Program-made: the position numbers and the translations under genes
Notes under the pieces: model-generated
Database searches by the model: none
What the model was told of the DNA's origin: nothing
What the model saw: only the letters and a program-made list of their open reading frames with translations
In this document: positions 1 through 64,000 of the stretch, piece after piece
Layout of the letters: the number at the start of each line of letters is the position of its first letter
Numbering within the stretch: position 1 is the stretch's first letter
From: Marchantia polymorpha subsp. ruderalis
Taxonomy: Eukaryota > Streptophyta > Marchantiopsida > Marchantiales > Marchantiaceae
Direction of reading: 5' to 3'
Length of the DNA: 64,000 nt
Assembly (NCBI GenBank): GCA_037833965.1
Contig: AP031359.1
Location: 4,026,001-4,090,000 of the forward strand

Positions 1-2525
1 TTCTTAAATGTAAATTTTTACAAAGTGCTGCTGATGCAGATTTACAAAAACAATTGAGACGGTAAATTTATTGTTGATGTTAATATTCTTTGCTAACGTA
101 TTGCTTTCTAAGTTTCAAATTTCTATATACCTTTTAGTGCTCAAATTTAGGATGGCGCTCATACATTAATATTTCATACACTTGTAAATTTTTAATGAGA
201 TACTTTTTAATTTAGAGATAATTTGTTATCGAATATTACAGTGTAAATTGTTTTGATTTTTTTTTGTTATATCCAACAATTGAATAATTGAAGCTTATTT
301 TTCACAAAATAGTTACTGCTTGCAATTTATTTATTTAAAAAATAAGAAAATATTAAATAAATTGAGTTAAAAAATTTTATTTACCAGAAGTATGTTAAGA
401 TTTTTGCATCACTTCTTAAATTTTTTTTAAAATTTTTCTTGGATCTTAGACAAAACTTTCATACTAAAATAATATTTCATTTTCAAAGAATATATATTTT
501 TCTTGAGATTACCTAGCTTTTTAGATTTTGCAATGCTGCGCATTGATATACATCATTTTGATATTGTATTTCTTAAATTGTTCTTTCATTTGCACATACA
601 AGAATGTTAACATATCTAACTTGGAAAATACAGGAATGAAAATGGTATATTTATATACATTTAGCCGTTTATACATTTTTTGACAATATTTTGTTATACA
701 ATTAGATATTTTTTAATAGATCACTTTATTTCATGTAATTTTATGGTGGTAAAAATTGTATTTTTTAAATGAATCCAGGCTATTCGTTGTAAAAGCCCGT
801 TTTACAATAATTCTTTAACTCTTAAATCGTCTTTGGCTTGATTTAACTTCATTTGTCATGCAATTAAAACTTCATAAAATCACGAAACTGTCATAAAATT
901 TTAATTTTCCATTATTTTTTTAATTCAAAATTGATTTGATGATATCACCAAGCGTTTAAAATAGATTGCAATTTCTAATTAATGATAACATATGTTTTAC
1001 TTTTTATATTTTGACATAAATCACAAATTATAATGACTTTTTCAATTAGTCTTCAAAAAGAAACTAGAAACGTTTGATTGTGTTGCAATACAATGTAGAT
1101 AGCATGTCTTTTTTTTTCAAATTTATCATGAAATGACCTCTTTTTTGTGCCATTTATCCCTTGGAGGCAAAAATGACTATTGTTTAATATTTGAAACAAA
1201 TTTAGACTTCTATACTTACTACATCTCTATAATGTTTTGAAAACATATGATCATTAAAGACTAAATGATGTACTTCAACTCATCAATAAAAAAAAAATTG
1301 ACATAGATAATAACTGATATAAAAATCGTTATACGCAAAATGCCAACATTGTACATGTTTAAACTTGTGAATTTGTTAAAAATTTATTCAGGTTTTGACA
1401 GATTTACAACAAGTTTAACATTAGTATGTTAAACTAATAAGTTTGTCACTATAAAAGGTACATGGCTAAAGCTTAGATTGACATAATCTAAAAATCTTCT
1501 CTAAGTAAAGCACTTGTGTTCACATGAACATAGTCTTACTACGATTCATCTTAGCAAGAGACTACTAAGGATAAATTACAAATAATGTTTGTATTGGTTT
1601 TGAATTTGCATTATGTTTTTATGGTAAAAAAAAGATATCACACTTGTTTTGTTTTTTATACTGCTTGTTGAAATCTTGCTCGCAAAATTACAATGTGTGT
1701 GTGTTTTCTAGTGGATGCTTTTTGTACGAGCATCTCAATCTTCGGCCGCTATGATTTTTAAAGCGCATATTACAAATGGTCAAGAAGTATTTTATTGGTT
1801 TTTTTAATCAATTTGAAGATATTTTTTGGATCAAAGATCAAGATTCATAATCAAAGCTTGATGTGTGGTATGATTTTTTTCTCAACTAAAGCAAATAGCC
1901 AGTTTTTCTTTTGAATTTTGGTGGATTTGATGTTTGAAGATGGAGGTCTAAAACAAATCAAAATTGCGTTTGAAGTTTAAGTTGCAGATTGCCTACAAGT
2001 CTTTAGTCTTGAAATTTTGTTAACAAGAGACCAATTTTTTCTTGTTGAAATCTAATGATGATTTATTTGTCCTTGAATTTGATAATTTTTTCGGCAAAAA
2101 TATGAGTTCCTTCATTTGTTCACACTTACGATCAAGTTAGAAAACAGTATCTTCTTGCAATCATAAAAATCCTCATCTTGAATAATTTGATGTCAGTCAT
2201 TGCTAGAGATTTGTGATTTTTAAAAGTTATTTTGATCCACTAGAAGTTGAGCTCTAGCCTTAAATCATGAGGTTTGAAGTAAAAAGTGTTTTAAAATTCT
2301 GCTGAAGGGATTTTCAGTTTCGAAAATTTGAAAAACGTATGAGTTGACATTGAAAGATTGATTTGTTTGATTGTGACTTTTGTATTTGATGTTGATTGTG
2401 TATTACAATATGAGTGATCTTGCTAGATTACATTCGAAACAGTTAATCATCAAAGAAAATCAAATTTGCTATTGTGCTTGAATTTTTTTATTGTTGAAAA
2501 TAGTATGAATTTAAAAATCAAAGAA
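1..2525. other. AT-rich tract without recognisable genes
   Basis: This stretch is strongly AT-rich with many T and A runs, and stops are frequent in all frames; no ORF of useful length is present. I see no retrotransposon domain, LTR terminus or RNA gene in it. Composition changes sharply at about 2530, where repeat-derived sequence begins. It could be old intergenic DNA or part of a long intron; the sequence does not decide. Confidence 0.6.
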
Positions 2526-2529
2526 GAAA

Positions 2530-2757
2530 ATACTATTGGAGAATTTCATAACAATAGGTCACATAGTTGATGCAGCGGTATCCTGAATTATTACCGAGGT
2601 CAACTATTCAAGCATATCAGCGAGCTTTGCCATCCTACATTACATTGTTGGGGACGCAAGACCTTGAGACAGTTGGTCCTATAGATCTAGTGATTGCCAA
2701 ATGGCCATGTCAAAGAAATATACATGCTAGTTGTGGAGAGAATAACAACAGTTAACC
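2530..2757 (+). pseudogene. Ancient fragment of a DNMT catalytic domain (motif IV region)
   Basis: The plus-strand reading from 2567 to 2755 aligns with the DNMT of the Family 1 retrotransposons in this window. It has the run RALPSYITLLGTQDLETVG, then IDLVIAKWPCQ, which contains the motif IV Pro-Cys-Gln, and it decays soon afterwards. Homology extends weakly about 40 bases left of the first Met. At the codon where both larger copies have an in-frame TGA, this fragment has CAA. It lies on the edge of the AT-rich tract, in the opposite orientation to the other copies, and is cut on the right by a Family 2 LTR fragment. It is much more diverged than the copies at 8.5 kb and 33 kb, so it is either an old insertion or a relic of the host gene that was captured. 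Confidence 0.65.
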
Positions 2758-4519
2758 CAATAAATTAACTAATGAAAAAGCTGCCCGAAAACAAAGCCTT
2801 GGGACTCTTTATTCCTAACTAACACTTGGAGACATCACTCGCTGAGATGTGAGCCTCCAACATGCGCGATGCCAGCCGACCCGGCAGTTACCATGCCCGC
2901 TGAGTTCCTATCTACTCCTATCCTATTCACAGCGGCTGACATTTCTAATTCTAAATTCTCTTTTGTCTCCTCCAAACCGGAGATGAACAAATTGAGCTTC
3001 CTACCTAATTGCCGCTACCCCGCGACACCGCTAGCTATCAGATCTGTCACTCAACGCTCCAGCTCACTCAATTTTATCCACTTCAGAGTTTGGAGCTCCC
3101 ACTTTACATAACCGCGAAGACATCAATCTACCTTCATGCACAACGTAGCATCCATCTGCCGTTCTAACTGCTGGACCGTCGCCTTTGTCTCCAGCAATTT
3201 TGCTTTGGTAGTGATCAATTACTCCTCAACTGCCGACAGTTGAGACCGCAATTTGCTACAATCTGCATTCAATCTCTTCCTACACTCTAACTCCAAAGAC
3301 CTAGCAGCTTTGCAATCCTCCAACTCTTTTGCCTTCAACGTCAATTCAGCATCGTGCAATTGATCGCGCGTCGCTAGAGTTGCCGTCAGGTCCTCAGCTC
3401 GCTTCAATTCTATCTCAAATCCCTTTCGGAACACTTTCATCTTGTCTTGAAGCTCCACTGCTACCTTCTGAACATTGCTGATGTCAATCCAAAGTCCCAC
3501 GTACTCGAGTTCTGCCTTTGTATGAAGGTCCTTTTCTGCTGCTTATCTCTCCCGAAGTTTGGCACACTCCACTCCTTCTGCCGAAGTTGCTTCTCCTGCT
3601 CTTGCAAGGTAGGCTTCACGGTCGCGCACTAAGATTTCAAGCTCGCCACTCTTCAACTACCTCCACAGATGCTGCCATCTTTGCTTGCGTCTTGCTACGC
3701 ACTACTTCTACGTAGGATCTTGCTATTGCTCGCTTGGCGTACTTCACCATCTTCCTATCCAAGTATCTAAGCAAGGGAATCACACGCTTGCTCAACATGT
3801 CTACAACAACCTGTCTGACTAACTTGGGTTCTTCAATCAAAGGCCCTTTGCCACAGTCCAAATCGACTGTACCCAAAGACACCTGACCCAAAAACATTGG
3901 CTGTTGCCCCACAACAGTCCTTCCCTTGTCCGCCACCACTCGATCTGTAAGTTCCTCCACCGAATTGGGCTCCATCGTCGTGTCTACTAACTCTGTGGGT
4001 ACCTCCAAATACTGCTTACTGAAGGAGTGTACATAGGTGGTTGCCACAAAGGCCAACGATCCTAACTCAAAGTCTCTACCTCTGTATCACCTCGTTCTTC
4101 TCCTTCCTCTAACGAGTCTTCCGCAGGCACTACTGAAGGTCTCCACTCTAAAGGCCATTCGTCTTCTGTTCCTGCTTCTTCCACCTCCATCGTGGCCCAC
4201 TCCTCCGAAGTTAACCGGCACAAGGATGCGGCTTCACTACACTCAGTGATGTCTTCTTCCTCAATCCGCGGACGTCGTGCCTTCATCTTACTACGAGCAC
4301 ACACATTTGCCGATCTCATCTTCATAGGAATTGGCCTTCGGGCTCACAACTCTACTCGTTGATCAATTAGCTCCAAAGTTGTGACTTGTTGGAATTTCCT
4401 CCTCTTTTTCAAGCATTCCTCGATCGCATCCTCCGATTTTTCGACTTTGGCCGAAGTCAATGCAAGCACAACGTTGACCTCCTCGCTGGCAACTCCCATT
4501 GTCCCTTCGTCGTCCGCAA
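2758..4519 (-). pseudogene. Family 2 LTR ORF, 3' half, interrupted by element A
   Basis: Minus-strand reading gives pieces of the LTR ORF seen many times in this window. They are an acidic linker (4325-4519), the conserved block around VIPLLRYLDRKMVKYA (about 3740-3790), and a coiled-coil C-terminal half (3219-3500). Downstream at 2785-2815 is the family's AATAAA plus CCTTGG signal. Frameshifts and stops separate the pieces. The ORF is cut at 4519/4520 by the end of Family 1 copy A, and its 3' untranslated part stops at 2757 against the DNMT scrap. The N-terminal domain is missing. The function is unknown. Confidence 0.7.
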
Positions 4520-4632
4520 TGTCGGACGATTCAGTATCGTTATACATCATACATCGTTGACATTCTCTACTCACTCACTCACACATACATACATAAGGAA
4601 CAAGAGTGTACACACACAAAGGTATCACCACT
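4520..4632 (-). repeat. Terminal repeat 'b' of Family 1, copy A
   Basis: This segment matches the 'b' repeats at 28611-28722 and 28979-29090 over its whole length, including the TACATCATACATCG block and the GGTATCAC end. On the minus strand it follows a purine tract (AGAGGGGCGAG), which would be the polypurine primer for plus-strand synthesis, and it ends in CCGACA. In this copy, unlike copy B, nothing of repeat 'a' follows: the flank is coding sequence of a Family 2 LTR ORF. Confidence 0.75.
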
Positions 4633-4769
4633 CGCCCCTCTAGCTAGCGGTCAGGTCCCTCTGAATTCTAGGTAGCCCTAGCTACAACTACATGTTATGC
4701 ACCTTCATGGGTGCGCGAACCAGTAGGCCGGGTGCTATGTCGCTCCATCATTAGTCGCCTATTTGCAAT

Positions 4770-5720
4770 TCATAACATGTGAAGATCAAGTCATTTACCC
4801 TCCGTATTGCATCGAGGACAAATCCATGGTCGAGTGGAACAACATCGATAGGTGGAGTCAGACACGACATGAGTCATCCTCTAGACCACCTATCACACAC
4901 CAACATATTGGCCGCCCGATTAGTTGACCCACATAACATGCACCTCAAGCCGGCACGTACAATCGCCAAGCTTGGATCCATAGTACCATCCACGTTTGGG
5001 AGGTGGCATGGCGCACAGTTGCAAGTTTGGATCTCGACCGTACAATAGAAAATATGGTGAGAATGAAGCCAAAGATGCTTGACAAGTGAATTGGTATCCC
5101 ATGGCCAGCCATGGTACCTGAATATCCCAGTCTCTAAGATGCCCCTTCTATAGGCCATACTTGCGCAACGTTCTCTTCACCGTCTGTACAACACGTTCAG
5201 CCAAACCATCCGCCTCTAGATGACCTCAAGACTTGGTCCGGTGATCAATCAACATCTTGTCTCATAATCTAAAACTCACCCTGAAACTCTGTCCCTTGAT
5301 CGGTCAACACCTAAGTTGGTGCACCAAAGTGACTAAGCACACTGTCAAGGAAAGCATACGCTACTCCCTCACTCGCCTTGTCAGGTAATGCCACCAACTC
5401 AATTCACTTGGAGAAATGCTCCACCATCACCAACACATATCAATGATGTCGTACAGTCAAAGGTAGTTTTCCAGCAAAGTCCAAAGTCTAAACTCCAACG
5501 ATGACCCAATCCCATGATAGATAAGGGATGTAACTCTGGTGTCGGGACATTGAACAATGCCATCACTCGATCATAATCCATGCAACGTGATACAAACTGC
5601 TGTACCTGCGTATGCATACCACGCCACCAATACTGATCAAGGAGTAAGCTGTATGTACGTTTCACTCCAAAATGTCCCAACTCCTCATGAGCATGCCTCA
5701 CAATGCACGCTCTCTGAGCT
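4770..5720 (-). pseudogene. Integrase with C-terminal PHD finger, copy A
   Basis: The N-terminal HHCC zinc domain is recognisable near 5700 (HAHEELGHFGVKRTYSLL, then a pair reduced to C-x2-Y). The core is fragmented. Relative to copy B about 390 bases are missing between the YGRDP motif and the NVDGTMD linker near 5010-5030. The PHD finger follows: CMLC and VCDRW at 4890-4943, and, after a frameshift, WICPRC at 4807-4827. The last pair is the canonical W-x-C-P-x-C, which shows that the ancestral domain had a complete final zinc pair. A stop replaces the Trp next to the zinc-binding His, and that His is itself changed. It cannot encode a functional protein. Confidence 0.75.
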
Positions 5721-5989
5721 AGATACGGTACTACTCGTACCCTACCGTCCTTTCACACTCGGAGAACATGTGATCCCTCCAATCAGTATCTCTTCGCTTG
5801 TTAGAGAACACGATCTCGCTCCTTGGCATCCACAATGTCCGACACCAACTGATTTGTAGGAACGTCAACATCAACGCATCAACGTGAACATCACGCTAAT
5901 CTATACTACCATCCTCAACCTCAGAATCTGAAGATTGACTATCCACTCTTTGACTAGAGTAAGATGTCAAGTGGTTCTCCTTGTTAGAG

Positions 5990-7590
5990 GCTCCACGTTA
6001 CCAACACATGAAGGCAGATGCATGCCAATTGGGCATCATCTCCTCATCAACCTCACCATGCCATCTAGCTCCAATGTCATCCTCTTGGCTAGTGCATGGG
6101 TTCCGACTGAAACCATTGGCCTCCAGGTTTGCAACTCCAGGTCTATACACCACCTGAAAGTTGTACTCCTGTAAGATGAGAGCCCATTGTGCAAGCTTCA
6201 CAATGAGCTTGTTGGACTCCATCAACCACTTAAGCGGCTGATGATCAGTAACAAGGGTAAACTGCGTAACACTTGAAGTGTGCCACATCTCACACCGCTG
6301 CCAAACACTCTCTGCCAACACACCTCCCTCAACGAACTATACCTCAACTCCGCAACATTGTTTGAAGGATTAGCATACGCAATCACAAACTCCTTACCCT
6401 CATCATCACGCTGTGTCAACATCGCTTCAAGTTCCAACATACTCCAATCAATGTGTAACTGGTATGAACGACCTCTGATAGGTCTCCTCAAGATGGGAGT
6501 GGCCACCAACCTGGCCTTGAGCTCAAAAAAAACCCTCTGCTGTTCATCTTCCCATTGCTACTCTTGATTTGACTTCAGCAACTGGTTTAAAGGCTTGGCT
6601 ATAGCACTGAACCCCTTCACATACCTCTGGTAATAGTTCGCCAAAACCATGATTTCACGAACTCTACTCACATCTGTCGGACAAGGATTGCATGCAATAG
6701 CCTCCACCTTTGCTTGTTGAACTCCCAAACCACCTGGCTAGATCACATGACCCAAGTACTCAATCTTCCCATGGAAGAACTTACACTTTCTAGGATGTAA
6801 TCGCAAACCATAAGCCCTCAACCGCTCAAGCACAATCTGCAAATGCAACCGCTCAAGCACAATCTGCAAATGTATCTGATGTTGCTCCACCGTGTTGCTA
6901 AACACCAAGATATCATCAATGTAACATCTGACAAAATCCAGCCCCACTAAGATCCTATCCATAACTCTCTGGAACTTGGTAGGAGCATTCTTCAACCCAA
7001 AGGATAAGAATCGCCACTCATACAAGCAATCCTTGCCTTGAGAGTTGACGCTCCAAAACGCTGTCTTGGCCTTGTCCTACTTCCAAATTGGCAACTGATA
7101 GTATTCTGCCCAAAAAACCAAAGTACCAAAAATCCTCACATGTCCCATCACATTAAAGATCTCCTCAAGTGTAGGCATGGCATAATTATCAAACTTCGTC
7201 TGCCGATTGATAGGACGGTAGTCTCCACACATCCGTCTATTTGTGTAGTTGCCATGTACATCCTCCTTCACCGACATGACTGTGCCTGACGCATACTCAT
7301 CATGCGACAATTCTACTAACCCAGCCTCAACGTCCGACTCCGAATCAAGTTCCTTTCCATATCACTATATTGATAGGGACGACGAAAGATTGGCGTATCA
7401 CTAGTCAACTCTATTAGTATGCCGAGTCCAATCAACTCATCCAGCTCCTTCATATTGAAGGCAAAACAACTCCTATAGTCTCGTAGGAATTGTGTCAACC
7501 GTCGCCTCTCCTCTCATGTGATATGGGAACCAATCAATGGCTCCAAGTGCTCCTTTATAGACACACTAGAGGGAGGGAATACTGTCAATG
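5990..7590 (-). pseudogene. Reverse transcriptase and RNase H, copy A
   Basis: The RT fingers and palm are seen at 7500-6738: RRMCGDYRPINRQTKFDNYA, FGLKNAPTKFQRVMDRIL and the catalytic RCYIDDILVFS (YIDD intact). The thumb is followed by RNase H pieces near 6510-6000 (TDHQPLKWLMES and RPGVANLEANGFSRNP). The ancestral polyprotein frame is interrupted by stops (for example in HIT-stop-EERRR near 7510) and frameshifts. A 27-base tandem duplication at 6819-6872 repeats the LHLQIVLER segment in the thumb. Confidence 0.8.
6819..6872. repeat. 27-bp tandem duplication inside RT, copy A
   Basis: Two adjacent identical 27-base units start at 6819 and 6846. They duplicate nine residues in the RT thumb. 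Copy B has one unit at the same place. The duplication is in frame and is probably a replication slip specific to this copy. Confidence 0.85.
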
Positions 7591-7597
7591 ATTGCTA
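7589..7597 (-). promoter_or_regulatory. Candidate stop-readthrough site UAG CAA UCA, copy A
   Basis: On the minus strand the codons at the DNMT-RT junction are TAG CAA TCA in the polyprotein frame. This fits UAG-CAR-YYA, the established context for tobamovirus-type leaky termination. Copy B has TAG CAA CCA at the same position. Flanking codons differ between the copies, but the stop and the six bases after it keep the consensus. Confidence 0.5.
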
Positions 7598-8875
7598 CGC
7601 CACATCCTTCAAAGAAGGGTTCTTCGTACCCTCCTTCGTAGCCACCTCCACATGAAAAACATCTCCAACTGCATGGGCTGAAACTCTAGCAGTCCTCTCG
7701 TCACGTCCCATGAACTTCAAGGATGACAAATATCTTGCCTGTCGTTCCCAGCCATTGCCACCACCATCCCAGTAGGCAATGAGCTAACAAGTGGTGTAGC
7801 AAACACCAAATGAACGCGTTGACGGCGTTGCACGGCCAAACCCAAGCTCACAATCCACGTCAGGCAGTTCATGTGCATACCCTAACTCTAAACGCGACAA
7901 TGGAACGCCTCTGAAATTGAAGAAGCTGCAGTCACACCAGTCATAAATTTCATTGCACGCTCTTTCTTATCACTATTGGGCTCCACCAATTGATGTACTG
8001 TAGAATCCTAGAGTATCCAAGGTCCACCATCACGATATGCATGTGATGTCGGATAACTAACCAATGTAGGTAAAGCCATCCGAGGCTGACCTACGCAATT
8101 CACCAACGCCATAAATGACCTGTCAATAACTCTCATCATTTGAGAATATCAAGAAAAATAAAAATATCCAAGATCATGTCAACGGTGAGTGTAGGATCAC
8201 GATGCACAAAATCATAAGCATGACGCAATATTTCTTGTGGCAAAAGGTTGGTCCACCATAACTGTGCACAATGAGCACGTGATCCAACCTTTGCAGCATC
8301 CAACAATAAGGTTGATCCAATCTATGCTCTGACCTCATGGATACTCGTCATCAATTGGTGTCGAGTGTCACCCAACAATGGCACATTCTCTAGAATGTAT
8401 GTTGGAGAATGTGTCTGCTGCACTTGGAGATGATGTAACATTTGCAACATCTTCCAAAACATCCGAGATCTAGGGTCATGCAACCTTGCTCCATGACTAG
8501 CACGTGTGACCCCCTAACATGGCCATCCCGCAATCACCAAATTAATATGACCAACTCGATTGAGGTCTGGCGCCCCCAACAATGAAATGTCTGAAGGCAA
8601 CGCCTTCTGGTATCCTCAAACAGCTGATCGTGACAACAATGAAGGAAAACGCTGCATCAATTGTGCAATATGTCATGAAGAAACTCGACGTGCAGTCTCA
8701 TCCTTTTCCACATACAAGTATCTCCGTACAAGAATACCTAACTGCAACACTACAGCCAAACCTATGTTGATCTCACCAAAAAGATCCAACAAACAAACAC
8801 CCTTTAGGGAATACGCCCATACAATTGGAGTAGTAACCAAGGGGGATAGGACCACAAACTCGCCGATCATCTAAA
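7598..8875 (-). pseudogene. Retrotransposon-borne C5-DNMT, copy A
   Basis: Readable pieces are motif I (VCLLDLFGEINIGLAVV, 8780-8830), the segment YLYVEKDETARRVSS, motif IV near 8518-8530 reading WPC-stop, and the motif IX/X region near 7905-7960 (MKFMTGVTAAS). The codon after the catalytic Cys is TAG where copy B has CAG. An in-frame TGA at 8616-8618 is shared with copy B. Here the N-terminal part stays in one frame, which shows that the motif I frameshift in copy B is private. The domain sits between protease and RT. It is inactive as it stands. Confidence 0.8.
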
Positions 8876-11770
8876 GCCTTCTCTGCCTCTGTTGGTAAAG
8901 AGGCCTCACTCCAAGCCTTCTTCACCAACCTATCAGCCTCTTGCTGTAATGCATGGCAAAAACTCTAGAATGGAACATCCAAAGATGAAGACACCGCCAA
9001 TGCGAAGCTCACAATCTCCTCCACATCCTCATAGACTTGGGTGTCGTTGGTTGACATGTTTCCCTCCAACAAGTCATCAACCCATGTAAGCAATCCGCTA
9101 AAACCCGCAACGGATGCCAAGACTGCAAGACAAGATCCAAGAGGTCGAGCTCTTGAATTAAATCTCACATGCATCTTGCTCATACGTCCATTGCCGGACT
9201 GCCAAATATGACGATAGGCAATGATCTCTGTCCAATAATCCATTCAAAATATAACATCTAACACGGCTCCATTAACAAGCATATCATATGACTCTGCTGA
9301 TGTAACCATCGCACGAACTTCAAACTATGAGCAATCTTGAGCATGATCATGCCTCAACTGCATTGTCTCATAAAGTAAAACCGGTAGGTTTTACTTTATG
9401 AGACAATGGCCAACAAGTGATGTGTGAATCTAGAATGGCCAACAATTCAAATCGGGCCTCCAAACTTCCAAACTAATGCAGGTTGTCTTGCCCAACATCA
9501 AGGGCTATGCACCAGAATAAAGCAAAAATTTGGCTGGTACATACACATGTTTGGTAGAACTCACCAAGCAAAGTAAACCACTCCGGTTGTCCATCATACA
9601 CACACTAGGGACAATCCTTTCACAATCAATGGCTGATCGGGCTGGTAAGAACTCCATCCTTGCCGCTCCGCCTGCCAAGTCGACTCATCACTCAATGTAG
9701 TCGTGAAGGATTGCTCCTCAGCAGAAGCCTCTCATATCCCGGCACTCGTAGCAATGATCCTCCCACGTTCACACAACATGGCTGCTAAACAAAATACACT
9801 GGCCAAGTCAATCCTAGAATCTATCAGCTTCGTAGCTGAAAATAGTGGAGATCTCATCACTTAAGTAGCCATTCGCATCACTGCACTAGATGGTGTGTCC
9901 GTATCCACAACATGTGACGTAGATGTCTCAATTCTTCCAAAGGATCTCTAGGTGGTGAAGGTCTCATGGATGAAGTCCTACTCACCTCAGACAACAAAAA
10001 CGACTGGGAAAGTCAAGCCTGTCGTTCATCCTCACCCCGCGTGGCTTTGAAGCGCGAGCACCACCTCTAGTCACTACAACTAATGCCTTCATTTGTGCTG
10101 CTCTCTCCAAATAGGAGAAATCTTCTACCTTGTAAGATGTGGAAGTGCTCGCCCCAATACTTGCCATAGTAGCAAGCCTCTACTCCAACTGCTCAATTTG
10201 AGCAGCCATAGACCTCTTTGTGGCTGAAGTAGCACTCGCTGCGGTGCGTTCAATTGCATTGACACCTCTATCACCTCTAGCACCACGGCCACCTCGGCCT
10301 TGTGGAGCATCATCGCCACGACCTCTACCACCAGATGTCAACTCTGGATGGAGGTCAAAGCACCGATCTTGAGGATGACCTGCTTGATCACAATTGTCAC
10401 ACAACCTGTGATGACTGAGGTCTAGCATGTGAACTCCATCCTCTGACCTCCTGGATACAATCCCTCCGCAGATGATCACCTTCACATGTCCAACATGCTG
10501 GTCCCTGCTGTTGACTAGCAAATGACGGCCTTGGTGCACGTGTCCTTGTCTCTCTAGGAGCTGACTAATGTTGTGTCTCCGCTCCACGACCCCCACTACT
10601 ACTAACATCAATGGGTCAGGACTGTGTTGTGCTCTACGGGACACAAGAGGTAGTGGTTGTATCTCTAACGAATGAAGATGTCACCACTCTCTTCTCCACT
10701 ATGTTAAGCTCAATCTTTTTAGAAAGAGCAAACACATAGACTAATGTGGGTGACGAATCGCTCAAGAGAGTAGCATCACGAACTCTCTGCCGCAACTCTT
10801 TGTCCAGAATCTTGTTCCAATATTGAACAACCTATGCCTCAGTCACACCGTGAGTAACTGAGATAAAAAATTGCATACGAGTGTATGCCTCCCGAAGACT
10901 CTCACCAGTCTTTCGCTCAAACTCTTGGAGACTGCTCAACTTCTCCGTCTTCATCCCTTGATAGTTCTTCCTCAACCTCTCGAAGAACTCAGGAATGGAG
11001 CTAAGCAAAGGTACGCCACTAACAGTTTCACTCATGCTGCCACTAGCAATGCCAACAAGACCGCTGCTGCACCAACTGCTCCACTAGTACCCTCGATGAT
11101 GCTACCACTCGCAGCTCCACTAGTACCAACACCACCCTGGGTAATAGACATGTAGTTTAGAGACCAATAACGCCTCTATGCGTCAATCTCCACAACATAC
11201 TCTCTCCCAAACTCGTGATAGTCATCCATGAGAGGCCCCTCAAGATGCTGAAACAACTCCTTTCATGCAAAGAAAGATGTAAACAACGTGGGGTTACACA
11301 AAAACTGCATATCACATCACGTATCAAACTCCTGAATGAAATCATCCAATTCAATGGTGCTCACAACATTAGAGTACCGCCGCGGGCCCTTCATGGCCCC
11401 GTACATCCCGTCCATGTCCTAAATCAACAAGTTTGGAACACTAGACAATATCACCACAGAAGATTTGATATCTGCAACACCTTGCTCCTCCGCAACATCT
11501 GATGAGATAGGTAGAGATAGCTTATATCTCAATCCATTCCGCGTAAATCTCCCACGGTCCTCGACTAGACCATCAAACTGCTCCGTGACGATCAAATCAT
11601 CAACAGGCACCATTGCCAAATCTCCACCTGACCCTGTTCCCGCACCAACCTACTCTAGCCCTACTAGCTATGGATATGTGCAACCTAACCTGTCATCACC
11701 GCAAGAAGAATCTCACGGTCCATCCATCTTTGTTTCTCTCACTCCAATCTCACCGTGAGAGAAACAAAGA
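8876..11770 (-). pseudogene. Gag, CCHC knuckles and protease, copy A
   Basis: Gag pieces include the block LSSIPEFFERLRKNYQGM and a nearby stretch on QEFERKTGESLREAYTRMQF (10832-11035). The second CCHC knuckle, CDNCDQAGHPQDRC, lies at about 10355-10400, followed by an RG-rich basic tail. The protease region at about 9.5-9.2 kb is badly broken: the LDSG loop is not readable, and a perfect 22-base inverted repeat replaces part of it. The segment that links protease to DNMT reads YWTEIIAYRHIWQSGNGRMS at 9165-9243. Many stops and indels are present. Confidence 0.75.
9361..9408. repeat. Perfect 22-bp inverted repeat with 4-base loop
   Basis: The left arm 9361-9382 and right arm 9387-9408 are exact reverse complements, separated by GGTA. 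The homologous region of copy B has no palindrome, so the hairpin arose in copy A after divergence. Template switching during DNA synthesis is the simplest origin. Confidence 0.95.
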
Positions 11771-12629
11771 TAGGCCGGCCAGTGATCAAGTCCAGTCGCA
11801 CTATCGATATCACACATGAGTAAAACTATTCCAGAAACCAACGTCAACCCATACACGGGCGTGCATCAAGAAGAAAGACTGGAAAGTATCCAAACACAAG
11901 CAAATAGCTAGAAACAACTCTCTAGCCTAAATGAAACACAACACAAAATAAGACAACACACACAGGACATCGCATTGCATTGCATCACAATTTGATCTCC
12001 ATCGTCCGCTATCACCTTCCGCCTCCAGCGCCTACAATGTCACCTCTTCCACCAAGTTGCAAAGAAAATCTTCATGCCGGGTTGTCACACTCCAATTTTG
12101 TAATAACCAACATATACCAAAATGGAGCATAATGGTACAGATTTGTTCCCACGGAGACAGATGCAACACCAAGAGTCACAATTTGTCACTGATTAACAGT
12201 CTATTGATGAATTTTACGTCTTAGGCACATGTCATTCCCAAAAGACACTACTCAATTACGGCCAAAGGCCCAAAGAGCAGAGTATAATCACACTCATAAC
12301 CTGAAACTTCTCCAATCGACACCTGTGGAAATTGTCTTCAACCCCACACTCAGATTTCAACGGGGAAACTTCCCAGAATTTCATATTCCCGACTTACTGA
12401 CCCGAATACCCAGACCCGAATTTGCTTAAATCTAGAAGAGCTCCTGGCTACTTAGAACATTCAAGCTGGTTACTCACAACTCTCAATGTGGTAGCTTTCA
12501 CAAACAAGAGCCCATTGTGCTCAAGGGCAGGATCACACACCAGCGCATAGAGACATAGCGGATACAGATTGACAGTCAAGACAAGCCAATTGACAAAAAA
12601 AGCCCCCAAGGAAAGAGCCTTGGGCCTTT

Positions 12630-13087
12630 TTATTCATTCTGACCTCCTAGGAATCTCAACCGCCTGAGATGAACTACTCTTAGGTACGGTGCCATCTGAC
12701 GTAGTAGTTACAACGTCCTTTGAGCTTCTGTCGGCTCCTAACCTATGCAACACATTTAGAATCTCTAACTTTGCATTCTCTTGCGTCTCTATCAATCCCT
12801 CAGAAAAAGAATTAACTAGTTCTACTAACTGCTTCTGCTCCGCTCGTCTTTGCACTCATCAAACGTCGCTCCAGCGAATCTAGCTTCAACCACCTAACCG
12901 ATTGCAATTCCTACAATGCAAATCCACGCAGGCACTTCTCAACTCGCACTCGTAATTTGTTGATCGTCTCGTCCCGTAATTGACGGTGGGCCGCGTCTGC
13001 CTTTTCCGCTCTCCTCTGCGACTCTTCCAATCTCAGAGCAACTCTCTTCCACTGCTCATGTAACCGTCTGCATTGTTCTGATGAGGT
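12630..13087 (-). pseudogene. C-terminal fragment of a second LTR ORF
   Basis: Minus-strand reading gives a coiled-coil stretch (RRLHEQWKRVALRLEES), then LRVRVEKCLRGFAL, then the family's C-terminal block LEILNVLHRLGADRSSKD, ending near 12635. The AATAAA and CCAAGG hairpin follow at 12603-12640. The fragment begins abruptly at about 13087, where the 3' untranslated part of the neighbouring LTR ORF joins. It belongs to the same subfamily as the C-termini at 21815-22156 and 43.1-43.4 kb. Confidence 0.7.
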
Positions 13088-13274
13088 AATACAACGGTGA
13101 CAGAACAAAAGACACAAACGCGTAGAGCAAAACGACATTCTGAACTGAACTAAAAAAACTAGAAAATCCCCCGAAGCCAGAGCTTCGGTCTCTATTATAC
13201 AACCTAAGGTCCTAAGTAGCTAATCCTACTATCCTCGACTATGCCTTCTATGAGTCGGCCGGCGAACCACTAAT

Positions 13275-15640
13275 TCTCTACCACTCATCCGCTTGCCTAC
13301 GCAGTCCTAGCCGCCTTAACACCTCGGTCACCTCAGCCTCTAGGTTCGGAATAGCCTCCCGCGACCTGGACAGAAACAACTCCAACCGCTTCGCAACTTG
13401 CCGCCAACTTCGCCCATCGCCTGACATCAAGGTAGTCGCGCGCATCTTGAGTTCGCGCAACATCACTCTCTCTCGTGTCGCAATCTCCTAGTGAGCATAT
13501 CTCCTCAGACATCGGTCAACAAGCACAACTAATTCTTCTCGCGTGCGATCTGCCGCGCGCCGGTTGTGGTAATTCTCCTCGGCTAATTATACTTCCGCCG
13601 CCGCCCGCTGCGCCTTCAATTCTTTGCACTGCAAAAGCAGTCTCCCAAGCAGCTCCTCATCCGCCCTCCTTGCAGCCTCGCTCTCCTCTAACGCTCGCGT
13701 CTTTTGCACGAGCTCCTCTGTTAGATTGCCGATTTGAACCTAATCGTCACTTAAGTCCGTATGGACCTTCGCACAAAGCTCATTAAATTCGCGCTGCGCA
13801 CGCTCCACCATCTCGTCTCGCAGCTTAAGCGGCGCCTTCTGCAATTTCCGTGTTAAGGCCCATTGATCTTGCAGAAAGGTGTAACGCTCCTCCAAATTCC
13901 GATACTTTTGGTCCTGGGCAATCAATGCAGGATTCGCCGCCACTTTGGTCCACGTCCAATTTCGGACTAGCTCGACGTAGGATCCACCTTGGCGGGGATC
14001 CCCGTACTTGGTCACTTTACGATCAAGGTACCGGAGTAGCGGTACCACTTGCTCACAGTGCACTCCGGTTGGCGTACCTCACACCGACTGCATCTCTTCT
14101 TCCTCCAAAGGCGTCTATTCTTCTGACTCCAGGATCTCTTTCGCTGCCAAAATCTTGGGTGATTCCCTAGCGCTAGGCCTCGCAGCCTCCTCTGCCGCCG
14201 CCTCCACTCCATGTCTTGCTAACATCTCCAGCGGAGTTGGAGAACCTACCCAAGTTGGCCGTGCTAAGTCCTCCCTCTCTGGTTCCGCCGAAGGCAACTC
14301 GTTTAATCCTTCCGTAGAAGGCACACATGTTCCCGCATTCCTGTCTTCGTCCTCCCTGCCCTCCGGCGTAGGATTGTTCTCTGAGGGTCTCTACATCAAA
14401 GGCGCCTTCTCCAAAGGCACTTGCTTTGAAGGCAAGAGCGTCTCTTGCGCAGACACTCTTGCCGTCGCCGCAAGCCAATCTTTTTGGTTTGAAGGCCTAA
14501 GTTCTTCCTCCGAAGGCACATGTGCCTTTGGCGTAGGAAGTTCAGTCGGCCTTCCAAGAACTTCTGTACCCCCATCCTCGTCCTCCGATGAAGGCAATCC
14601 CTCCGCAATTGCAGCTCGTCCCGTATCAGCGCTACTCCCTGTGGTCAAAAGCAACTTGTGAGCCTTCTGCTTGGGTCGGGATTGCTCGTTGGTTGCCCGA
14701 CGCCTCACAAGGACGGCGAGCGATTCTCGTCGTCTCGCTTTGTCCATTTCGCAAAACTTCCGCTTCCTTGATGCCCGCGCACCTCGTCGCTCTTCCTCTG
14801 CTCTTGGTCGACCCAGCGGTGTGAATGTGGGAACTTAGTCGTGGTCTATATCAACCTCGACGTTCTTCACAAACTTTCACAGATTCATCCGAGATAGCAA
14901 GGAAAATTGTTTCTTTTCCTCCGCCGTCAGATATCCCATCGATTGATAGAAATTAATCAAGAACGGAGAAAGGTGATAAACCGATCCCCCCTTCTCCTCA
15001 CCCGCAAGCTGCCGCGTCGCCTTCCACAAAATACGAGCCCAATGAATTGGCGTACCCGCCAGCGCCAGCTCCACAAGTCCCACTTGCCAAAATGTCATAT
15101 ATGAAGTTCTATGTGGCTGCAAAATCTGAAAAATCGCCATCGCGACATTCCATCATTTCTTATCGATGTAATCACGGGTCCTATACCCATTCTTACGCGA
15201 GCGTTGATTCTTGAAAAGGGCGTCGAAGGTTGACTCTTCCTCTTTCGTGAGCTGAACACTTTTGCTATCGAACAAGAGATCACCCTCGGACTCCGCGCAT
15301 CGTCCCAAAACTTGCTCCCTGTCTCTTACTTGCCATCTCTCCGGGTGCGATCGATATCCTCTCGAGTTCTGCCCCTTCTCGCGCTGCCAATCCTTGACCA
15401 TTGCCGGACATACCCAATTCCATCCCCACAAGAGGAAATCGAGTTTCACTGCTTGCAATTTGACTAGAAACGTCCAAAATCCAATTTGCGGCACCCTCAG
15501 CGGTATCATCCTCATAATCGCGGACTTGCCCATTGAATTCTTCCTGATCCCTGCTTGCTCATACTGTCACTGCGCGTCGATGGTTCGAGTAGGCGCAAAG
15601 TCAATAATGCGGAAGTAGACTCCCTCTCTGTCCATTAAGA
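13275..15640 (-). pseudogene. Family 2 LTR ORF, near-complete copy with frameshifts
   Basis: The unrecognised N-terminal domain is read at 15533-15153 (MRMIPLRVPQIGFWTFLV, KLDFLLWGWNWV, LTKEEESTFDALF) and 15140-14877 (SYMTFWQVGLVELALAG, FLINFYQSMGYLTAEE). A low-complexity linker built partly from GCCGAAGGC follows (14.75-14.1 kb). Next come the conserved VVPLLRYLDRKVTKYGDP block at 14063 and a coiled coil, and the C-terminus with LFLSRSREAIPNLEAEVTEVLRRLG ends at 13278. The AATAAA-like and CCGAAGC hairpin region lies at 13160-13200. Several frame changes break the gene. The architecture is globular head, disordered linker, coiled-coil tail. I do not recognise the head domain. Confidence 0.7.
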
Positions 15641-16017
15641 ATCGTCAAGATCGACATTCGGACTCGGCAACGAGCCGCTTGAATGCCGTTCCCGCGATGA
15701 TGGGTAACTGCATGCTTTCCACGCGCGACTTCACGCCCCGCCGTCGCACAGATTCCCACACTCGTACATCAACATTCATAATAACTCCGACTTTCTCCGG
15801 AGGAGACCTTCTTCCGCGAAGGCGCTAGCGACGAAGGCCGAAGTAAGGCCTTCGCAGCAAAGCCCTAAAGCCTGAACCGCCTCCGCCGAAGGGACCCTTC
15901 CTGCCTTCGGAGGAAGCTCTTCCTTCCTACACACTATCGTTTCTTATTTACTTCTTCTTGTTATTATTCAAAAAATGCTTTATTTCCGAAAAAAACAAAA
16001 AAATCTGTACCACCACA

Positions 16018-18177
16018 GTCAACTCGGATATGGAAGGCGAATAACGGAGCTCATCTCAACAGAGAAGAAAGCGGTCTTGAGGTCGGCAAGACTCACAGCC
16101 GAGAAAGAAACGATGATTCGTTGAGGCTGCAATAGCAGAGAAACGGTTGTAGCGCACCGTCCTCATTGTGATGCGATCACCCCGACTTTCGGGCCCGGTC
16201 GAAGATGAAGGCCAGGAGGTTGATTCTGGAAGAAGATAGCAGCCTAGAGAGTAGGAGGACAGCGAGGAAGGAATGTCCTGGGCAAGAAGCGAGGCAAGCG
16301 GAGAAAGCGGCCAAGGAGAAGGAAGAGACGATAAGGAAGAAGCTCTTTCCTGCAGAAGACCGGTCGACTCCTGTCGAACAGTCGCGGGCTTCAAGGAGAG
16401 ATAAGGGGAAATCAATCTTGACTGAGGATGTTCCCTTGAGGCGGAGAGATGTCCCTGTGGAGAGTACTTGGACTGAGGAACCTCGGGACTAGGCCGCTGA
16501 GGTATTGACGGTGTCCTCAGATATTGAGGAGGACCTAGTGGCATTGGAGGTAGTTGCGGCAAAGGCCGTGGAAGACCTAGCAGCAGCCAAAAGTGGACCG
16601 CAGAAGGTGATTTCACCTCGGACCTCCACGGACACAGTCATATTGGAGACGGGTGAGGAACCCTCAGCGGATGAGACACAGTCGCCAATGTTGAGTGCCG
16701 CCAACGTGTTGAGTGTGCAGGTACTTCCGTTGCTCCAGTACCTCGACCGGAAGCGGGAGAAGTACTAAGAGGGCAACCCCAGTGAAACCTATATGGAAAT
16801 AGTGCGCAATCGAACGCAGATTAAGAGGGAGTTGGCAGTTGAGCTCGCCGCTAAGGAACAAAGGAGTCAGCCAACAGAAGCGAAGTACCAAGCACTTAAG
16901 AGGAAGTTGTCTGAGGAAGTTGAGAAGCAACAGAAGGCGGAACAAGTCGGTGACAGTCTTTGTGAGGATGTGGAGAGGGCCAAGTGCGCCAGCGTGGACC
17001 TTTTGAAGAGGCTAGAGGCCTGTAGAACCGCGTACAATACTGAGTCATTAAAGGTAGATGAGTTGCATGCTGCCGCGGAGGAGAAGAAGGGAGAGTACCA
17101 ATCCGAGTTGGCGGTGAGGGCGAAGAAGCTAACCGAGTACGAAGCTGCACGGATTTTGAAGCTGGAGTTAATCAAGAAACTAGAAGCGCAATGTGGCAAA
17201 TTGAGGACGCAACCGTCGCAAGTTGAGGAGCAGTTATGCGAGGTGAAAGCAAAATTGATGGAGGCCGAGGGGAAGAATCGGCAGTTATTAGAAGAGACGC
17301 GTGAAGCCTTAACTACAAGAGTGAAGCGATGTTTGCGCAGGTACGTGTTGTGGTAGATCAAATCTCACAACGGGCTTTGGTTACACGAGATTGAGCACCG
17401 TGCAGCCAAATTGATAGCGAGAAGCGGGCGAAGGCAACGTTGGTTATCCAAGAAGCTAGAGTCGTATCTTACTAGATCGCGAGATGCGGTAGCAAATCTA
17501 GAGGTAGAATTAGTAAACGTTTTAAAAAGATTAGGTTTAGAGTGGAGGTTAGGGGGAGCGGTAACTGCCGACTCCGGAGGCGTAGGACCTGTTTGCGGCT
17601 CGCACCGCAGCCGATGACAATTTTTGGTAGTTAGGAATAAAGTAGTCCAAGGCGTTGGCCTTGGGGGGTCTTTTCTTAATTTAGTTTCTCAGTTTGGACT
17701 TCTGTATTCTCTGCGCGTTTTGTGAGTTGAGTGTGTTGTTCACAGCATAAGAGTGACTTCCGTTTGACGAAGGTACCGCATCCAAAGTAGGAGCCCCAAT
17801 TTGAATGTTATGAAATAGCGTCTAGCTAGTGACAGGATTTAAGCACATTCGTAATTGGCCGCTAGCTACAGGTCCTCTAAGTGTACTACTTGGGAAATTT
17901 CCCCCCTGAACCTTAAGTTGAGGTCCTGATCGACCTCTGAGTTTTGCATTTACTTGTTTCAGGTGTGTTGGTGTGTATTACGCTGCATTGTGTATACTCC
18001 GAGTGATCTCCGAGTCGAACACCTACAGTTTTTTCTAGGAGTGACAGTAGCCTGAGAATTCAAACTCTTCAATAGACTGTTAAGAACGTGACAATCGGTA
18101 CTCTTTGTGTTGTTTCTGTTCTCGTGGGATCAAATCTTTACCATTATGCTCCATTTCGATATTTATCTGTCATTACA
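16018..18177 (+). mobile_element. Family 2 LTR, 3' two-thirds (plus), with ORF C-terminal half
   Basis: The LTR ORF is entered in mid-linker at 16205. The conserved block VLPLLQYLDRKREKY is at 16722-16768. A long clean coiled coil occupies 16793-17356 and ends in VKRCLRRYVLW, and the last block (YLTRSRDAVANLEVELVNVLKRLG) runs to about 17617. AATAAA with the CCAAGGC hairpin lies at 17634-17675, followed by the untranslated part up to the LTR end CTGTCATTACA at 18177. The N-terminal domain and LTR start are missing. It abuts the start of the neighbouring minus-strand LTR exactly at 16017/16018. No function is known; the best-preserved coiled coil in the window is here. Confidence 0.75.
17634..17680 (+). 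terminator. Poly(A) signal with conserved hairpin at LTR ORF 3' end
   Basis: AATAAA is followed within a few bases by CCAAGGCGTTGGCCTTGG and a G/T-rich run. The same arrangement occurs after the LTR ORFs near 12620, 13180, 21710, 21800, 24415, 40830, 46785, 53775 and 61010. Stems vary together (CCAAGGC with GCCTTGG, CCGAAGC with GCTTCGG), which supports an RNA hairpin next to the cleavage/polyadenylation site. Confidence 0.55.
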
Positions 18178-18313
18178 AACGTGGTTTTTTAAGTATTTTC
18201 TTTACTTAGGGGGGCCCTTCCAGTGTATCCGGATACAACGACAAGGTATTTTTCATCACATAAGAGTGTTATTGGTGTAATTGGTGTAATGTAACAAGTC
18301 TTGACACACCTTC
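18178..18313. other. Short spacer between LTR end and gag fragment
   Basis: This unassigned sequence contains a small tandem TTGGTGTAA duplication near 18275. I see no ORF or transposon terminus here. Confidence 0.5.
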
Positions 18314-20700
18314 GATAACAAAAACGACTTGGGAAGTCTAGCCTGTCGTCCACCCTCACCTCTCTAAGGGTCCAACTCCACGGTCGCTCCGCGTGGCTCT
18401 AAAGCGCGCACACCACCTCTAGTCACTGCAACCGATTCCTCTACCTGCGCGGCACTCGCCAAATAGGAGTAATCCTCTTCCTCGTAATAGGTGGAAGTGC
18501 TTGCCCTAGAACTCGCCATAGCAGCGAGCCTCTGCTCTGCCTGCTCAATCCGGGCAGCCATAGCGCTCTCTGTGGCTGAAGTAGCACTTGTTGCGGTGCA
18601 TCCAAGCGCACCGGCACCTCGACCATCTCTACCACCACGGCCATCTCGGCCTCGTGGAGCATCACAGCCACAACCTCTACCTCCAGATGTCAACTCTGGG
18701 TGGAGATCAAAGCACCAATCTTGAGGATGACCTGCTCGACCACAGTTGTCACACACAACCTGTGATGACTAGGGTCTGGCATGTGAACTCCGTCCTCCAG
18801 CCTCCTGGGGACAATTCCTCCGTAGATGGTCACCTCCACATGTCCAACATGTTGGTCCCCGCTGCTAACTAGCAAATGATGGCACTGGTGCACTTATCTC
18901 TGTCTCTCTAGGAGCTTACTGATGTCGTGTCTGCGCTCCACGACCTCCACTGCTACCACTACCAATGAGTCAACACTATGTTATGCTTTGCGGCACACGA
19001 GAGGTAGCGGTCGTGTCTCTAGCGAATGAAGATATCACCACTCTCTCCTCCACTATGTTAAGCTCAATTTTCTCATAAAGAGCAAACACATAGGCCAATG
19101 TGGGTGACGCATCGTTCAAAAGAGTAGCATCACGAACTCTCCGCCGTAGCTCTCTATGCAGAATCCTGTACCAATACTAGACAGCCCGTGCCTCAGTCAC
19201 ACCATGAGCAACTGAGATCAACCGCCGCATACGAGTGTATGCCTCCCAAAAACTCTCACCAGTCTTTCGCTCAAACTCCTGGAGACTCCTCAACTTCTCC
19301 GTCCTCACCCCTTGATAGTTCTTCCTACACCTCTTGAAGAACTTAGGAATGAGGCTAAACGAAGGTATGCCACTAGTATCTCCACTCATGCTGCCACTTG
19401 CAATGCTAACAGAACCGCTAATAGTACTTGCACCATTTGCTCCACAGGTATCCTCGATGATGCTACGATTCGCACCTCCACTAGTAACAACACCACCCCA
19501 GGTAATAGACATGTAGTTTGAAGATCAATGACGCCTCCATGCGTCAATCTGCACAGCATAGTCTCTCCCAAACTCGTGGTAATCATCCATGGAAGTTCCC
19601 TCAAGATGCTGAAACAACCCCTTCCATGCAAAGAAGGGTGTAAACAACGTGGGGTTACGCAAAAATTGCATATCACACCACGTATCAAACTCCTGGATGA
19701 GGTCATCCAACTCAATGGTGCCCATTGCACCAGAGTACCGTTGTGGGCTCTTCATGGCCCTGTACATCTTGTCCATATCTTGAATCAACGAATGTGAAAC
19801 ACTAGATAATATCACCACGGAAGCTCCGTTGTGCCTCTACAACCACTGATGAGCTAGGTAGAGGTAGTCGATATCTCAACCCAATCCGCGTTAATCCTCC
19901 ACGGTCCTCAACGGATACACCGAACTGCTCTTTGACAACCAATTAGCACCACTGCCAACTCTTCACTTGACCTCGTCCCCGCATCAACCTACTCTAGCCC
20001 TACTAGCTATGGGTATGGGCAATCTAACCTGTCATCACCGTAAGAAGGATCTCACGGTCCATTGGTTATCACTCCAGTCTCACCGTGAAAGAAACAAAGA
20101 TAGGCCGGTCGGTGATCAAGTCTAGCCGCACTATTGACAGCACACAGGAGTAAAACTACTCCTAAAAACCAACGTCAATTCATACATGGGCGCGCAACAA
20201 GAAGCAAGACTGGAGAGGGTTCAAACACAAGCAAACAGCTAGCAACGACTCTCCAGCCAAAATGAAACACAGCACAGAACAACACAACACACGAGACATC
20301 GCCTCGCATCACGACCCCAAGTTGAACTTCATCGCCTCCTATCATCCTCCACCTCCCGAGCCTGCAACGCTATCTCGCTCATCCCGTCGCAAAGATGATA
20401 TCCACGCCGAATTGTCTTGTACTTCACCTCATAACTCCACTCACACTTCAACTATGGGCAAAGAATATAAAGAAAGGCCTATATACCCTAACCGTTTTCC
20501 ATAAAAAAGTAATAATGATAAATCCATTATTTTCACAACTGAGAATTAGTAATAAATGAAACTGAGTGCAAATTTTCAATCTCTTTAAAATACTCCTCTT
20601 CTTCCTTGTGAAATCTTTTTTTGGTCTTTTTTTTTAACCAAGAGAAGCAGTCTTTTACAAGTTGAATGAGTACATCATACGCTGTCCTAAAACTATGCAA
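18314..20700 (-). pseudogene. Family 1 gag-only fragment, copy C
   Basis: Homology to copies A and B starts abruptly at about 18314 and covers the post-knuckle region, the CCHC knuckle, gag and part of the 5' leader. Clear pieces are DLIQEFDTWCDMQFLRNP and FFAWKGLFQHLEG (19525-19818), FFKRCRKNYQGVRTEKLRS (19177-19512), and the knuckle CDNCGRAGHPQDWC (18690-18756). Stops interrupt it, including TAG just before the first knuckle (about 18869), which copy B shares. Pol is absent. The leader carries TATATA on either strand near 20480 and an AT-rich tail. No terminal repeat is visible. Confidence 0.75.
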
Positions 20701-21175
20701 AGTAATTAAAATCACTTCTCAAAATCCCTGTCAAAGATCTGCGTAGGCAAGGAACATAAACAACAAAGTAACCGAAGTTTTCTCCTCCCACCGCAGAATA
20801 ATCAAGGAACTTCTCTTCTACCTATCCTTCTCTAAATATTATTGAATCTTCACAAGACTAGTTATAAATAGGTCAATTACTACTCTCAAAAAAATCTGTA
20901 CCTCCGATTTTCCACGGATCTTCAAAAGGGCAAGAATAACACAACCGGCCAGACGAGCACAATTGGTGTCAAGCTTGCTACTCTATTGCCAAAGTACCCA
21001 CAACAATCCAAATTCAAAGAACCATCAGATCCGACTTTGGTGATCCACGAATGACGTAGGCAGAAAAGTCAACCGCAGTCATTGTAGGTCACTCCACAAG
21101 CCAGCCCCTTAGACTACCGCCCACGTTGTTACAGTTGACGCAAAACCACCTTCCCGACCTCCAACAAACAAACAC
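20701..21175. other. Unassigned sequence upstream of gag fragment C
   Basis: No ORF or known terminus is visible. It may be the rest of the Family 1 leader, which is poorly conserved between copies, or older flanking DNA. It ends where a Family 2 LTR terminus (TGTAATGA) begins at 21176. Confidence 0.4.
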
Positions 21176-21449
21176 TGTAATGAGAGATAGATATCAAAAT
21201 GGAGCATAATGGTAAAGATCTAATCCCACGAGCACAGAAACAACACAATGAGTACCGATTGTCACATTCTTAACAGTCTATTGAGGAGTTTGAATTCTCA
21301 GGCTATTGTCACTCCCAGAAGTACTGCAGGTGTTTGCCTTGGAGGTCACTTGAAGGACTCACAATACAGCGTAAATCACACACACACATACACCTGAAAC
21401 AAGTAATTGCAAAACTCAGAGGTCAATCAAGACCTCAATTTAAGATTCA

Positions 21450-21463
21450 GGGGGGGGGGGGGG
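21450..21463. repeat. G14 homopolymer in LTR
   Basis: Fourteen consecutive G occur where sister LTRs have only about four to six G before AATTTCCC. It is either a real expansion or an assembly/sequencing artefact. Confidence 0.9.
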
Positions 21464-21814
21464 AATTTCCCAAGGAGTACACTTAGAGGACCTGCAAGCA
21501 GCGGCCAATTACGAATTTGCTTAAATCCTGTTACTAGCCAAAATGCTATTTCTAAACATTTGAATTGGGGCTCCTACTTCGGATGCGGTACCTTCGTCAA
21601 ACAGAACTACCTCTCACGCGGTGACCAACACACTCAACTTAGAAACGCGCAGAGAATACAGAAGTTCAAAACTGAGAAACTAAATTGAGAAAAGACCCCC
21701 AAGGCCAAGGCCTTGGACTACTTTATTCCTACCAAAAACTGTCACCTGCTCTGGTGCGAGCAGCGAACAGGTATAGGAAAGACCCCCCAAGGAAAGATCC
21801 TTGGATCTCTTTAT

Positions 21815-23881
21815 TCATTCTAATCTCCTAGGAATCTCAACCGCCTGAGATGAACTACTCTCAAGTGCGGTGCCATCCGACGTAGCGGTAACAGCGTCTT
21901 TTGAGCTTCTGTCGGCTTCTAACCTACGCAAAACGTTTACAATCTCTAACTCTACATTCTTTTGCGCCTCTATCAATTCCTCAGAAAAAGAATTAACTAG
22001 TTCTACTAACTGTTTGTGCCCTGCGGATCCGCTGGTCTTTGCACTCATCAGACGTCGCTCCAGTGAATCCAACTTCAGCCACTTAACTGATTGTAATTTC
22101 CACATTGCAAATCCACGCAGACACTTCTCAACTCGCACTCGTAATACGTCAGTCATCTCATCCCGCTACTGGCGGTGTGCCGCCTCTGCCCTTTCCGCTC
22201 TCCTCTACGACTCTTCTTATCTCAGAGTAGCTCTCTTCAACTGCTCCTGTAAATGTCCGCATTTCGATTTGACCCTCAACGTACATTCGACCTTCAAAGA
22301 TCTGGCCGCTTCACAATCTGCCAATTTCTTGGCCCAATCCGTCAATTCAATTTTGTGCTTCCGGAGTTCCCCCGCCAGACTTGCCGTAAGCTCCTTCGCG
22401 CGTTTAAACTCCTTGTCACGATCATTCATGAGCTCCGCGATCCTACTCTGAAGTTCTTCTTGCTCCGTCTTTGTCGCATCAATTTATCACCGAAGATCTT
22501 TGGCGATCTGTGCTTCTTCGGGCTCTTCGCCCTTCCGCCTTAGCTAACTCTTTGGCGTGCAACTGATCACGTTTCCCTGTAGCCACAATCAATTTCTCCA
22601 CACGTTGCACTTCCGCGGCGTAGGCACCCTTGGACGCCTCCAATCTCTCGCACAATCCCACAATTATCTTCTATACATTCTTGTTGGCGGTACGAAGACT
22701 GCTACAATCCTGTTCCAATGTCATGCGAAGATCAGACTCCTTCAACAAGTTCAGTCGTAGGACCTCGCACTCCATCTCCTTTGCCCAAAGTTGGTCTTTT
22801 TGTTCTTGCAATGTTGCCCTCGTGGTCGCACACTCGGCTGTCAAGCTTGCAACTTGTTCCTTCGCGATTGCAGTTGCACTCTCTCTTCATTGCCACTGCC
22901 CTCTTGAGCCCTCAGTTTTATTCCTTACCAACTTCACATAAGATCCAGATTTCCTCTTCGTAATAGACTTTTCCCTCTTCTTGTCCAAGTAATCAATAAA
23001 GCAACTACAAGAAATCAGGGAAGGCAATCTCTAACTCCTTTGGTCTCTCCTCCGAAGTCTTCTCTGCTACCTCAAATTTTACTTCTTCCTCAGGTGATGG
23101 CGACACTGAAATATCAGTGATATCTCCTACCGTCCCGCCGACCTGTGCAACAATCTGCTCAAGTATTTCCTCACTCAACGTGAGCTTCTTCGCTAGCTCT
23201 TCACTTGTTTTTGGTTGAGGTACGTCCTCACTCCCCATAGATCGCGTCTGCTCCGAAGATAAAAAACTTGGACTAGTTGTCTCCGTCCTCTCCTCCAAAG
23301 GTTCCCCTATTACTTCCGTTAGGACTTTAGCTGGTACCGCCGAAGGTGCTCCTTCCAACACTTGAAGAGTAGGCTCGTTATTCTTGTCTTCGTCCGTCGC
23401 CAAAGTTGATGCATCCGTCTTCTCCACACTGCTGTCTGAAAAATCTTACACAATCTTTCTGCAATTTGCTTTCTTCTTCGGCCTAGCTTGAGTTCTTGAC
23501 TGCCTGATTCCCGCTATCTCAGTCTCTGCCATCCGTGATTCCAGTATTGGGTCTTTCTTGTCGTCTGTAAGTATCTTCCGTCTCTTTGTCAATCGCCTTT
23601 CTGGCCGCTCTCATGGCGGAAGAACATCCACCTGTATTGGTCCGCGCGCTATCCTTTGAGGTGGCACTTCAGTTCGAGCATGGTCTTCTTCCTCAGTCTC
23701 CTTGCTGGACTCAATTGCCAAAATTTCCCGTTTCTTGGGAAATCAGTTCTCTTTCTTTGTGAGTAATCCCATCCCCTGATAGAAATTCACTATGTAAGAG
23801 GTTAGGTGATTAACCAATCCTCCCTTCCATCAGGCTCTCGCATTGACCCAAATTAGATTATGAACAATCCTCGCCCAATGT
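21815..23881 (-). pseudogene. LTR ORF, linker to C-terminus (split gene, 3' part)
   Basis: Reading from 23881 down, the head domain resumes in the INFYQGMGLLTKKE region (about 23770). An acidic linker (23005-23427) ends in LEIAFPDFL, and a coiled coil covers 22.9-22.2 kb (for example KELTASLAGELRKHKIELTDW). The C-terminus is at 21815-22156, with CLRGFAMWKLQSVKWLKLD and LEIVNVLRRLEADRSSKDA. Frame changes occur at about 22.7 and 22.2 kb. The missing N-terminal part lies beyond the nested solo LTR, at 27243-27900. The linker and tail resemble the plus-strand ORF at 50747-53731. Confidence 0.7.
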
Positions 23882-23886
23882 ACTCA
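23882..23886. repeat. Target-site duplication ACTCA, left copy
   Basis: It is identical to 27238-27242 and immediately flanks the TG terminus at 23887. Five bases is a usual size for Ty3/gypsy integration. Confidence 0.8.
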
Positions 23887-26800
23887 TGTAATGACAGATT
23901 AATACCAAAATGGAGCATAATGGTAAAGATCCGATCCCACAAGGACAGAAACAACACAAAGAGTACTTATTGTCACGTATTTAACAGTCTATTCAGAAGT
24001 TTGAATTCTCAGGCGACAATCACTCCCTCAAATACTGCAGGTGTTCGACTCAGAGGTCACTCAAAGGACACAAAAAGCAACGTAAAGCACACACACACAC
24101 ACACACCTGAAACAAGTAAATGCAAAACTCAGAGGTCGATCAGGACCTCAACTTAAGATTCAAGGGGAAAATTTCCCAAGAAGTACACTTAGAGGACCTG
24201 TAGTTAGCGGCCAATTATGAATTTGCTTAAATCCTGTCACTAGCCAAACGCTATTTCAGAACATTTGAATTGGGGCTCCTGCTTTGGATGCGGTACTTTC
24301 GTGAAACCGAAGTCACTCTTACGTGGTGAACAACACACTCAACTCACAAAGCGCGCAGAGAATACAAAAGTCCAAACTGAGAAACTAAATTGAGAAAAGA
24401 CCTCCAAGGCCAACGCCTTGGACTACTTTATTCCTAACTACCAAAAACTGTCATCTGCTGCGGTGCAAGCACCAAACAGGCTCTACGCTTTCGGAGTCGA
24501 CAGTTGTCGCTCCCTCTAACCTCCGCTCTAAACCTAATCTTTTCAAAATGTTTACTAATTCTACCTCTAGCTTCGCTACCGCGTCGCGCGATCTGGTAAG
24601 ATACGATTCTAGCTTCTCGGACAACCAACGATGCCTTTGTACGCTTCTCTCAATCAATTTGGCTGCACGATGCTCAATCTCGCGTAACCAAAGCCTGTTG
24701 TGAGATTTGATCTGCCACAACACGTACCCGCACAAACATTGCTCCACTCGTGCAGTTAAGGCTTCACGCGTCTCTTATGATAACTGCCGATTCTTCCCTT
24801 TGGCCTCCGTCAATTTTGCTTCCACCTCGCATAACTGCTCTTTGGCTTGCGACCGTTTGCGTCCTCAATTCGCTGCACTGCGCCTCGAGCTTCTCGATTA
24901 ACTCTAGATCCGTAATCCGCGCAGCTTTGTACTCAGATATCTTCTTTGCCCTCACCGCCAACTCGGATTCGTACTCGCGCTTCGTTTCCTCCGCGGCAAC
25001 CTACAACTCGTCTACCTTTAATGAGTCAGCGTCGTACGCGGTTTTACAGGCTTCCAATCTCTTCAGTAGGTCCACACTGGCGCACTTAGCTCTCTCCACA
25101 TCCTCACGAAGATTGTCACTAGCTTGCTTCGCCTTCCGTCACTTCTCAACTTCCTCAGTCAACTTCCTCGGAAGTGCTTGGTACTTCGCTTCCGTCAGCT
25201 GACTACTTCGTTCCTTAACGGCGACCTCAACAGCCAGTTCTCTCTTTATTCGCGTTCGATTGTGCACTATCTCCACATAGGATTAATTAGGGATGCCCTC
25301 TGCGTACTTCTCCCGCTTCCGGTCGAGATGCTGGAGCAACGGAAGTACCTTCACATTCAACACGTCGGCGGCACCCAAGGCTGGCAACTGTGTCTCCTCT
25401 GCTGAGGGTTCCTCACCCTTCTCCAATATCATTATATCCGTGGAGGTTCAAGGTGAGCTCACCTTCTGCGGTTCACTCTCGGCTGCTGCCACGTCTTCCA
25501 CAGCCTTTGCCGCGACTTCCTCCAACGCCACCGGATCCTCCTTAGTGTCTGAAGACACCGTCAATACCTTAGCGGCTTGGCCCCGAGGTTCCTCCATACG
25601 GGTACTCTCCACAGGGACATATCTCCGCCTCAATGGAACATCCTCAGCCAAGATGGCTTTCCCTTTATCTCTCCGTGAAGCCTGCGACTGTTCGACAGAA
25701 GTCGACCGGTCGTCTACAGAGTAGGGCTTCTTCCTTATCGACTCTTCCTTTTCCCTGGCCACTTTCTCCATTGGCCTTGCTTCTTGACTAGGACATCTTT
25801 TCCTCACTGTCCTCCTACTCTTGGGGCTGCTATCGTCATCTAAGACCAACCTCTTGGCCTTCATCTTTGACGGGGACCGAAAGTCGGGTGTTTGCATCAC
25901 AATGAGGGCGGTGCACTGCAACCGCTCCTCTCCTACTGCAGCCTCATCGATTCTACGCTTCTTTCTTGGCTGTGAGTCCTGCCGACCTTGAGGTCGCTTC
26001 CATTTCTGCTGAGGGGAGCTCCACTGTTCGCCTTCTAGATCCGAATTGACCTCGTTAGCTAACACTACTTCCTCTCCTTCTTGCGCTACAGTCCGCATTG
26101 GAAACACACTCCTCTCTTCAGCAGTCAATAAGTTCATGCCCCTATAGAATTTAATAAAAAACGGGGACAAGTAACTAGGCGACCCTCCTGCGAGTAGCCC
26201 AATGTGCTCTCGGGTTACAGTCTAGAAGATTCGCCTCCAGTGAATACGATCTCCGCGCAAAGCTCTCTCGATGAACTCCACCTGCCAAGTCATCATGTAC
26301 GTGGGTCGCTGCGGCCAAAGGATTTGCATCAAAGCCATCGCGATATTTTGCCGCATTCGATCACGATACCAGACTGTGCGGTACCCATTCTTTCCAGTGC
26401 GGGGATGCTTGAACAGGTTGACATAAGCTCTTCCTTCTTCTTTTGTCACTCGAACACTCTCGCTATCGAAGATGAAATCTCCGTCGTCACCCGCGCACCG
26501 TCCCAAGACCTTCTTCCAGTCCCAGATTTCCCAGGTATCGGGATGGCTTCAATAGCCCGCCGGTTTTGGCAACCCATTGTTGTCCCATTCCTGTATGATT
26601 GTCTCGCTCGTCCAATTCCAACCCCACAATAAAAAATCCATCTTCACCAGGATCAAATCACAAAAATAAGACCTTAAACCAACCTCGGGCACTCGTAGAG
26701 CGTGGAGTTTGATCGGCCGAACCATCGCTAATTCTCGCTCTTCTCGTCCGCGCGCCTCTGTCCTGCGTCAATGTCTCAATGTGTTCGTGAAATGCGAGCG

Positions 26801-27237
26801 ACGAGCACTCGACTCCTTGAATACTTTCCGCCGTCGCATTGGTCTCCCATGCGTGCGAATTGAAGGTGCCGCCATTCGAATTCTTTCCCGTGCGGCACTA
26901 TCTTTTACGTCTCCGATACCCTTCACCGCTTGGTGACCGTGAAGCTTCGATGTCCTCACGTACACCGGCTGAGTATCCTTTCCCGAGTACTTGCTTGGGT
27001 ACTCAAGCGAGGTAGTTCTTCACCTGTCCTCACAGGTTCAGACCTCACCGTCATCTTGAGGGTCATAGTAGGAGTACGTCTGAGGTTCCCTCCAAAGTAC
27101 TACTACTACCTCATCTACACCGTCACGTTGCTAGTCTACTCTAATCTAATTACTTCTACTCTCAAAGGTTAAAACCGACCGCAATTTCCCAACCTTCTAT
27201 TCTAATTCCGAAAAAACAAAAAAACTTACCTATCACA
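23887..27237 (-). mobile_element. Family 2 solo LTR with internal ORF and ACTCA duplication
   Basis: Termini are TG...CA (plus-strand TGTAATGACAG at 23887, CTATCACA at 27237), and the element is flanked by the 5-base duplication ACTCA at 23882-23886 and 27238-27242. It interrupts a related LTR ORF whose halves rejoin across the site. The 3351-base unit includes a full 5' T-rich signature, an LTR ORF and the AATAAA-hairpin region, so the ORF is part of the LTR. There is no primer site, gag or pol. It is most simply a solo LTR left by LTR-LTR recombination. Confidence 0.85.
24451..26960 (-). pseudogene. LTR ORF inside the solo LTR
   Basis: The head domain begins near 26690 (MDFLLWGWNW, then VLGRCAGDDGDFIFDSESV at 26506 and MALMQILWPQRPTYMMTWQV, SPFFIKFYRGMNLLTAEE). 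A stop after IHWRRIF and a few frame changes separate it from the basic/acidic linker (25448-26170, 240 residues open). The YLDR block lies near 25340. The coiled coil is at 25.2-24.75 kb, and the C-terminus at 24747-24451 contains CGYVLWQIKSHNRLWLRE and SYLTRSRDAVAKLEVELVNI. It is a close relative of the plus-strand ORF at 16205-17617. Confidence 0.7.
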
Positions 27238-27242
27238 ACTCA
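27238..27242. repeat. Target-site duplication ACTCA, right copy
   Basis: It is identical to 23882-23886 and immediately follows the CA terminus at 27237. Coding sequence of the interrupted ORF continues on both sides. Confidence 0.8.
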
Positions 27243-27905
27243 ACTTCCCTTCAAGACATGCTCGAAGAAGACGACTTGCCAAGCAGTGACATAAGTTGTG
27301 CGTTGCGGTTGTAGGATGTGCATGACTCCCAATGCAATCGCACGTCTCTTTGAATACTTGTAATCCGCGGTCTTCAATCCATTCGTTTCTAATCGCGCGT
27401 TTCGGAAGAGTGGGGCGAAAGTGAATTCTTCTGTGCGGGTTATCTTCACGCTTTTCTTCTTGAATATATAATCCCCGATGTACTCGGCGCACGGCCCCAA
27501 CACTCTTGTCCAGTGCTCAATTGTCCACAACATCGGATTGCCGCGGAGATCCTCTCCTTCATTTCGATTCTTGTCCATGATCTCCTTACAAATGCTCGCC
27601 GACACGTAATTCCAATTCCACAAGAGGAAATCTAGATGCAATTTGCTGAGCTTCCGTCTATAGGGTCGCAATTCCTTGCACAAGGCACTTTCAACGGAAC
27701 CAATTTCCGCATCTTGGGCGTCTTGGGTGGCACCATCTCTTTAATCGCGTCTTTGATGCTAACCAGGTCGATCGATTTTGCTCTCTTCCGTTCTTGCTCG
27801 ATATCGCAATGTCGGCGCAAATGTTCTCGTTGCACTCTTACCCTCGATGCCCTAACATTCCTCTCACGTGCACAAATTGATACCCTCGGCGCGTGTAAAC
27901 ATTAA
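27243..27905 (-). pseudogene. LTR ORF N-terminal head (split gene, 5' part)
   Basis: The head domain is open from 27683 to 27240: KLHLDFLLWNWNYVSASICK, NPMLWTIEHWTRVLGPCAEY, VMHILQPQRTTYVTAWQVVF. Upstream, at 27.83-27.68 kb in another frame, lies MRKLVPLKVP, which matches the ORF start at 50747 (MAPKKSEKVRKLVSLKVPYK). The gene is cut at 27242 by the solo LTR and continues at 23881. The upstream 28.0-27.9 kb holds GCCGAAGG/CTTCGG repeats and the T-rich LTR start. Confidence 0.7.
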
Positions 27906-28165
27906 TCGACCCTTCGCGAATTTTAATTGAACTTCGTCGTCTTCGCTGAAGACCCGACTTTTGCATCCTCCAAAATGACTACGCCGAAGGTCCAAAGATC
28001 CAAAGATCTTCGGCCAAAGGCAAAGCCTACTTTCCTTCTCTGTCTAGTTAAATTTTCCATAATTCTTCTAACTTCTACAACTTAGGACTTATACATCTAC
28101 ATTCTAACACGAATATGTTTAAGTTTTTGTTAATTTTGTAAAAAACAAAAAAATCAAGCACCACA

Positions 28166-28610
28166 AAATTCAGAGTGAATACAGAGGCCCAAAGCTCTTT
28201 CCTTGGAGGGCTTTTTTCTCAATTGTTTTGTCTCGGCTATCATCCTGTGTCTATCATGCATGTTCATGAAATTGTGAGTGAGTGTCACCGTGCATGATGC
28301 GCTCTAGTTTGTCGAAGCTACCGCATCTGAAGTTGCAAGTGTTCGATTCGGATGTTCCGAGTGTGTCTAGGGCTATTCAAGATTTAAGCAAGTTTGACTT
28401 TGGCTATTCGGGGCAGTAGGCTGAGAATGAGCAATGCTTGGAAGTTTGTCCCCCTGAATTTTGAGTGTAGAGCCGAGTGCGATTCCTGTAGGCTTTGATG
28501 GACAAATTTCAAGTTGTGTGTGTGATTACACTCTGCTCTTCAAACCTTCAGCTGTAATTGAGCAGTGTCTTTTGGAAGTGACATGTGCTTGAGAAGTAAA
28601 ACTCCTAAAT
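28166..28610 (+). mobile_element. Family 2 LTR 3' part (plus), left of the Family 1 insertion
   Basis: It carries the AATAAA-like/CCAAAGC hairpin region (28174-28215), then the untranslated LTR part up to GTAAAACTCCTAAAT at 28610, where Family 1 copy B begins. The LTR resumes after the insertion at 38861 (AAATAGAATATAAAC...) and ends at 38968, followed by primer site and gag of the same element. The intact homologous site is seen at 49626-49968. AAAT is present on both sides of the insertion. Confidence 0.8.
28607..28610. repeat. Target-site duplication AAAT, left
   Basis: AAAT precedes the TGTC terminus at 28611 and is repeated at 38861-38864 after the GACA terminus. Joining the flanks restores the Family 2 LTR sequence seen uninterrupted at 49.85 kb. 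Confidence 0.65.
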
Positions 28611-28722
28611 TGTCGTGCGACTCAATATCGCCATACATCATACATCGCTGACATGCTCTACTCACAACTCACACATACATACACAAGGAACGAGAGTGTC
28701 CACACACAAAGGTATCACAACT
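28611..28722 (-). repeat. Terminal repeat b2, copy B
   Basis: It is 112 bases, TGTCGTGCGACT...GGTATCACAACT. It differs from b1 (28979-29090) at about five positions, all transitions. It forms the outer 3' end of the element. Confidence 0.85.
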
Positions 28723-28726
28723 AAAA

Positions 28727-28976
28727 TGTCGAAACACAAATACACAAAGAGTCAAGCCAAACTCACTACTCTTAGGTAGACTACAAGTCAAAGCTAAGGG
28801 GAAAAACCCCGACGCGTAAGGCTCAACTCGAAGAACTGACAGTTCTTCGAGCTAGCCTTGAATATAACCCACGGTCGACGACCTCAACGTGCATGGCGTC
28901 CCAACCTGTATCTACCCTCAAACTCAAATATAACGTGTCTACACTCAAATCCACACTAACGTCTCGAGCCATGACA
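28727..28976 (-). repeat. Terminal repeat a2 (LTR-like), copy B
   Basis: It is 250 bases with TGTC...GACA ends and about 97 percent identical by eye to a1 (38594-38860), which has an extra 16-17 base tandem duplication of CGTCCCAACGTGTACC. It contains a perfect 12+1+12 palindrome at 28827-28851. It lies between b1 and b2. Confidence 0.85.
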
Positions 28977-28978
28977 TT

Positions 28979-29090
28979 TGTCGTGCGACTTAGTATCGCC
29001 ATACATCATACATCGCTAACATGCTCTACTCACAACTCACACATACATACACAAGGAACAAGAGTGTTCACACACAAAGGTATCACAACT
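28979..29090 (-). repeat. Terminal repeat b1, copy B
   Basis: This is the inner copy of the 112-base repeat, directly after the purine tract on the minus strand. The equivalent repeat in copy A (4520-4632) is the very end of that element. Confidence 0.85.
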
Positions 29091-29103
29091 CGCCCCCCTA
29101 GCT
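29091..29103 (-). promoter_or_regulatory. Polypurine tract, copy B
   Basis: The minus strand reads GCTAGGGGGGCGAG just before b1, which begins TTGTGATACC. Position and composition fit the primer for plus-strand DNA. Copy A has AGAGGGGCGAG at the same place. Confidence 0.6.
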
Positions 29104-29248
29104 GGCGGTCAGGTCCCTCTGACTCCCAGGTAGCCCTATCTACAACTACATGCTATGCACCTTCGTGGGTGCGCGAACCAGTAGGCCGGGTGCTATGTCG
29201 CCCCATCGTTAGTTGCATATCTGCAATTCATAACATATGAAGATCAAG

Positions 29249-30112
29249 TCATCTACCCTCTGAAGTACATCGAGGATAAACCCACCGTCCAGTAGGAACA
29301 ACATCAATAGGTGGAGTCAAGCACGACATGTGCCATCCCCTAGAACACCTATCACACACCAACATATGGGCCGCCTGATCAGTTGACCCACATAACATGC
29401 ACCTCAAGCCGGCACGTACAATCGCCAAGCTTAGGTCCATAGTACCATCCACGTTTGGGAGGTGGCATGGCGCAGAGTTGCGCACATGATCCTTCCAAAC
29501 GACACCGTCACGACCCTCCAACATGAGAACTCCAGGAGGTAACACCTCTTGCACTCGCAAGGTAGTGCGTCCTACCGTCACATCCAACGTAGTCGGTGCA
29601 GTCTGCTGTAGATAGACGTAATCTTCCACGCAGAACCTACGAATTGATGGTCGATAACCTCCTCCTCGAATAGTTGCAGACCGCAACGTATCCCGGTGCT
29701 GAGCAATCGCAAGGTTCTCAAACGCTGCAGGCATAACTCTCCGAAAGAGCACTGCACGTTGAGAACACACTCTCATCCACATATCTAGATCATCAAGGTT
29801 CACCACCTCGCTAGACTCACGACGAATCGCTGCAGGCAAGTCTGGATCTCGGCCGTACAATAGAAAATATGGTGAAAACGAAGCCAAGGATGCTTGACGA
29901 CTGAATCGATATCCCATGGCCAACCATGGTAACTGAATATCCCAGTCCCCAAGATGCCCCTTCTGTAGGCCATACTTGCGCAACGCTCTCTTCACCGTCT
30001 GTACCATCCGCTCAGCCAAACCATCCGCCTCTGGATGATTTCGGGAAGTAGTCTGGTGATCAATCAGCGTCTTGTCACACAAGACCTGAAACTCACCCTG
30101 AAACTCTGTCCC
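29249..30112 (-). CDS. Integrase core end, C-terminal domain and PHD finger (pol C-terminus)
   Basis: Open after the TAG at 30113-30115. It continues the catalytic core (GTEFQGEFQVLCDKT; catalytic Glu in HPEADGLAERMV) and the C-terminal integrase domain (FCVEDYVYLQQ ... GVVWKDHVRN). After a short linker the last 49 residues form a PHD-type zinc finger: CMLC, CDRC, WHMSC, then RWVYPRC, i.e. Cx2C-x11-Cx2C-x4-H-x2-C-x14-[Y]x2C. The seventh ligand is Tyr here but Cys in copy A. PHD fingers bind histone H3 tails, so this module could steer integration as chromodomains do in other gypsy elements; that role is an inference. It ends with TGA at 29249. Confidence 0.85.
   Translation of the reverse strand, partial: GTEFQGEFQVLCDKTLIDHQTTSRNHPEADGLAERMVQTVKRALRKYGLQKGHLGDWDIQLPWLAMGYRFSRQASLASFSPYFLLYGRDPDLPAAIRRESSEVVNLDDLDMWMRVCSQRAVLFRRVMPAAFENLAIAQHRDTLRSATIRGGGYRPSIRRFCVEDYVYLQQTAPTTLDVTVGRTTLRVQEVLPPGVLMLEGRDGVVWKDHVRNSAPCHLPNVDGTMDLSLAIVRAGLRCMLCGSTDQAAHMLVCDRCSRGWHMSCLTPPIDVVPTGRWVYPRCTSEGR
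29264..29398 (-). other. PHD finger domain at integrase C-terminus
   Basis: C4HC3 spacing is typical of PHD fingers, including the Trp two residues before the final Cys pair and the SRGWHMSCLTPP core. One Cys is replaced by Tyr (TGT/TGC to TAT, a G-to-A change). Copy A keeps WICPRC, so the loss is private. Confidence 0.8.
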
Positions 30113-31573
30113 CTAATCGGTCAACACCTCAGCTGGTGCACCAAAGTGACTAAGCACCCTGTCAAGGAAAACATATGCTACTCCCTCACTCGCCTTGTCA
30201 GGTAATGCCACCAACTCAATCCACTTGGAGAAATGCTCCACCATCACCAACACATACCGATGATGTCGTGCAGTCAAAGGTAGTGATCCAGCAAAGTCCA
30301 AACTCCAACGGTAACCCAATCCCATGATAGATAAGGAATGTAACTCTGGTGTCGGGGCATTGAACGATGCCCTCACTCGATCACAAATCATGCAACGTGA
30401 TACCAACTGCTGTACCTGCGTATGCATACCACGCCACCAATACTGACCGAGGAGTAAGCTGTACGTACGCTTCACTCCAAAATGTCCCAACTCCTCATGA
30501 GCATGCCTCACAATGCGTGCTCTCTTAGTTGGATGCGGTACTACTCGTACCCTACCGTCCTCCCACACTCGGAGAACATGTGCTCCCTCCAATCGGTATC
30601 TCTTCGCCCTCTGGAGAACACGATCTCGCTCCTTGGCACCCACTGTGCCTGGCACCATACTGGTCCGTAGGAACTCCAACACCAACGCATCATCGTGAAC
30701 ATCACGCTGGTCCACACCACCATCCTCAACCTCAAGATCCGAAGACTGACTATCTACTCTCTGACTAGAGTAAGACGTCAAGTGGTCCTCACTACTAGAG
30801 GCTCCACGTAACCAACACATGAAGGCCGATGCATGCCAACCGGGCACCATCTCCTCATCAACCTCACCATGCCACCTAGCTCCAGTGTCATCCTCCTGGC
30901 TAGTGCATGGGTTCCGACTCAAACCGTCGGCATCCAGGTTCGCAACTCCAGGCCTATGCACCACCTGAAAGTCGTACTCCTGTAAGATGAGAGCCCACCG
31001 TGCAAGCTTCCCTGTGAGCTTGTCAGACTCCATCAACCACTTGAGCGGTTGATGATCGGTAACAAGGATAAACTGCGTACCAAACAAGTAACATCTGAAG
31101 TGTGCCACAGCCCACACCGCTGCCAAACAGTCTCCCTCGTACGAACTATACCGCGACTGTGCTGCATTATTCGAACGACTAGCGTACGCAATCACAAACT
31201 CCTTGCCCTCATCATCACACTGTGTCAACACCGCTCCAAGTCTCAACATACTCCAATCAGTGTGCAACTGGTATGGTCGACCTCTGATAGGTCTCCTCAA
31301 GATGGGAGCGGCCACCAACCTGGCCTTGAGCTCAACAAGAGCTCTCTCCTGCTCATCTCCCCATTGCCACTCCTTATCCGACTTCAGCAACTGGTTCAAA
31401 GGCTTTGCTTTAGCACTGAATCCCTTCACATATCTCCGGTAATAGTTTGCCAAACCCATGAACGCACGAACTCTACTCACATCCGCTGGACGAGAAATGC
31501 ACGCAATAGCCTCCACCTTTGCCTGCTGAACTCCCAAACCACCTGGGTAGATCACATGACCCAAGTACTCCAC
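30113..31573 (-). CDS. RT thumb, RNase H and integrase N-terminal part (pol)
   Basis: The 486-residue open stretch begins just after an in-frame TAG at 31577. It covers the RT connection (VEYLGHVIYPGGLGVQQAKV; FMGLANYYRRYVKGFS) and RNase H with its acidic residues (LHTDWSMLRLGAVLTQ, YEGDCLAAVWAV, LVTDHQPLKWL, VANLDADGLSR). The integrase HHCC zinc domain follows (HAHEELGHF...CMICDRV), with the first two core Asp residues (RWSLDFAG; EVLTD). The TAG at 30113 stands where copy A has CAA, between LTD and GTEFQ, so it is a point lesion. Enzymes: RNA degradation in the hybrid, and DDE-type strand transfer. Confidence 0.9.
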   Translation of the reverse strand: MEYLGHVIYPGGLGVQQAKVEAIACISRPADVSRVRAFMGLANYYRRYVKGFSAKAKPLNQLLKSDKEWQWGDEQERALVELKARLVAAPILRRPIRGRPYQLHTDWSMLRLGAVLTQCDDEGKEFVIAYASRSNNAAQSRYSSYEGDCLAAVWAVAHFRCYLFGTQFILVTDHQPLKWLMESDKLTGKLARWALILQEYDFQVVHRPGVANLDADGLSRNPCTSQEDDTGARWHGEVDEEMVPGWHASAFMCWLRGASSSEDHLTSYSSQRVDSQSSDLEVEDGGVDQRDVHDDALVLEFLRTSMVPGTVGAKERDRVLQRAKRYRLEGAHVLRVWEDGRVRVVPHPTKRARIVRHAHEELGHFGVKRTYSLLLGQYWWRGMHTQVQQLVSRCMICDRVRASFNAPTPELHSLSIMGLGYRWSLDFAGSLPLTARHHRYVLVMVEHFSKWIELVALPDKASEGVAYVFLDRVLSHFGAPAEVLTD

Positions 31574-31579
31574 CTTCTC

Positions 31580-32386
31580 CTAGAAGAACCTACACTTCCC
31601 AGGATGTAACCGCAGACCATGAGCCCTCAACCGCTCAAGCACAATCTGCAAATGTATCTGGTGTTGCTCCACCGTGTCGCTAAACACCAAGATATCATCA
31701 ATGTAACATCTGACAAAATCTAGCCCCGCTAGAATCCTGTCCATCACTCTCTGGAACTCGGCAGGTGCATTCTTCAACCCAAAGGGTAAGAATCGCCACT
31801 GATACAAACAATCCTTGCCGTGGGAGTTGACACCCCAAAACGCTGTCTTGGCCTTGTCCTCCTCCCGAATCGGCAACTGATGGTATCTCGCCCGAAGATC
31901 CAAAGTACTAAAAATCCTCGCATGTCCCACCACATCGAAGATCTCCTCAGGTGTAGGCATGGCATACTTATCGGCCTTCGTCTGCCGATTGATAGGACGG
32001 TAATCTCCACACATCCGCCTATTCGTGTAGTTGCCATGTACATCCTTCTTCGCTGGCATAACAGTGGCTGAAGCATACTCACCATGCGACAACTCCACTA
32101 ACCCAGCCTCCAATAACTCCAACGTCCGACTCTGAATCAAGTCCCTTTCCATATCACTATATCGATAGGGACGACGGAAGATTGGCGTATCACTAGCCAA
32201 CTCTATCCGTATGCCAGGTCCAATCAAAGTACCCAACTCCTTCATACTGAAGGCAAAACAACTCCTATAGTCACGTAGGAATTGTATCAACCGTCGCCTC
32301 TCTCCTCCGGTGATCTGAGAACCAATCAATGGCTCCCACTCCTCCTCCATGGACCCACAAGAGGGAGGCGATACTGTCACTGGTTG
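31580..32386 (-). CDS. Reverse transcriptase (pol)
   Basis: It starts directly after the UAG at 32387 in the same frame and has no AUG until SCGSM, which fits expression by readthrough or by cleavage from a fusion. RT motifs are complete: RMCGDYRPINRQTKADKYAM, STLDLRARYHQLPI, FGLKNAPAEFQRVMDRIL and the catalytic RCYIDDILVFSD (both Asp present). It synthesises cDNA from the element's RNA. The stop at 31577 (TAG where copy A has a sense codon) truncates it in the thumb. The family is Ty3/gypsy. Confidence 0.92.
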   Translation of the reverse strand, partial: QPVTVSPPSCGSMEEEWEPLIGSQITGGERRRLIQFLRDYRSCFAFSMKELGTLIGPGIRIELASDTPIFRRPYRYSDMERDLIQSRTLELLEAGLVELSHGEYASATVMPAKKDVHGNYTNRRMCGDYRPINRQTKADKYAMPTPEEIFDVVGHARIFSTLDLRARYHQLPIREEDKAKTAFWGVNSHGKDCLYQWRFLPFGLKNAPAEFQRVMDRILAGLDFVRCYIDDILVFSDTVEQHQIHLQIVLERLRAHGLRLHPGKCRFF

Positions 32387-32389
32387 CTA
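32381..32389 (-). promoter_or_regulatory. Candidate stop-readthrough site UAG CAA CCA, copy B
   Basis: The only interruption between the DNMT frame and the RT frame is TAG (32387-32389), followed by CAA CCA. This matches the UAG-CAR-YYA rule for programmed readthrough. The upstream and downstream frames are identical. Copy A keeps the same arrangement at 7589-7597 with YYA = TCA. Confidence 0.6.
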
Positions 32390-33612
32390 TGACACCTCCT
32401 CCAAAGGAGGGTTCTCCGTGCCCTCCTTCGTAGCAACCTCCCCGTGACCAACATCTCCAACTGCATGAGCGTCTACTCTCGCAAGTCCTATCGTCACGTC
32501 CCATGAACTCCAAGGATGACGAATATCTTGCAAGTCGCCCCCAGCCATTGCCACTACCGTCCTGATAGGCAATGAGCTAATAAGTGGTTTAATAACCACC
32601 AAATCTGCGCGCAAACGGCGTTGCTCGGCCAAATCCAAGCTCACAATCCACGTCAAGCAGTTCAGGTCCATAGCCTGACCCAAAACCTGACGACGCGATG
32701 CCTCTGAAACTGAAGAAGCCGCGGTCACACCAGTAAGAAACCCCATCGCACGCTCTCTCTCATCAGCGTTGGGCTCCACTAACTGATGTAGGGTACTGTC
32801 CCACAGTAGTCCAGGTCCCCCATCACGATATGCATGTGATGCCGGATAACTAACCAACGTAGGCAAAGCCATCCGAGGCTGACCTACGTGGTTCATCAAT
32901 GCCATGGGTGACCTATCCGCCACTCTCACCACCTGAGAGTATCGAGAGACATCCAAGATCCTGTCAACGGTGAGGGTAGGATCACGATGCACAGAATCAT
33001 ACGCATGACGCAATATCTCTTGTGGTACAAGGTTGGTCCACCACAAACGTGCACGATGAGCACGTGAACCAACCCTTGCAGCATCCAACAACACTGCTGA
33101 TCCAATCCATGCCCTGACCTCATGGACACTCGCCATCAACTGGGCCCGAGTGTCACCCAACAATGGTACGTTCTCTAAAATGTATGCGGGAGAACGTGTC
33201 TGCTGCTCCTGGAGATGACGTAACACTCGTAGCATCTCCCAAAACATCCGAGATCTCGGGTCATGTAACCCTACTCCATGCCTAGCGCGTGTGTGCCCCT
33301 GACATGGCCATCCCGCAATCATCAAATCGATATGTCCAACTCGATCGAGGTCTGGCGCCTCCAGCAATGAAATGTCTGAAGGCAACGCCTTCTGGTATCC
33401 TCAAACAATTGATCGTGGCAACAACAAAGGAAAAACGTTGCATCAACTGTGTAACATGTTGTGAAGAAACCCGACGTGCAGTCTCGTCCTTCTCCACGTA
33501 CAAGTATCTACGTACAAGAATACCTGACTGCAACACTGCAGCCAAATCCGTGCTGATCCCTCCAAAAAGACCCAGCAAACAAACATCCTCTTGGAATACT
33601 CCCATACAATAG
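32390..33612 (-). pseudogene. DNA (cytosine-5) methyltransferase domain between protease and RT
   Basis: Motifs in order: I, CLLGLFGGISTDLAAVLQSG (about 33520-33580); SAM-pocket region YVEKDETARRVSS; IV, IDLMIAGWPCQGHTRA with catalytic Cys at 33302-33304; VI, YILENVP (about 33163-33180); VIII, DAARVGSRAHRARLWWTNL (about 33030-33090), very like the DNMT3/DRM arrangement; IX/X, ERAMGFLTGVTAAS and RRQVLGQAMDLNC (about 32660-32750). There is no room for a large target-recognition domain between VIII and IX. Lesions are a one-base loss near 33590, an extra T in a T-run at 33431-33435, and TGA at 33401-33403 (shared with copy A). It would add methyl groups to cytosine C5 in DNA. The RT frame follows after the UAG. 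Confidence 0.88.
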
Positions 33613-34915
33613 GTGTAGTAACTAATGGTGATAGGGTGCTAAGACCACATACTAGCCGACCACCTGAGACTCGCTTTGCCTCTGGTGGTAAAGAGGCCTC
33701 ACTCCAAGCCTTCTTCACCAACCTATCAGCCTCCTGCTGTAATGCGTGGCAAGAACCCCAAAGTGGAACATCCAAAGATGATGACACTGCCGCTGCGAGA
33801 CTCACCATCTCCTCCACCTCTTCATAGACTAGAGTATCCTCGGCTGACCTGTTCCCCTCCAACAAGTCATCAGGCCATGTGAGCACTCCACTGAAACCCG
33901 CAATAGAGGCTAAAACTGCAGGAGAAGATCCAAGAGGTCGATCTCGAGAAATGAACCTCACAGGCAGCTCACTCATACGTCCATCACCGAACTCCCAACC
34001 AGGGCAATAAGCTGCCGTCTCTGTCCAATAATCCATCCGAAATCCCATCGGATATAACACCGCTCCACCAACAAGCACATCATATGACTCTGCTGATGTC
34101 ACCACCGCTCAAATTCCAAACTGCGAGCTATCCTGAGCATGACCATGCCTCAACTGCACTGATATGCGCTCTCTGGTCATCCTGTACGACCTGTCGTTGG
34201 TGCCACCGAGTGATGTCTGAATCTGGAACGGACAAGGCTCCAACTCGGACCTCCGAACTCCCAAACTAATGCAGGCAATCTTGCCCAAAATCAAAGGCTG
34301 TGCACCAGAATCCAGCAACACTCTGGCTGGGACATACACCTGCCCTGTAGCACTCACTAAGCAAAATACACCGCTCCGGTTGTCCATCATACACACACCA
34401 GGGACAACCCTCTCTCGATCAATGGCTGGTCGGGCTGGCAAGGACTCCATCCGTGCCGCTGCCGCCTGCCATGTCGACTCATCGCTCGATGGAGTCGTAG
34501 AGGATAGCTCCTCACCAATAGTCTTGCCTATCTCGGCACTTGTAGCAGTGATACTCCCACGTTCACACAACGTGGCTGCTGCACGAAAAACCCGAGCCAA
34601 GTCAATCCCAGAGTCCATCAGCTCTGTAGCTGAAAATAGTGGAGATCTCATCACTGAGCTAGCCATCCGCGTCACTGCACTAGATGGTGTTTCCGTGTCC
34701 ATCACACGTGCCGTAGATGTCTTAGTTCTTCCACTAAGGTCACTAGGTGGTACAGGTCTCATGGATGAAGTACCGGCCACCTCTGACAACAAAAACGACT
34801 GGGGAAGTCTGGCCTGACGCCCACCCTCACCCCTCTGAGGATCCAACTCCCCTATCGCACCGCTTGGCTCTGGAGCTCGAGCTGCACCTCTAGTCACTGC
34901 AACCGATGCCTCCAC
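33613..34915 (-). pseudogene. Aspartic protease and linker to DNMT, copy B
   Basis: It continues the gag frame after TAG at 34916. A disordered Ser/Thr-rich stretch leads to the protease: VPARVLLDSGAQPLILGKIA (active-site Asp-Ser-Gly, about 34280-34345), and after a TGA at 34109 (CGA to TGA is the simplest change) the second half SAESYDVLVGGAVLYPMGF. A roughly 130-residue linker then leads into the DNMT without another recognisable domain (it contains PLGSSPAVLASIAGFSG and TTPIVWEYS). The protease would process the polyprotein in the particle. Its fusion to a methyltransferase instead of directly to RT is the unusual feature. Confidence 0.8.
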
Positions 34916-36436
34916 CTATGCTGCACTCGCTAGATAAGGGAAATCCTCTTCCTCGTAAGAGGTGGAAGTGCTCGTCCCAGAACTCACCATAGCAGCAAGC
35001 CTCTGCTCCAACTGCTCAATACAAGCAGCCATCGCGCTCTCTGTGGCCGAAGTAGCACTCGCTACAGGACGTCCAACTACACCGGCACCTCGATCACCTC
35101 TACGAGCACGGCCACCTCGACCTCGAGAAGCATCACCACCACGACCTCTACCACCATATGTCAACTCTGGATGAAGGTCAAAACACCGATCTCGAGTATG
35201 ACCTGCTCGACCACAGTGGTCACACACCACCTGTGATGACTGGGGTCTAGCCTGTGAACTCTGACCTCCGGCCTCCTGCGGACAATCTCTCCGCCGATGA
35301 TTCCCTCCACATGTCCAACATGCTGGTCCCTGCTGCTAGCCAGCAAAAGACGGCACTAGTGCACGTGCCCCTGTATCTCTAGCGGCTGTCTGGTGTCGTG
35401 TCTGCACTCCGCGACCCCCACCACTACCACCACCAAAGGGTCTAGACTGTGCCGTGCTCTGCGGGACACGAGAGGTAGTGGCTGCGTCTCTAGCAAATGA
35501 AGAAGTCACCACTCTCTCCTCCACTATGTTAAGCTCAATCTTCTCAGAAAGAGCAAACACATAGGCCAATGTCGGTGACGCATCGCTCAAGAGTGTAGCA
35601 TCTCGAACCCTCCGCCGTAGCTCTCTGTCCAGTATCCTGTACCAATACTGGACCGCCTGTGCCTCAGTTACACCGTGAGTAACTGAGATCAACCGCCGCA
35701 TACGCGTGTATGCCTCCCGAAGACTCTCATCAGTCTTCCGCTCAAACTCCTGGAGACTCCTCAACTTCTCCGTCCTCACTTCCTGATAGTTCTTCCTCAA
35801 CCTCTTGAAGAACTAAGGAATGGGGCTGAACAAAGGTACGCCAGTAGTCTCTCCACTCGTGCTGGCAACGCCAACAGCACCGCTGGTGGTTCCTGCTCCA
35901 CTAGTACCATCGGTGATGCTACCACTTGCACCTCCACTGGTACCAACACCACCTTGGGTGATCGACGTATAGTTTGGAGACCAATGACGCCTCCATGCGT
36001 CAATCTCCACAGCATACTCTCTCCCAAACTCATGGTAGTCATCCATGGGAGGCCCCTCCAGATGCTGAAACAACCACTTCCATGCAAAGAAGGGTGTAAA
36101 CAATGTGGGGTTACGCAAGAACTGCATATCGCACCACGTGTCAAACTCCTGGATGAAATCATCCAACTCAATGGTGCCCAATGCACCAGAGTACCGCCGT
36201 GGGCCCTCTATGGCCCCGTACATACCGTCCATGTCCCCAGTCCACGAGTGTGGGACCCTAGATGATATCACCACCAAAGATCCGCTATCTGCCACACCCC
36301 GCGCCTCTGCAACCACTGATGCGCTAGGATGAGGTAGCCGATACCTCAACCCACTCCGCGTAAATCCTCCACGGTCCTCAACGGAACCACCAAACTCCTC
36401 CGTGATGACTGACTCACCAACCGGCACCACCGCCAC
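34916..36436 (-). pseudogene. Gag with two CCHC zinc knuckles, copy B
   Basis: The 207-residue N-terminal part (36436-35813) holds the gag block IELDDFIQEFDTWCDMQF and FFAWKWLFQHLEG. After a TAG at 35813 (Lys or Glu codon in copies C and A) the conserved FFKRLRKNYQEVRTEKLRS and REAYTRMRRLISV region follows. TAG at 35336 is followed by two knuckles in the same frame, CWTCGGNHRRRDC and CDHCGRAGHTRDRC, and an RG-rich basic tail. TAG at 34916 is CAG in copy C. Gag packages the RNA. The start at 36436 is the first Met of the open frame. Confidence 0.85.
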
Positions 36437-38593
36437 AACTCCACCTGCCCTCGTTCCTGCACTAACCTGCTCTTGCCCTACTGACTATGGGTATGGACAA
36501 CCCAACCTGTCATCACCGCAAGAAGACTCTCATGGTCCACTGGTCATCACTCCAGTCTCACCATGAGAGAAACAAAGATAGGCGCCGGTGATCAAATCCA
36601 GCCGCACTATCGACAACACACTGGAGTAAAACTACTCCGGAAATCAACGTCAACCCAGACATGGACGCGCATCAAGAAGCCAGACTAGAGAGGATCCAAA
36701 CACAAGAAAAACGGCTAGCAACGACTCTCCAGCCAAAATGAAACACAGCACAGAACAACACAACACACGGGACATCGCATCGCATCGCGACCCCGAGTCA
36801 AACTCCATCGTCTCCTATCATCCTCCGCCTCTCGCGCTTGCAACGCTATCTCGCTCATCCCGTTGCAAAGATGATATCGACCCTTCCGCCTTCAACGCCT
36901 ACAATGTCACCTCTTCCACTAAGTCGCCAAGAGAGTCTCCACATCGAGGTGTCCAGTACTGCGGCTCACAACTCCACCTCATAACTCCACCTCCCACTGT
37001 CACTAGGGACAAAGAACATAAAGAAAGCCTATATACCTAACTGTTTCCCATAGGAAAAGTAATAACGATAAATTTTTTTTTTTTTTTTTTTCACAACTGA
37101 AAAATCATAATAATTGAGACCGAGTGCAAATCCTCAATCTCTCCAAAAAAATACTTTTTTTTTCCTTTTCTTTTCTTTTTCCTTTTTTTTCACAAATCAG
37201 AAGAAATAATAAGAGTGATTGAAAGGTAAACCACAAATGGCAGGGCAAAAGAGTTTGCGCTGAATCTGACCCTTACAACATATTCTTGGTATCTACTTAG
37301 ACTAAACGCCCCAATAATATAAGCAAAATAAGCTTCAGGTGACTAATATACTACAGATATTCCCAATCAACCAGATGTATATGATGCAGGATAGAGCAAA
37401 ACATGACCTTCTATTCTACGCTCAAATCTTCACCTTGCCAAAAGAACCTATACCCAGAGTTTTTTTTTTGAGCCGATAATTCGGTAGGTAGAATTCTGCG
37501 CTGGCACTTGGTCCTGTACCGCCCCGTCCAAGTCCACTGGTTTCAACAGCTGTGTACCTCGAACAAATTCCTCCTCCCCACTGTTCAAAGATCAAAGTAA
37601 ATCAGCGGAATCAGGTGGCGGGACTCAACACTTGGGCAATGCCGACCTCTCTATGCCACGCTCCACACTGCATCTAGTCCAATACCGTTCGTCGACTTAC
37701 TGTCGCCCCCGCATGACCCCTTAACACTCTACTATTCACGGTACAGATCCCCTTCGCACGCAGAAAAATTGCGTATTTGCAGACAAAACGATCTCCTACA
37801 GCTCAATTCTGAGCTCGCTCGACGTCGTCTCGTCAAGCTATCAAGTGCTCGAGCAACCCCGGGACACGAGACAGCTTGATGGACAACACCGAAGCAAATC
37901 CAAGCACAGACTCCGGTTTCCGCATAAAATACTCCTCATAACCAGCACACTCCTGCCGAGAATCCTCCTGCTTGTCACACTATAGAGCCAGCCGACGAAA
38001 CTACAGGAGACGACCTATATTTGCTCTGCAGCTTTGTGTTCTCTTGTGGGGAGGTGCGGCCCCTGAGCGCACAAATAGCGCGAGCTCATGTCGGATGACG
38101 ATGTTTTCGCGCGCAGCAAAGACGTGCACGGCAAGAACCACAACAGTGCAGTGCAGGTATGCAAATGCAATGTCGCGACAGCCCAATGACCACTATGGCC
38201 TAGATGCAATGTGTCCACACACGAACGCACGCGAGCTCGTTAGCAACTACGACAAGCTTCAACATCGATCCCCGGACACAACAACTTCATCAGTCGGATG
38301 TCTTGCGAAGTTCAAACAGGCAGAACTCCACATCTCTTTAGCTTCTGCACTTCTACATTCCTGCCTGCCTCGCCTAAAAATTACCATCACCTCGACGTCG
38401 TCTTCCTGCTGCCATCCAACGCTGCGATGAAAAACAAAAGGCCGATCGAGCCTTCGTCTTCCTCTTTGCCGTCCTGTACCTCGACCAGCGACGAGAATTC
38501 GCGCCAACTAACAAGAACTGAAAAAAAACACAAGAAAAAGAAACTGAACACAAACACACTACCAACTCAGTACTGTCAGTTCTTCGAGTAAAA
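36437..38593 (-). other. 5' leader of Family 1 copy B
   Basis: The first 560 bases upstream of gag are shared with copies A and C and include TATATA near 37030. Then come a T19 run (37073-37091) and a polypyrimidine tract (about 37145-37190), which are purine-rich on the element's RNA strand. The rest, to 38593, shows no ORF I trust. The stretch next to repeat a1 is CTCGAAGAACTGACAG on the minus strand (38588-38573), exactly complementary to part of the palindrome in repeat a. Confidence 0.6.
38573..38588 (-). promoter_or_regulatory. Candidate primer-binding site, self-complementary to the terminal repeat
   Basis: Five bases inside the end of repeat a1 the minus strand reads CTCGAAGAACTGACAG. 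The same repeat contains CTGTCAGTTCTTCGAG on that strand (within 38694-38718), an exact 16-base complement. A TATATT lies about 25-30 bases upstream of that point. This fits a Tf1/sushi-like self-priming scheme in which the RNA 5' end anneals to the leader. No match to a tRNA 3' end is obvious. This is a hypothesis. Confidence 0.4.
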
Positions 38594-38860
38594 TGTCGAA
38601 ACACAAATACACAAAGAGTCAAGCCAAACTCACTACTCGTAGGTAGACTAAAAGTCGAAGCTAAGGGGAAAAACCCTGACGCGTAAGGCTCAACTCGAAG
38701 AACTGACAGTTCTTCGAGCTAGCCTTGAATATAACCCACGATCGACGACCTCAACGTGCAGGGCGTCCCAACGTGTACCGCGTCCCAACGTGTATCTACC
38801 CTCAAACTCAAATATAACGTGTCTACACTCAAATCCACACTAACGTCTCGAGCCATGACA
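38594..38860 (-). repeat. Terminal repeat a1 (5' LTR-like), copy B
   Basis: It is 267 bases with TGTC...GACA ends, and homologous to a2 (28727-28976). The palindrome is at 38694-38718. TATA-like TTATATTC and TTATATTT occur on the minus strand (about 38728-38736 and 38812-38820). No 'b' repeat is attached to it. Confidence 0.85.
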
Positions 38861-38864
38861 AAAT
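38861..38864. repeat. Target-site duplication AAAT, right
   Basis: It is the partner of 28607-28610 and follows the right end of Family 1 copy B. Confidence 0.65.
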
Positions 38865-38968
38865 AGAATATAAACTAGTGACAACTCTTTAATCTTTGGT
38901 GTTGCTTTTGTTTATGTGGGACAAATTTCTACCATTATGCTCCATTCTTGTATTTGTTTGGTATCACT
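38865..38968 (+). mobile_element. Family 2 LTR 3' end, right of the Family 1 insertion
   Basis: It continues the LTR of 28166-28610 and contains the family block ACCATTATGCTCCATT. It ends at TATCACT (38968; CA-type end mutated). The primer site of the same element follows 22 bases later. Confidence 0.75.
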
Positions 38969-38990
38969 TAGATGAACGATCAATTTTTTT

Positions 38991-39008
38991 TGGCGCCGCT
39001 GCCGGAGA
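38991..39008 (+). promoter_or_regulatory. Primer-binding site, tRNA-Asp type
   Basis: TGGCGCCGCTGCCGGAGA is close to the complement of the plant tRNA-Asp 3' end that Tat/Athila-type elements use. It lies about 22 bases after the LTR end. Confidence 0.7.
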
Positions 39009-39049
39009 CAGAGTGCCAACATCAAAAAACTTTTTCAGAGATGCACCAT

Positions 39050-40015
39050 GAATGTCAACGGCTAATGATCCTAACAAAATAAGTGAGCGCAGTGCTTGAT
39101 ACAACCATCGATGCATCAAGAAGGCGAAAGAAGAAAGCAAGAAGCAGAAACCAGCAAAAAAACTAGCAACATCTGCGCCAAAGGCTCCAAGACCTGTTCT
39201 TCTCCAGAGCATTGGTACAGCCGGCCAAACAGCTCTTAAGTCTGCTTAGCGGGAGAAATTGACCACGACGCCACCCAAATTGCACTTTTATTCTTCCGCG
39301 GGAGTTGTCACACATAACTACTGAAAAGGTGATTTATGTCACATCCACGTTCAAGATTCCCTACCATGATTTGGCATTTCATTCTGAAGTTGAAGTGACT
39401 AGAGGAAGTACCGGAAGGGTGCGAATGATAGTTGCATCATTCGAAGAACGACTCGCTGAAGTGCTTACGCCTTTGCCATCTCCCGAGTCAAACATATTGT
39501 GGGAAGAACAAGCTCTTCTCGATTCAAGCATAAATACCGCCAAGAAAACAACCAAGGCAACTGCATCGTTGAGCCACACCATGGCGCAGCCAATCACCAA
39601 ACATTCTTTCCCAAAGTTCAAGGGTCGGGGTGAAGATGATGACGCGGATGTGTACATTAAGCTATTTGAGTCCATATCCCTTACAAATAAAGAGGACGAC
39701 GATGCGGATAGGCTACAAATCTTCCCAGCCTTCTGTGGAAGAAGGCCAAGAGTTGGTTTAATCATGAGAGTATCGCTCCTGCATGGATCAATTCGTGGAA
39801 ATAGTTGCGGAAGAAGTTTCTTTGGTGGTTCCTTGAGCTCAACTTTGACAATCGAGTGTCAATCAAATGTTCGTAATTTCTCACGGGGTAAAAAGAAGAA
39901 TCTGCAGGATTACACCGAGCGGTCGTAGGATCTGCTAGACCAAATTCCAAAGAGGGGAAGCAATCCACTAGATGAAGATCTTCTACGACCTAGTTTGGAT
40001 TTAAGTTGGTACCAT
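39050..40015 (+). pseudogene. Family 2 gag fragment, joined to LTR ORF sequence
   Basis: Plus-strand reading matches the gag at 59161-60033: ITKHSFPKFKGRGEDDDADV, YIKLFESISLTNKEDDDADR and, after frame changes, KKNLQDYTER. It is broken by at least two frameshifts. Near 40015 the sequence switches to the LTR ORF head (FYRGIGLLTKNEEKQFPKER equivalent, 40050-40140), so everything from mid-gag through pol is deleted. Confidence 0.75.
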
Positions 40016-40250
40016 ATGGAAGGGAGGTTTGATCAGTCACATTACATTCTTTTTTATGAACTTCTATCGTGGAATTGGATTACTAACAAAGAATGAGGAG
40101 AAGCAATTTCCCAAGGAGCGGGAGGTGTTGACACTGGATTCAGATGAAAGCACCTAGGAGAAAGATGACATTCAAGCCGAAGAGCTTCCCCGAAGAACTC
40201 CTGCTTTTACAACCCTCCCACTAGTTTCTGCTAGCACAGGGAACTCGGCG
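40016..40250 (+). pseudogene. LTR ORF fragment after gag deletion junction
   Basis: It matches the region 51300-51420 of the plus-strand LTR ORF (head end and beginning of linker) and stops near 40250, where a minus-strand LTR begins. It is too short to say more. Confidence 0.6.
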
Positions 40251-42550
40251 TGGACTTCCTACTTCGGATCGAAGTCACTCACACGCGGTGAACAACACAC
40301 TCAACTCACAAAACGCGCAGAGAACACAAGTCCGAACTGAGAGACTCAACTGAGAAACGTTCCAGTAGCACACCATAACAGTCTATTGACGAGTTTGAAT
40401 TCTAAGGCACTTGTCATTCCCAGAAATACTACAGGGGTTGCCCTGAAGGCACCTGCTGCAGCGTAACCTGAATTACAACCAAGGCTTACTCGAAGTAACA
40501 AAACTTCACTTTGGCATTCAGGGGAAAAATCCCGAAGGAGTACAATCAGGAACAATCACTCAAAAGTGTAAGGGGAAACTGTTCAAGTATCTAACTAGTT
40601 ACTAGCTCTGAGCATCGGCAATCATCCGCAGGTGTAGATCCGAACTACTCAAGTCTCTAACTAGTACACTAGCTCTTAACATTCGGCCGAAGGCCTTCAG
40701 CTACAAAATGCGGATCGCCAAGTTGTAGCTCCTCTTGCGTGGTGACAGAACTAAGGACACAAACACGCAGAGAAAATGAGTTCCTGATCTGCACTTCCGA
40801 ACTGGAAAAAATCCCAAGGCAAGACACCTTGAACTATTTTATACCCTCTAAGCCCTAACTAACACTACACTACAATGCCATGTACTATGTGCCTGCACGG
40901 AACCACGCTACGCTACACTCTGCAGAACCCGTGCTTCGCCTCCTGCGCGACGGACTGCCGCCCACTAACTCCCTACCCTGCTAGTCTTCAGCTCAACTGC
41001 GCAGTCCCAGCTGCCGCAACACCGCAGTAACCTCTGTCTCGAAGGTGGTCATGGCGTCCCGCGACTTCGACAGAAACGAATCTAACTTCTTCGCCACTCG
41101 CCGCCGGCTCCGACTGTCAGCTGACACCAAACCCGCCGCACGAAGCTCTAACTCGCGCAATGTGAGTTTCTCCTGCGCCGTCACTTCCCAGTGGGTGTAT
41201 CCTCTAAGACAGTGGCTGACTCGCCTCGCCAACTCCTCCTTCGTGCGATCTGCCTCCCGCCGGGAATCGTCTTCAACTACAACCAACTGCAATTCGGCCT
41301 CCGCACGCTGCGCTCTCAATTCCCCACACTCGGATAACAGTTTGCGGATTAATTCTTCATCCGCCTGACGTGCGAGCTGACACTACTCCAACAACCGTGT
41401 CTGTCGCAAGAGCTCCTCTGACAAAATTCGATTCTGAGCCTGCTCAAAATCCAGCTCATCTACGAGCTTCGCCTTCTCCTTGGCGAACTTCTTTGCCGCC
41501 TCTTCAAGCTTCTCGTCCTTTGACTTGTCGATGGCCTTGTGCATCTTCCGAGTGAGATTAAGGTGGCCCCACAGACACTCATACTTCTCCCGCAGATCTT
41601 TAAGATCCCCATCCAGACGGGCCAACAACTTGCTGGTGTGGACTTTAGTGCGAGTCCGCCTACGCACTAATTCGACGTAGGACCCAGGCTGGCGGGGGTC
41701 TGCATACTTCTCTACTTTGCAATCAAGGTACCTCAACAGAGGTACCACCTGCTCGCAGAGTGCCGCCGTCGGCGTGCTTGCCACTGATTGTTTCTCCTCT
41801 TCACTTGATCCTGATCCCGATGCCGATTCCGTCGATCCTCCTTCGTCATCCTCCGAACTGAGGATTTCGGTCGCCATTGAATTCTCCGGCGACTGTCGTG
41901 AGTGTGGCTTCGTAGTGTCTGCGTCGTCTGCCACCACTGTCGCCGCTGCAGCCTCGCTGCTTCCGGCCAGAATGTCTAAGGCGGTGGGAGAGTTGGGTTG
42001 TGCCAAATTCGTATCGCCTGCCGTCCGGCTTCTGCTAACTCCGCATCGCCGAAGGCGTCCACCGCTGAAGGCGTTCGTGCAGAAAGTGTCTGCTCGGATT
42101 GCAATTGTGCATCGCGCACACGTGTTTCCTCCTTCCGACTGTCATCCCGCTCCTCCGTTAGATCCTGCTCCTTCGATAGGTCATGCGCGGCAGGTGCCTC
42201 CGCCGAAGGCGGCTCGCTTGATATCCCTTGGCCCGAAGGCCCTTCCGCCGAAGCCGCCCCTTCCTGCGGACTTCTCGCCAAGGGCGCGTTCCCCGCCGGC
42301 TCCCTACTTGCAACTTCTCGGCCCGAAGGCCCTTGCGCCGAAGGCGCACTTTCCGGCGGTCTCATCGCCCAAGGACCTTGCTTTGAAGGCCCTTGAGCCG
42401 AAGGCGGATCTTCCGCCGGCTCCTTTCCCTTCCTTCGCTGCACCGGAGGCGACTGCGCCGAAGGTGCTCGAGCCAAAGGCCCCAGCCCCGAAGGCGAGTC
42501 CGCGTACGGTGCTCGTGCGGCTTTCCTTGCCGCTGCCGGGACACTGATCG
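40251..42550 (-). mobile_element. Family 2 LTR (minus) with doubled 3' part and LTR ORF
   Basis: From the left it has a first LTR 3' piece (40251-40365), a junction near 40366, and a second 3' piece with the AATAAA-type/CAAGG hairpin region (40366-40860). The LTR ORF follows from about 40990 to 42550. The same junction between 3' pieces is found in the 5' LTR of the gag-pol element (60.60 kb), so it is a heritable subfamily structure. It is cut at 42550 by a plus-strand LTR end. Confidence 0.65.
40990..42550 (-). pseudogene. LTR ORF, linker and coiled-coil tail
   Basis: The long open stretch 42006-41383 carries the conserved VVPLLRYLDCKVEKYADPRQPG block and a coiled coil. The C-terminus at 41319-40993 contains HCLRGYTHWEVTAQEKLTLR and SFLSKSRDAMTTFETEVTAV. 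The linker (42.5-42.0 kb) is packed with GCCGAAGGC-type units, giving Ala-Glu-Gly/Pro-Ser-Ala runs. The head domain is missing. It is closely related to the copies at 61336-62082 and 13275-15640. Confidence 0.7.
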
Positions 42551-42925
42551 GTGCCGCCCAATTCAAATGTTTTGAATAGCGATTGGCTAGAATCAGGATT
42601 TAAGCAAGTTTGCAATTGGTTGCTGCAAGCAGAACTTAAGTGTACTCTTTGAGAATTTGTCACCCCGAATACTAAGACAAGATCGTGATTGACCTTTGTG
42701 ATGCTACATTTGAGAATTTCAGGACTGATGTGTGTATTACGCTATATTGTATGCCCTTTGAGTTAAACACCTGCAGTAGTTCTGGGAGAAATAGTGGCCT
42801 CAGAATTCAAACTCCTCAATAGAATGTTAAATACGTGACACTTGGTACTCTTTGTGTTGTTTCTGTACTCGTGGAATCGGATCTTTAACATTATGCATCC
42901 ATTCTGGTATTTATATAGCATTACA
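42551..42925 (+). mobile_element. Family 2 LTR 3' end fragment (plus)
   Basis: It runs from TTTGAATAGCG to the terminus TATAGCATTACA at 42925 and includes a mutated ATTATGCATCCATT block. It lies head-on between two minus-strand LTR fragments. Confidence 0.75.
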
Positions 42926-44254
42926 AGCACACTTGAGACATCCGAATTGGACACTTGCAACTTTAGATGCGGTAGCTTTGACAAACTGAAGCGCACCATG
43001 CATGGTGACAAAACACACAAGCTCACGAACGCGCACGATAGACACAGATTGACAGCCAAGACGAAACATTTGAGAAAAAAACCCCCAAAGAAAAGAATCT
43101 TGGGCCTCTATATTTACTCTGAACTCCTAGACATCTCAACCGCCCGAGGCGAACTACTTTCAGGCGCAGTGCCATCCAACGCAGCGTTTACAACGTTCTT
43201 TGAGCTTTTGTCCGCTCCAAACCTACACAGCACGCCTAAAATCTCTATCCCCAGATTCTCCAGTGCCTCTTCTAATCCGAAAGAAAAAGAATTGACTAAT
43301 CTAACTAATTGTCGATGCCTTGCAATTGGTCTTCATGCTCATCAATCGCCGCTTCAACGAGTCCAACTTTAGCCACTTCAACGTTTGAACTTTCCACATG
43401 ACAAAACCGCGCAGACACTTCTCCACCCCTAGATTCAAATTGTCGGTCGTCTCCTCCTTGAGCTGATGAAACGCCAATTGTGACTCTTTCGCTCTAGTCC
43501 GCGACGACTCTAACTGCTTTGTAATTGCCTTCAATTGATTCTGCAACTGATCCCAATCTACATCCAATTTTACTCTACATTTGACCTCCAAAGACTTGGC
43601 CGATTCGCAATCCAACAATCTCTTCGCCCAATCGGCTAATTCAACTTCATGCTTCTTCATCTGCTCCGCCAAACTCGCCATAGGCTCATTCGCGCGTCGC
43701 AGATCTTCATTATACACATCTGTGCGTGCCACGATCCTACCCCGAAGCTCCATCCTCTTGATCTTCATCGCGGCAATCTCTCGCCGAAGTTTTTTGAATC
43801 TGAGTTTCTCTTCGGCCCTCAACTCTTTTTCCTTAGCCACGTTTAGCCGAAGAATTTCACATTTCATTTCCTTTGCCTGAAGCTGTTCTTCACGCTTTTA
43901 CAAAATAAACTTTATGGTCACGCACTCAAACGTCAAGCTCGCAACTCTTTCTGTTGTCTTTGTTGTTGCTGCCTCCCACTCTCTCTTCACTGCCACCGCT
44001 CGCTTAATGGGAGACCTATTCCTGACCAACTGTACCTAGAATACTATCTCCTTTGAAACTGCGTACTTCTCCCGCTTCCCATCCAAATACTTTAGCAAGG
44101 GAACAACGCTATCCTAGAGGAAGTCCGGAAATGTAAGGACTAACTCCTTCAGCTCTTCCTCCGAAGACTTCATCTCAGCTTCGGGTCTTACCACTTCCTC
44201 CGTTGCTTGTGGCGAGGAAACCTCATGGAATTTCACCACCTTCTCATCAATCTC
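42926..44254 (-). pseudogene. Family 2 LTR fragment with LTR ORF tail (minus)
   Basis: LTR 3' sequence and the AATAAA-like/hairpin region (43083-43115) are followed upstream by the ORF tail. A 188-residue open coiled coil at 43867-43301 includes HEVELADWAKRLLDCESAKS and CLRGFVMWKVQTLKWLKLD. Upstream, in pieces, lie SVVPLLKYLDGKREKYAV (about 44060-44120) and an acidic stretch to 44254. It is cut there by the start of a plus-strand LTR. It is the same subfamily as 21815-23881. Confidence 0.7.
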
Positions 44255-44655
44255 TGTAGTAACCCACTTTTTGTTTTTGTGCGGAAATTAAAACAATTTT
44301 GGAAAACAATTTCGCAGCAGCCGTGTGAATGGTGATCGGTACATTCAAATAAGAGTGAAGATGATAATCGCGGGTCTCGTATGATCTTGTAGTATCCATG
44401 AGTTGGGCGCAATGTCCGGAGCAGGCGCCCCGACCTGAACGATCAATTCTGAAGGAGTTCTCCTTCGGCGCAAGGCGCATAATCCGCCTTCGATGATACG
44501 CCTTTGGCGCTAGGGAAATTCCTCAGAGCTTATTCATTTAACAACCCCTTGACTTGGTTAGGATCTCGTTAGAAAGAGCTCAACACGCTCGTTCTAACGA
44601 GCCTAAGTACGCCTGGAACGGAGGGAGTTATGACTATTGGAAGATAGGAAAACGT

Positions 44656-45060
44656 TCGCCTTCGGCGGAAGGAGTTCGCCTTCGGCGGAATATCCGCCTT
44701 CGGCTCTAGAAGTTTGCCTTCGGGGGTGAATGTCTTCGTACGGCGCCTTCGGCGCCAGCGCAGCAAGGTTAGTGAAGTGACATCGGAGGTAGCAACTTCG
44801 TACGGTCCGCCTTCGGCTCAACGCCTTCGGCGGGACAGACATGTGCGCCTTCGGCGGGACAGAGCTCCGGCGGCAAGAGCGCCTGCGGAGGGACAAGAGG
44901 GATCGACAGACAAGACAAAATCCGTTGACCACGGTCAACGCCTTCGGCGATGCACCTACACCGACGGACTTCTTTAAGGAGTTCGCCTTTGGCGCTGGGA
45001 GTCAACGCCTTCGGCGGTAGAGACGCCTTCGGCGCTGCGGATCAACGCCTTCGGCGTAGC
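44656..45060. repeat. Cluster of GCCTTCGGC hairpin units
   Basis: At least ten exact GCCTTCGGC copies, most extended to CGCCTTCGGCG, occur at irregular spacing in about 400 bases, with further imperfect copies to 45160. Each can form a GCC/GGC stem with a TTC loop. Here they lie in the 5' untranslated part of the LTR, not in coding sequence. Confidence 0.85.
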
Positions 45061-45326
45061 GCGTGCGGCGGAACGGCTTCGGCGGTGCGGGATGGATGCG
45101 AGTAGCGAGTCAACCAGAGGCAAAAGCCTTTGCCGCCGCGCCTTTGGCAAGACGCCCTCGGCGCTGCGCCAACATGGCCACGGCAAAGTACGATGGCGGA
45201 ACTCAAATTGAAATTTCGAGCGTGTGAGTGCGCGTGACGGCGGAGCGTGAAGCCGCGCGTGCGAGAGGAGGGCCGTTACGCCTCCAAGCCGGCGCAGCCA
45301 TCAAGTGAGTCGACACTCACGACCAA

Positions 45327-46640
45327 GTGTCGACAATGACAACTTGCGAGCCAAGGGCGGACACTTCATTCTTGAATTTGCGATTCCAATTTCTTGTGCG
45401 AGCTGCGCGCGTCCACCTTCAAGCAAAGAGAAATTCGAGACACCGACGCGCAGAAACTCGCAAGGTGACAGAGAGAGAATTGAGTGCGCGACAGTCGGAA
45501 TTGAGAAAGATTAGAGTTTGCAGAGGAATCGTAGCCGCCGGCAAGAAGCGTGGGCATAGCGGAGGAGAGTTTACGAAATCCAATTCCAAAAACGCGATGT
45601 CGAAGCCGACTCAGCTGCGGATGATTCCGCTGAAGATTCCGCAGATTGGGTTGCGCGCTTTCCAGGACCGGCTGTTTGCAATGAAGCTCGATTTCCTCCT
45701 GTGGGGATGGAACTACGTGTGCCAGGACATGGTGCGCGAATGGCAGAGAGAGACACTTCACTACGCGCGGGTTTCGACCGCACGTAGAGCGTTGGATCGT
45801 CCAAGATTGGGGACAAGTGCTGGGAGATGTGCAGGCGAGGACGGGTTCCTCATATTTGATAGTGAGAGCATCAAGGTAACGAAGGATGAAGAGTTCTCCT
45901 TCGCGACCTTGTTCAAGAGTGAAAAGTCCAGCAAGAACGGGTACAGGACCCGGGACTACAAGGATCGCTACCGCAAAAATGTAGCGGTGGCACTTCTCCA
46001 ACTCTTGCAGCCGCACCGAACAACATACATCACTTCTTGGCAAGTGTCTTTTGTGGAGCTGGCGTTGGCCGGAGCTTCGATTCATTGGTCGCGTATCTTG
46101 CATAAGATAACGCGGTAGCATACATTTGAGGAGAAGGGGGGATCGATCAATCATCTCTCCCCCTTCTTGATCAACTTTTATCGGTCGATGGGTTGTTTAA
46201 CAGCGACCAAACGTGTTCAGTATCCGCTGCTGTCACTCAGCAATCCCGGGAGGTATGTGAGGGATGTTGAGGTCAACACCGACGCGGAAGAGACTCCGGC
46301 CTCCACGCCACCAGCCCAACAGGGTGCGGGGAGGGAAACATTTGCAGCACGAGTGCCGCGGAAGCGGAGATGGAAGGGAGAACCAGAGAAGGATCCACAT
46401 CGAGACTCGATGGCTCTCAAACGGAAGCGGCCACTAGAGGAAATTTGCAGTCGGCCGAAGCAGAAAGCACGCAGGCTCGTATTGCCTGCAACTAGCGCGG
46501 AGACAATGCGTGCCGCCGGAGAGAAGGAGATGCCATCCTCGGAGGAGAATGGGAACGCGCAGACGGCAGAGGGGTCGGCGGACCTCCCTACGCCGAAGGC
46601 ACGAACGCCTTCGGCGGAAGCTAGACGACCTTCGGGTCAG
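45327..46640 (+). pseudogene. LTR ORF head domain and linker (plus), best-preserved head
   Basis: The 263-residue open frame at 45327-46118 includes, from about 45597, MSKPTQLRMIPLKIPQIGLR, then LDFLLWGWNYVCQDMVREWQ, FLIFDSESIKVTKDEEFSFA, NGYRTRDYKDRYRKNVAVAL, HRTTYITSWQVSFVELALAG and IHWSRI. A TAG at 46116 is followed in frame by the INHLSPFLINFYRSMGCLTA block and a basic linker (to 46640). The probable true start is the Met at 45597, because other copies begin near RMIPL. The region is rich in Arg/Lys and aromatic residues, and I do not recognise the fold. The coiled-coil tail is missing. Confidence 0.7.
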
Positions 46641-46650
46641 GAGAGAAGAC

Positions 46651-49625
46651 ACTACCTTGGATGCGGTATCTTTGACAAACCGAAGTACATCTCGCGTGGT
46701 GACAAAACTCTCAATACACAGACGCGCGGAGAATGCAGACTTCAAAACTGAGAAAACTAAATTCGGGAAAAGTTCTCCAAGGCCAATGCCTTGGACCCCT
46801 TTATTTCTAACTAACTCTGAACTATCACTCGCTCTAATGCGAGCTCCGAATAGGTCCTACACCTGCGGAGTTGGCGGTTGCCTTCCCCTTCAACTTCCGA
46901 TCTAAACCTAACCTTTGCAAAACGGCCGCTAGCTCTAACTCCACGTTCAACATCGCGTCGCGCAAACTTGTAAGAAACGTGTCCAACTTCTTGGCTAACC
47001 GGCGCTGCCCGCTAACACTACTCGCTATCATTATAGTCGCATGGCGCTCAAGATCTCGTAACTACAACCATTTATCCGTCTTGGCCTGCCATAATACAAA
47101 CGGCATAATAAGGCATCGGTTGACCCTCAAGGTAAAGGCGTCATTCGTTTCCTCTGTTAACTGTCGGTTCTTCTCTTCTGCCTTCAACAATCTTGTCTCC
47201 ATCTCGCATAACTGCTCCTTGGCTTGCGTCCGTTGCGACCTCAATTCACTACACTAAGCCTCCAGCTTCTCTATCAATTCTAAGTCCGAGATCCTAGCAA
47301 CTTCACATTTTGCCAGATTCTTCATCTTTGCTGCCAGCTCGGTTGCATGCTCCTATTCCTTCTTCTCCGATGCTGCCGTTAGTTTGTCCACCCTCTGTGA
47401 TTTGGCGTTATAGGCGGTTTGAGATGCTTCCAGCCTATTTCGGAGATCTACGGTCGCACACTTGGCATTCTCAATATCCTCTCAAAGACCTTCACAGGTC
47501 TTTTCTAAATACCTCCTCTTCTTGACTTTCTCGGCCAATCGTTTCCAAAGTATCTCGTACTTCGCCTCTGTTGCTTGGTTCTGCCGTTTCTTTGCTACAG
47601 CTGCAAAAGTCGCTGCCACCTTTGCCAACGTCCTCTTATGTAATAACTCTACGTAAGATCCGTTGATGGTAATTCCTGCATTCTTCCCACGCTTGCGGTT
47701 GAGATACTGGAGTAACGGAAGCACCTTCCCGCACAGCACGTCAGCGGCACTTATTACTTGCGACTAGGTCTCCTCAACCAAAGGATCTTCGCCCGGCTCC
47801 AATATGACTGTTCCAATGGACGTCTGTGATGACATCACCTTCTGTGGTGCAAACGCTTCTTCTTCTACATCTTCTACAGCCCTCTCAGCCACTTTCTCCA
47901 AGGCCACAGGGTCATTCTCAATGTCCGATGACACTGCCAACACTTCAGCAGGTCATCCAAAATGGCCTTCATCCTAATACCCGCTGGAGGAACGTTATCT
48001 CCTCCCGGAGGTACTTCCTCCGTCATGATAGCTTTACCTTTCTCTTTCCTTGTAGCTTGGCTTGGCACTACTGGCGTAGGACTCACCGTAGAAGTTTGCA
48101 TGTCCTTCTCCACCGATGCTTTCTTCTCTCTCACCATAATCAACTCTACTCCTGCTTTTGGAGTGAAACGCACTAGCAACGCAGCAGCCCTACTCTCTGT
48201 GATGTTGTCCGCTTCCAGTACCAATCGCCTTGCTTTCATCTTCGACCTGGCTCGAGAATTGGGTGATCTCAACTTGATGGGAGCTGCCCGGCATACACGT
48301 TCTTCAGACCCAACGACCTCCTGTGTCCACCTTCTCTTCCGTGATCGTGATTCTTGTCTACCCCTGGATCTGTCCCTTCTCTGCGGAGGCAAACTAATTG
48401 GCTTGTGCTCGAGATATGTGTCGACCTCATTGGCACTCCTTCCTGCACCTTAGTTCGCATCGGGAATTCCTTCCTCTCCTCAGTAGTTAACAATCTCTTA
48501 CCCCTATAGAAATTAATCAAGAACGGGGACAAGTAATTGGCTGATCCTCCTGGAACTAGCCCGATGTGTTGCCGAGTAGCAGTCCAAAAGATGCGTGCCC
48601 AATGAATACGATCTCGTCGCAATGCTTGTTCCACGAACCCAACCTGCCAAGTCATCGTATAAGTGGTTTGAGCAGGTCGAAGGATCTTCATTAACGCCAT
48701 TACCATATTTCTTCTCAACCGATCGTGATACCAAATGGTACGATATCCATTCTTGCCGGTGTGCGGGTGCTTAAACAAAGTTGCGTAGGACCTTTACTCC
48801 TTTCGTGTTACCTTGACACTCTCACTGTCAAAGGTAAGGTCGCCATCGTCACATCCGCAGCGTCCCAAGACTTTCTTCCAATTCCAAGTTTGCCAAGTCT
48901 CGGGATTTCCTCGATAACCTAGGGGGCTTCGGTAAACCATCGTTGTCCCACTCTTACACTATCAACGCACTCGCTCAATTCCAACCCCAGAGCAAAAAGC
49001 CCATCTTCACGAGGATTAAGTTGCAGCGATAAGCTCGCAATCTTGCCTTTGGATCTTTTCAAGCGGTTAATCAAATCGAACGCGCCATAGCTGCTTCCTC
49101 TTGCTTGAGCTTCTGTACTCTAATCCCACGTTAATTGCAATAATGTGTTCGTGGAATGTGAGCACCAAACTCCCGCTCGCTTGGGTATACCCCACTATCG
49201 CAACGGTTTCCCCAACTTGTGCAAATTGAAGGTGCCGCCATTTAAACTTCTTTCTCATACGGCGCTATCTTTTACTTCTCTAGGGATCCTTGGGTTCCCG
49301 AGGGAACTCCGAGGTCATCATCTCCGAATATCAAATACCCCTGTCCGAATACCATACTAGGTATTTGGAAAAGCTAGGTCTTTGCACCTCCTACCACTAC
49401 TTGAGTCTTCTCAACCGGTTCCTTCGGATTAGGACCTCATCGACCTCCGAAGGTCGATCGCTTCTACTGAAGATCCTTCGGACTTCCTATTCCTACTGAA
49501 CATCTATAGTAAAAAGGCTTAGTCTCTTCTAATCTAATTACTACTACCTTAAAAGTTTAAAACTGTATGGATTTTCCGTCCTAACTACTCTATTTCTAAA
49601 AAAACAAAAAAACTACACTACCATA
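46651..49625 (-). mobile_element. Family 2 giant LTR (minus), 3' end truncated
   Basis: The LTR start on the minus strand at 49625 (TATGGTAGTGTAG then TTTTTTTG; TG mutated to TA) abuts a plus-strand LTR fragment. The AATAAA-hairpin region lies at 46770-46805, and the last 350 or so bases of the LTR are missing at the left edge. Confidence 0.65.
46834..49020 (-). pseudogene. LTR ORF (minus), several frameshifts
   Basis: The head domain lies at about 49.0-48.3 kb (MFKHPHTGKNGYRTIWYHD, MALMKILRPAQTTYTMTWQV, SPFLINFYRGKRLLTTEE). The linker is at 48392-47874. The YLDR block VLPLLQYLNRKRGKNAG lies at 47739, and the coiled coil is in pieces (47525-47062). The C-terminus at 47031-46834 has FLTSLRDAMLNVELELAAVL. 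It is the same subfamily as the ORF inside the solo LTR at 23887-27237. Confidence 0.65.
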
Positions 49626-49968
49626 GTGCCTGGGGCTATTCGGGATTTAAGCGAGTTTGAGTCTGGTTTTTCGGGTCAATGGGCTGAGAATGTGCAATTC
49701 TGGGAAGTTTTCCCTGAAATGTGAGTATGGGATCAAATGCGATTTCCGCAAGCTTTGATTGGATAACTTTCAGGTTGTGTGGGTGATTATACTCTGCTCT
49801 TGGGTCGTAATTAAGCTGTGTCTTCTGGGAGTGACATGTGCATGAGAAGTAAAACTCCTCAATAGAATGTTAAGTAGTGACAAAACTTGACTCTTTGGTG
49901 TTGCTTTTGTCTCTGTGGAAACGAATCTTTACCACTATGCTCCATTTTGATAATTGTTCGTTATCACA
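49626..49968 (+). mobile_element. Family 2 LTR 3' fragment (plus)
   Basis: It preserves the sequence interrupted by Family 1 at 28610/38861 (ACTCCTCAATAGAATGTTAAG). It ends TTATCACA at 49968. A gag fragment of the same element follows. Confidence 0.75.
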
Positions 49969-50321
49969 AACGCCTTCATTTGAGGATTCTTTGCCTTCAT
50001 TGAAGTCCAGTGAGGCGGAGTGGTGGTGTCTTGCGACTCCACCTCTTCCAAAGACGAGAAACCACAGAAGAAGTCTATCAAGAAAAAACACGATCGACGA
50101 ATGTCGATCGTGTCCTAAGTGGATGCGTTAGCGAAAGACTTTGCAGACTTGAAGGGCCACGTCGTGGGTGGCCGGGATAGAAGAAAATCCCTCAAAGGCA
50201 TGAGGCCAAACCTAAAGTGTACCTACTATGGCGGAGTAGAACATGCCAACATCGAGGGCAAGTCAAGGGCTCAGTAGTTCATGCAGTAGAATGGGATTTG
50301 GGATGTTATTATGTTGAGAAC
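49969..50321 (+). pseudogene. Family 2 gag fragment (CCHC region)
   Basis: It corresponds to 58790-59060 of the gag-pol element: DALAKDFADLKGHVVGGRDR and a decayed knuckle CTYYGGVEHANIEG (three of four ligands altered or displaced). Primer site and most of gag are deleted. It is cut at 50321 by the start of the next LTR. Confidence 0.65.
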
Positions 50322-50746
50322 TGTGGTGCCTAGTTTTTTTGTTTTTCTTTAAAAATCACCAAAAAAATAATAATATTTGTCCAGATAGTAGTTGTATGAG
50401 TTAGAATGAGCAGCTTATGAAGAGAAATGATAGAATTAGTTTGAATTCGTCTACATCCAAAGATCTTTGGATCTTTGGGTCTTCGGTGCAAACTTTTCTC
50501 GACATGCGAAGAGCTACGTCTTTGGCGAAGACATCGAAATCAATTTCAAATCGCGCAACGGGCCGGACGACGTTTGCTCGTGCGGGAGTTCTACTGGGCG
50601 CGGGAGGAGGAAATCTTAGGGCTTTGAAGGTAAAGGCAGTACGAGGAGTCTTCGCGCCGACATTGCGATATCGAGCAAGAACGAGCGAGAAAGAGAGGAA
50701 GCAAAATTGACCAAGCTCGCAAGTAGCAAAACGCAAATTGAAGACA

Positions 50747-53731
50747 TGGCGCCCAAGAAGAGTGAGAAGGTGAGGAAATTGGTTTCCTTGAAGGTGCCTT
50801 ACAAAGAATTGCGACCTTTCACACGCAAGCTGAGTGAATTGCGGCTTGAATTCCTTTTGTGGAATTGGAATTGCGTCTCGGCGAGTATCCACAAGGAGGT
50901 AATGTACAAGAGCACGACCGAAGGCGAGGAGCTCCAGGGTAACCCCATGTTGTGGACCATCGAGCATTGGACAAAGGTAATGGGACCGTGTGTGGGCAGC
51001 AACGGAGATCTTCTATTTTAGAAGAATAGCGTAGGACTTACGCGTTGAGGAATTCTCTTACGGGCCTCTCTTCGAGTCTGGGAGACAGGGTACTAACGGA
51101 TGGAAGACTGTCGATTATAAAGATCCAAAGAGAAGGGGGATCGCTCTGGGAATTATGCACATCTTGCGGCCGGCGCGCACAACGTATGTGACGGCTTGGC
51201 AAGTAGGGTTCTTTGAACGCATCTTGAAGGGACAGCGAGTACATTGGGCAAGAATCTTTTACGATCTTCTCTAGGTGAATGTGGGCTCCTGGTGGACGGA
51301 ACCTTTGACCAATCACATCACTCTCTTTCTGGTGAATTTCTATCGAGGAATGGGGTTGCTTACGAGGGAGGAGGAGAAGCGATTTCCAAGGGAAAGGGAA
51401 ATCTTGACAGTCGAGTCCAATGAAGGGACCGAAGACAAGAACCGACCCCCATCAATCCCAACACATACGACAGCCCGGGGACAAGTGCAGGTGAACGTGG
51501 TGCAGAGACGGGAGAAGCTAGAGAGACGATTGGCAAAGAGAATGAAGGTAGTGAGTGATGACGAGGAAGAATTGGCCCACGAAGTGAGAAGGGTGGACAT
51601 GGAGTTAGATGGAGTTAAGCAGCCGAGATCACGCGCAAGATCAAAGAAGAGGGCGAATCGGAGAATGGTGACAGCTGAAGTATCGAACAGCAGCGTAGAG
51701 AAGACAGTGGCACCAATTGTGAACACATTGGAAATCGCAGCTGGCGAGTCGACTTGGCCTGTGGAGATAGGAGGACCTACGGAGGTGTCAATCAAAGTTC
51801 TACCATATATACCGGCAAAATCTTTGAAGGAGGGAACGGAGTTGATAAGTCCGATTACGAGGGAGAAGGAAAAGCGATATCCGAGAGAGCGGGAAATTTT
51901 GACAGCTGAGTCCAGTGAAGGGACTGAAGACAAGAACCGACCCCCCTCAATCCCAACACAAACAACAACTCGAGGACCAGTTCAGGTGGACGTAGTTCAG
52001 AGGCAGGAGAAGCCAGAGAAACGATTGGCAAAGAGAAGGAAGGTCGTGAGTGATGACGAGGAGGAATTGGCCCACGAGGTAAGAAGGATGGATATGGATG
52101 TAGGTGGAGCGAGGCAGCACAAAGCTCGCGCAAGACCAAAGAAGAGGGCGAAACGGAGGATGGTGACAGTTGAGGTGTCGGACAGCAGCGTGGAGAAGAA
52201 GGTGGCACCAATTGTGAACACATCTGAAGTCGCAGCTAGCGAAGTAATGCGGCCTGTGGAGATAGGAGTACCTTCGGAGGTGTCTGTCAAAGTCCCAGCA
52301 GACATACTAGCAGAACCTTTGAAGGAGGAAACGGAATTGGTAAGTCCGGTTTCTCTGTCTTCGGAGCAGACGCGGTCTGTGCAAGGCGAAGAGACACCAC
52401 AGATGAAGATGAACAAGGACCTAGAGAAGGAGTTCACTTTGAGGGAGGAGATTTTGGAACAAGTTGTCGCACAATTAGGAGGAACGGTGGTAGAAGCCGA
52501 GGGCATTACACTGCCAACATCTCCGGTGGAAGAGGTGAAACCCGAAGAAGGGAAGAAGACTTTGGGCGAAGATGTGAAGACATTGGAAATTACATTTCCT
52601 GAATTCTTGCAGGATAGTGTAGTTCCATTGTTGAAGTACTTGGACGGGTTGAGAGGGAAGTATGCTGTAACGGAGGAGCCAGGATTCTATGTACCAATGA
52701 TTAGGAATAGGACGAAGCTCAAGAGAGCAGTTGCAATAAAGAGGAAGTGGAATTCCGCAACTGCATTGGTACGAGAGCGAGAAGCCCAGCTTCAGGAGAA
52801 GGAAACTAAGTATGAAGTGCTGCAGTTGAATCTAGAGAAGGAATCCGGGCGCTGTGCAGAGTTGGAGGAGACCTGTGGAGGACTTTGTATCTCCAATGAG
52901 AATGCCCAGAAGGTAACAGTGGACTTGATGGCGAGATTGGAGAAATCCAGAGAAGCTTAAAACGCGGCAATCAAAAGATCATAGCGGTTGATCACTACTG
53001 CGGAGAAGCGAGAGAAGAAACATGTCAAGGAACTTGCTACATTCGAAGCCCGAAGAGCCGAAGAAGCTTGTATCGCTGAAGAACTTCGGAGCAAAATTGC
53101 AGAGACGAAGACGGTGGAGGAAGATCTTCATAGCAAAATTTTGGAGATTGAGGCAAAGTATGAGATGGAATTCCGACGTGCGGAGGAGCTATCAGCAAGT
53201 CTGTCGGCGGGAAACCAGAAGCATGAAGAGGAGTTAGCGGATTGGGCCAAGAAATTGGCAGATTGGGAGTTGGCCAAGTCTTTGTAAGTCAAATGTAAAT
53301 TAAAGGTTGAATCTGACTGTCGATGGTTACGAGAGCAGTTAGGGAAGGCGGAGACAAGATCGGAAGAGTCGCAAAGGAGAATGGAAAAGGAAGAGGAGGC
53401 CTACCGTCAGCTGCGGAAGGAGTCAACCGACGTGTTGAAATTGCGGTTAGAGAAGTGCCTGAACAGGTTCGCGATGTAGGGATTGGATTTGGTGAAGTGG
53501 ATGAAGTTAGATCTATTCGAGCGACGGCTAATGAGCGCGAAGACCAGCGGATCCGCATGACACATACAGATTGTAGAGTTAGTTAATTCATTTTGAGAGG
53601 AATTGAATGAAGCGCGCAAGAATGTAGAAGTAGAGATTGTAAACGTATTGCGTAGATTAGGAGTAGAGAGTAGTTCAGACGATGCTGTAACCGTTACATC
53701 GGACGGCACAGCCCTTGAGACCAATTCGACT
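50747..53731 (+). pseudogene. LTR ORF (plus), most complete copy
   Basis: It starts MAPKKSEKVRKLVSLKVPYK. The head contains LRLEFLLWNWNCVSASIHKE and PMLWTIEHWTKVMGPCVG. TAG at 51019 and a frame change near 51050 break the head. From 51275 a 561-residue open frame covers LFLVNFYRGMGLLTREEEKR, a linker with a 165-residue tandem duplication, SVVPLLKYLDGLRGKYAVTE and coiled coil to 52960. After one stop, coiled coil continues at 52988-53287 and the C-terminal block lies at 53.4-53.7 kb. An acidic linker plus long coiled coil suggests a structural or adaptor protein, but the function is unknown. Confidence 0.75.
51362..52351 (+). repeat. In-frame 495-bp tandem duplication in the LTR ORF linker
   Basis: Unit 1 (51362-51856) and unit 2 (51857-52351) both run from TREE/EKEKR...PREREIL through KNRPPSIPT, RRMVT and APIVNT to the Pro-Val-Glu-Ile segment. 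The period is 165 codons, so the frame is kept. The units differ at many positions, so the duplication is not recent. Confidence 0.85.
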
Positions 53732-54296
53732 TAGGCGGTTGATATCCAAGAGTTGCCATTGTGAATAAAGAGGCCCAAGGCTCTTTCCTTGGGGGGCTTT
53801 TCTGTGAATTGGCTTGTCTTGATTGTGAATCTGCATCCACTGTGTCTGTGCGATGGTGTGTGATCCAGGCCTAAGGCACGGTGCGCTCTTGTTTGTCGAA
53901 GTTATCGCATCAAGAGTTGTGAGTATTCGGCTCGAGTGTCTTGAGCAGTTGAGGCTCCTTGGAATTTAAGCAAATTTGGGTCTGAGTATTCGAGTCAGTG
54001 AGTTGGGATATATGCAATACTGGGAAGTTTCCCACTGAAATATAAGTGTGGAGTTGCAAGCGATTCCTACAGGCGTTGTTTGGAAAAGTTTCAGGTTGTG
54101 AGTGAGGTTATGCACTACTCTGCGGGTCTTCGGCTCTAGCTGGGTAGTGTCTTCTGGGAGTGGCATTGGCCTAAGAAGTGAAACTCTTTAATAGAATGCT
54201 ATTTTGTGACAAATTGTGACTTTTGTGGTTGATTCTGTCCTTGTGGGAACGGATCTGTACCATTATGCTCCATTTTGGTATTTGTCTGTCATTACA

Positions 54297-54398
54297 CACT
54301 CTATTTTATGTACTGATTACAATTTACAAGTGCGGGCGCGGTACTTATTTTCCACAAATGTTTAAATTACGCACAAAAACAAAAAGTGGGTCACCACA
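54297..54398 (-). mobile_element. 3' LTR start of the Family 2 gag-pol element (truncated)
   Basis: The minus strand begins TGTGGTGACCCACTTTTTG right after the purine tract and runs about 100 bases before meeting the end of the plus-strand LTR. It is nearly identical to the LTR start at 44255, which ties that LTR ORF subfamily to this gag-pol element. Confidence 0.75.
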
Positions 54399-54411
54399 AG
54401 CTCCCCTCCTC
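54399..54411 (-). promoter_or_regulatory. Polypurine tract of the gag-pol element
   Basis: The minus strand reads GAGGAGGGGAGCT directly before the TGTGGTG LTR start. Composition and position are those of a plus-strand primer. Confidence 0.7.
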
Positions 54412-54486
54412 AATTGTGAGCGCCCACGCGAACACTTACGCGTGGTATTTTTTTAGACGCCACCCGTTCACTCGGATGCCCAACAT

Positions 54487-55530
54487 CTATCCTGACAAGT
54501 CCGCGAGTTGAATGGAGCCATTTGGGAATACTTCAACTACCCTGAAAGGTCCCATCCACCTCAAGTGCAGCTTGCCTGGAAATTGAGCGTGTCTACAGTC
54601 ATAAAGTAGAGCCAATTCGCCCTTCTGTAGTAACACCGGTTTGATCTTCCTATCACGACGTTGTTCTTCCAGCACCATCACTTCCTACAATCGGTAGAGC
54701 TGACTCTCTTCAGCTCCCGTCCGCCTTGTGTCTAGAGTGCACTACCTGAGTACTTTGAATTTGATTGATAAAATTGGATGCTGCCCATACACTAGAAAGT
54801 AAGGCATCTACCTGGTGAAGATTTTCTTTGCTATTCCTTCCATACGCCCACAGCAAGGCCGGTAGCTTAGCATCTCAGTCGTGCGCGTGACTCACCGTCA
54901 CCTTGAGTAGAATCTTACAGAGCAGTCCATTGGACTTTTATGTCAGACCGTTTGCCTTGGAATTGTACGGGGTAGTCTTCCGATGCTTAATCTGAAGATG
55001 ATGCGTCAGATCCTCGATCACATTTTTCAAGAAATGGGTGCCTTTGTCGCTGACTAGCTCTAGGGAACATCCATAGCGTGTGATGATCGATTCGAACAGA
55101 AAGGTGGCCACTGTTGCTGCATCGTCCTTGCGAGTAGCTTCTGCTTCCACCATTTTGGTCGAATAATCTATTGCTACCAGGATGTAGCGTCTTTGAGTGT
55201 GTCTGGTGACGGGTTGTATGGGACCTACGAAGTCGATCCCCCACTTTTCGAATGGTGCCAGAGTCATGATGGGAGTCAGAGGCCATCGGGTTGTAGGTGT
55301 TGGTCTTCAGGTCCTCTGGCAACTGTCGCACCTCCGAACGTAATCGTGTACGTCCTTAAACATAGTGGGCCACCAGTACCCTGCATTCACAATCTTGGTT
55401 ACCGTGTTCCTGTTGGCATAATGACCACCTGCATCTTCTGTGTGCATCGCATTGATAACCCGCGGTACTTTTGATGTCTCTAGGCATCTGCACAATCTCT
55501 CGTCCGCGATCTTCTTGAATAGCACTCCCT
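54487..55530 (-). pseudogene. Integrase (gag-pol element)
   Basis: The HHCC zinc domain is at 55525-55307 (INAMHTEDAGGHYANRNTV ... CDSCQRT). The core at 55267-54938 has the first Asp in KWGIDFVGPIQP and the second in LELVSDKGTHF. The catalytic Glu region is reached at YNSKANGLT, where a stop falls. The C-terminal part (54681-54487, FPGKLHLRWMGPFRVVEVFP) has the usual barrel-like end and no chromodomain or PHD finger. Frame changes occur between pieces. Confidence 0.8.
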
Positions 55531-55660
55531 GTTGGATCTGGTAGGGACCAGCCTTATGTACGAAGACAGTTCGCTACTCGGCATCCAACCCGTCTGGGCA
55601 TTGAAGAGTGAGCAAGTACCTATATAACTCCGCATACCTTGACTCATTACTGGCGGACAA

Positions 55661-57112
55661 TTAAAAAAGTTGTTCATCAGGGAAATCATCCACCAATTTT
55701 TCTTTGGACGGCTGTGTCCATAATCTGAAGAGATAATCCGCGTTCTCGTGATGAACACCCTTCTTGGTCTGCACCGTGAATGTAAATTCCTGCAACAACA
55801 GTACCCACCGGTCTATTCGTCCGCAAAGATCTGCCTCTTTGACTAGATGCTGCAAGGCATAGTGATCTACATGGAACACGAACTCGTAGCAGATTAAGTA
55901 GTGCCTGAACTTTTTACACGAGTACACCATTCCTAACGCTTTCCTCTCAGTTGTGGTATACTTCCTCTCTGCCGCGGACAGCTGACGGCTCGCAAAATAA
56001 ATGGGGTAGTTGTTTTTGTTATCGTCCTTCTCACTGAGGACTACTCCAATTGCAAACGCCGATGTATCCACGTAGACATGGAAGGGTCTGTCCCAGTCCG
56101 GACTCCGTAGTACCGGAGCTGTCGTCAACTTGGCTTTGAGTGCCTCAAACGCCAGCTGTTGCTTCTCCTCCCACTCGTAGGGCTCATCGTTCTTTAGCAG
56201 TTTGGTCAAGTCGGTTGCCAAGATTGCATACATGTGTATGAATCTTCGGTAGTACTCCACATGATCAAGGAACGCTCTCAACTCTCGCAAGTTCGTCGGC
56301 GGCTCCAGTTCAAGAATAACCTTGACCTTCTCCGTGTCTACCGCAATGCAGCGAGACGAAACTCTGTGTCCTAGCAGGATTCCCCTGGTCATGAAGAAAA
56401 AACACTTCTCGGGATGCAAAGATAAGTTGCTCTTCCGACACCGATCAAAAGTTTGCCGTAGGTGCCCCAGGTGCTCTGACCTTCTTTCAAAGACACAAAA
56501 ATTGTCTATGAAGATTTCTAAAAACTTCCTCAGTTGCTCTTGGAAGATGTTTGTCATCATTCGCTGGAAGGTTGCTTGTGCGTTGCACAAGCCAAAAGGC
56601 ATTTTGTGGTACGCGTAGGTTGCCCAGTCGGTCGTGAATGTAGTCTTGTGCTTATCTTGTTCCCTGATGGACACCTGGTTGTAACCAGAGAAACCGTCGA
56701 GGAAATTGTAACACTCGTGACCCGCAACATGGTCCAAAATGACGTCCGTGAATGGAAGGGGGTGATGATCCTTCCGCATCGCTGCATTTAACTTTCTAAA
56801 ATCCTGACACACCCGGATCTTTCCCGTAAACTTCTTCGGCACGATGACTATTGGGGAGACCCACTCACTACTGAGGACTAGATAGATGATCCAAGCACTC
56901 AGATACTTGTCTATTTCCTCCTTGACCAACAAGGAGTATTTAGGGTTGAGCCGATATTGGCGCTGACGAATCGGGACTGCGTCGTCCAGCAAGTCGATCC
57001 GGTGTTCCCCATAACGCGCAGGTATGCCTTTCATGTCTTCAATCCTCCAGGCAAAGACATCCTCATACTGGCGAAGGAGCGCCTGTATCTCTCTCAACTC
57101 TTCCCCTTCCAC
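55661..57112 (-). CDS. Reverse transcriptase-RNase H (gag-pol element), catalytic Asp mutated
   Basis: The 483 residues are uninterrupted. The RT domain has VFAWRIEDMKGIPARYGEHR, RVCQDFRKLNAAMRKDHHPL, FLDGFSGYNQVSIREQDK and PFGLCNAQATFQRMMTNIF. The catalytic motif reads IFIDNF where F/Y-x-D-D is required: the second Asp is Asn (GAC/GAT to AAC/AAT type change). RNase H follows from about residue 340 (HVYVDTSAFAIGVVLSEKD, TTTERKALGMVYSCKKFRHY, FHVDHYALQHLV). Only a single RNase H is seen. The enzyme should be unable to polymerise. Confidence 0.9.
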   Translation of the reverse strand: MEGEELREIQALLRQYEDVFAWRIEDMKGIPARYGEHRIDLLDDAVPIRQRQYRLNPKYSLLVKEEIDKYLSAWIIYLVLSSEWVSPIVIVPKKFTGKIRVCQDFRKLNAAMRKDHHPLPFTDVILDHVAGHECYNFLDGFSGYNQVSIREQDKHKTTFTTDWATYAYHKMPFGLCNAQATFQRMMTNIFQEQLRKFLEIFIDNFCVFERRSEHLGHLRQTFDRCRKSNLSLHPEKCFFFMTRGILLGHRVSSRCIAVDTEKVKVILELEPPTNLRELRAFLDHVEYYRRFIHMYAILATDLTKLLKNDEPYEWEEKQQLAFEALKAKLTTAPVLRSPDWDRPFHVYVDTSAFAIGVVLSEKDDNKNNYPIYFASRQLSAAERKYTTTERKALGMVYSCKKFRHYLICYEFVFHVDHYALQHLVKEADLCGRIDRWVLLLQEFTFTVQTKKGVHHENADYLFRLWTQPSKEKLVDDFPDEQLF

Positions 57113-57382
57113 CTAGCTCAATACCTTCAAGCACTTATCAGGACTGAGCTGCACTTCACGACAGTCACTAGGGTCCACAATTCCTTCCGTGTGACTTGTC
57201 TCGCTTCTCCCCAGCCCCACTGTTAATTGCTAATCTTCCTCGGGTTGATTGTCATCTAGCTCTTCTTCAACGGAACAACATGCAACGAATCGCACGTCCC
57301 AACCTTCTTCATCCGACGAAGTGTTATCTTTGGCCGACGTATACCCCGAACTAATTGATTGCGTCTCGCCCTCATGCGGTAT

Positions 57383-58621
57383 CTAGATCCACAAAACGGT
57401 AATGACACTCGAAGGGTCCAAGGGATCTTGGAACTGCAGTCGTTTTCTCCGCCAGTAGCACCGCACTCGTGCGCCGTATAGCCATGAACGCCCAATCAAC
57501 ACTTCATATCCTTTCTTCATCAGAGGTTGCAAAATTATGTAAGTCAACTGGAATTCCGCTCCTCCGATGATGGTCTTGATGTCCCGCAACATGCCCAGCA
57601 GCATTCTGCTCGTTTGATCCGCCATTCTCAATACTCGCGTTGTAGGTTCGAAAGATCAAAACCCTAAGCAGTGCGCCGTATCTTCCGTCATAATGTTGAC
57701 TCCCGATCCGGAATCAACTGGTACCTTGCATATGGTGCACCCACCAATCTTCACATTGATCTCCGGAGGTTCCAAGTCTTTGGCGGTCACGTGATATACC
57801 TCTGGGAGCTTCACCGTGTGGGGTTTGCGCGGACGGCGTAGGGAAAGCATCAACATCTTCCGGTACGTCTTGTTATCTTCCAACAGCTGGTTAAAGGAAA
57901 TATTAGCTTGCTGATTCCCTATGTCCTCCACCACATCGTAGTGAGGGCGTTGGGGTGTCGCAGCCGTCCGTCGCTGTTCTGCGGTTGCTGTCGAGGAAGT
58001 GGTAGGAGGTCCCGACGTCTCCCGTCCTTCCGACGGCGTTCTAGCGCGAAGTGCTTCCTTGAAAAGTTCGCTGACTTCATCCTTGATGTCAGGGACGTAA
58101 TCACGTCTTAGCACTTGCACCGGAGCTTCGTCGGTCCTCGTCTCAGGCTGCGCCGAAGGCGGTTCGCGCATCGCCGAAGGCGTACGTGCAGACTTCGCGG
58201 CTACCCTGCTGCTGATTTTCTCTTCTCCTTTCGACTTCCGGCCTTTGGACTTACGGCTATGCTTGCGTGTCTCTCTCTCGTTGTACTTTGACCTCCTCGA
58301 ACTATGGATCTCTACCTTGCCGCACATCACTTCTTCGTCCAGCCACACTTCCTCCTCTTCGTTCATGTCCGACTTTAGGTCGCCTTGGTTAACATGAACA
58401 TCTTCCTTAGCAGGTGGTGTCACAAATCGTACGGTCGGTCGGGCGGCCGGGGGTTGATCACACTCCACCGTTGTATGCCTTGGCTTTCGACAGTTGCTGC
58501 ACATCAGTACATACCCCGTCTGCCTTTTCGGGTGGGGACAGTTGGGTGAGTAGTGACCAACTTCTCCACAGTTGTTGCAAGCTTGAGGTGGTGGCCGATT
58601 ATAAGTTCCCGGTGGCGCCAT
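57383..58621 (-). pseudogene. Zinc knuckles and aspartic protease (gag-pol element)
   Basis: The 58621-57656 frame (321 residues) begins with two CCHC-type knuckles, CNNCGEVGHYSPNC and CSNCRKPRHTTVEC. A charged Arg/Lys/Ser region with a GCCGAAGGC cluster (about 58140-58180) follows, and then the protease start EINVKIGGCTICKVPVDSGS with active-site Asp-Ser-Gly. A TGA at 57656 interrupts. The second half (57631-57383) has ADQTSRMLLGMLRDIKTIIG and YEVLIGRSWL. Confidence 0.8.
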
Positions 58622-58788
58622 GCGCCTCTAAGGTAACGTGGTTGCAATGTTCCTCGGAGTAAATCGCGGTATATGCACCGGCTTAGTGGGAGTCGTGGAT
58701 GGTGTCGACTGGATCGCGTAGGCCGCGTCCTCACTCTTTTTCCCATAATATGGGGGATTCTCCCACTACGGTGTCCAGTCGACTGCGT

Positions 58789-60033
58789 TCAATGGATAGA
58801 ATGGCCGAGTGGAGAGCATTCCGTGTTGGCATGCCCCACTTGTCCGCACGTGGTACACCAGAGATTCGCCCGCAACCTTGCTGGTGATTTCCGCCGGTCT
58901 TGGCCGCCCACTACGTGAACTTTCAAGTCCGCAAAATCCTTCACCAAAGTTTCTACCTTAGACGCGATGTCTCTCGGACCTTTCTCCGGGGCTGCCCTTC
59001 TATGGCCTTTCTTCTTCGCCACTGCGCGTTTCTTCCTCTTTCTGTCTTCTTCCGACAAGGAGGACTCCTCCTCCTCTGACGAAGTGCTACCTTCGACTGA
59101 GGAAGGTTCTTTCGACGAAGGCGTAGCTCCTCTTCGCTTTCTTCGTCCTCCCTTCGACTTTCAACCCACCAATTCTCTTTGCTCTCTCCCTCTCCTGTTG
59201 AGAGTGGAGGTCTCAAAGGCCTCCGCCGACGCTATGACGTCTTTCATAGTATCGCACTTCCCTCGTCTACAAAATGTTTCCATCTCTCGAGGTAACCCAG
59301 TCACGTACCACTCCACCGCTTGCTGGACGGAGAAAGGAACTCCTGCTCCCTTCTTTGGAATTCTATCAAGGAGATCTTGGAATCTCTCCTTATAGTCGCG
59401 AAGATTCTCCTTCTGTTCTTGCTGTAGGTTACGTAGTTTGGTTAACACCCGACTGTCGTAGCCAAGCTCGCAAAACCGCCGTAGGAATTTCCCCTTCAGC
59501 TGAGCCCACGTTTCCAGACCATTTGGGTCGGTACTCTCGTGGTTGTACCAACTGCGTGCCTTTTTGCGCAGTAGGCTGGGGAAGATCCGCAACCTATCGT
59601 CATCATTGGTCTCGCGGTTGGTAGTCGACACGGATTCGAAAAGCTTGATATACGAGTCGGCATTGTCATCATCCCCGCTCCCCTTGTACTTTGGATACGA
59701 ATGTTTCATGAAAAGCTGAGAGAACAGTTGGCAAGGGTTGGCTTGTCCGTCAAACATTGGGAAGTCTGTCGATGACTCCTGGTCAGTTTGATCTAAGTTT
59801 GGAAGGGATTCTGTGGAGGGTATCTCTAACAGTACCGTTAGCACAAAGTTTGAGTCGGATGCACCGGGTGATTCTCCGTCAGTGGCGTTGGTCAAGCTGG
59901 GCTTGGGTAAAGTCTCCGATGTTTTAGTTTTCTCTCTCTGACGCCTTGCTTCTTCTACGGCTTTCTCTGAATCTCGACGGAGTTTTCGTGTGGCTCGCGC
60001 TCTCAGTTTGCCCACGCCTTCTCCCGTCGACAT
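58789..60033 (-). pseudogene. Gag (gag-pol element) with in-frame TGA
   Basis: The 290-residue open part from Met at 60033 contains a basic N-terminus, an acidic stretch and the retrotransposon gag core (HSYPKYKGSGDDDNADSYIK, RIFPSLLRKKARSWYNHEST, LRRFCELGYDSRVLTKLRNL, LQQEQKENLRDYKERFQDLL). TGA at 59161 breaks the frame (CGA to TGA is simplest). The same frame then continues through a Ser/Glu and Lys/Arg-rich region, LVKDFADLKVHVVGGQDRRK and the knuckle CTTCGQVGHANTEC, to a stop at 58789. A frameshift leads to the next knuckles at 58621. Confidence 0.85.
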
Positions 60034-60076
60034 TCACCGAGCATTGTTGCTCACGTACTCTGGTGCTGACACATTG

Positions 60077-60094
60077 TCCCCGACAGCGGCGCCA
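60077..60094 (-). promoter_or_regulatory. Primer-binding site, tRNA-Asp type
   Basis: The minus strand TGGCGCCGCTGTCGGGGA is near-complementary to the plant tRNA-Asp 3' end. It lies 21 bases after the LTR end (TATAACA at 60116), an unusually long gap that is also seen at 38969-38990. Confidence 0.75.
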
Positions 60095-60115
60095 AAAAGA
60101 AGTTGTCCTCTTTTC

Positions 60116-61330
60116 TGTTATAACCCACCAAAGGCTAAAACTGCAGTATAGCAGCAAAAAGGTCAAACCCACAAGGACAAAGGCAACACACAGAGTACAA
60201 AGTGTTACGTTTTAACAGACTATTGAAGAGTTTCAATTCTCAAGCGACTGTCACTCCCAGTGCTCAACTCGGAGGTCACTCGGAGGACGCACAGTGCAGT
60301 GTAGTTCACCCCAACACACACCTCAAACTATAAAAACACAACTCAGAGGTCGGTTTGGACCTCCACTTAAGGTTCAGGGGGAAAGTTTCTCAAGAGTACA
60401 CTTAGAGAATCTGCAGGTAGTGTTCTCGAACTCCGGATTGTTAACTCTGACTGCTAGTGCAGAGCACCCGGGTTGGACTTCCTACTTCGGATGCGGTACC
60501 TTTGTCAAACCAAAGTCACTCACACGCGGTGAACAACACACTCAACTCACAAAACGCGCAGAGAATATAGGGATCCAAACTTAGAAACTCGATTGAGAAA
60601 AGATCCAGTGTCTTAACTTAACAGTCTATTGACGAGTTTGAATTCTCAGGCGCTAATCATTTCCAAAAATACTGCGGAGGCTACCCCGAAGGCGCCTCAA
60701 GCAGCGTACAACCTGAATTGTTAATCAAGGTTTACTCGAAGTAACAAAACTTCACTTTGGCATTCAGGGGGAAAAATCCCGAAGGAATACAAACAGGAAC
60801 AATCACCCGAAGGTGTAAGTCCGAACTGCTCAGGTTCTAACTAGACTACACTAGCTTAGAGCATTCGGCCGAAGGCCTTCAGCTACAAAATGCGGTAACT
60901 TCGTCAAGCTGTAGCTCCTCTTGCGTGGTGACAGAACTAGGACACAAACGCATAGAGAAAATGAGTTCCTGAACTGCACTTCCGAAACTGCAAAATCCCC
61001 AAGGCAAAACGCCTTGAACTACTTTATACCTTCTAAGTCCTTACTACCTAACGCTCTACTCTACGCTACACTACATGTCATCTGCTATGCCTCATGTGCG
61101 AAGGTCGACCGCGCACTGTCTCTCTACCCGATCAGTCTTCTGCTCTACTGCGCAACCCCAGCCACCGCAATACCGCATTCACCTCTGCCTCAAGGTTCCC
61201 AATGGCGTCTCGCGACCTCGCCAAGAAGGAATCTAACCGCTTCGCCACTCACCGCCCGCTCCGACTGTCACCCGACATCAAGGCCGCCGCACGAATCTCT
61301 AACTCGCGCAAGGTCATTCTCTCTCGCGCT
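60116..61330 (-). mobile_element. 5' LTR, 3' part, of the gag-pol element (doubled)
   Basis: Two successive LTR 3' pieces lie at 60116-60600 and 60600-61070, joined at the same point as in the LTR at 40251-42550. The hairpin/AATAAA-type region of the LTR ORF is at 61000-61030. The last 40 bases before the terminus differ from other copies. Confidence 0.7.
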
Positions 61331-61335
61331 GCCAC

Positions 61336-63200
61336 CTACCAGAGAGTGTAACCTCTCATACACAGATTCACGCGCGCGACTAACGCCTCTCGCGTGCGAT
61401 CTGTCGCGCGCCGGTTGTTGCCTTCAAATTCCACAAACTGCAGCTCCGCATCCGCACGTTGCGCTCTCAATTGGTTGCATTGCGATTGCAGGCGACGCAA
61501 TAACTCTTCATCTGCCTCGCGTGCGATCTGACACTGCTCCATCAACCGTGTCTGTCGCACGAGCTCCTCTATCAAGATGCTCTTCTGAATTCGCTCCAAA
61601 TGAACCTCCGCCTCGATCAGTGCGCGCTGCTTCGCGAATTCGCGCTGGGCTTCGGCTGATGCGCTCTCGCGCAGCTCTAGTACTGCCTTGTGCAGTTTCC
61701 GCGAGAGCGTAAGATGTCCGTATAGGGCATTGTTCTTCTTCTCCAACTCTTTGTATTTGCGGTCCACGGAAATCAGTTTGGGATTCGTCCCGACTTTGAT
61801 TCGCGTCTGATTCCTCACCAATTCGACGTAGGATCCCTGATGGCGGGGATCAGCATACTTTGCCACCTTGCGATCAAGGTACCGCAAAAGTGGTACCACC
61901 TGCTCGCACAACACTCCTGTCGGCGTGCCTTGCACCGACTCCACTTCCTGCCCTTCCGAACTCGACTCGTCCTCTGAGTCGAGGATCTCTGTCGCCATAG
62001 AAATCCTCGGCGATTCCCTGGAACTGGGTCTCGTGGCTTCTTCTGCCGCGACCGCTGCTCCACTCCCTGCTAAGATATCCAACGCGGTGGGAGATCAGGC
62101 TTCCGGCGAGCCCGCTTCTTCTGCCCGATCTGCTACCGCCGAAGGCACATTGCCAAAGGCGTCTACCGCCGAAGGCGCTTGTGCCAAAGGCGACTGTGCC
62201 AAAGGCACACGTGTCTCCTCCTTCCGGCCTTCGTCCTTGGGCGATTCCTCAAGTTGGGTTTGCGCTGAAGGCGCTTTCGCCTAAGGCATCTGACCCGAAG
62301 TACTCTGAGCCGAAGGCCCTTGAGCCGAAAGCTCCTCCCTACACTTCTCCTACGCCGAAGGCTCTTGACCCGAAGTCGAGTCGTTGAAAGATGCTTGCTC
62401 CGAGGCGAAGCACCTGTCCGTCGCTGGCACACTGGTCGGTGCCGCATGACGTCTTCCTTAGCCCGAAGGCCTCCTTGCTTCCTCTGTGCCTTCGGTGTAG
62501 GGAGGTCCGCTGTCCTTCCGCTAGCTCGTGCACTCGCATTCTTCCCCGCGGATGGCGAGTTTCTCCTCTCAGCGGCTCGTCCGGTGTTCGCGCTGCTTGC
62601 CGGTAGAACGAGCTTGCGAGCTTTCTGCTTCGGCTGACAAGAGGGCTCCCGAATTGCCCGACTTCGGGCGGGAGCAGCAGACACTTCTCGCTGACTCTCA
62701 TCCGCCTCTCCATCCCACCTCCGCTTCCGCGGCACTCGTGTTGCTCGTGGTTCTTCTTCTGCTCTCGGTCGAGCTTGTGATGTGCATGCGGGCGTCTCGT
62801 CCGTGTCGGTGTTGACCTCAACATCCTTCACGTACTTGCCCGGATTGCTGCGTGACAGCAAGGGAAACTGCTCTCGCTCCGTTGCTGTCAAGCACCCCAT
62901 CGACCGATAGAAATTAATCAAGAAGAAGGAGAGGTGATTGATCGATCCCCCCTTCTCCTCCGCGTGCTGTCGCGTGGCCTTCCAGAGAATCCGAGCCCAA
63001 TGAATCGGAGCTTCAGACAACGCCAGCTCCACAAATCCCACCTGCCAAGAAGTCATGTAGGTGGTCCGGTGCGGCTGGAAAATTTGGAGAAGTGCTACCG
63101 CGACATTCCTCCGCAAGCGATTCTTGTAGTCATGGGTCTTGTACCCGTTCTTGCTTGCTTGCTCAATTCGATGCTGATGCGAACAACTTCTCTGCACTCA
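61336..63200 (-). pseudogene. LTR ORF in the 5' LTR of the gag-pol element
   Basis: The 344-residue frame 63197-62163 has the head end (YMTSWQVGFVELALSEAPIH, INHLSFFLINFYRSMGCLTA) and a basic linker that runs into GCCGAAGGC-coded Arg-rich repeats. The 248-residue frame 62082-61336 has VVPLLRYLDRKVAKYADPRH, coiled coil and CMRGYTLW. The final block to about 61150 (SFLARSRDAIGN equivalent) is in another frame. The head N-terminus is absent at 63170, where sequence changes to unrelated repeats. It is closest to the copies at 45327-46640 and 41383-42006. Confidence 0.75.
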
Positions 63201-64000
63201 CTACTGCGCGTCGAGAGCTCGGGGGAACTCGCTACAATTTTTCTCTATACTTCTCCCGCGTACTCACTCAATCGTTCCGGAAGCTCTCCGCGAATTCTCT
63301 ACAAGACTCCCGCAAGATTATACTTTTGCGCACTCGATTGTTGCGCGCTCCTGCACTTTCAAAAATCCGCGCACTCCTCACACTCCTCACTCTCAGAATT
63401 CTCTCCGCAAGATTGCTGCGAATTACACTGCTGCGCGTCGGGAGCTCAGGTGAACGCAAAATAAAAAATGGGAGAGTGAGAACGCGACGAGGTTTTCCTT
63501 CCTTCGGCGATCAAGATCGCCCAACATTTGACACTTGGACTGGCCGCAGCTCGCTTGAATGCGATGCCGGCGCGGAGGCGTAACGGCCCTATTCGCATGC
63601 TCAAATTCACACTCGGCCTTTGCGCGGACTCCCACGCGTGTACGTTCAATTTTGATTCCGCCGATTTCCGCCGACGCTGTTCTCCGCTCGCGTACCGCCG
63701 AAGGCGCTTGCGGCAAAAACACGTCTTCCGCCAACTTCTTTGTCCTTTCCGCTTCCGCCGAAGGGGGATCTTAGAGGCGAAAGCCTTCCGTACGTCGAAG
63801 GTGAAACCTATCGACGAAGGTGGCGCTAGCGACGAAGGCACTAGTGCCGAAGGTGTTGGGGCGAAGGAACTTACCGCCAAAGGCGAACAAAATGAAGAGG
63901 TCGTTTTCCCTGAGACAAAGGCGTCCGTCGCACATGCTTTCTGCGTCCTTAGCGACATCTCCTCTGGAGGCGTTTGCGCCGAAGGCGCTTTCTTCTGCTT
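63200..64000 (-). other. LTR 5' untranslated part with GCCGAAGG repeats, to window edge
   Basis: It is GC-rich sequence with short CTCCGCG/CGCAAGATT near-repeats (63270-63420) and GCCGAAGG-type hairpins from 63690 onward. No trustworthy ORF is present; long readings here are a by-product of repeat units without stops. The LTR start is not reached. Confidence 0.5.

What the first reader, a model, noticed from the sequence alone, without database searches (positions are those of the whole stretch)
32390..33612. C5 DNA methyltransferase built into a gypsy polyprotein between protease and RT
Seen: DNMT motifs I, IV (PCQ), VI (ENV), VIII and IX/X lie in one minus-strand block, with aspartic protease immediately upstream and RT immediately downstream. 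The same order recurs in a second diverged copy (7598-8875). Known: retrotransposon-borne DNMTs have been reported from charophytes and dinoflagellates (de Mendoza and colleagues, 2018). Motif VIII looks DNMT3/DRM-like while motif IV is PCQ rather than PCN. Inference: the element could methylate its own cDNA or new insertions, limiting damage or escaping other silencing.
Basis: partly seen in the sequence, partly recalled or inferred. Interest (0 to 1): 0.9.

Follow-up and report, generated by a model that had tools for sequence, protein, structure and literature searches.

The report
Methyltransferase-carrying Gypsy retrotransposon in a liverwort
A jumping gene in the genome of a liverwort carries its own DNA-methylating enzyme, which selection has kept intact and which is probably made together with its capsid protein, and relatives of it occur in a moss and in green algae.

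Summary
Window 28607-38864 (minus strand) is a decayed copy of a Ty3/Gypsy element carrying a DNMT3-type C5 methyltransferase between protease and reverse transcriptase. The host is, by assembly size and gene match, Marchantia polymorpha (female), and the window lies on its U chromosome (inference). The family is large and recently active (125 DNMT hits scored of 627 candidates), with uninterrupted copies. The DNMT is under purifying selection (dN/dS 0.16, against 0.67 for the stretch next to it in the same ORF). Two corrections: protease-DNMT and RT are not one ORF but are separated at 42 of 42 junctions read by an in-frame UAG, 41 of them followed by CARYYA, the tobamovirus leaky-stop motif; so the enzyme should be made with Gag, in excess over RT-integrase. 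The integrase ends in a PHD finger. The kind is known: KnitGypsy-Dnmt3 of Klebsormidium (2018), with the same split repeats. New here, as far as my searches show: a land-plant family, one DNMT clade shared by elements of liverworts, Klebsormidium and other green algae (an AU test rejects grouping the Klebsormidium DNMT with plant DNMT3), a second domain order, and the leaky stop. What the enzyme methylates is untested; self-methylation of new cDNA is my leading guess.

The parts
38861..38864 (-). 5' copy of the 4-bp target site duplication (ATTT)
38589..38860 (-). left terminal repeat A1, starts TGTCATG
   Evidence: 91.5% identical to A2; 4-bp TSD
36233..38588 (-). leader; begins CTCGAAGAACT, variable among copies upstream of about 600 bp before ORF1
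34838..36232 (-). ORF1: Gag (35279-36232) and CCHC zinc-knuckle region (34838-35278), broken by stops in this copy
33818..34477 (-). ORF1: aspartic protease (LLDSGAQ)
   Evidence: tblastn, 85% identity to an uninterrupted copy; no Pfam protease match was reported
32630..33590 (-). ORF1: DNMT3-type C5 methyltransferase domain, motifs I, IV (PCQ), VI (ENV), VIII, IX, X in conventional order; frameshift near 33432
32390..32629 (-). ORF1 C-terminal tail, nearly unconstrained (dN/dS about 0.7)
32381..32389 (-). UAG CAACCA: conserved in-frame stop with type I (CARYYA) readthrough motif between ORF1 and ORF2
30962..32386 (-). ORF2: reverse transcriptase (31367-32386) and RNase H (30962-31366)
   Evidence: PF00078 E 1.3e-28
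29435..30586 (-). ORF2: integrase (H2C2 and DDE core)
29261..29431 (-). ORF2: C-terminal PHD finger
   Evidence: PF00628 E 7.4e-9
28978..29090 (-). internal repeat B1
   Evidence: 95.6% to B2
28722..28976 (-). repeat A2
28611..28722 (-). right terminal repeat B2, ends ACGACA
28607..28610 (-). 3' copy of the 4-bp target site duplication (ATTT)
4835..11415 (-). second, older copy of the same family (Gag to PHD, several frameshifts); DNMT 7837-8804, UAG CAATCA at 7597

Best explanation
It is a Ty3/Gypsy LTR-type retrotransposon family that has kept a DNMT3-derived C5 methyltransferase as a working part of its replication machinery. Shown: anatomy A1 - leader - ORF1 (Gag, CCHC, protease, DNMT) - UAG CARYYA - ORF2 (RT, RNase H, DDE integrase, PHD finger) - B1 - A2 - B2, 4-bp target duplications, recent activity, purifying selection on the DNMT, conserved catalytic residues, kinship with other green-lineage elements. 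Inferred: most ribosomes stop at the UAG, so Gag-protease-DNMT is the abundant product and a minor readthrough product brings RT and integrase; the DNMT is therefore packed into the particle in Gag-like amounts and acts on the newly made double-stranded cDNA (or the fresh insertion) before or at integration, which the PHD-bearing integrase may steer to chromatin. Pre-methylated copies would enter quietly, sparing the host and so the element. Likelihoods: identity 0.95; enzyme activity is what selection keeps 0.85; readthrough 0.85; own cDNA or insertion as the main substrate 0.45.
For: Domains. Uninterrupted copies: 14 of 20 loci, chosen for long frames, have both ORFs open. DNMT dN/dS 0.16 (95% by resampling copies 0.13-0.22) at dS at least 0.1, against tail 0.67, RT 0.07, Gag 0.14, PR 0.12 (finer bins). 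Catalytic Cys in 32 of 33 and motif VI Glu in 33 of 33 element rows with a letter there, motif VIII Arg-x-Arg in 34 of 34. UAG at 42 of 42 junctions and CARYYA at 41 of 42; the two Y positions vary (CCA, TCA, CTA), changing the amino acid but not the motif. Split repeats and TSDs. One clade of element DNMTs, 100/100 support. SymbioDIRS-Dnmt3 domains methylated CGs de novo in yeast (PMC5890265), so element DNMTs can act on DNA.
Against: No activity, expression or methylation data here. The KnitGypsy-Dnmt3 domain, the nearest tested one, gave no methylation in yeast; the authors call that inconclusive since human DNMT3B also failed. A DNMT-less Gypsy family in the same genome also has many open copies (88 scored of 3983 candidates), so a DNMT is not needed for success. 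CG depletion is mild (0.71 in two copies against 0.87 in the whole window). One element row lacks the motif IV Cys (K_P0042) and seven of eight type II rows have ECQ for PCQ; in a wider, cruder motif scan ECQ was also seen in 2 of 6 type I rows that matched.
Confidence: 0.5

Rival explanations
1. The DNMT acts in trans on host DNA: it methylates host genes or competing elements, altering silencing in the element's favour.
For: Made in Gag-like amounts if the leaky stop is right; many copies (125 scored of 627 candidates). de Mendoza and colleagues raise host methylome effects.
Against: The enzyme sits in the Gag polyprotein, which assembles particles. Nuclear targeting was not examined; not tested here.
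Confidence: 0.2
2. The DNMT acts on RNA in the particle (genomic RNA, the primer, or RNA-DNA hybrid), as DNMT2-type enzymes act on tRNA.
For: Gag-linked position in a particle that carries RNA; substrate is not fixed by fold. No call supports it directly.
Against: Sequence kinship is with DNMT3, a DNA enzyme: with the window piece DNMT3A E 1.6e-7 against E 0.004 for the best DNMT2-type chain; with the uninterrupted domain no DNMT2-type chain within E 0.01.
Confidence: 0.12
3. The domain is kept as a DNA/RNA-binding or structural module, not for catalysis.
For: The proline of motif IV has changed to Glu in seven of eight type II rows.
Against: The Cys (32 of 33), Glu (33 of 33), Arg-x-Arg (34 of 34) and motif I F-x-G (31 of 31) are kept, more than binding alone asks.
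Confidence: 0.12
4. Chance capture without function.
For: None beyond the decayed state of the window copies.
Against: dN/dS 0.16 against 0.67 in the adjoining tail of the same ORF; DNMT present in full or in part in all 20 RT-anchored loci fetched and in relatives across green plants.
Confidence: 0.02
5. ORF2 is made from its own mRNA or an internal AUG, not by readthrough of the UAG.
For: An in-frame Met is the 13th codon after the stop, and database ORF2 proteins are drawn from such a Met (this reflects gene prediction).
Against: Same frame, a single stop, UAG at 42 of 42 and CARYYA at 41 of 42 loci read, including subfamilies with different flanks; one copy folds into a strong stem just downstream (z -3.65), three others more weakly (z -1.0, -1.7, -1.9).
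Confidence: 0.13
6. Liverwort, Klebsormidium and chlorophyte elements each took a DNMT from their host independently.
For: de Mendoza 2018 proposed an acquisition in the K. nitens lineage; the element clade sits on a long branch, where trees can err.
Against: 31 element DNMTs are one clade (100/100); Klebsormidium element DNMTs with plant DNMT3s as a clade is rejected, AU p 0.0002 on a 31-row set (tested after a first tree had been seen); RT and DNMT distances correlate, r 0.68 in 40 elements, 0 of 2000 permutations as high; same place between PR and RT.
Confidence: 0.06

Closest known systems
KnitGypsy-Dnmt3 of Klebsormidium nitens (de Mendoza et al. 2018, PMC5890265; first three of seven parts of the text read, and passages)
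   Same: Gypsy pol, DNMT3-class domain in the polyprotein, conventional motif order, DIRS-like repeats, conserved key residues, purifying selection. The K. nitens protein KFL_009030040 (P0047) has protease-DNMT-RT order and is a sequence relative in DNMT (42% over 70% of the query) and RT-INT (48%).
   Different: In P0047 DNMT and RT share one ORF; here a leaky-type UAG separates them. The words PHD, readthrough and Marchantia do not occur in that main text. Host is a land plant.
SymbioDIRS-Dnmt3 and SymbioLINE-Dnmt of Symbiodinium (same paper)
   Same: Retroelement-borne C5 methyltransferase under purifying selection
   Different: DIRS (tyrosine recombinase) or LINE backbones, described there as independent acquisitions
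Retrotransposon-embedded DNMT3s in a 2025 DNMT survey (PMC12344493, passages)
   Same: States that some DNMT3 members lie in retrotransposons, citing the 2018 work on streptophytes and dinoflagellates
   Different: Names LTR Copia and DIRS; no Gypsy, bryophyte element, leaky stop or PHD in the passages seen
MpDNMT3a/b, host DNMT3 genes of Marchantia (P0056, P0059)
   Same: Same enzyme class, PCQ and ENV motifs, conventional order
   Different: MpDNMT3b is split by an intron; both carry PF11926; a separate clade (100/98)
Type I stop-codon readthrough of tobamoviruses (PMC5382211, passages)
   Same: UAG followed by CARYYA before the polymerase part
   Different: Found here in a retrotransposon, after a methyltransferase; efficiency unmeasured

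Membership tests
KnitGypsy-Dnmt3-type elements | Ty3/Gypsy order RT-RNaseH-integrase with DDE integrase | tested here: met
   Pfam; domain map
KnitGypsy-Dnmt3-type elements | DNMT3-class domain between protease and RT, motifs not rearranged | tested here: met
KnitGypsy-Dnmt3-type elements | DIRS-like repeat arrangement A-coding-B-A-B | tested here: met
   3 of 4 extended copies plus the window copy; in L019 no A1 within 5.2 kb
KnitGypsy-Dnmt3-type elements | Sequence kinship of DNMT and RT with the K. nitens element | tested here: met
KnitGypsy-Dnmt3-type elements | DNMT in the same ORF as RT (Pol) | tested here: not met
   UAG between them at 42 of 42 junctions
Active C5 DNA methyltransferase (DNMT3) | Catalytic motifs I, IV Cys, VI Glu, VIII Arg-x-Arg, IX, X | tested here: met
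Active C5 DNA methyltransferase (DNMT3) | Methylates DNA | not testable with these tools
   needs an assay
DRM (rearranged) methyltransferases | Motifs VI-X before I-V | tested here: not met
   order I, IV, VI, VIII, IX, X
DIRS retrotransposons | Tyrosine recombinase, no target duplication | tested here: not met
   DDE integrase rve E 3.2e-13; 4-bp TSD in the 4 copies whose two ends I could place
Chromoviruses | Chromodomain at integrase C end | tested here: not met
   PHD finger found, no chromodomain match, in one uninterrupted copy
Type I readthrough signal | UAG + CARYYA | tested here: met
   41 of 42
Type I readthrough signal | Readthrough happens in cells | not testable with these tools
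   needs a reporter or ribosome profiling

The most novel reading that the evidence does not exclude
A methyltransferase was captured once, deep in the green lineage, by a Gypsy retrotransposon whose integrase bears a PHD finger, and has since been an obligate part of a wide retroelement clade (liverworts, mosses, Klebsormidium, Closterium, chlorophytes), moved once within the polyprotein from before RT to between RNase H and integrase, and in bryophytes came to be made with Gag through a virus-like leaky stop: a clade of retroelements that mark their own DNA before integration.
Probability: 0.35. Interest if true: 0.82.

Novelty: new variant of a known kind. Interest (0 to 1): 0.63.

Why it matters
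Why a transposon would carry the enzyme normally used to silence transposons is open. A recent, multi-copy, DNMT-bearing family in a genetically tractable land plant makes it testable, and the Gag-linked dosage gives a concrete prediction (the enzyme acts in the particle). [quoted passage not shown] this shows a large family in a land plant, though not in a tracheophyte. The single element clade would replace an acquisition in the K. nitens lineage by an older one.

Tried and rejected
Rejected: chance match; passenger without function; DRM kinship (motif order; a DRM chain scores E 1.1e-4 against 2.7e-10 for DNMT3A; that the chain 4onj is a DRM is recalled) and DNMT2 kinship; ordinary two-LTR structure (no direct repeat in 19 of 20 loci as first fetched; explained by split repeats; the one repeat seen, in L015, has another copy close by and was not followed); DIRS membership (TSDs, DDE integrase).

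Led nowhere: structure prediction never started (queue full), so there is no fold comparison. Two viral-contig scans found no relative, so I could not read the stop context in other species. The junction alignment is too conserved (92%) to test the downstream stem by covariation. A DNMT-less Gypsy family was found as a possible decay control, but its listed copies score almost alike, so it was not used. NCBIfam added nothing. Paper searches gave no description of a DNMT-bearing retrotransposon in a bryophyte among the listings and passages I saw; I did not open every listed paper, and most subscription papers and preprints are not held. The deposited Marchantia proteins are mostly named hypothetical by NCBI; UniRef names some after a methyltransferase or reverse transcriptase.

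Limits: score only the best candidates, so copy numbers are lower bounds and the RT-anchored sample covers close relatives only; one search also counts host genes. Of 119 RT hits, 97 had a listed DNMT hit within 2.6 kb upstream; of the other 22, I fetched 7 and all 7 had DNMT, 4 of them in part; 15 were not looked at. The first 20 loci were chosen for long frames. dN/dS pairs are not independent: much of the signal at dS over 0.1 is a contrast between two subfamilies. One search scored 8000 candidates and one search listed 120 of 723. The DNMT trees use a selection of the 175 proteins (67 rows); before the 63-row tree I dropped four of these: two odd element rows (P0053, P0055), the Cymbomonas row (P0051) and one unnamed row (P0149), all long-branched, with them in, the 34 element rows were also one clade (100). 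The AU test used 31 rows. Five proteins were left out before the distance test. The RT tree has one outgroup.

Full report
What is there. On the minus strand the window holds a decayed Ty3/Gypsy copy (28607-38864 with its target duplications). Read along its own strand it has a terminal repeat A1, a leader, Gag, a CCHC region, protease, a DNMT domain (32630-33590), a short tail, a UAG at 32389, RT, RNase H, integrase, a PHD finger and the repeats B1-A2-B2. The DNMT's best solved relatives are DNMT3A and DNMT3B.

Host. The assembly has nine contigs and 241,466,482 bases, and the contig of the window, C1, has 5,591,195. This is within 18 kb of the published Marchantia polymorpha Tak-2 assembly (nine sequences, 241,484,302 bp, chrU 5.6 Mb; PMC13078153, passages). 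The host DNMT3 gene on C6 matches MpDNMT3b, whose record names a contig of 31,446,154 bases, the length of C6. The window is therefore most likely on the female sex chromosome of Marchantia (inference).

The family. A PF00145 search gave 123 matches, host genes included, and a search with the element's DNMT gave 125 matches, 89-100% identical, scored out of 627 candidates. Of 20 loci chosen for long frames, 14 have an open ORF1 of 1355-1361 codons (stop to stop) and an open ORF2 of 1042. A1 and A2 are 99.3-100% identical in three copies and 91.5% in the window copy, so the family has moved recently and the window copy is older. Of 119 close RT hits, I fetched 20 that I did not hold yet: 15 carry the DNMT in full and 5 in part.

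Leaky stop. ORF1 and ORF2 share a frame and are parted by one stop. At 42 of 42 distinct junctions read (2 in the window, 40 elsewhere) it is UAG, and at 41 it is followed by CARYYA (L005 repeats L006 and is not counted). The exception, L045, reads CAACAA. The Y positions vary between copies (CCA, TCA, CTA). UAG CARYYA is the type I readthrough signal of tobamoviruses (PMC5382211, passages). Relatives in a liverwort (Calypogeia) and in unnamed metagenome records also end their first ORF soon after the DNMT, but their DNA could not be read. Inference: the DNMT is made at the level of Gag, RT and integrase at a lower level.

Selection. Pairwise dN/dS at dS of at least 0.1, with 95% limits from resampling copies: DNMT 0.16 (0.13-0.22), tail 0.67 (0.58-0.73), RT 0.07 (0.06-0.08), Gag 0.14 (0.13-0.15), protease 0.12 (0.06-0.15), PHD 0.21 (0.16-0.34). 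The tail, next to the DNMT in the same ORF, is the internal control. The pairs are not independent. In an alignment of element rows the motif IV Cys is kept in 32 of 33, the motif VI Glu in 33 of 33 and the motif VIII arginines in 34 of 34.

Relatives. A search with the DNMT region gave 55 proteins: Marchantia, Calypogeia fissa, Sphagnum fallax, Klebsormidium nitens, Cymbomonas, Monoraphidium and many metagenome proteins. A search with RT-integrase gave 723, 120 of them listed, among them Riccia, Closterium, Tetrabaena and, by record name, probably Tetraselmis; many have a PHD finger. Two domain orders exist. Type I is DNMT-RT-RH-INT(-PHD), with protease before the DNMT in those that reach so far; type II is RT-RH-DNMT-INT(-PHD). 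Among the 115 proteins new, 14 are type I, 24 are type II, and 77 show no DNMT in the predicted protein; many of these start just before RT, as ORF2 proteins would, but whether they have a DNMT in a first ORF was not seen. In the RT tree type II needs two changes of label (one is not ruled out by well-supported branches) and type I is scattered, as if ancestral. In the DNMT tree all 31 element rows are one clade (100/100) apart from plant host DNMT3 (100/98) and animals. Holding the Klebsormidium element DNMTs with plant host DNMT3s is rejected (AU p 0.0002). RT and DNMT distances correlate (r 0.68 over 40 elements, 0 of 2000 permutations as high; within type I 0.89, within type II 0.35). One origin of the element DNMT is the simplest reading; vertical descent against transfer between hosts is open.

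Ends. Three extended copies and the window copy begin TGTCATG, end ACGACA and are flanked by 4-bp duplications AAAG, TGTG, TGTC and ATTT. The repeats are split as in DIRS elements, which the 2018 paper also says of KnitGypsy-Dnmt3, although the enzyme is a DDE integrase. The inner B1-A2 joint is CA-two bases-TG, which resembles joined unprocessed ends (my inference).

How it may work. Shown: a conserved, selected methyltransferase in the Gag ORF of a recently mobile element. Inferred: it works in the particle on new cDNA or on the fresh insertion. SymbioDIRS DNMT3 domains act on CG in yeast; the K. nitens one showed no activity there, which its authors call inconclusive. Transitions in decayed copies are highest at CHG and CG sites, but transversions are raised there too and there is no control family, so this is weak. 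The rivals (host DNA, RNA, binding only) remain.

Novelty. The kind was reported in 2018, and a 2025 survey repeats it for LTR Copia and DIRS elements (PMC12344493, passages). What I did not find in print, in the paper searches listed under Tried and rejected, is the land-plant family, the wider clade with two domain orders, the leaky stop after the DNMT and the PHD-bearing integrase. I rate it a new variant of a known kind.

Noticed in passing
L012/L048, L016/L046, L025/L047, window 36233-38588: The leader between A1 and ORF1 is hypervariable (about 0.85 to 4.5 kb): many copies 96-99% identical near ORF1 become unrelated beyond a sharp point about 603 bp before the ATG; others share up to about 1.3-1.6 kb and then part. 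A 2-kb piece of the L012 leader is a patchwork matching different loci, one a 1-kb stretch at C9:14020550 with no family DNMT hit listed within 70 kb. It may capture or swap sequence.
   Followed up: partly
type II relatives such as P0043, P0049, P0051: Motif IV of seven of eight type II methyltransferase rows reads ECQ instead of PCQ; in a wider scan 13 ECQ, 3 PCQ and 1 QCQ among 17 type II rows that matched, 2 ECQ and 4 PCQ among 6 type I rows (17 rows unmatched). Odd for a C5 methyltransferase with the Cys kept.
   Followed up: partly
window 2540-2743 (+): Relic of a third, more diverged DNMT-bearing element (52-59% identity to liverwort-type domains, three stops) near the edge of an AT-rich stretch.
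   Followed up: partly
window 18367-19776 (-): Isolated Gag-CCHC piece of a related element; no protease, DNMT or pol match of this family between it and the copies at 11415 and 29261.
   Followed up: no
window 54818-57124 (-): Another Gypsy element (27-38% identity in INT, RT and RNase H), no DNMT of this family matched beside it; its family shows many open copies of nearly equal score in the genome.
   Followed up: partly
P0176 (Calypogeia) against L009: Element RT-RNaseH is 88% identical between Calypogeia and Marchantia, while a Calypogeia DNMT3 gene is 53% identical to MpDNMT3b; possible horizontal transfer, not tested.
   Followed up: no
window 38578-38588 and after A1 in L016, L025, L012: CTCGAAGAACT follows A1 in all four copies read, where a primer binding site would lie; it does not start with TGG and I did not identify a tRNA.
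   Followed up: no
L009-type against L022-type subfamilies: Pairs fall at dS 0.3-2 in RT but mostly 0.1-0.3 in DNMT, as if subfamilies were mosaics joined by recombination.
   Followed up: no
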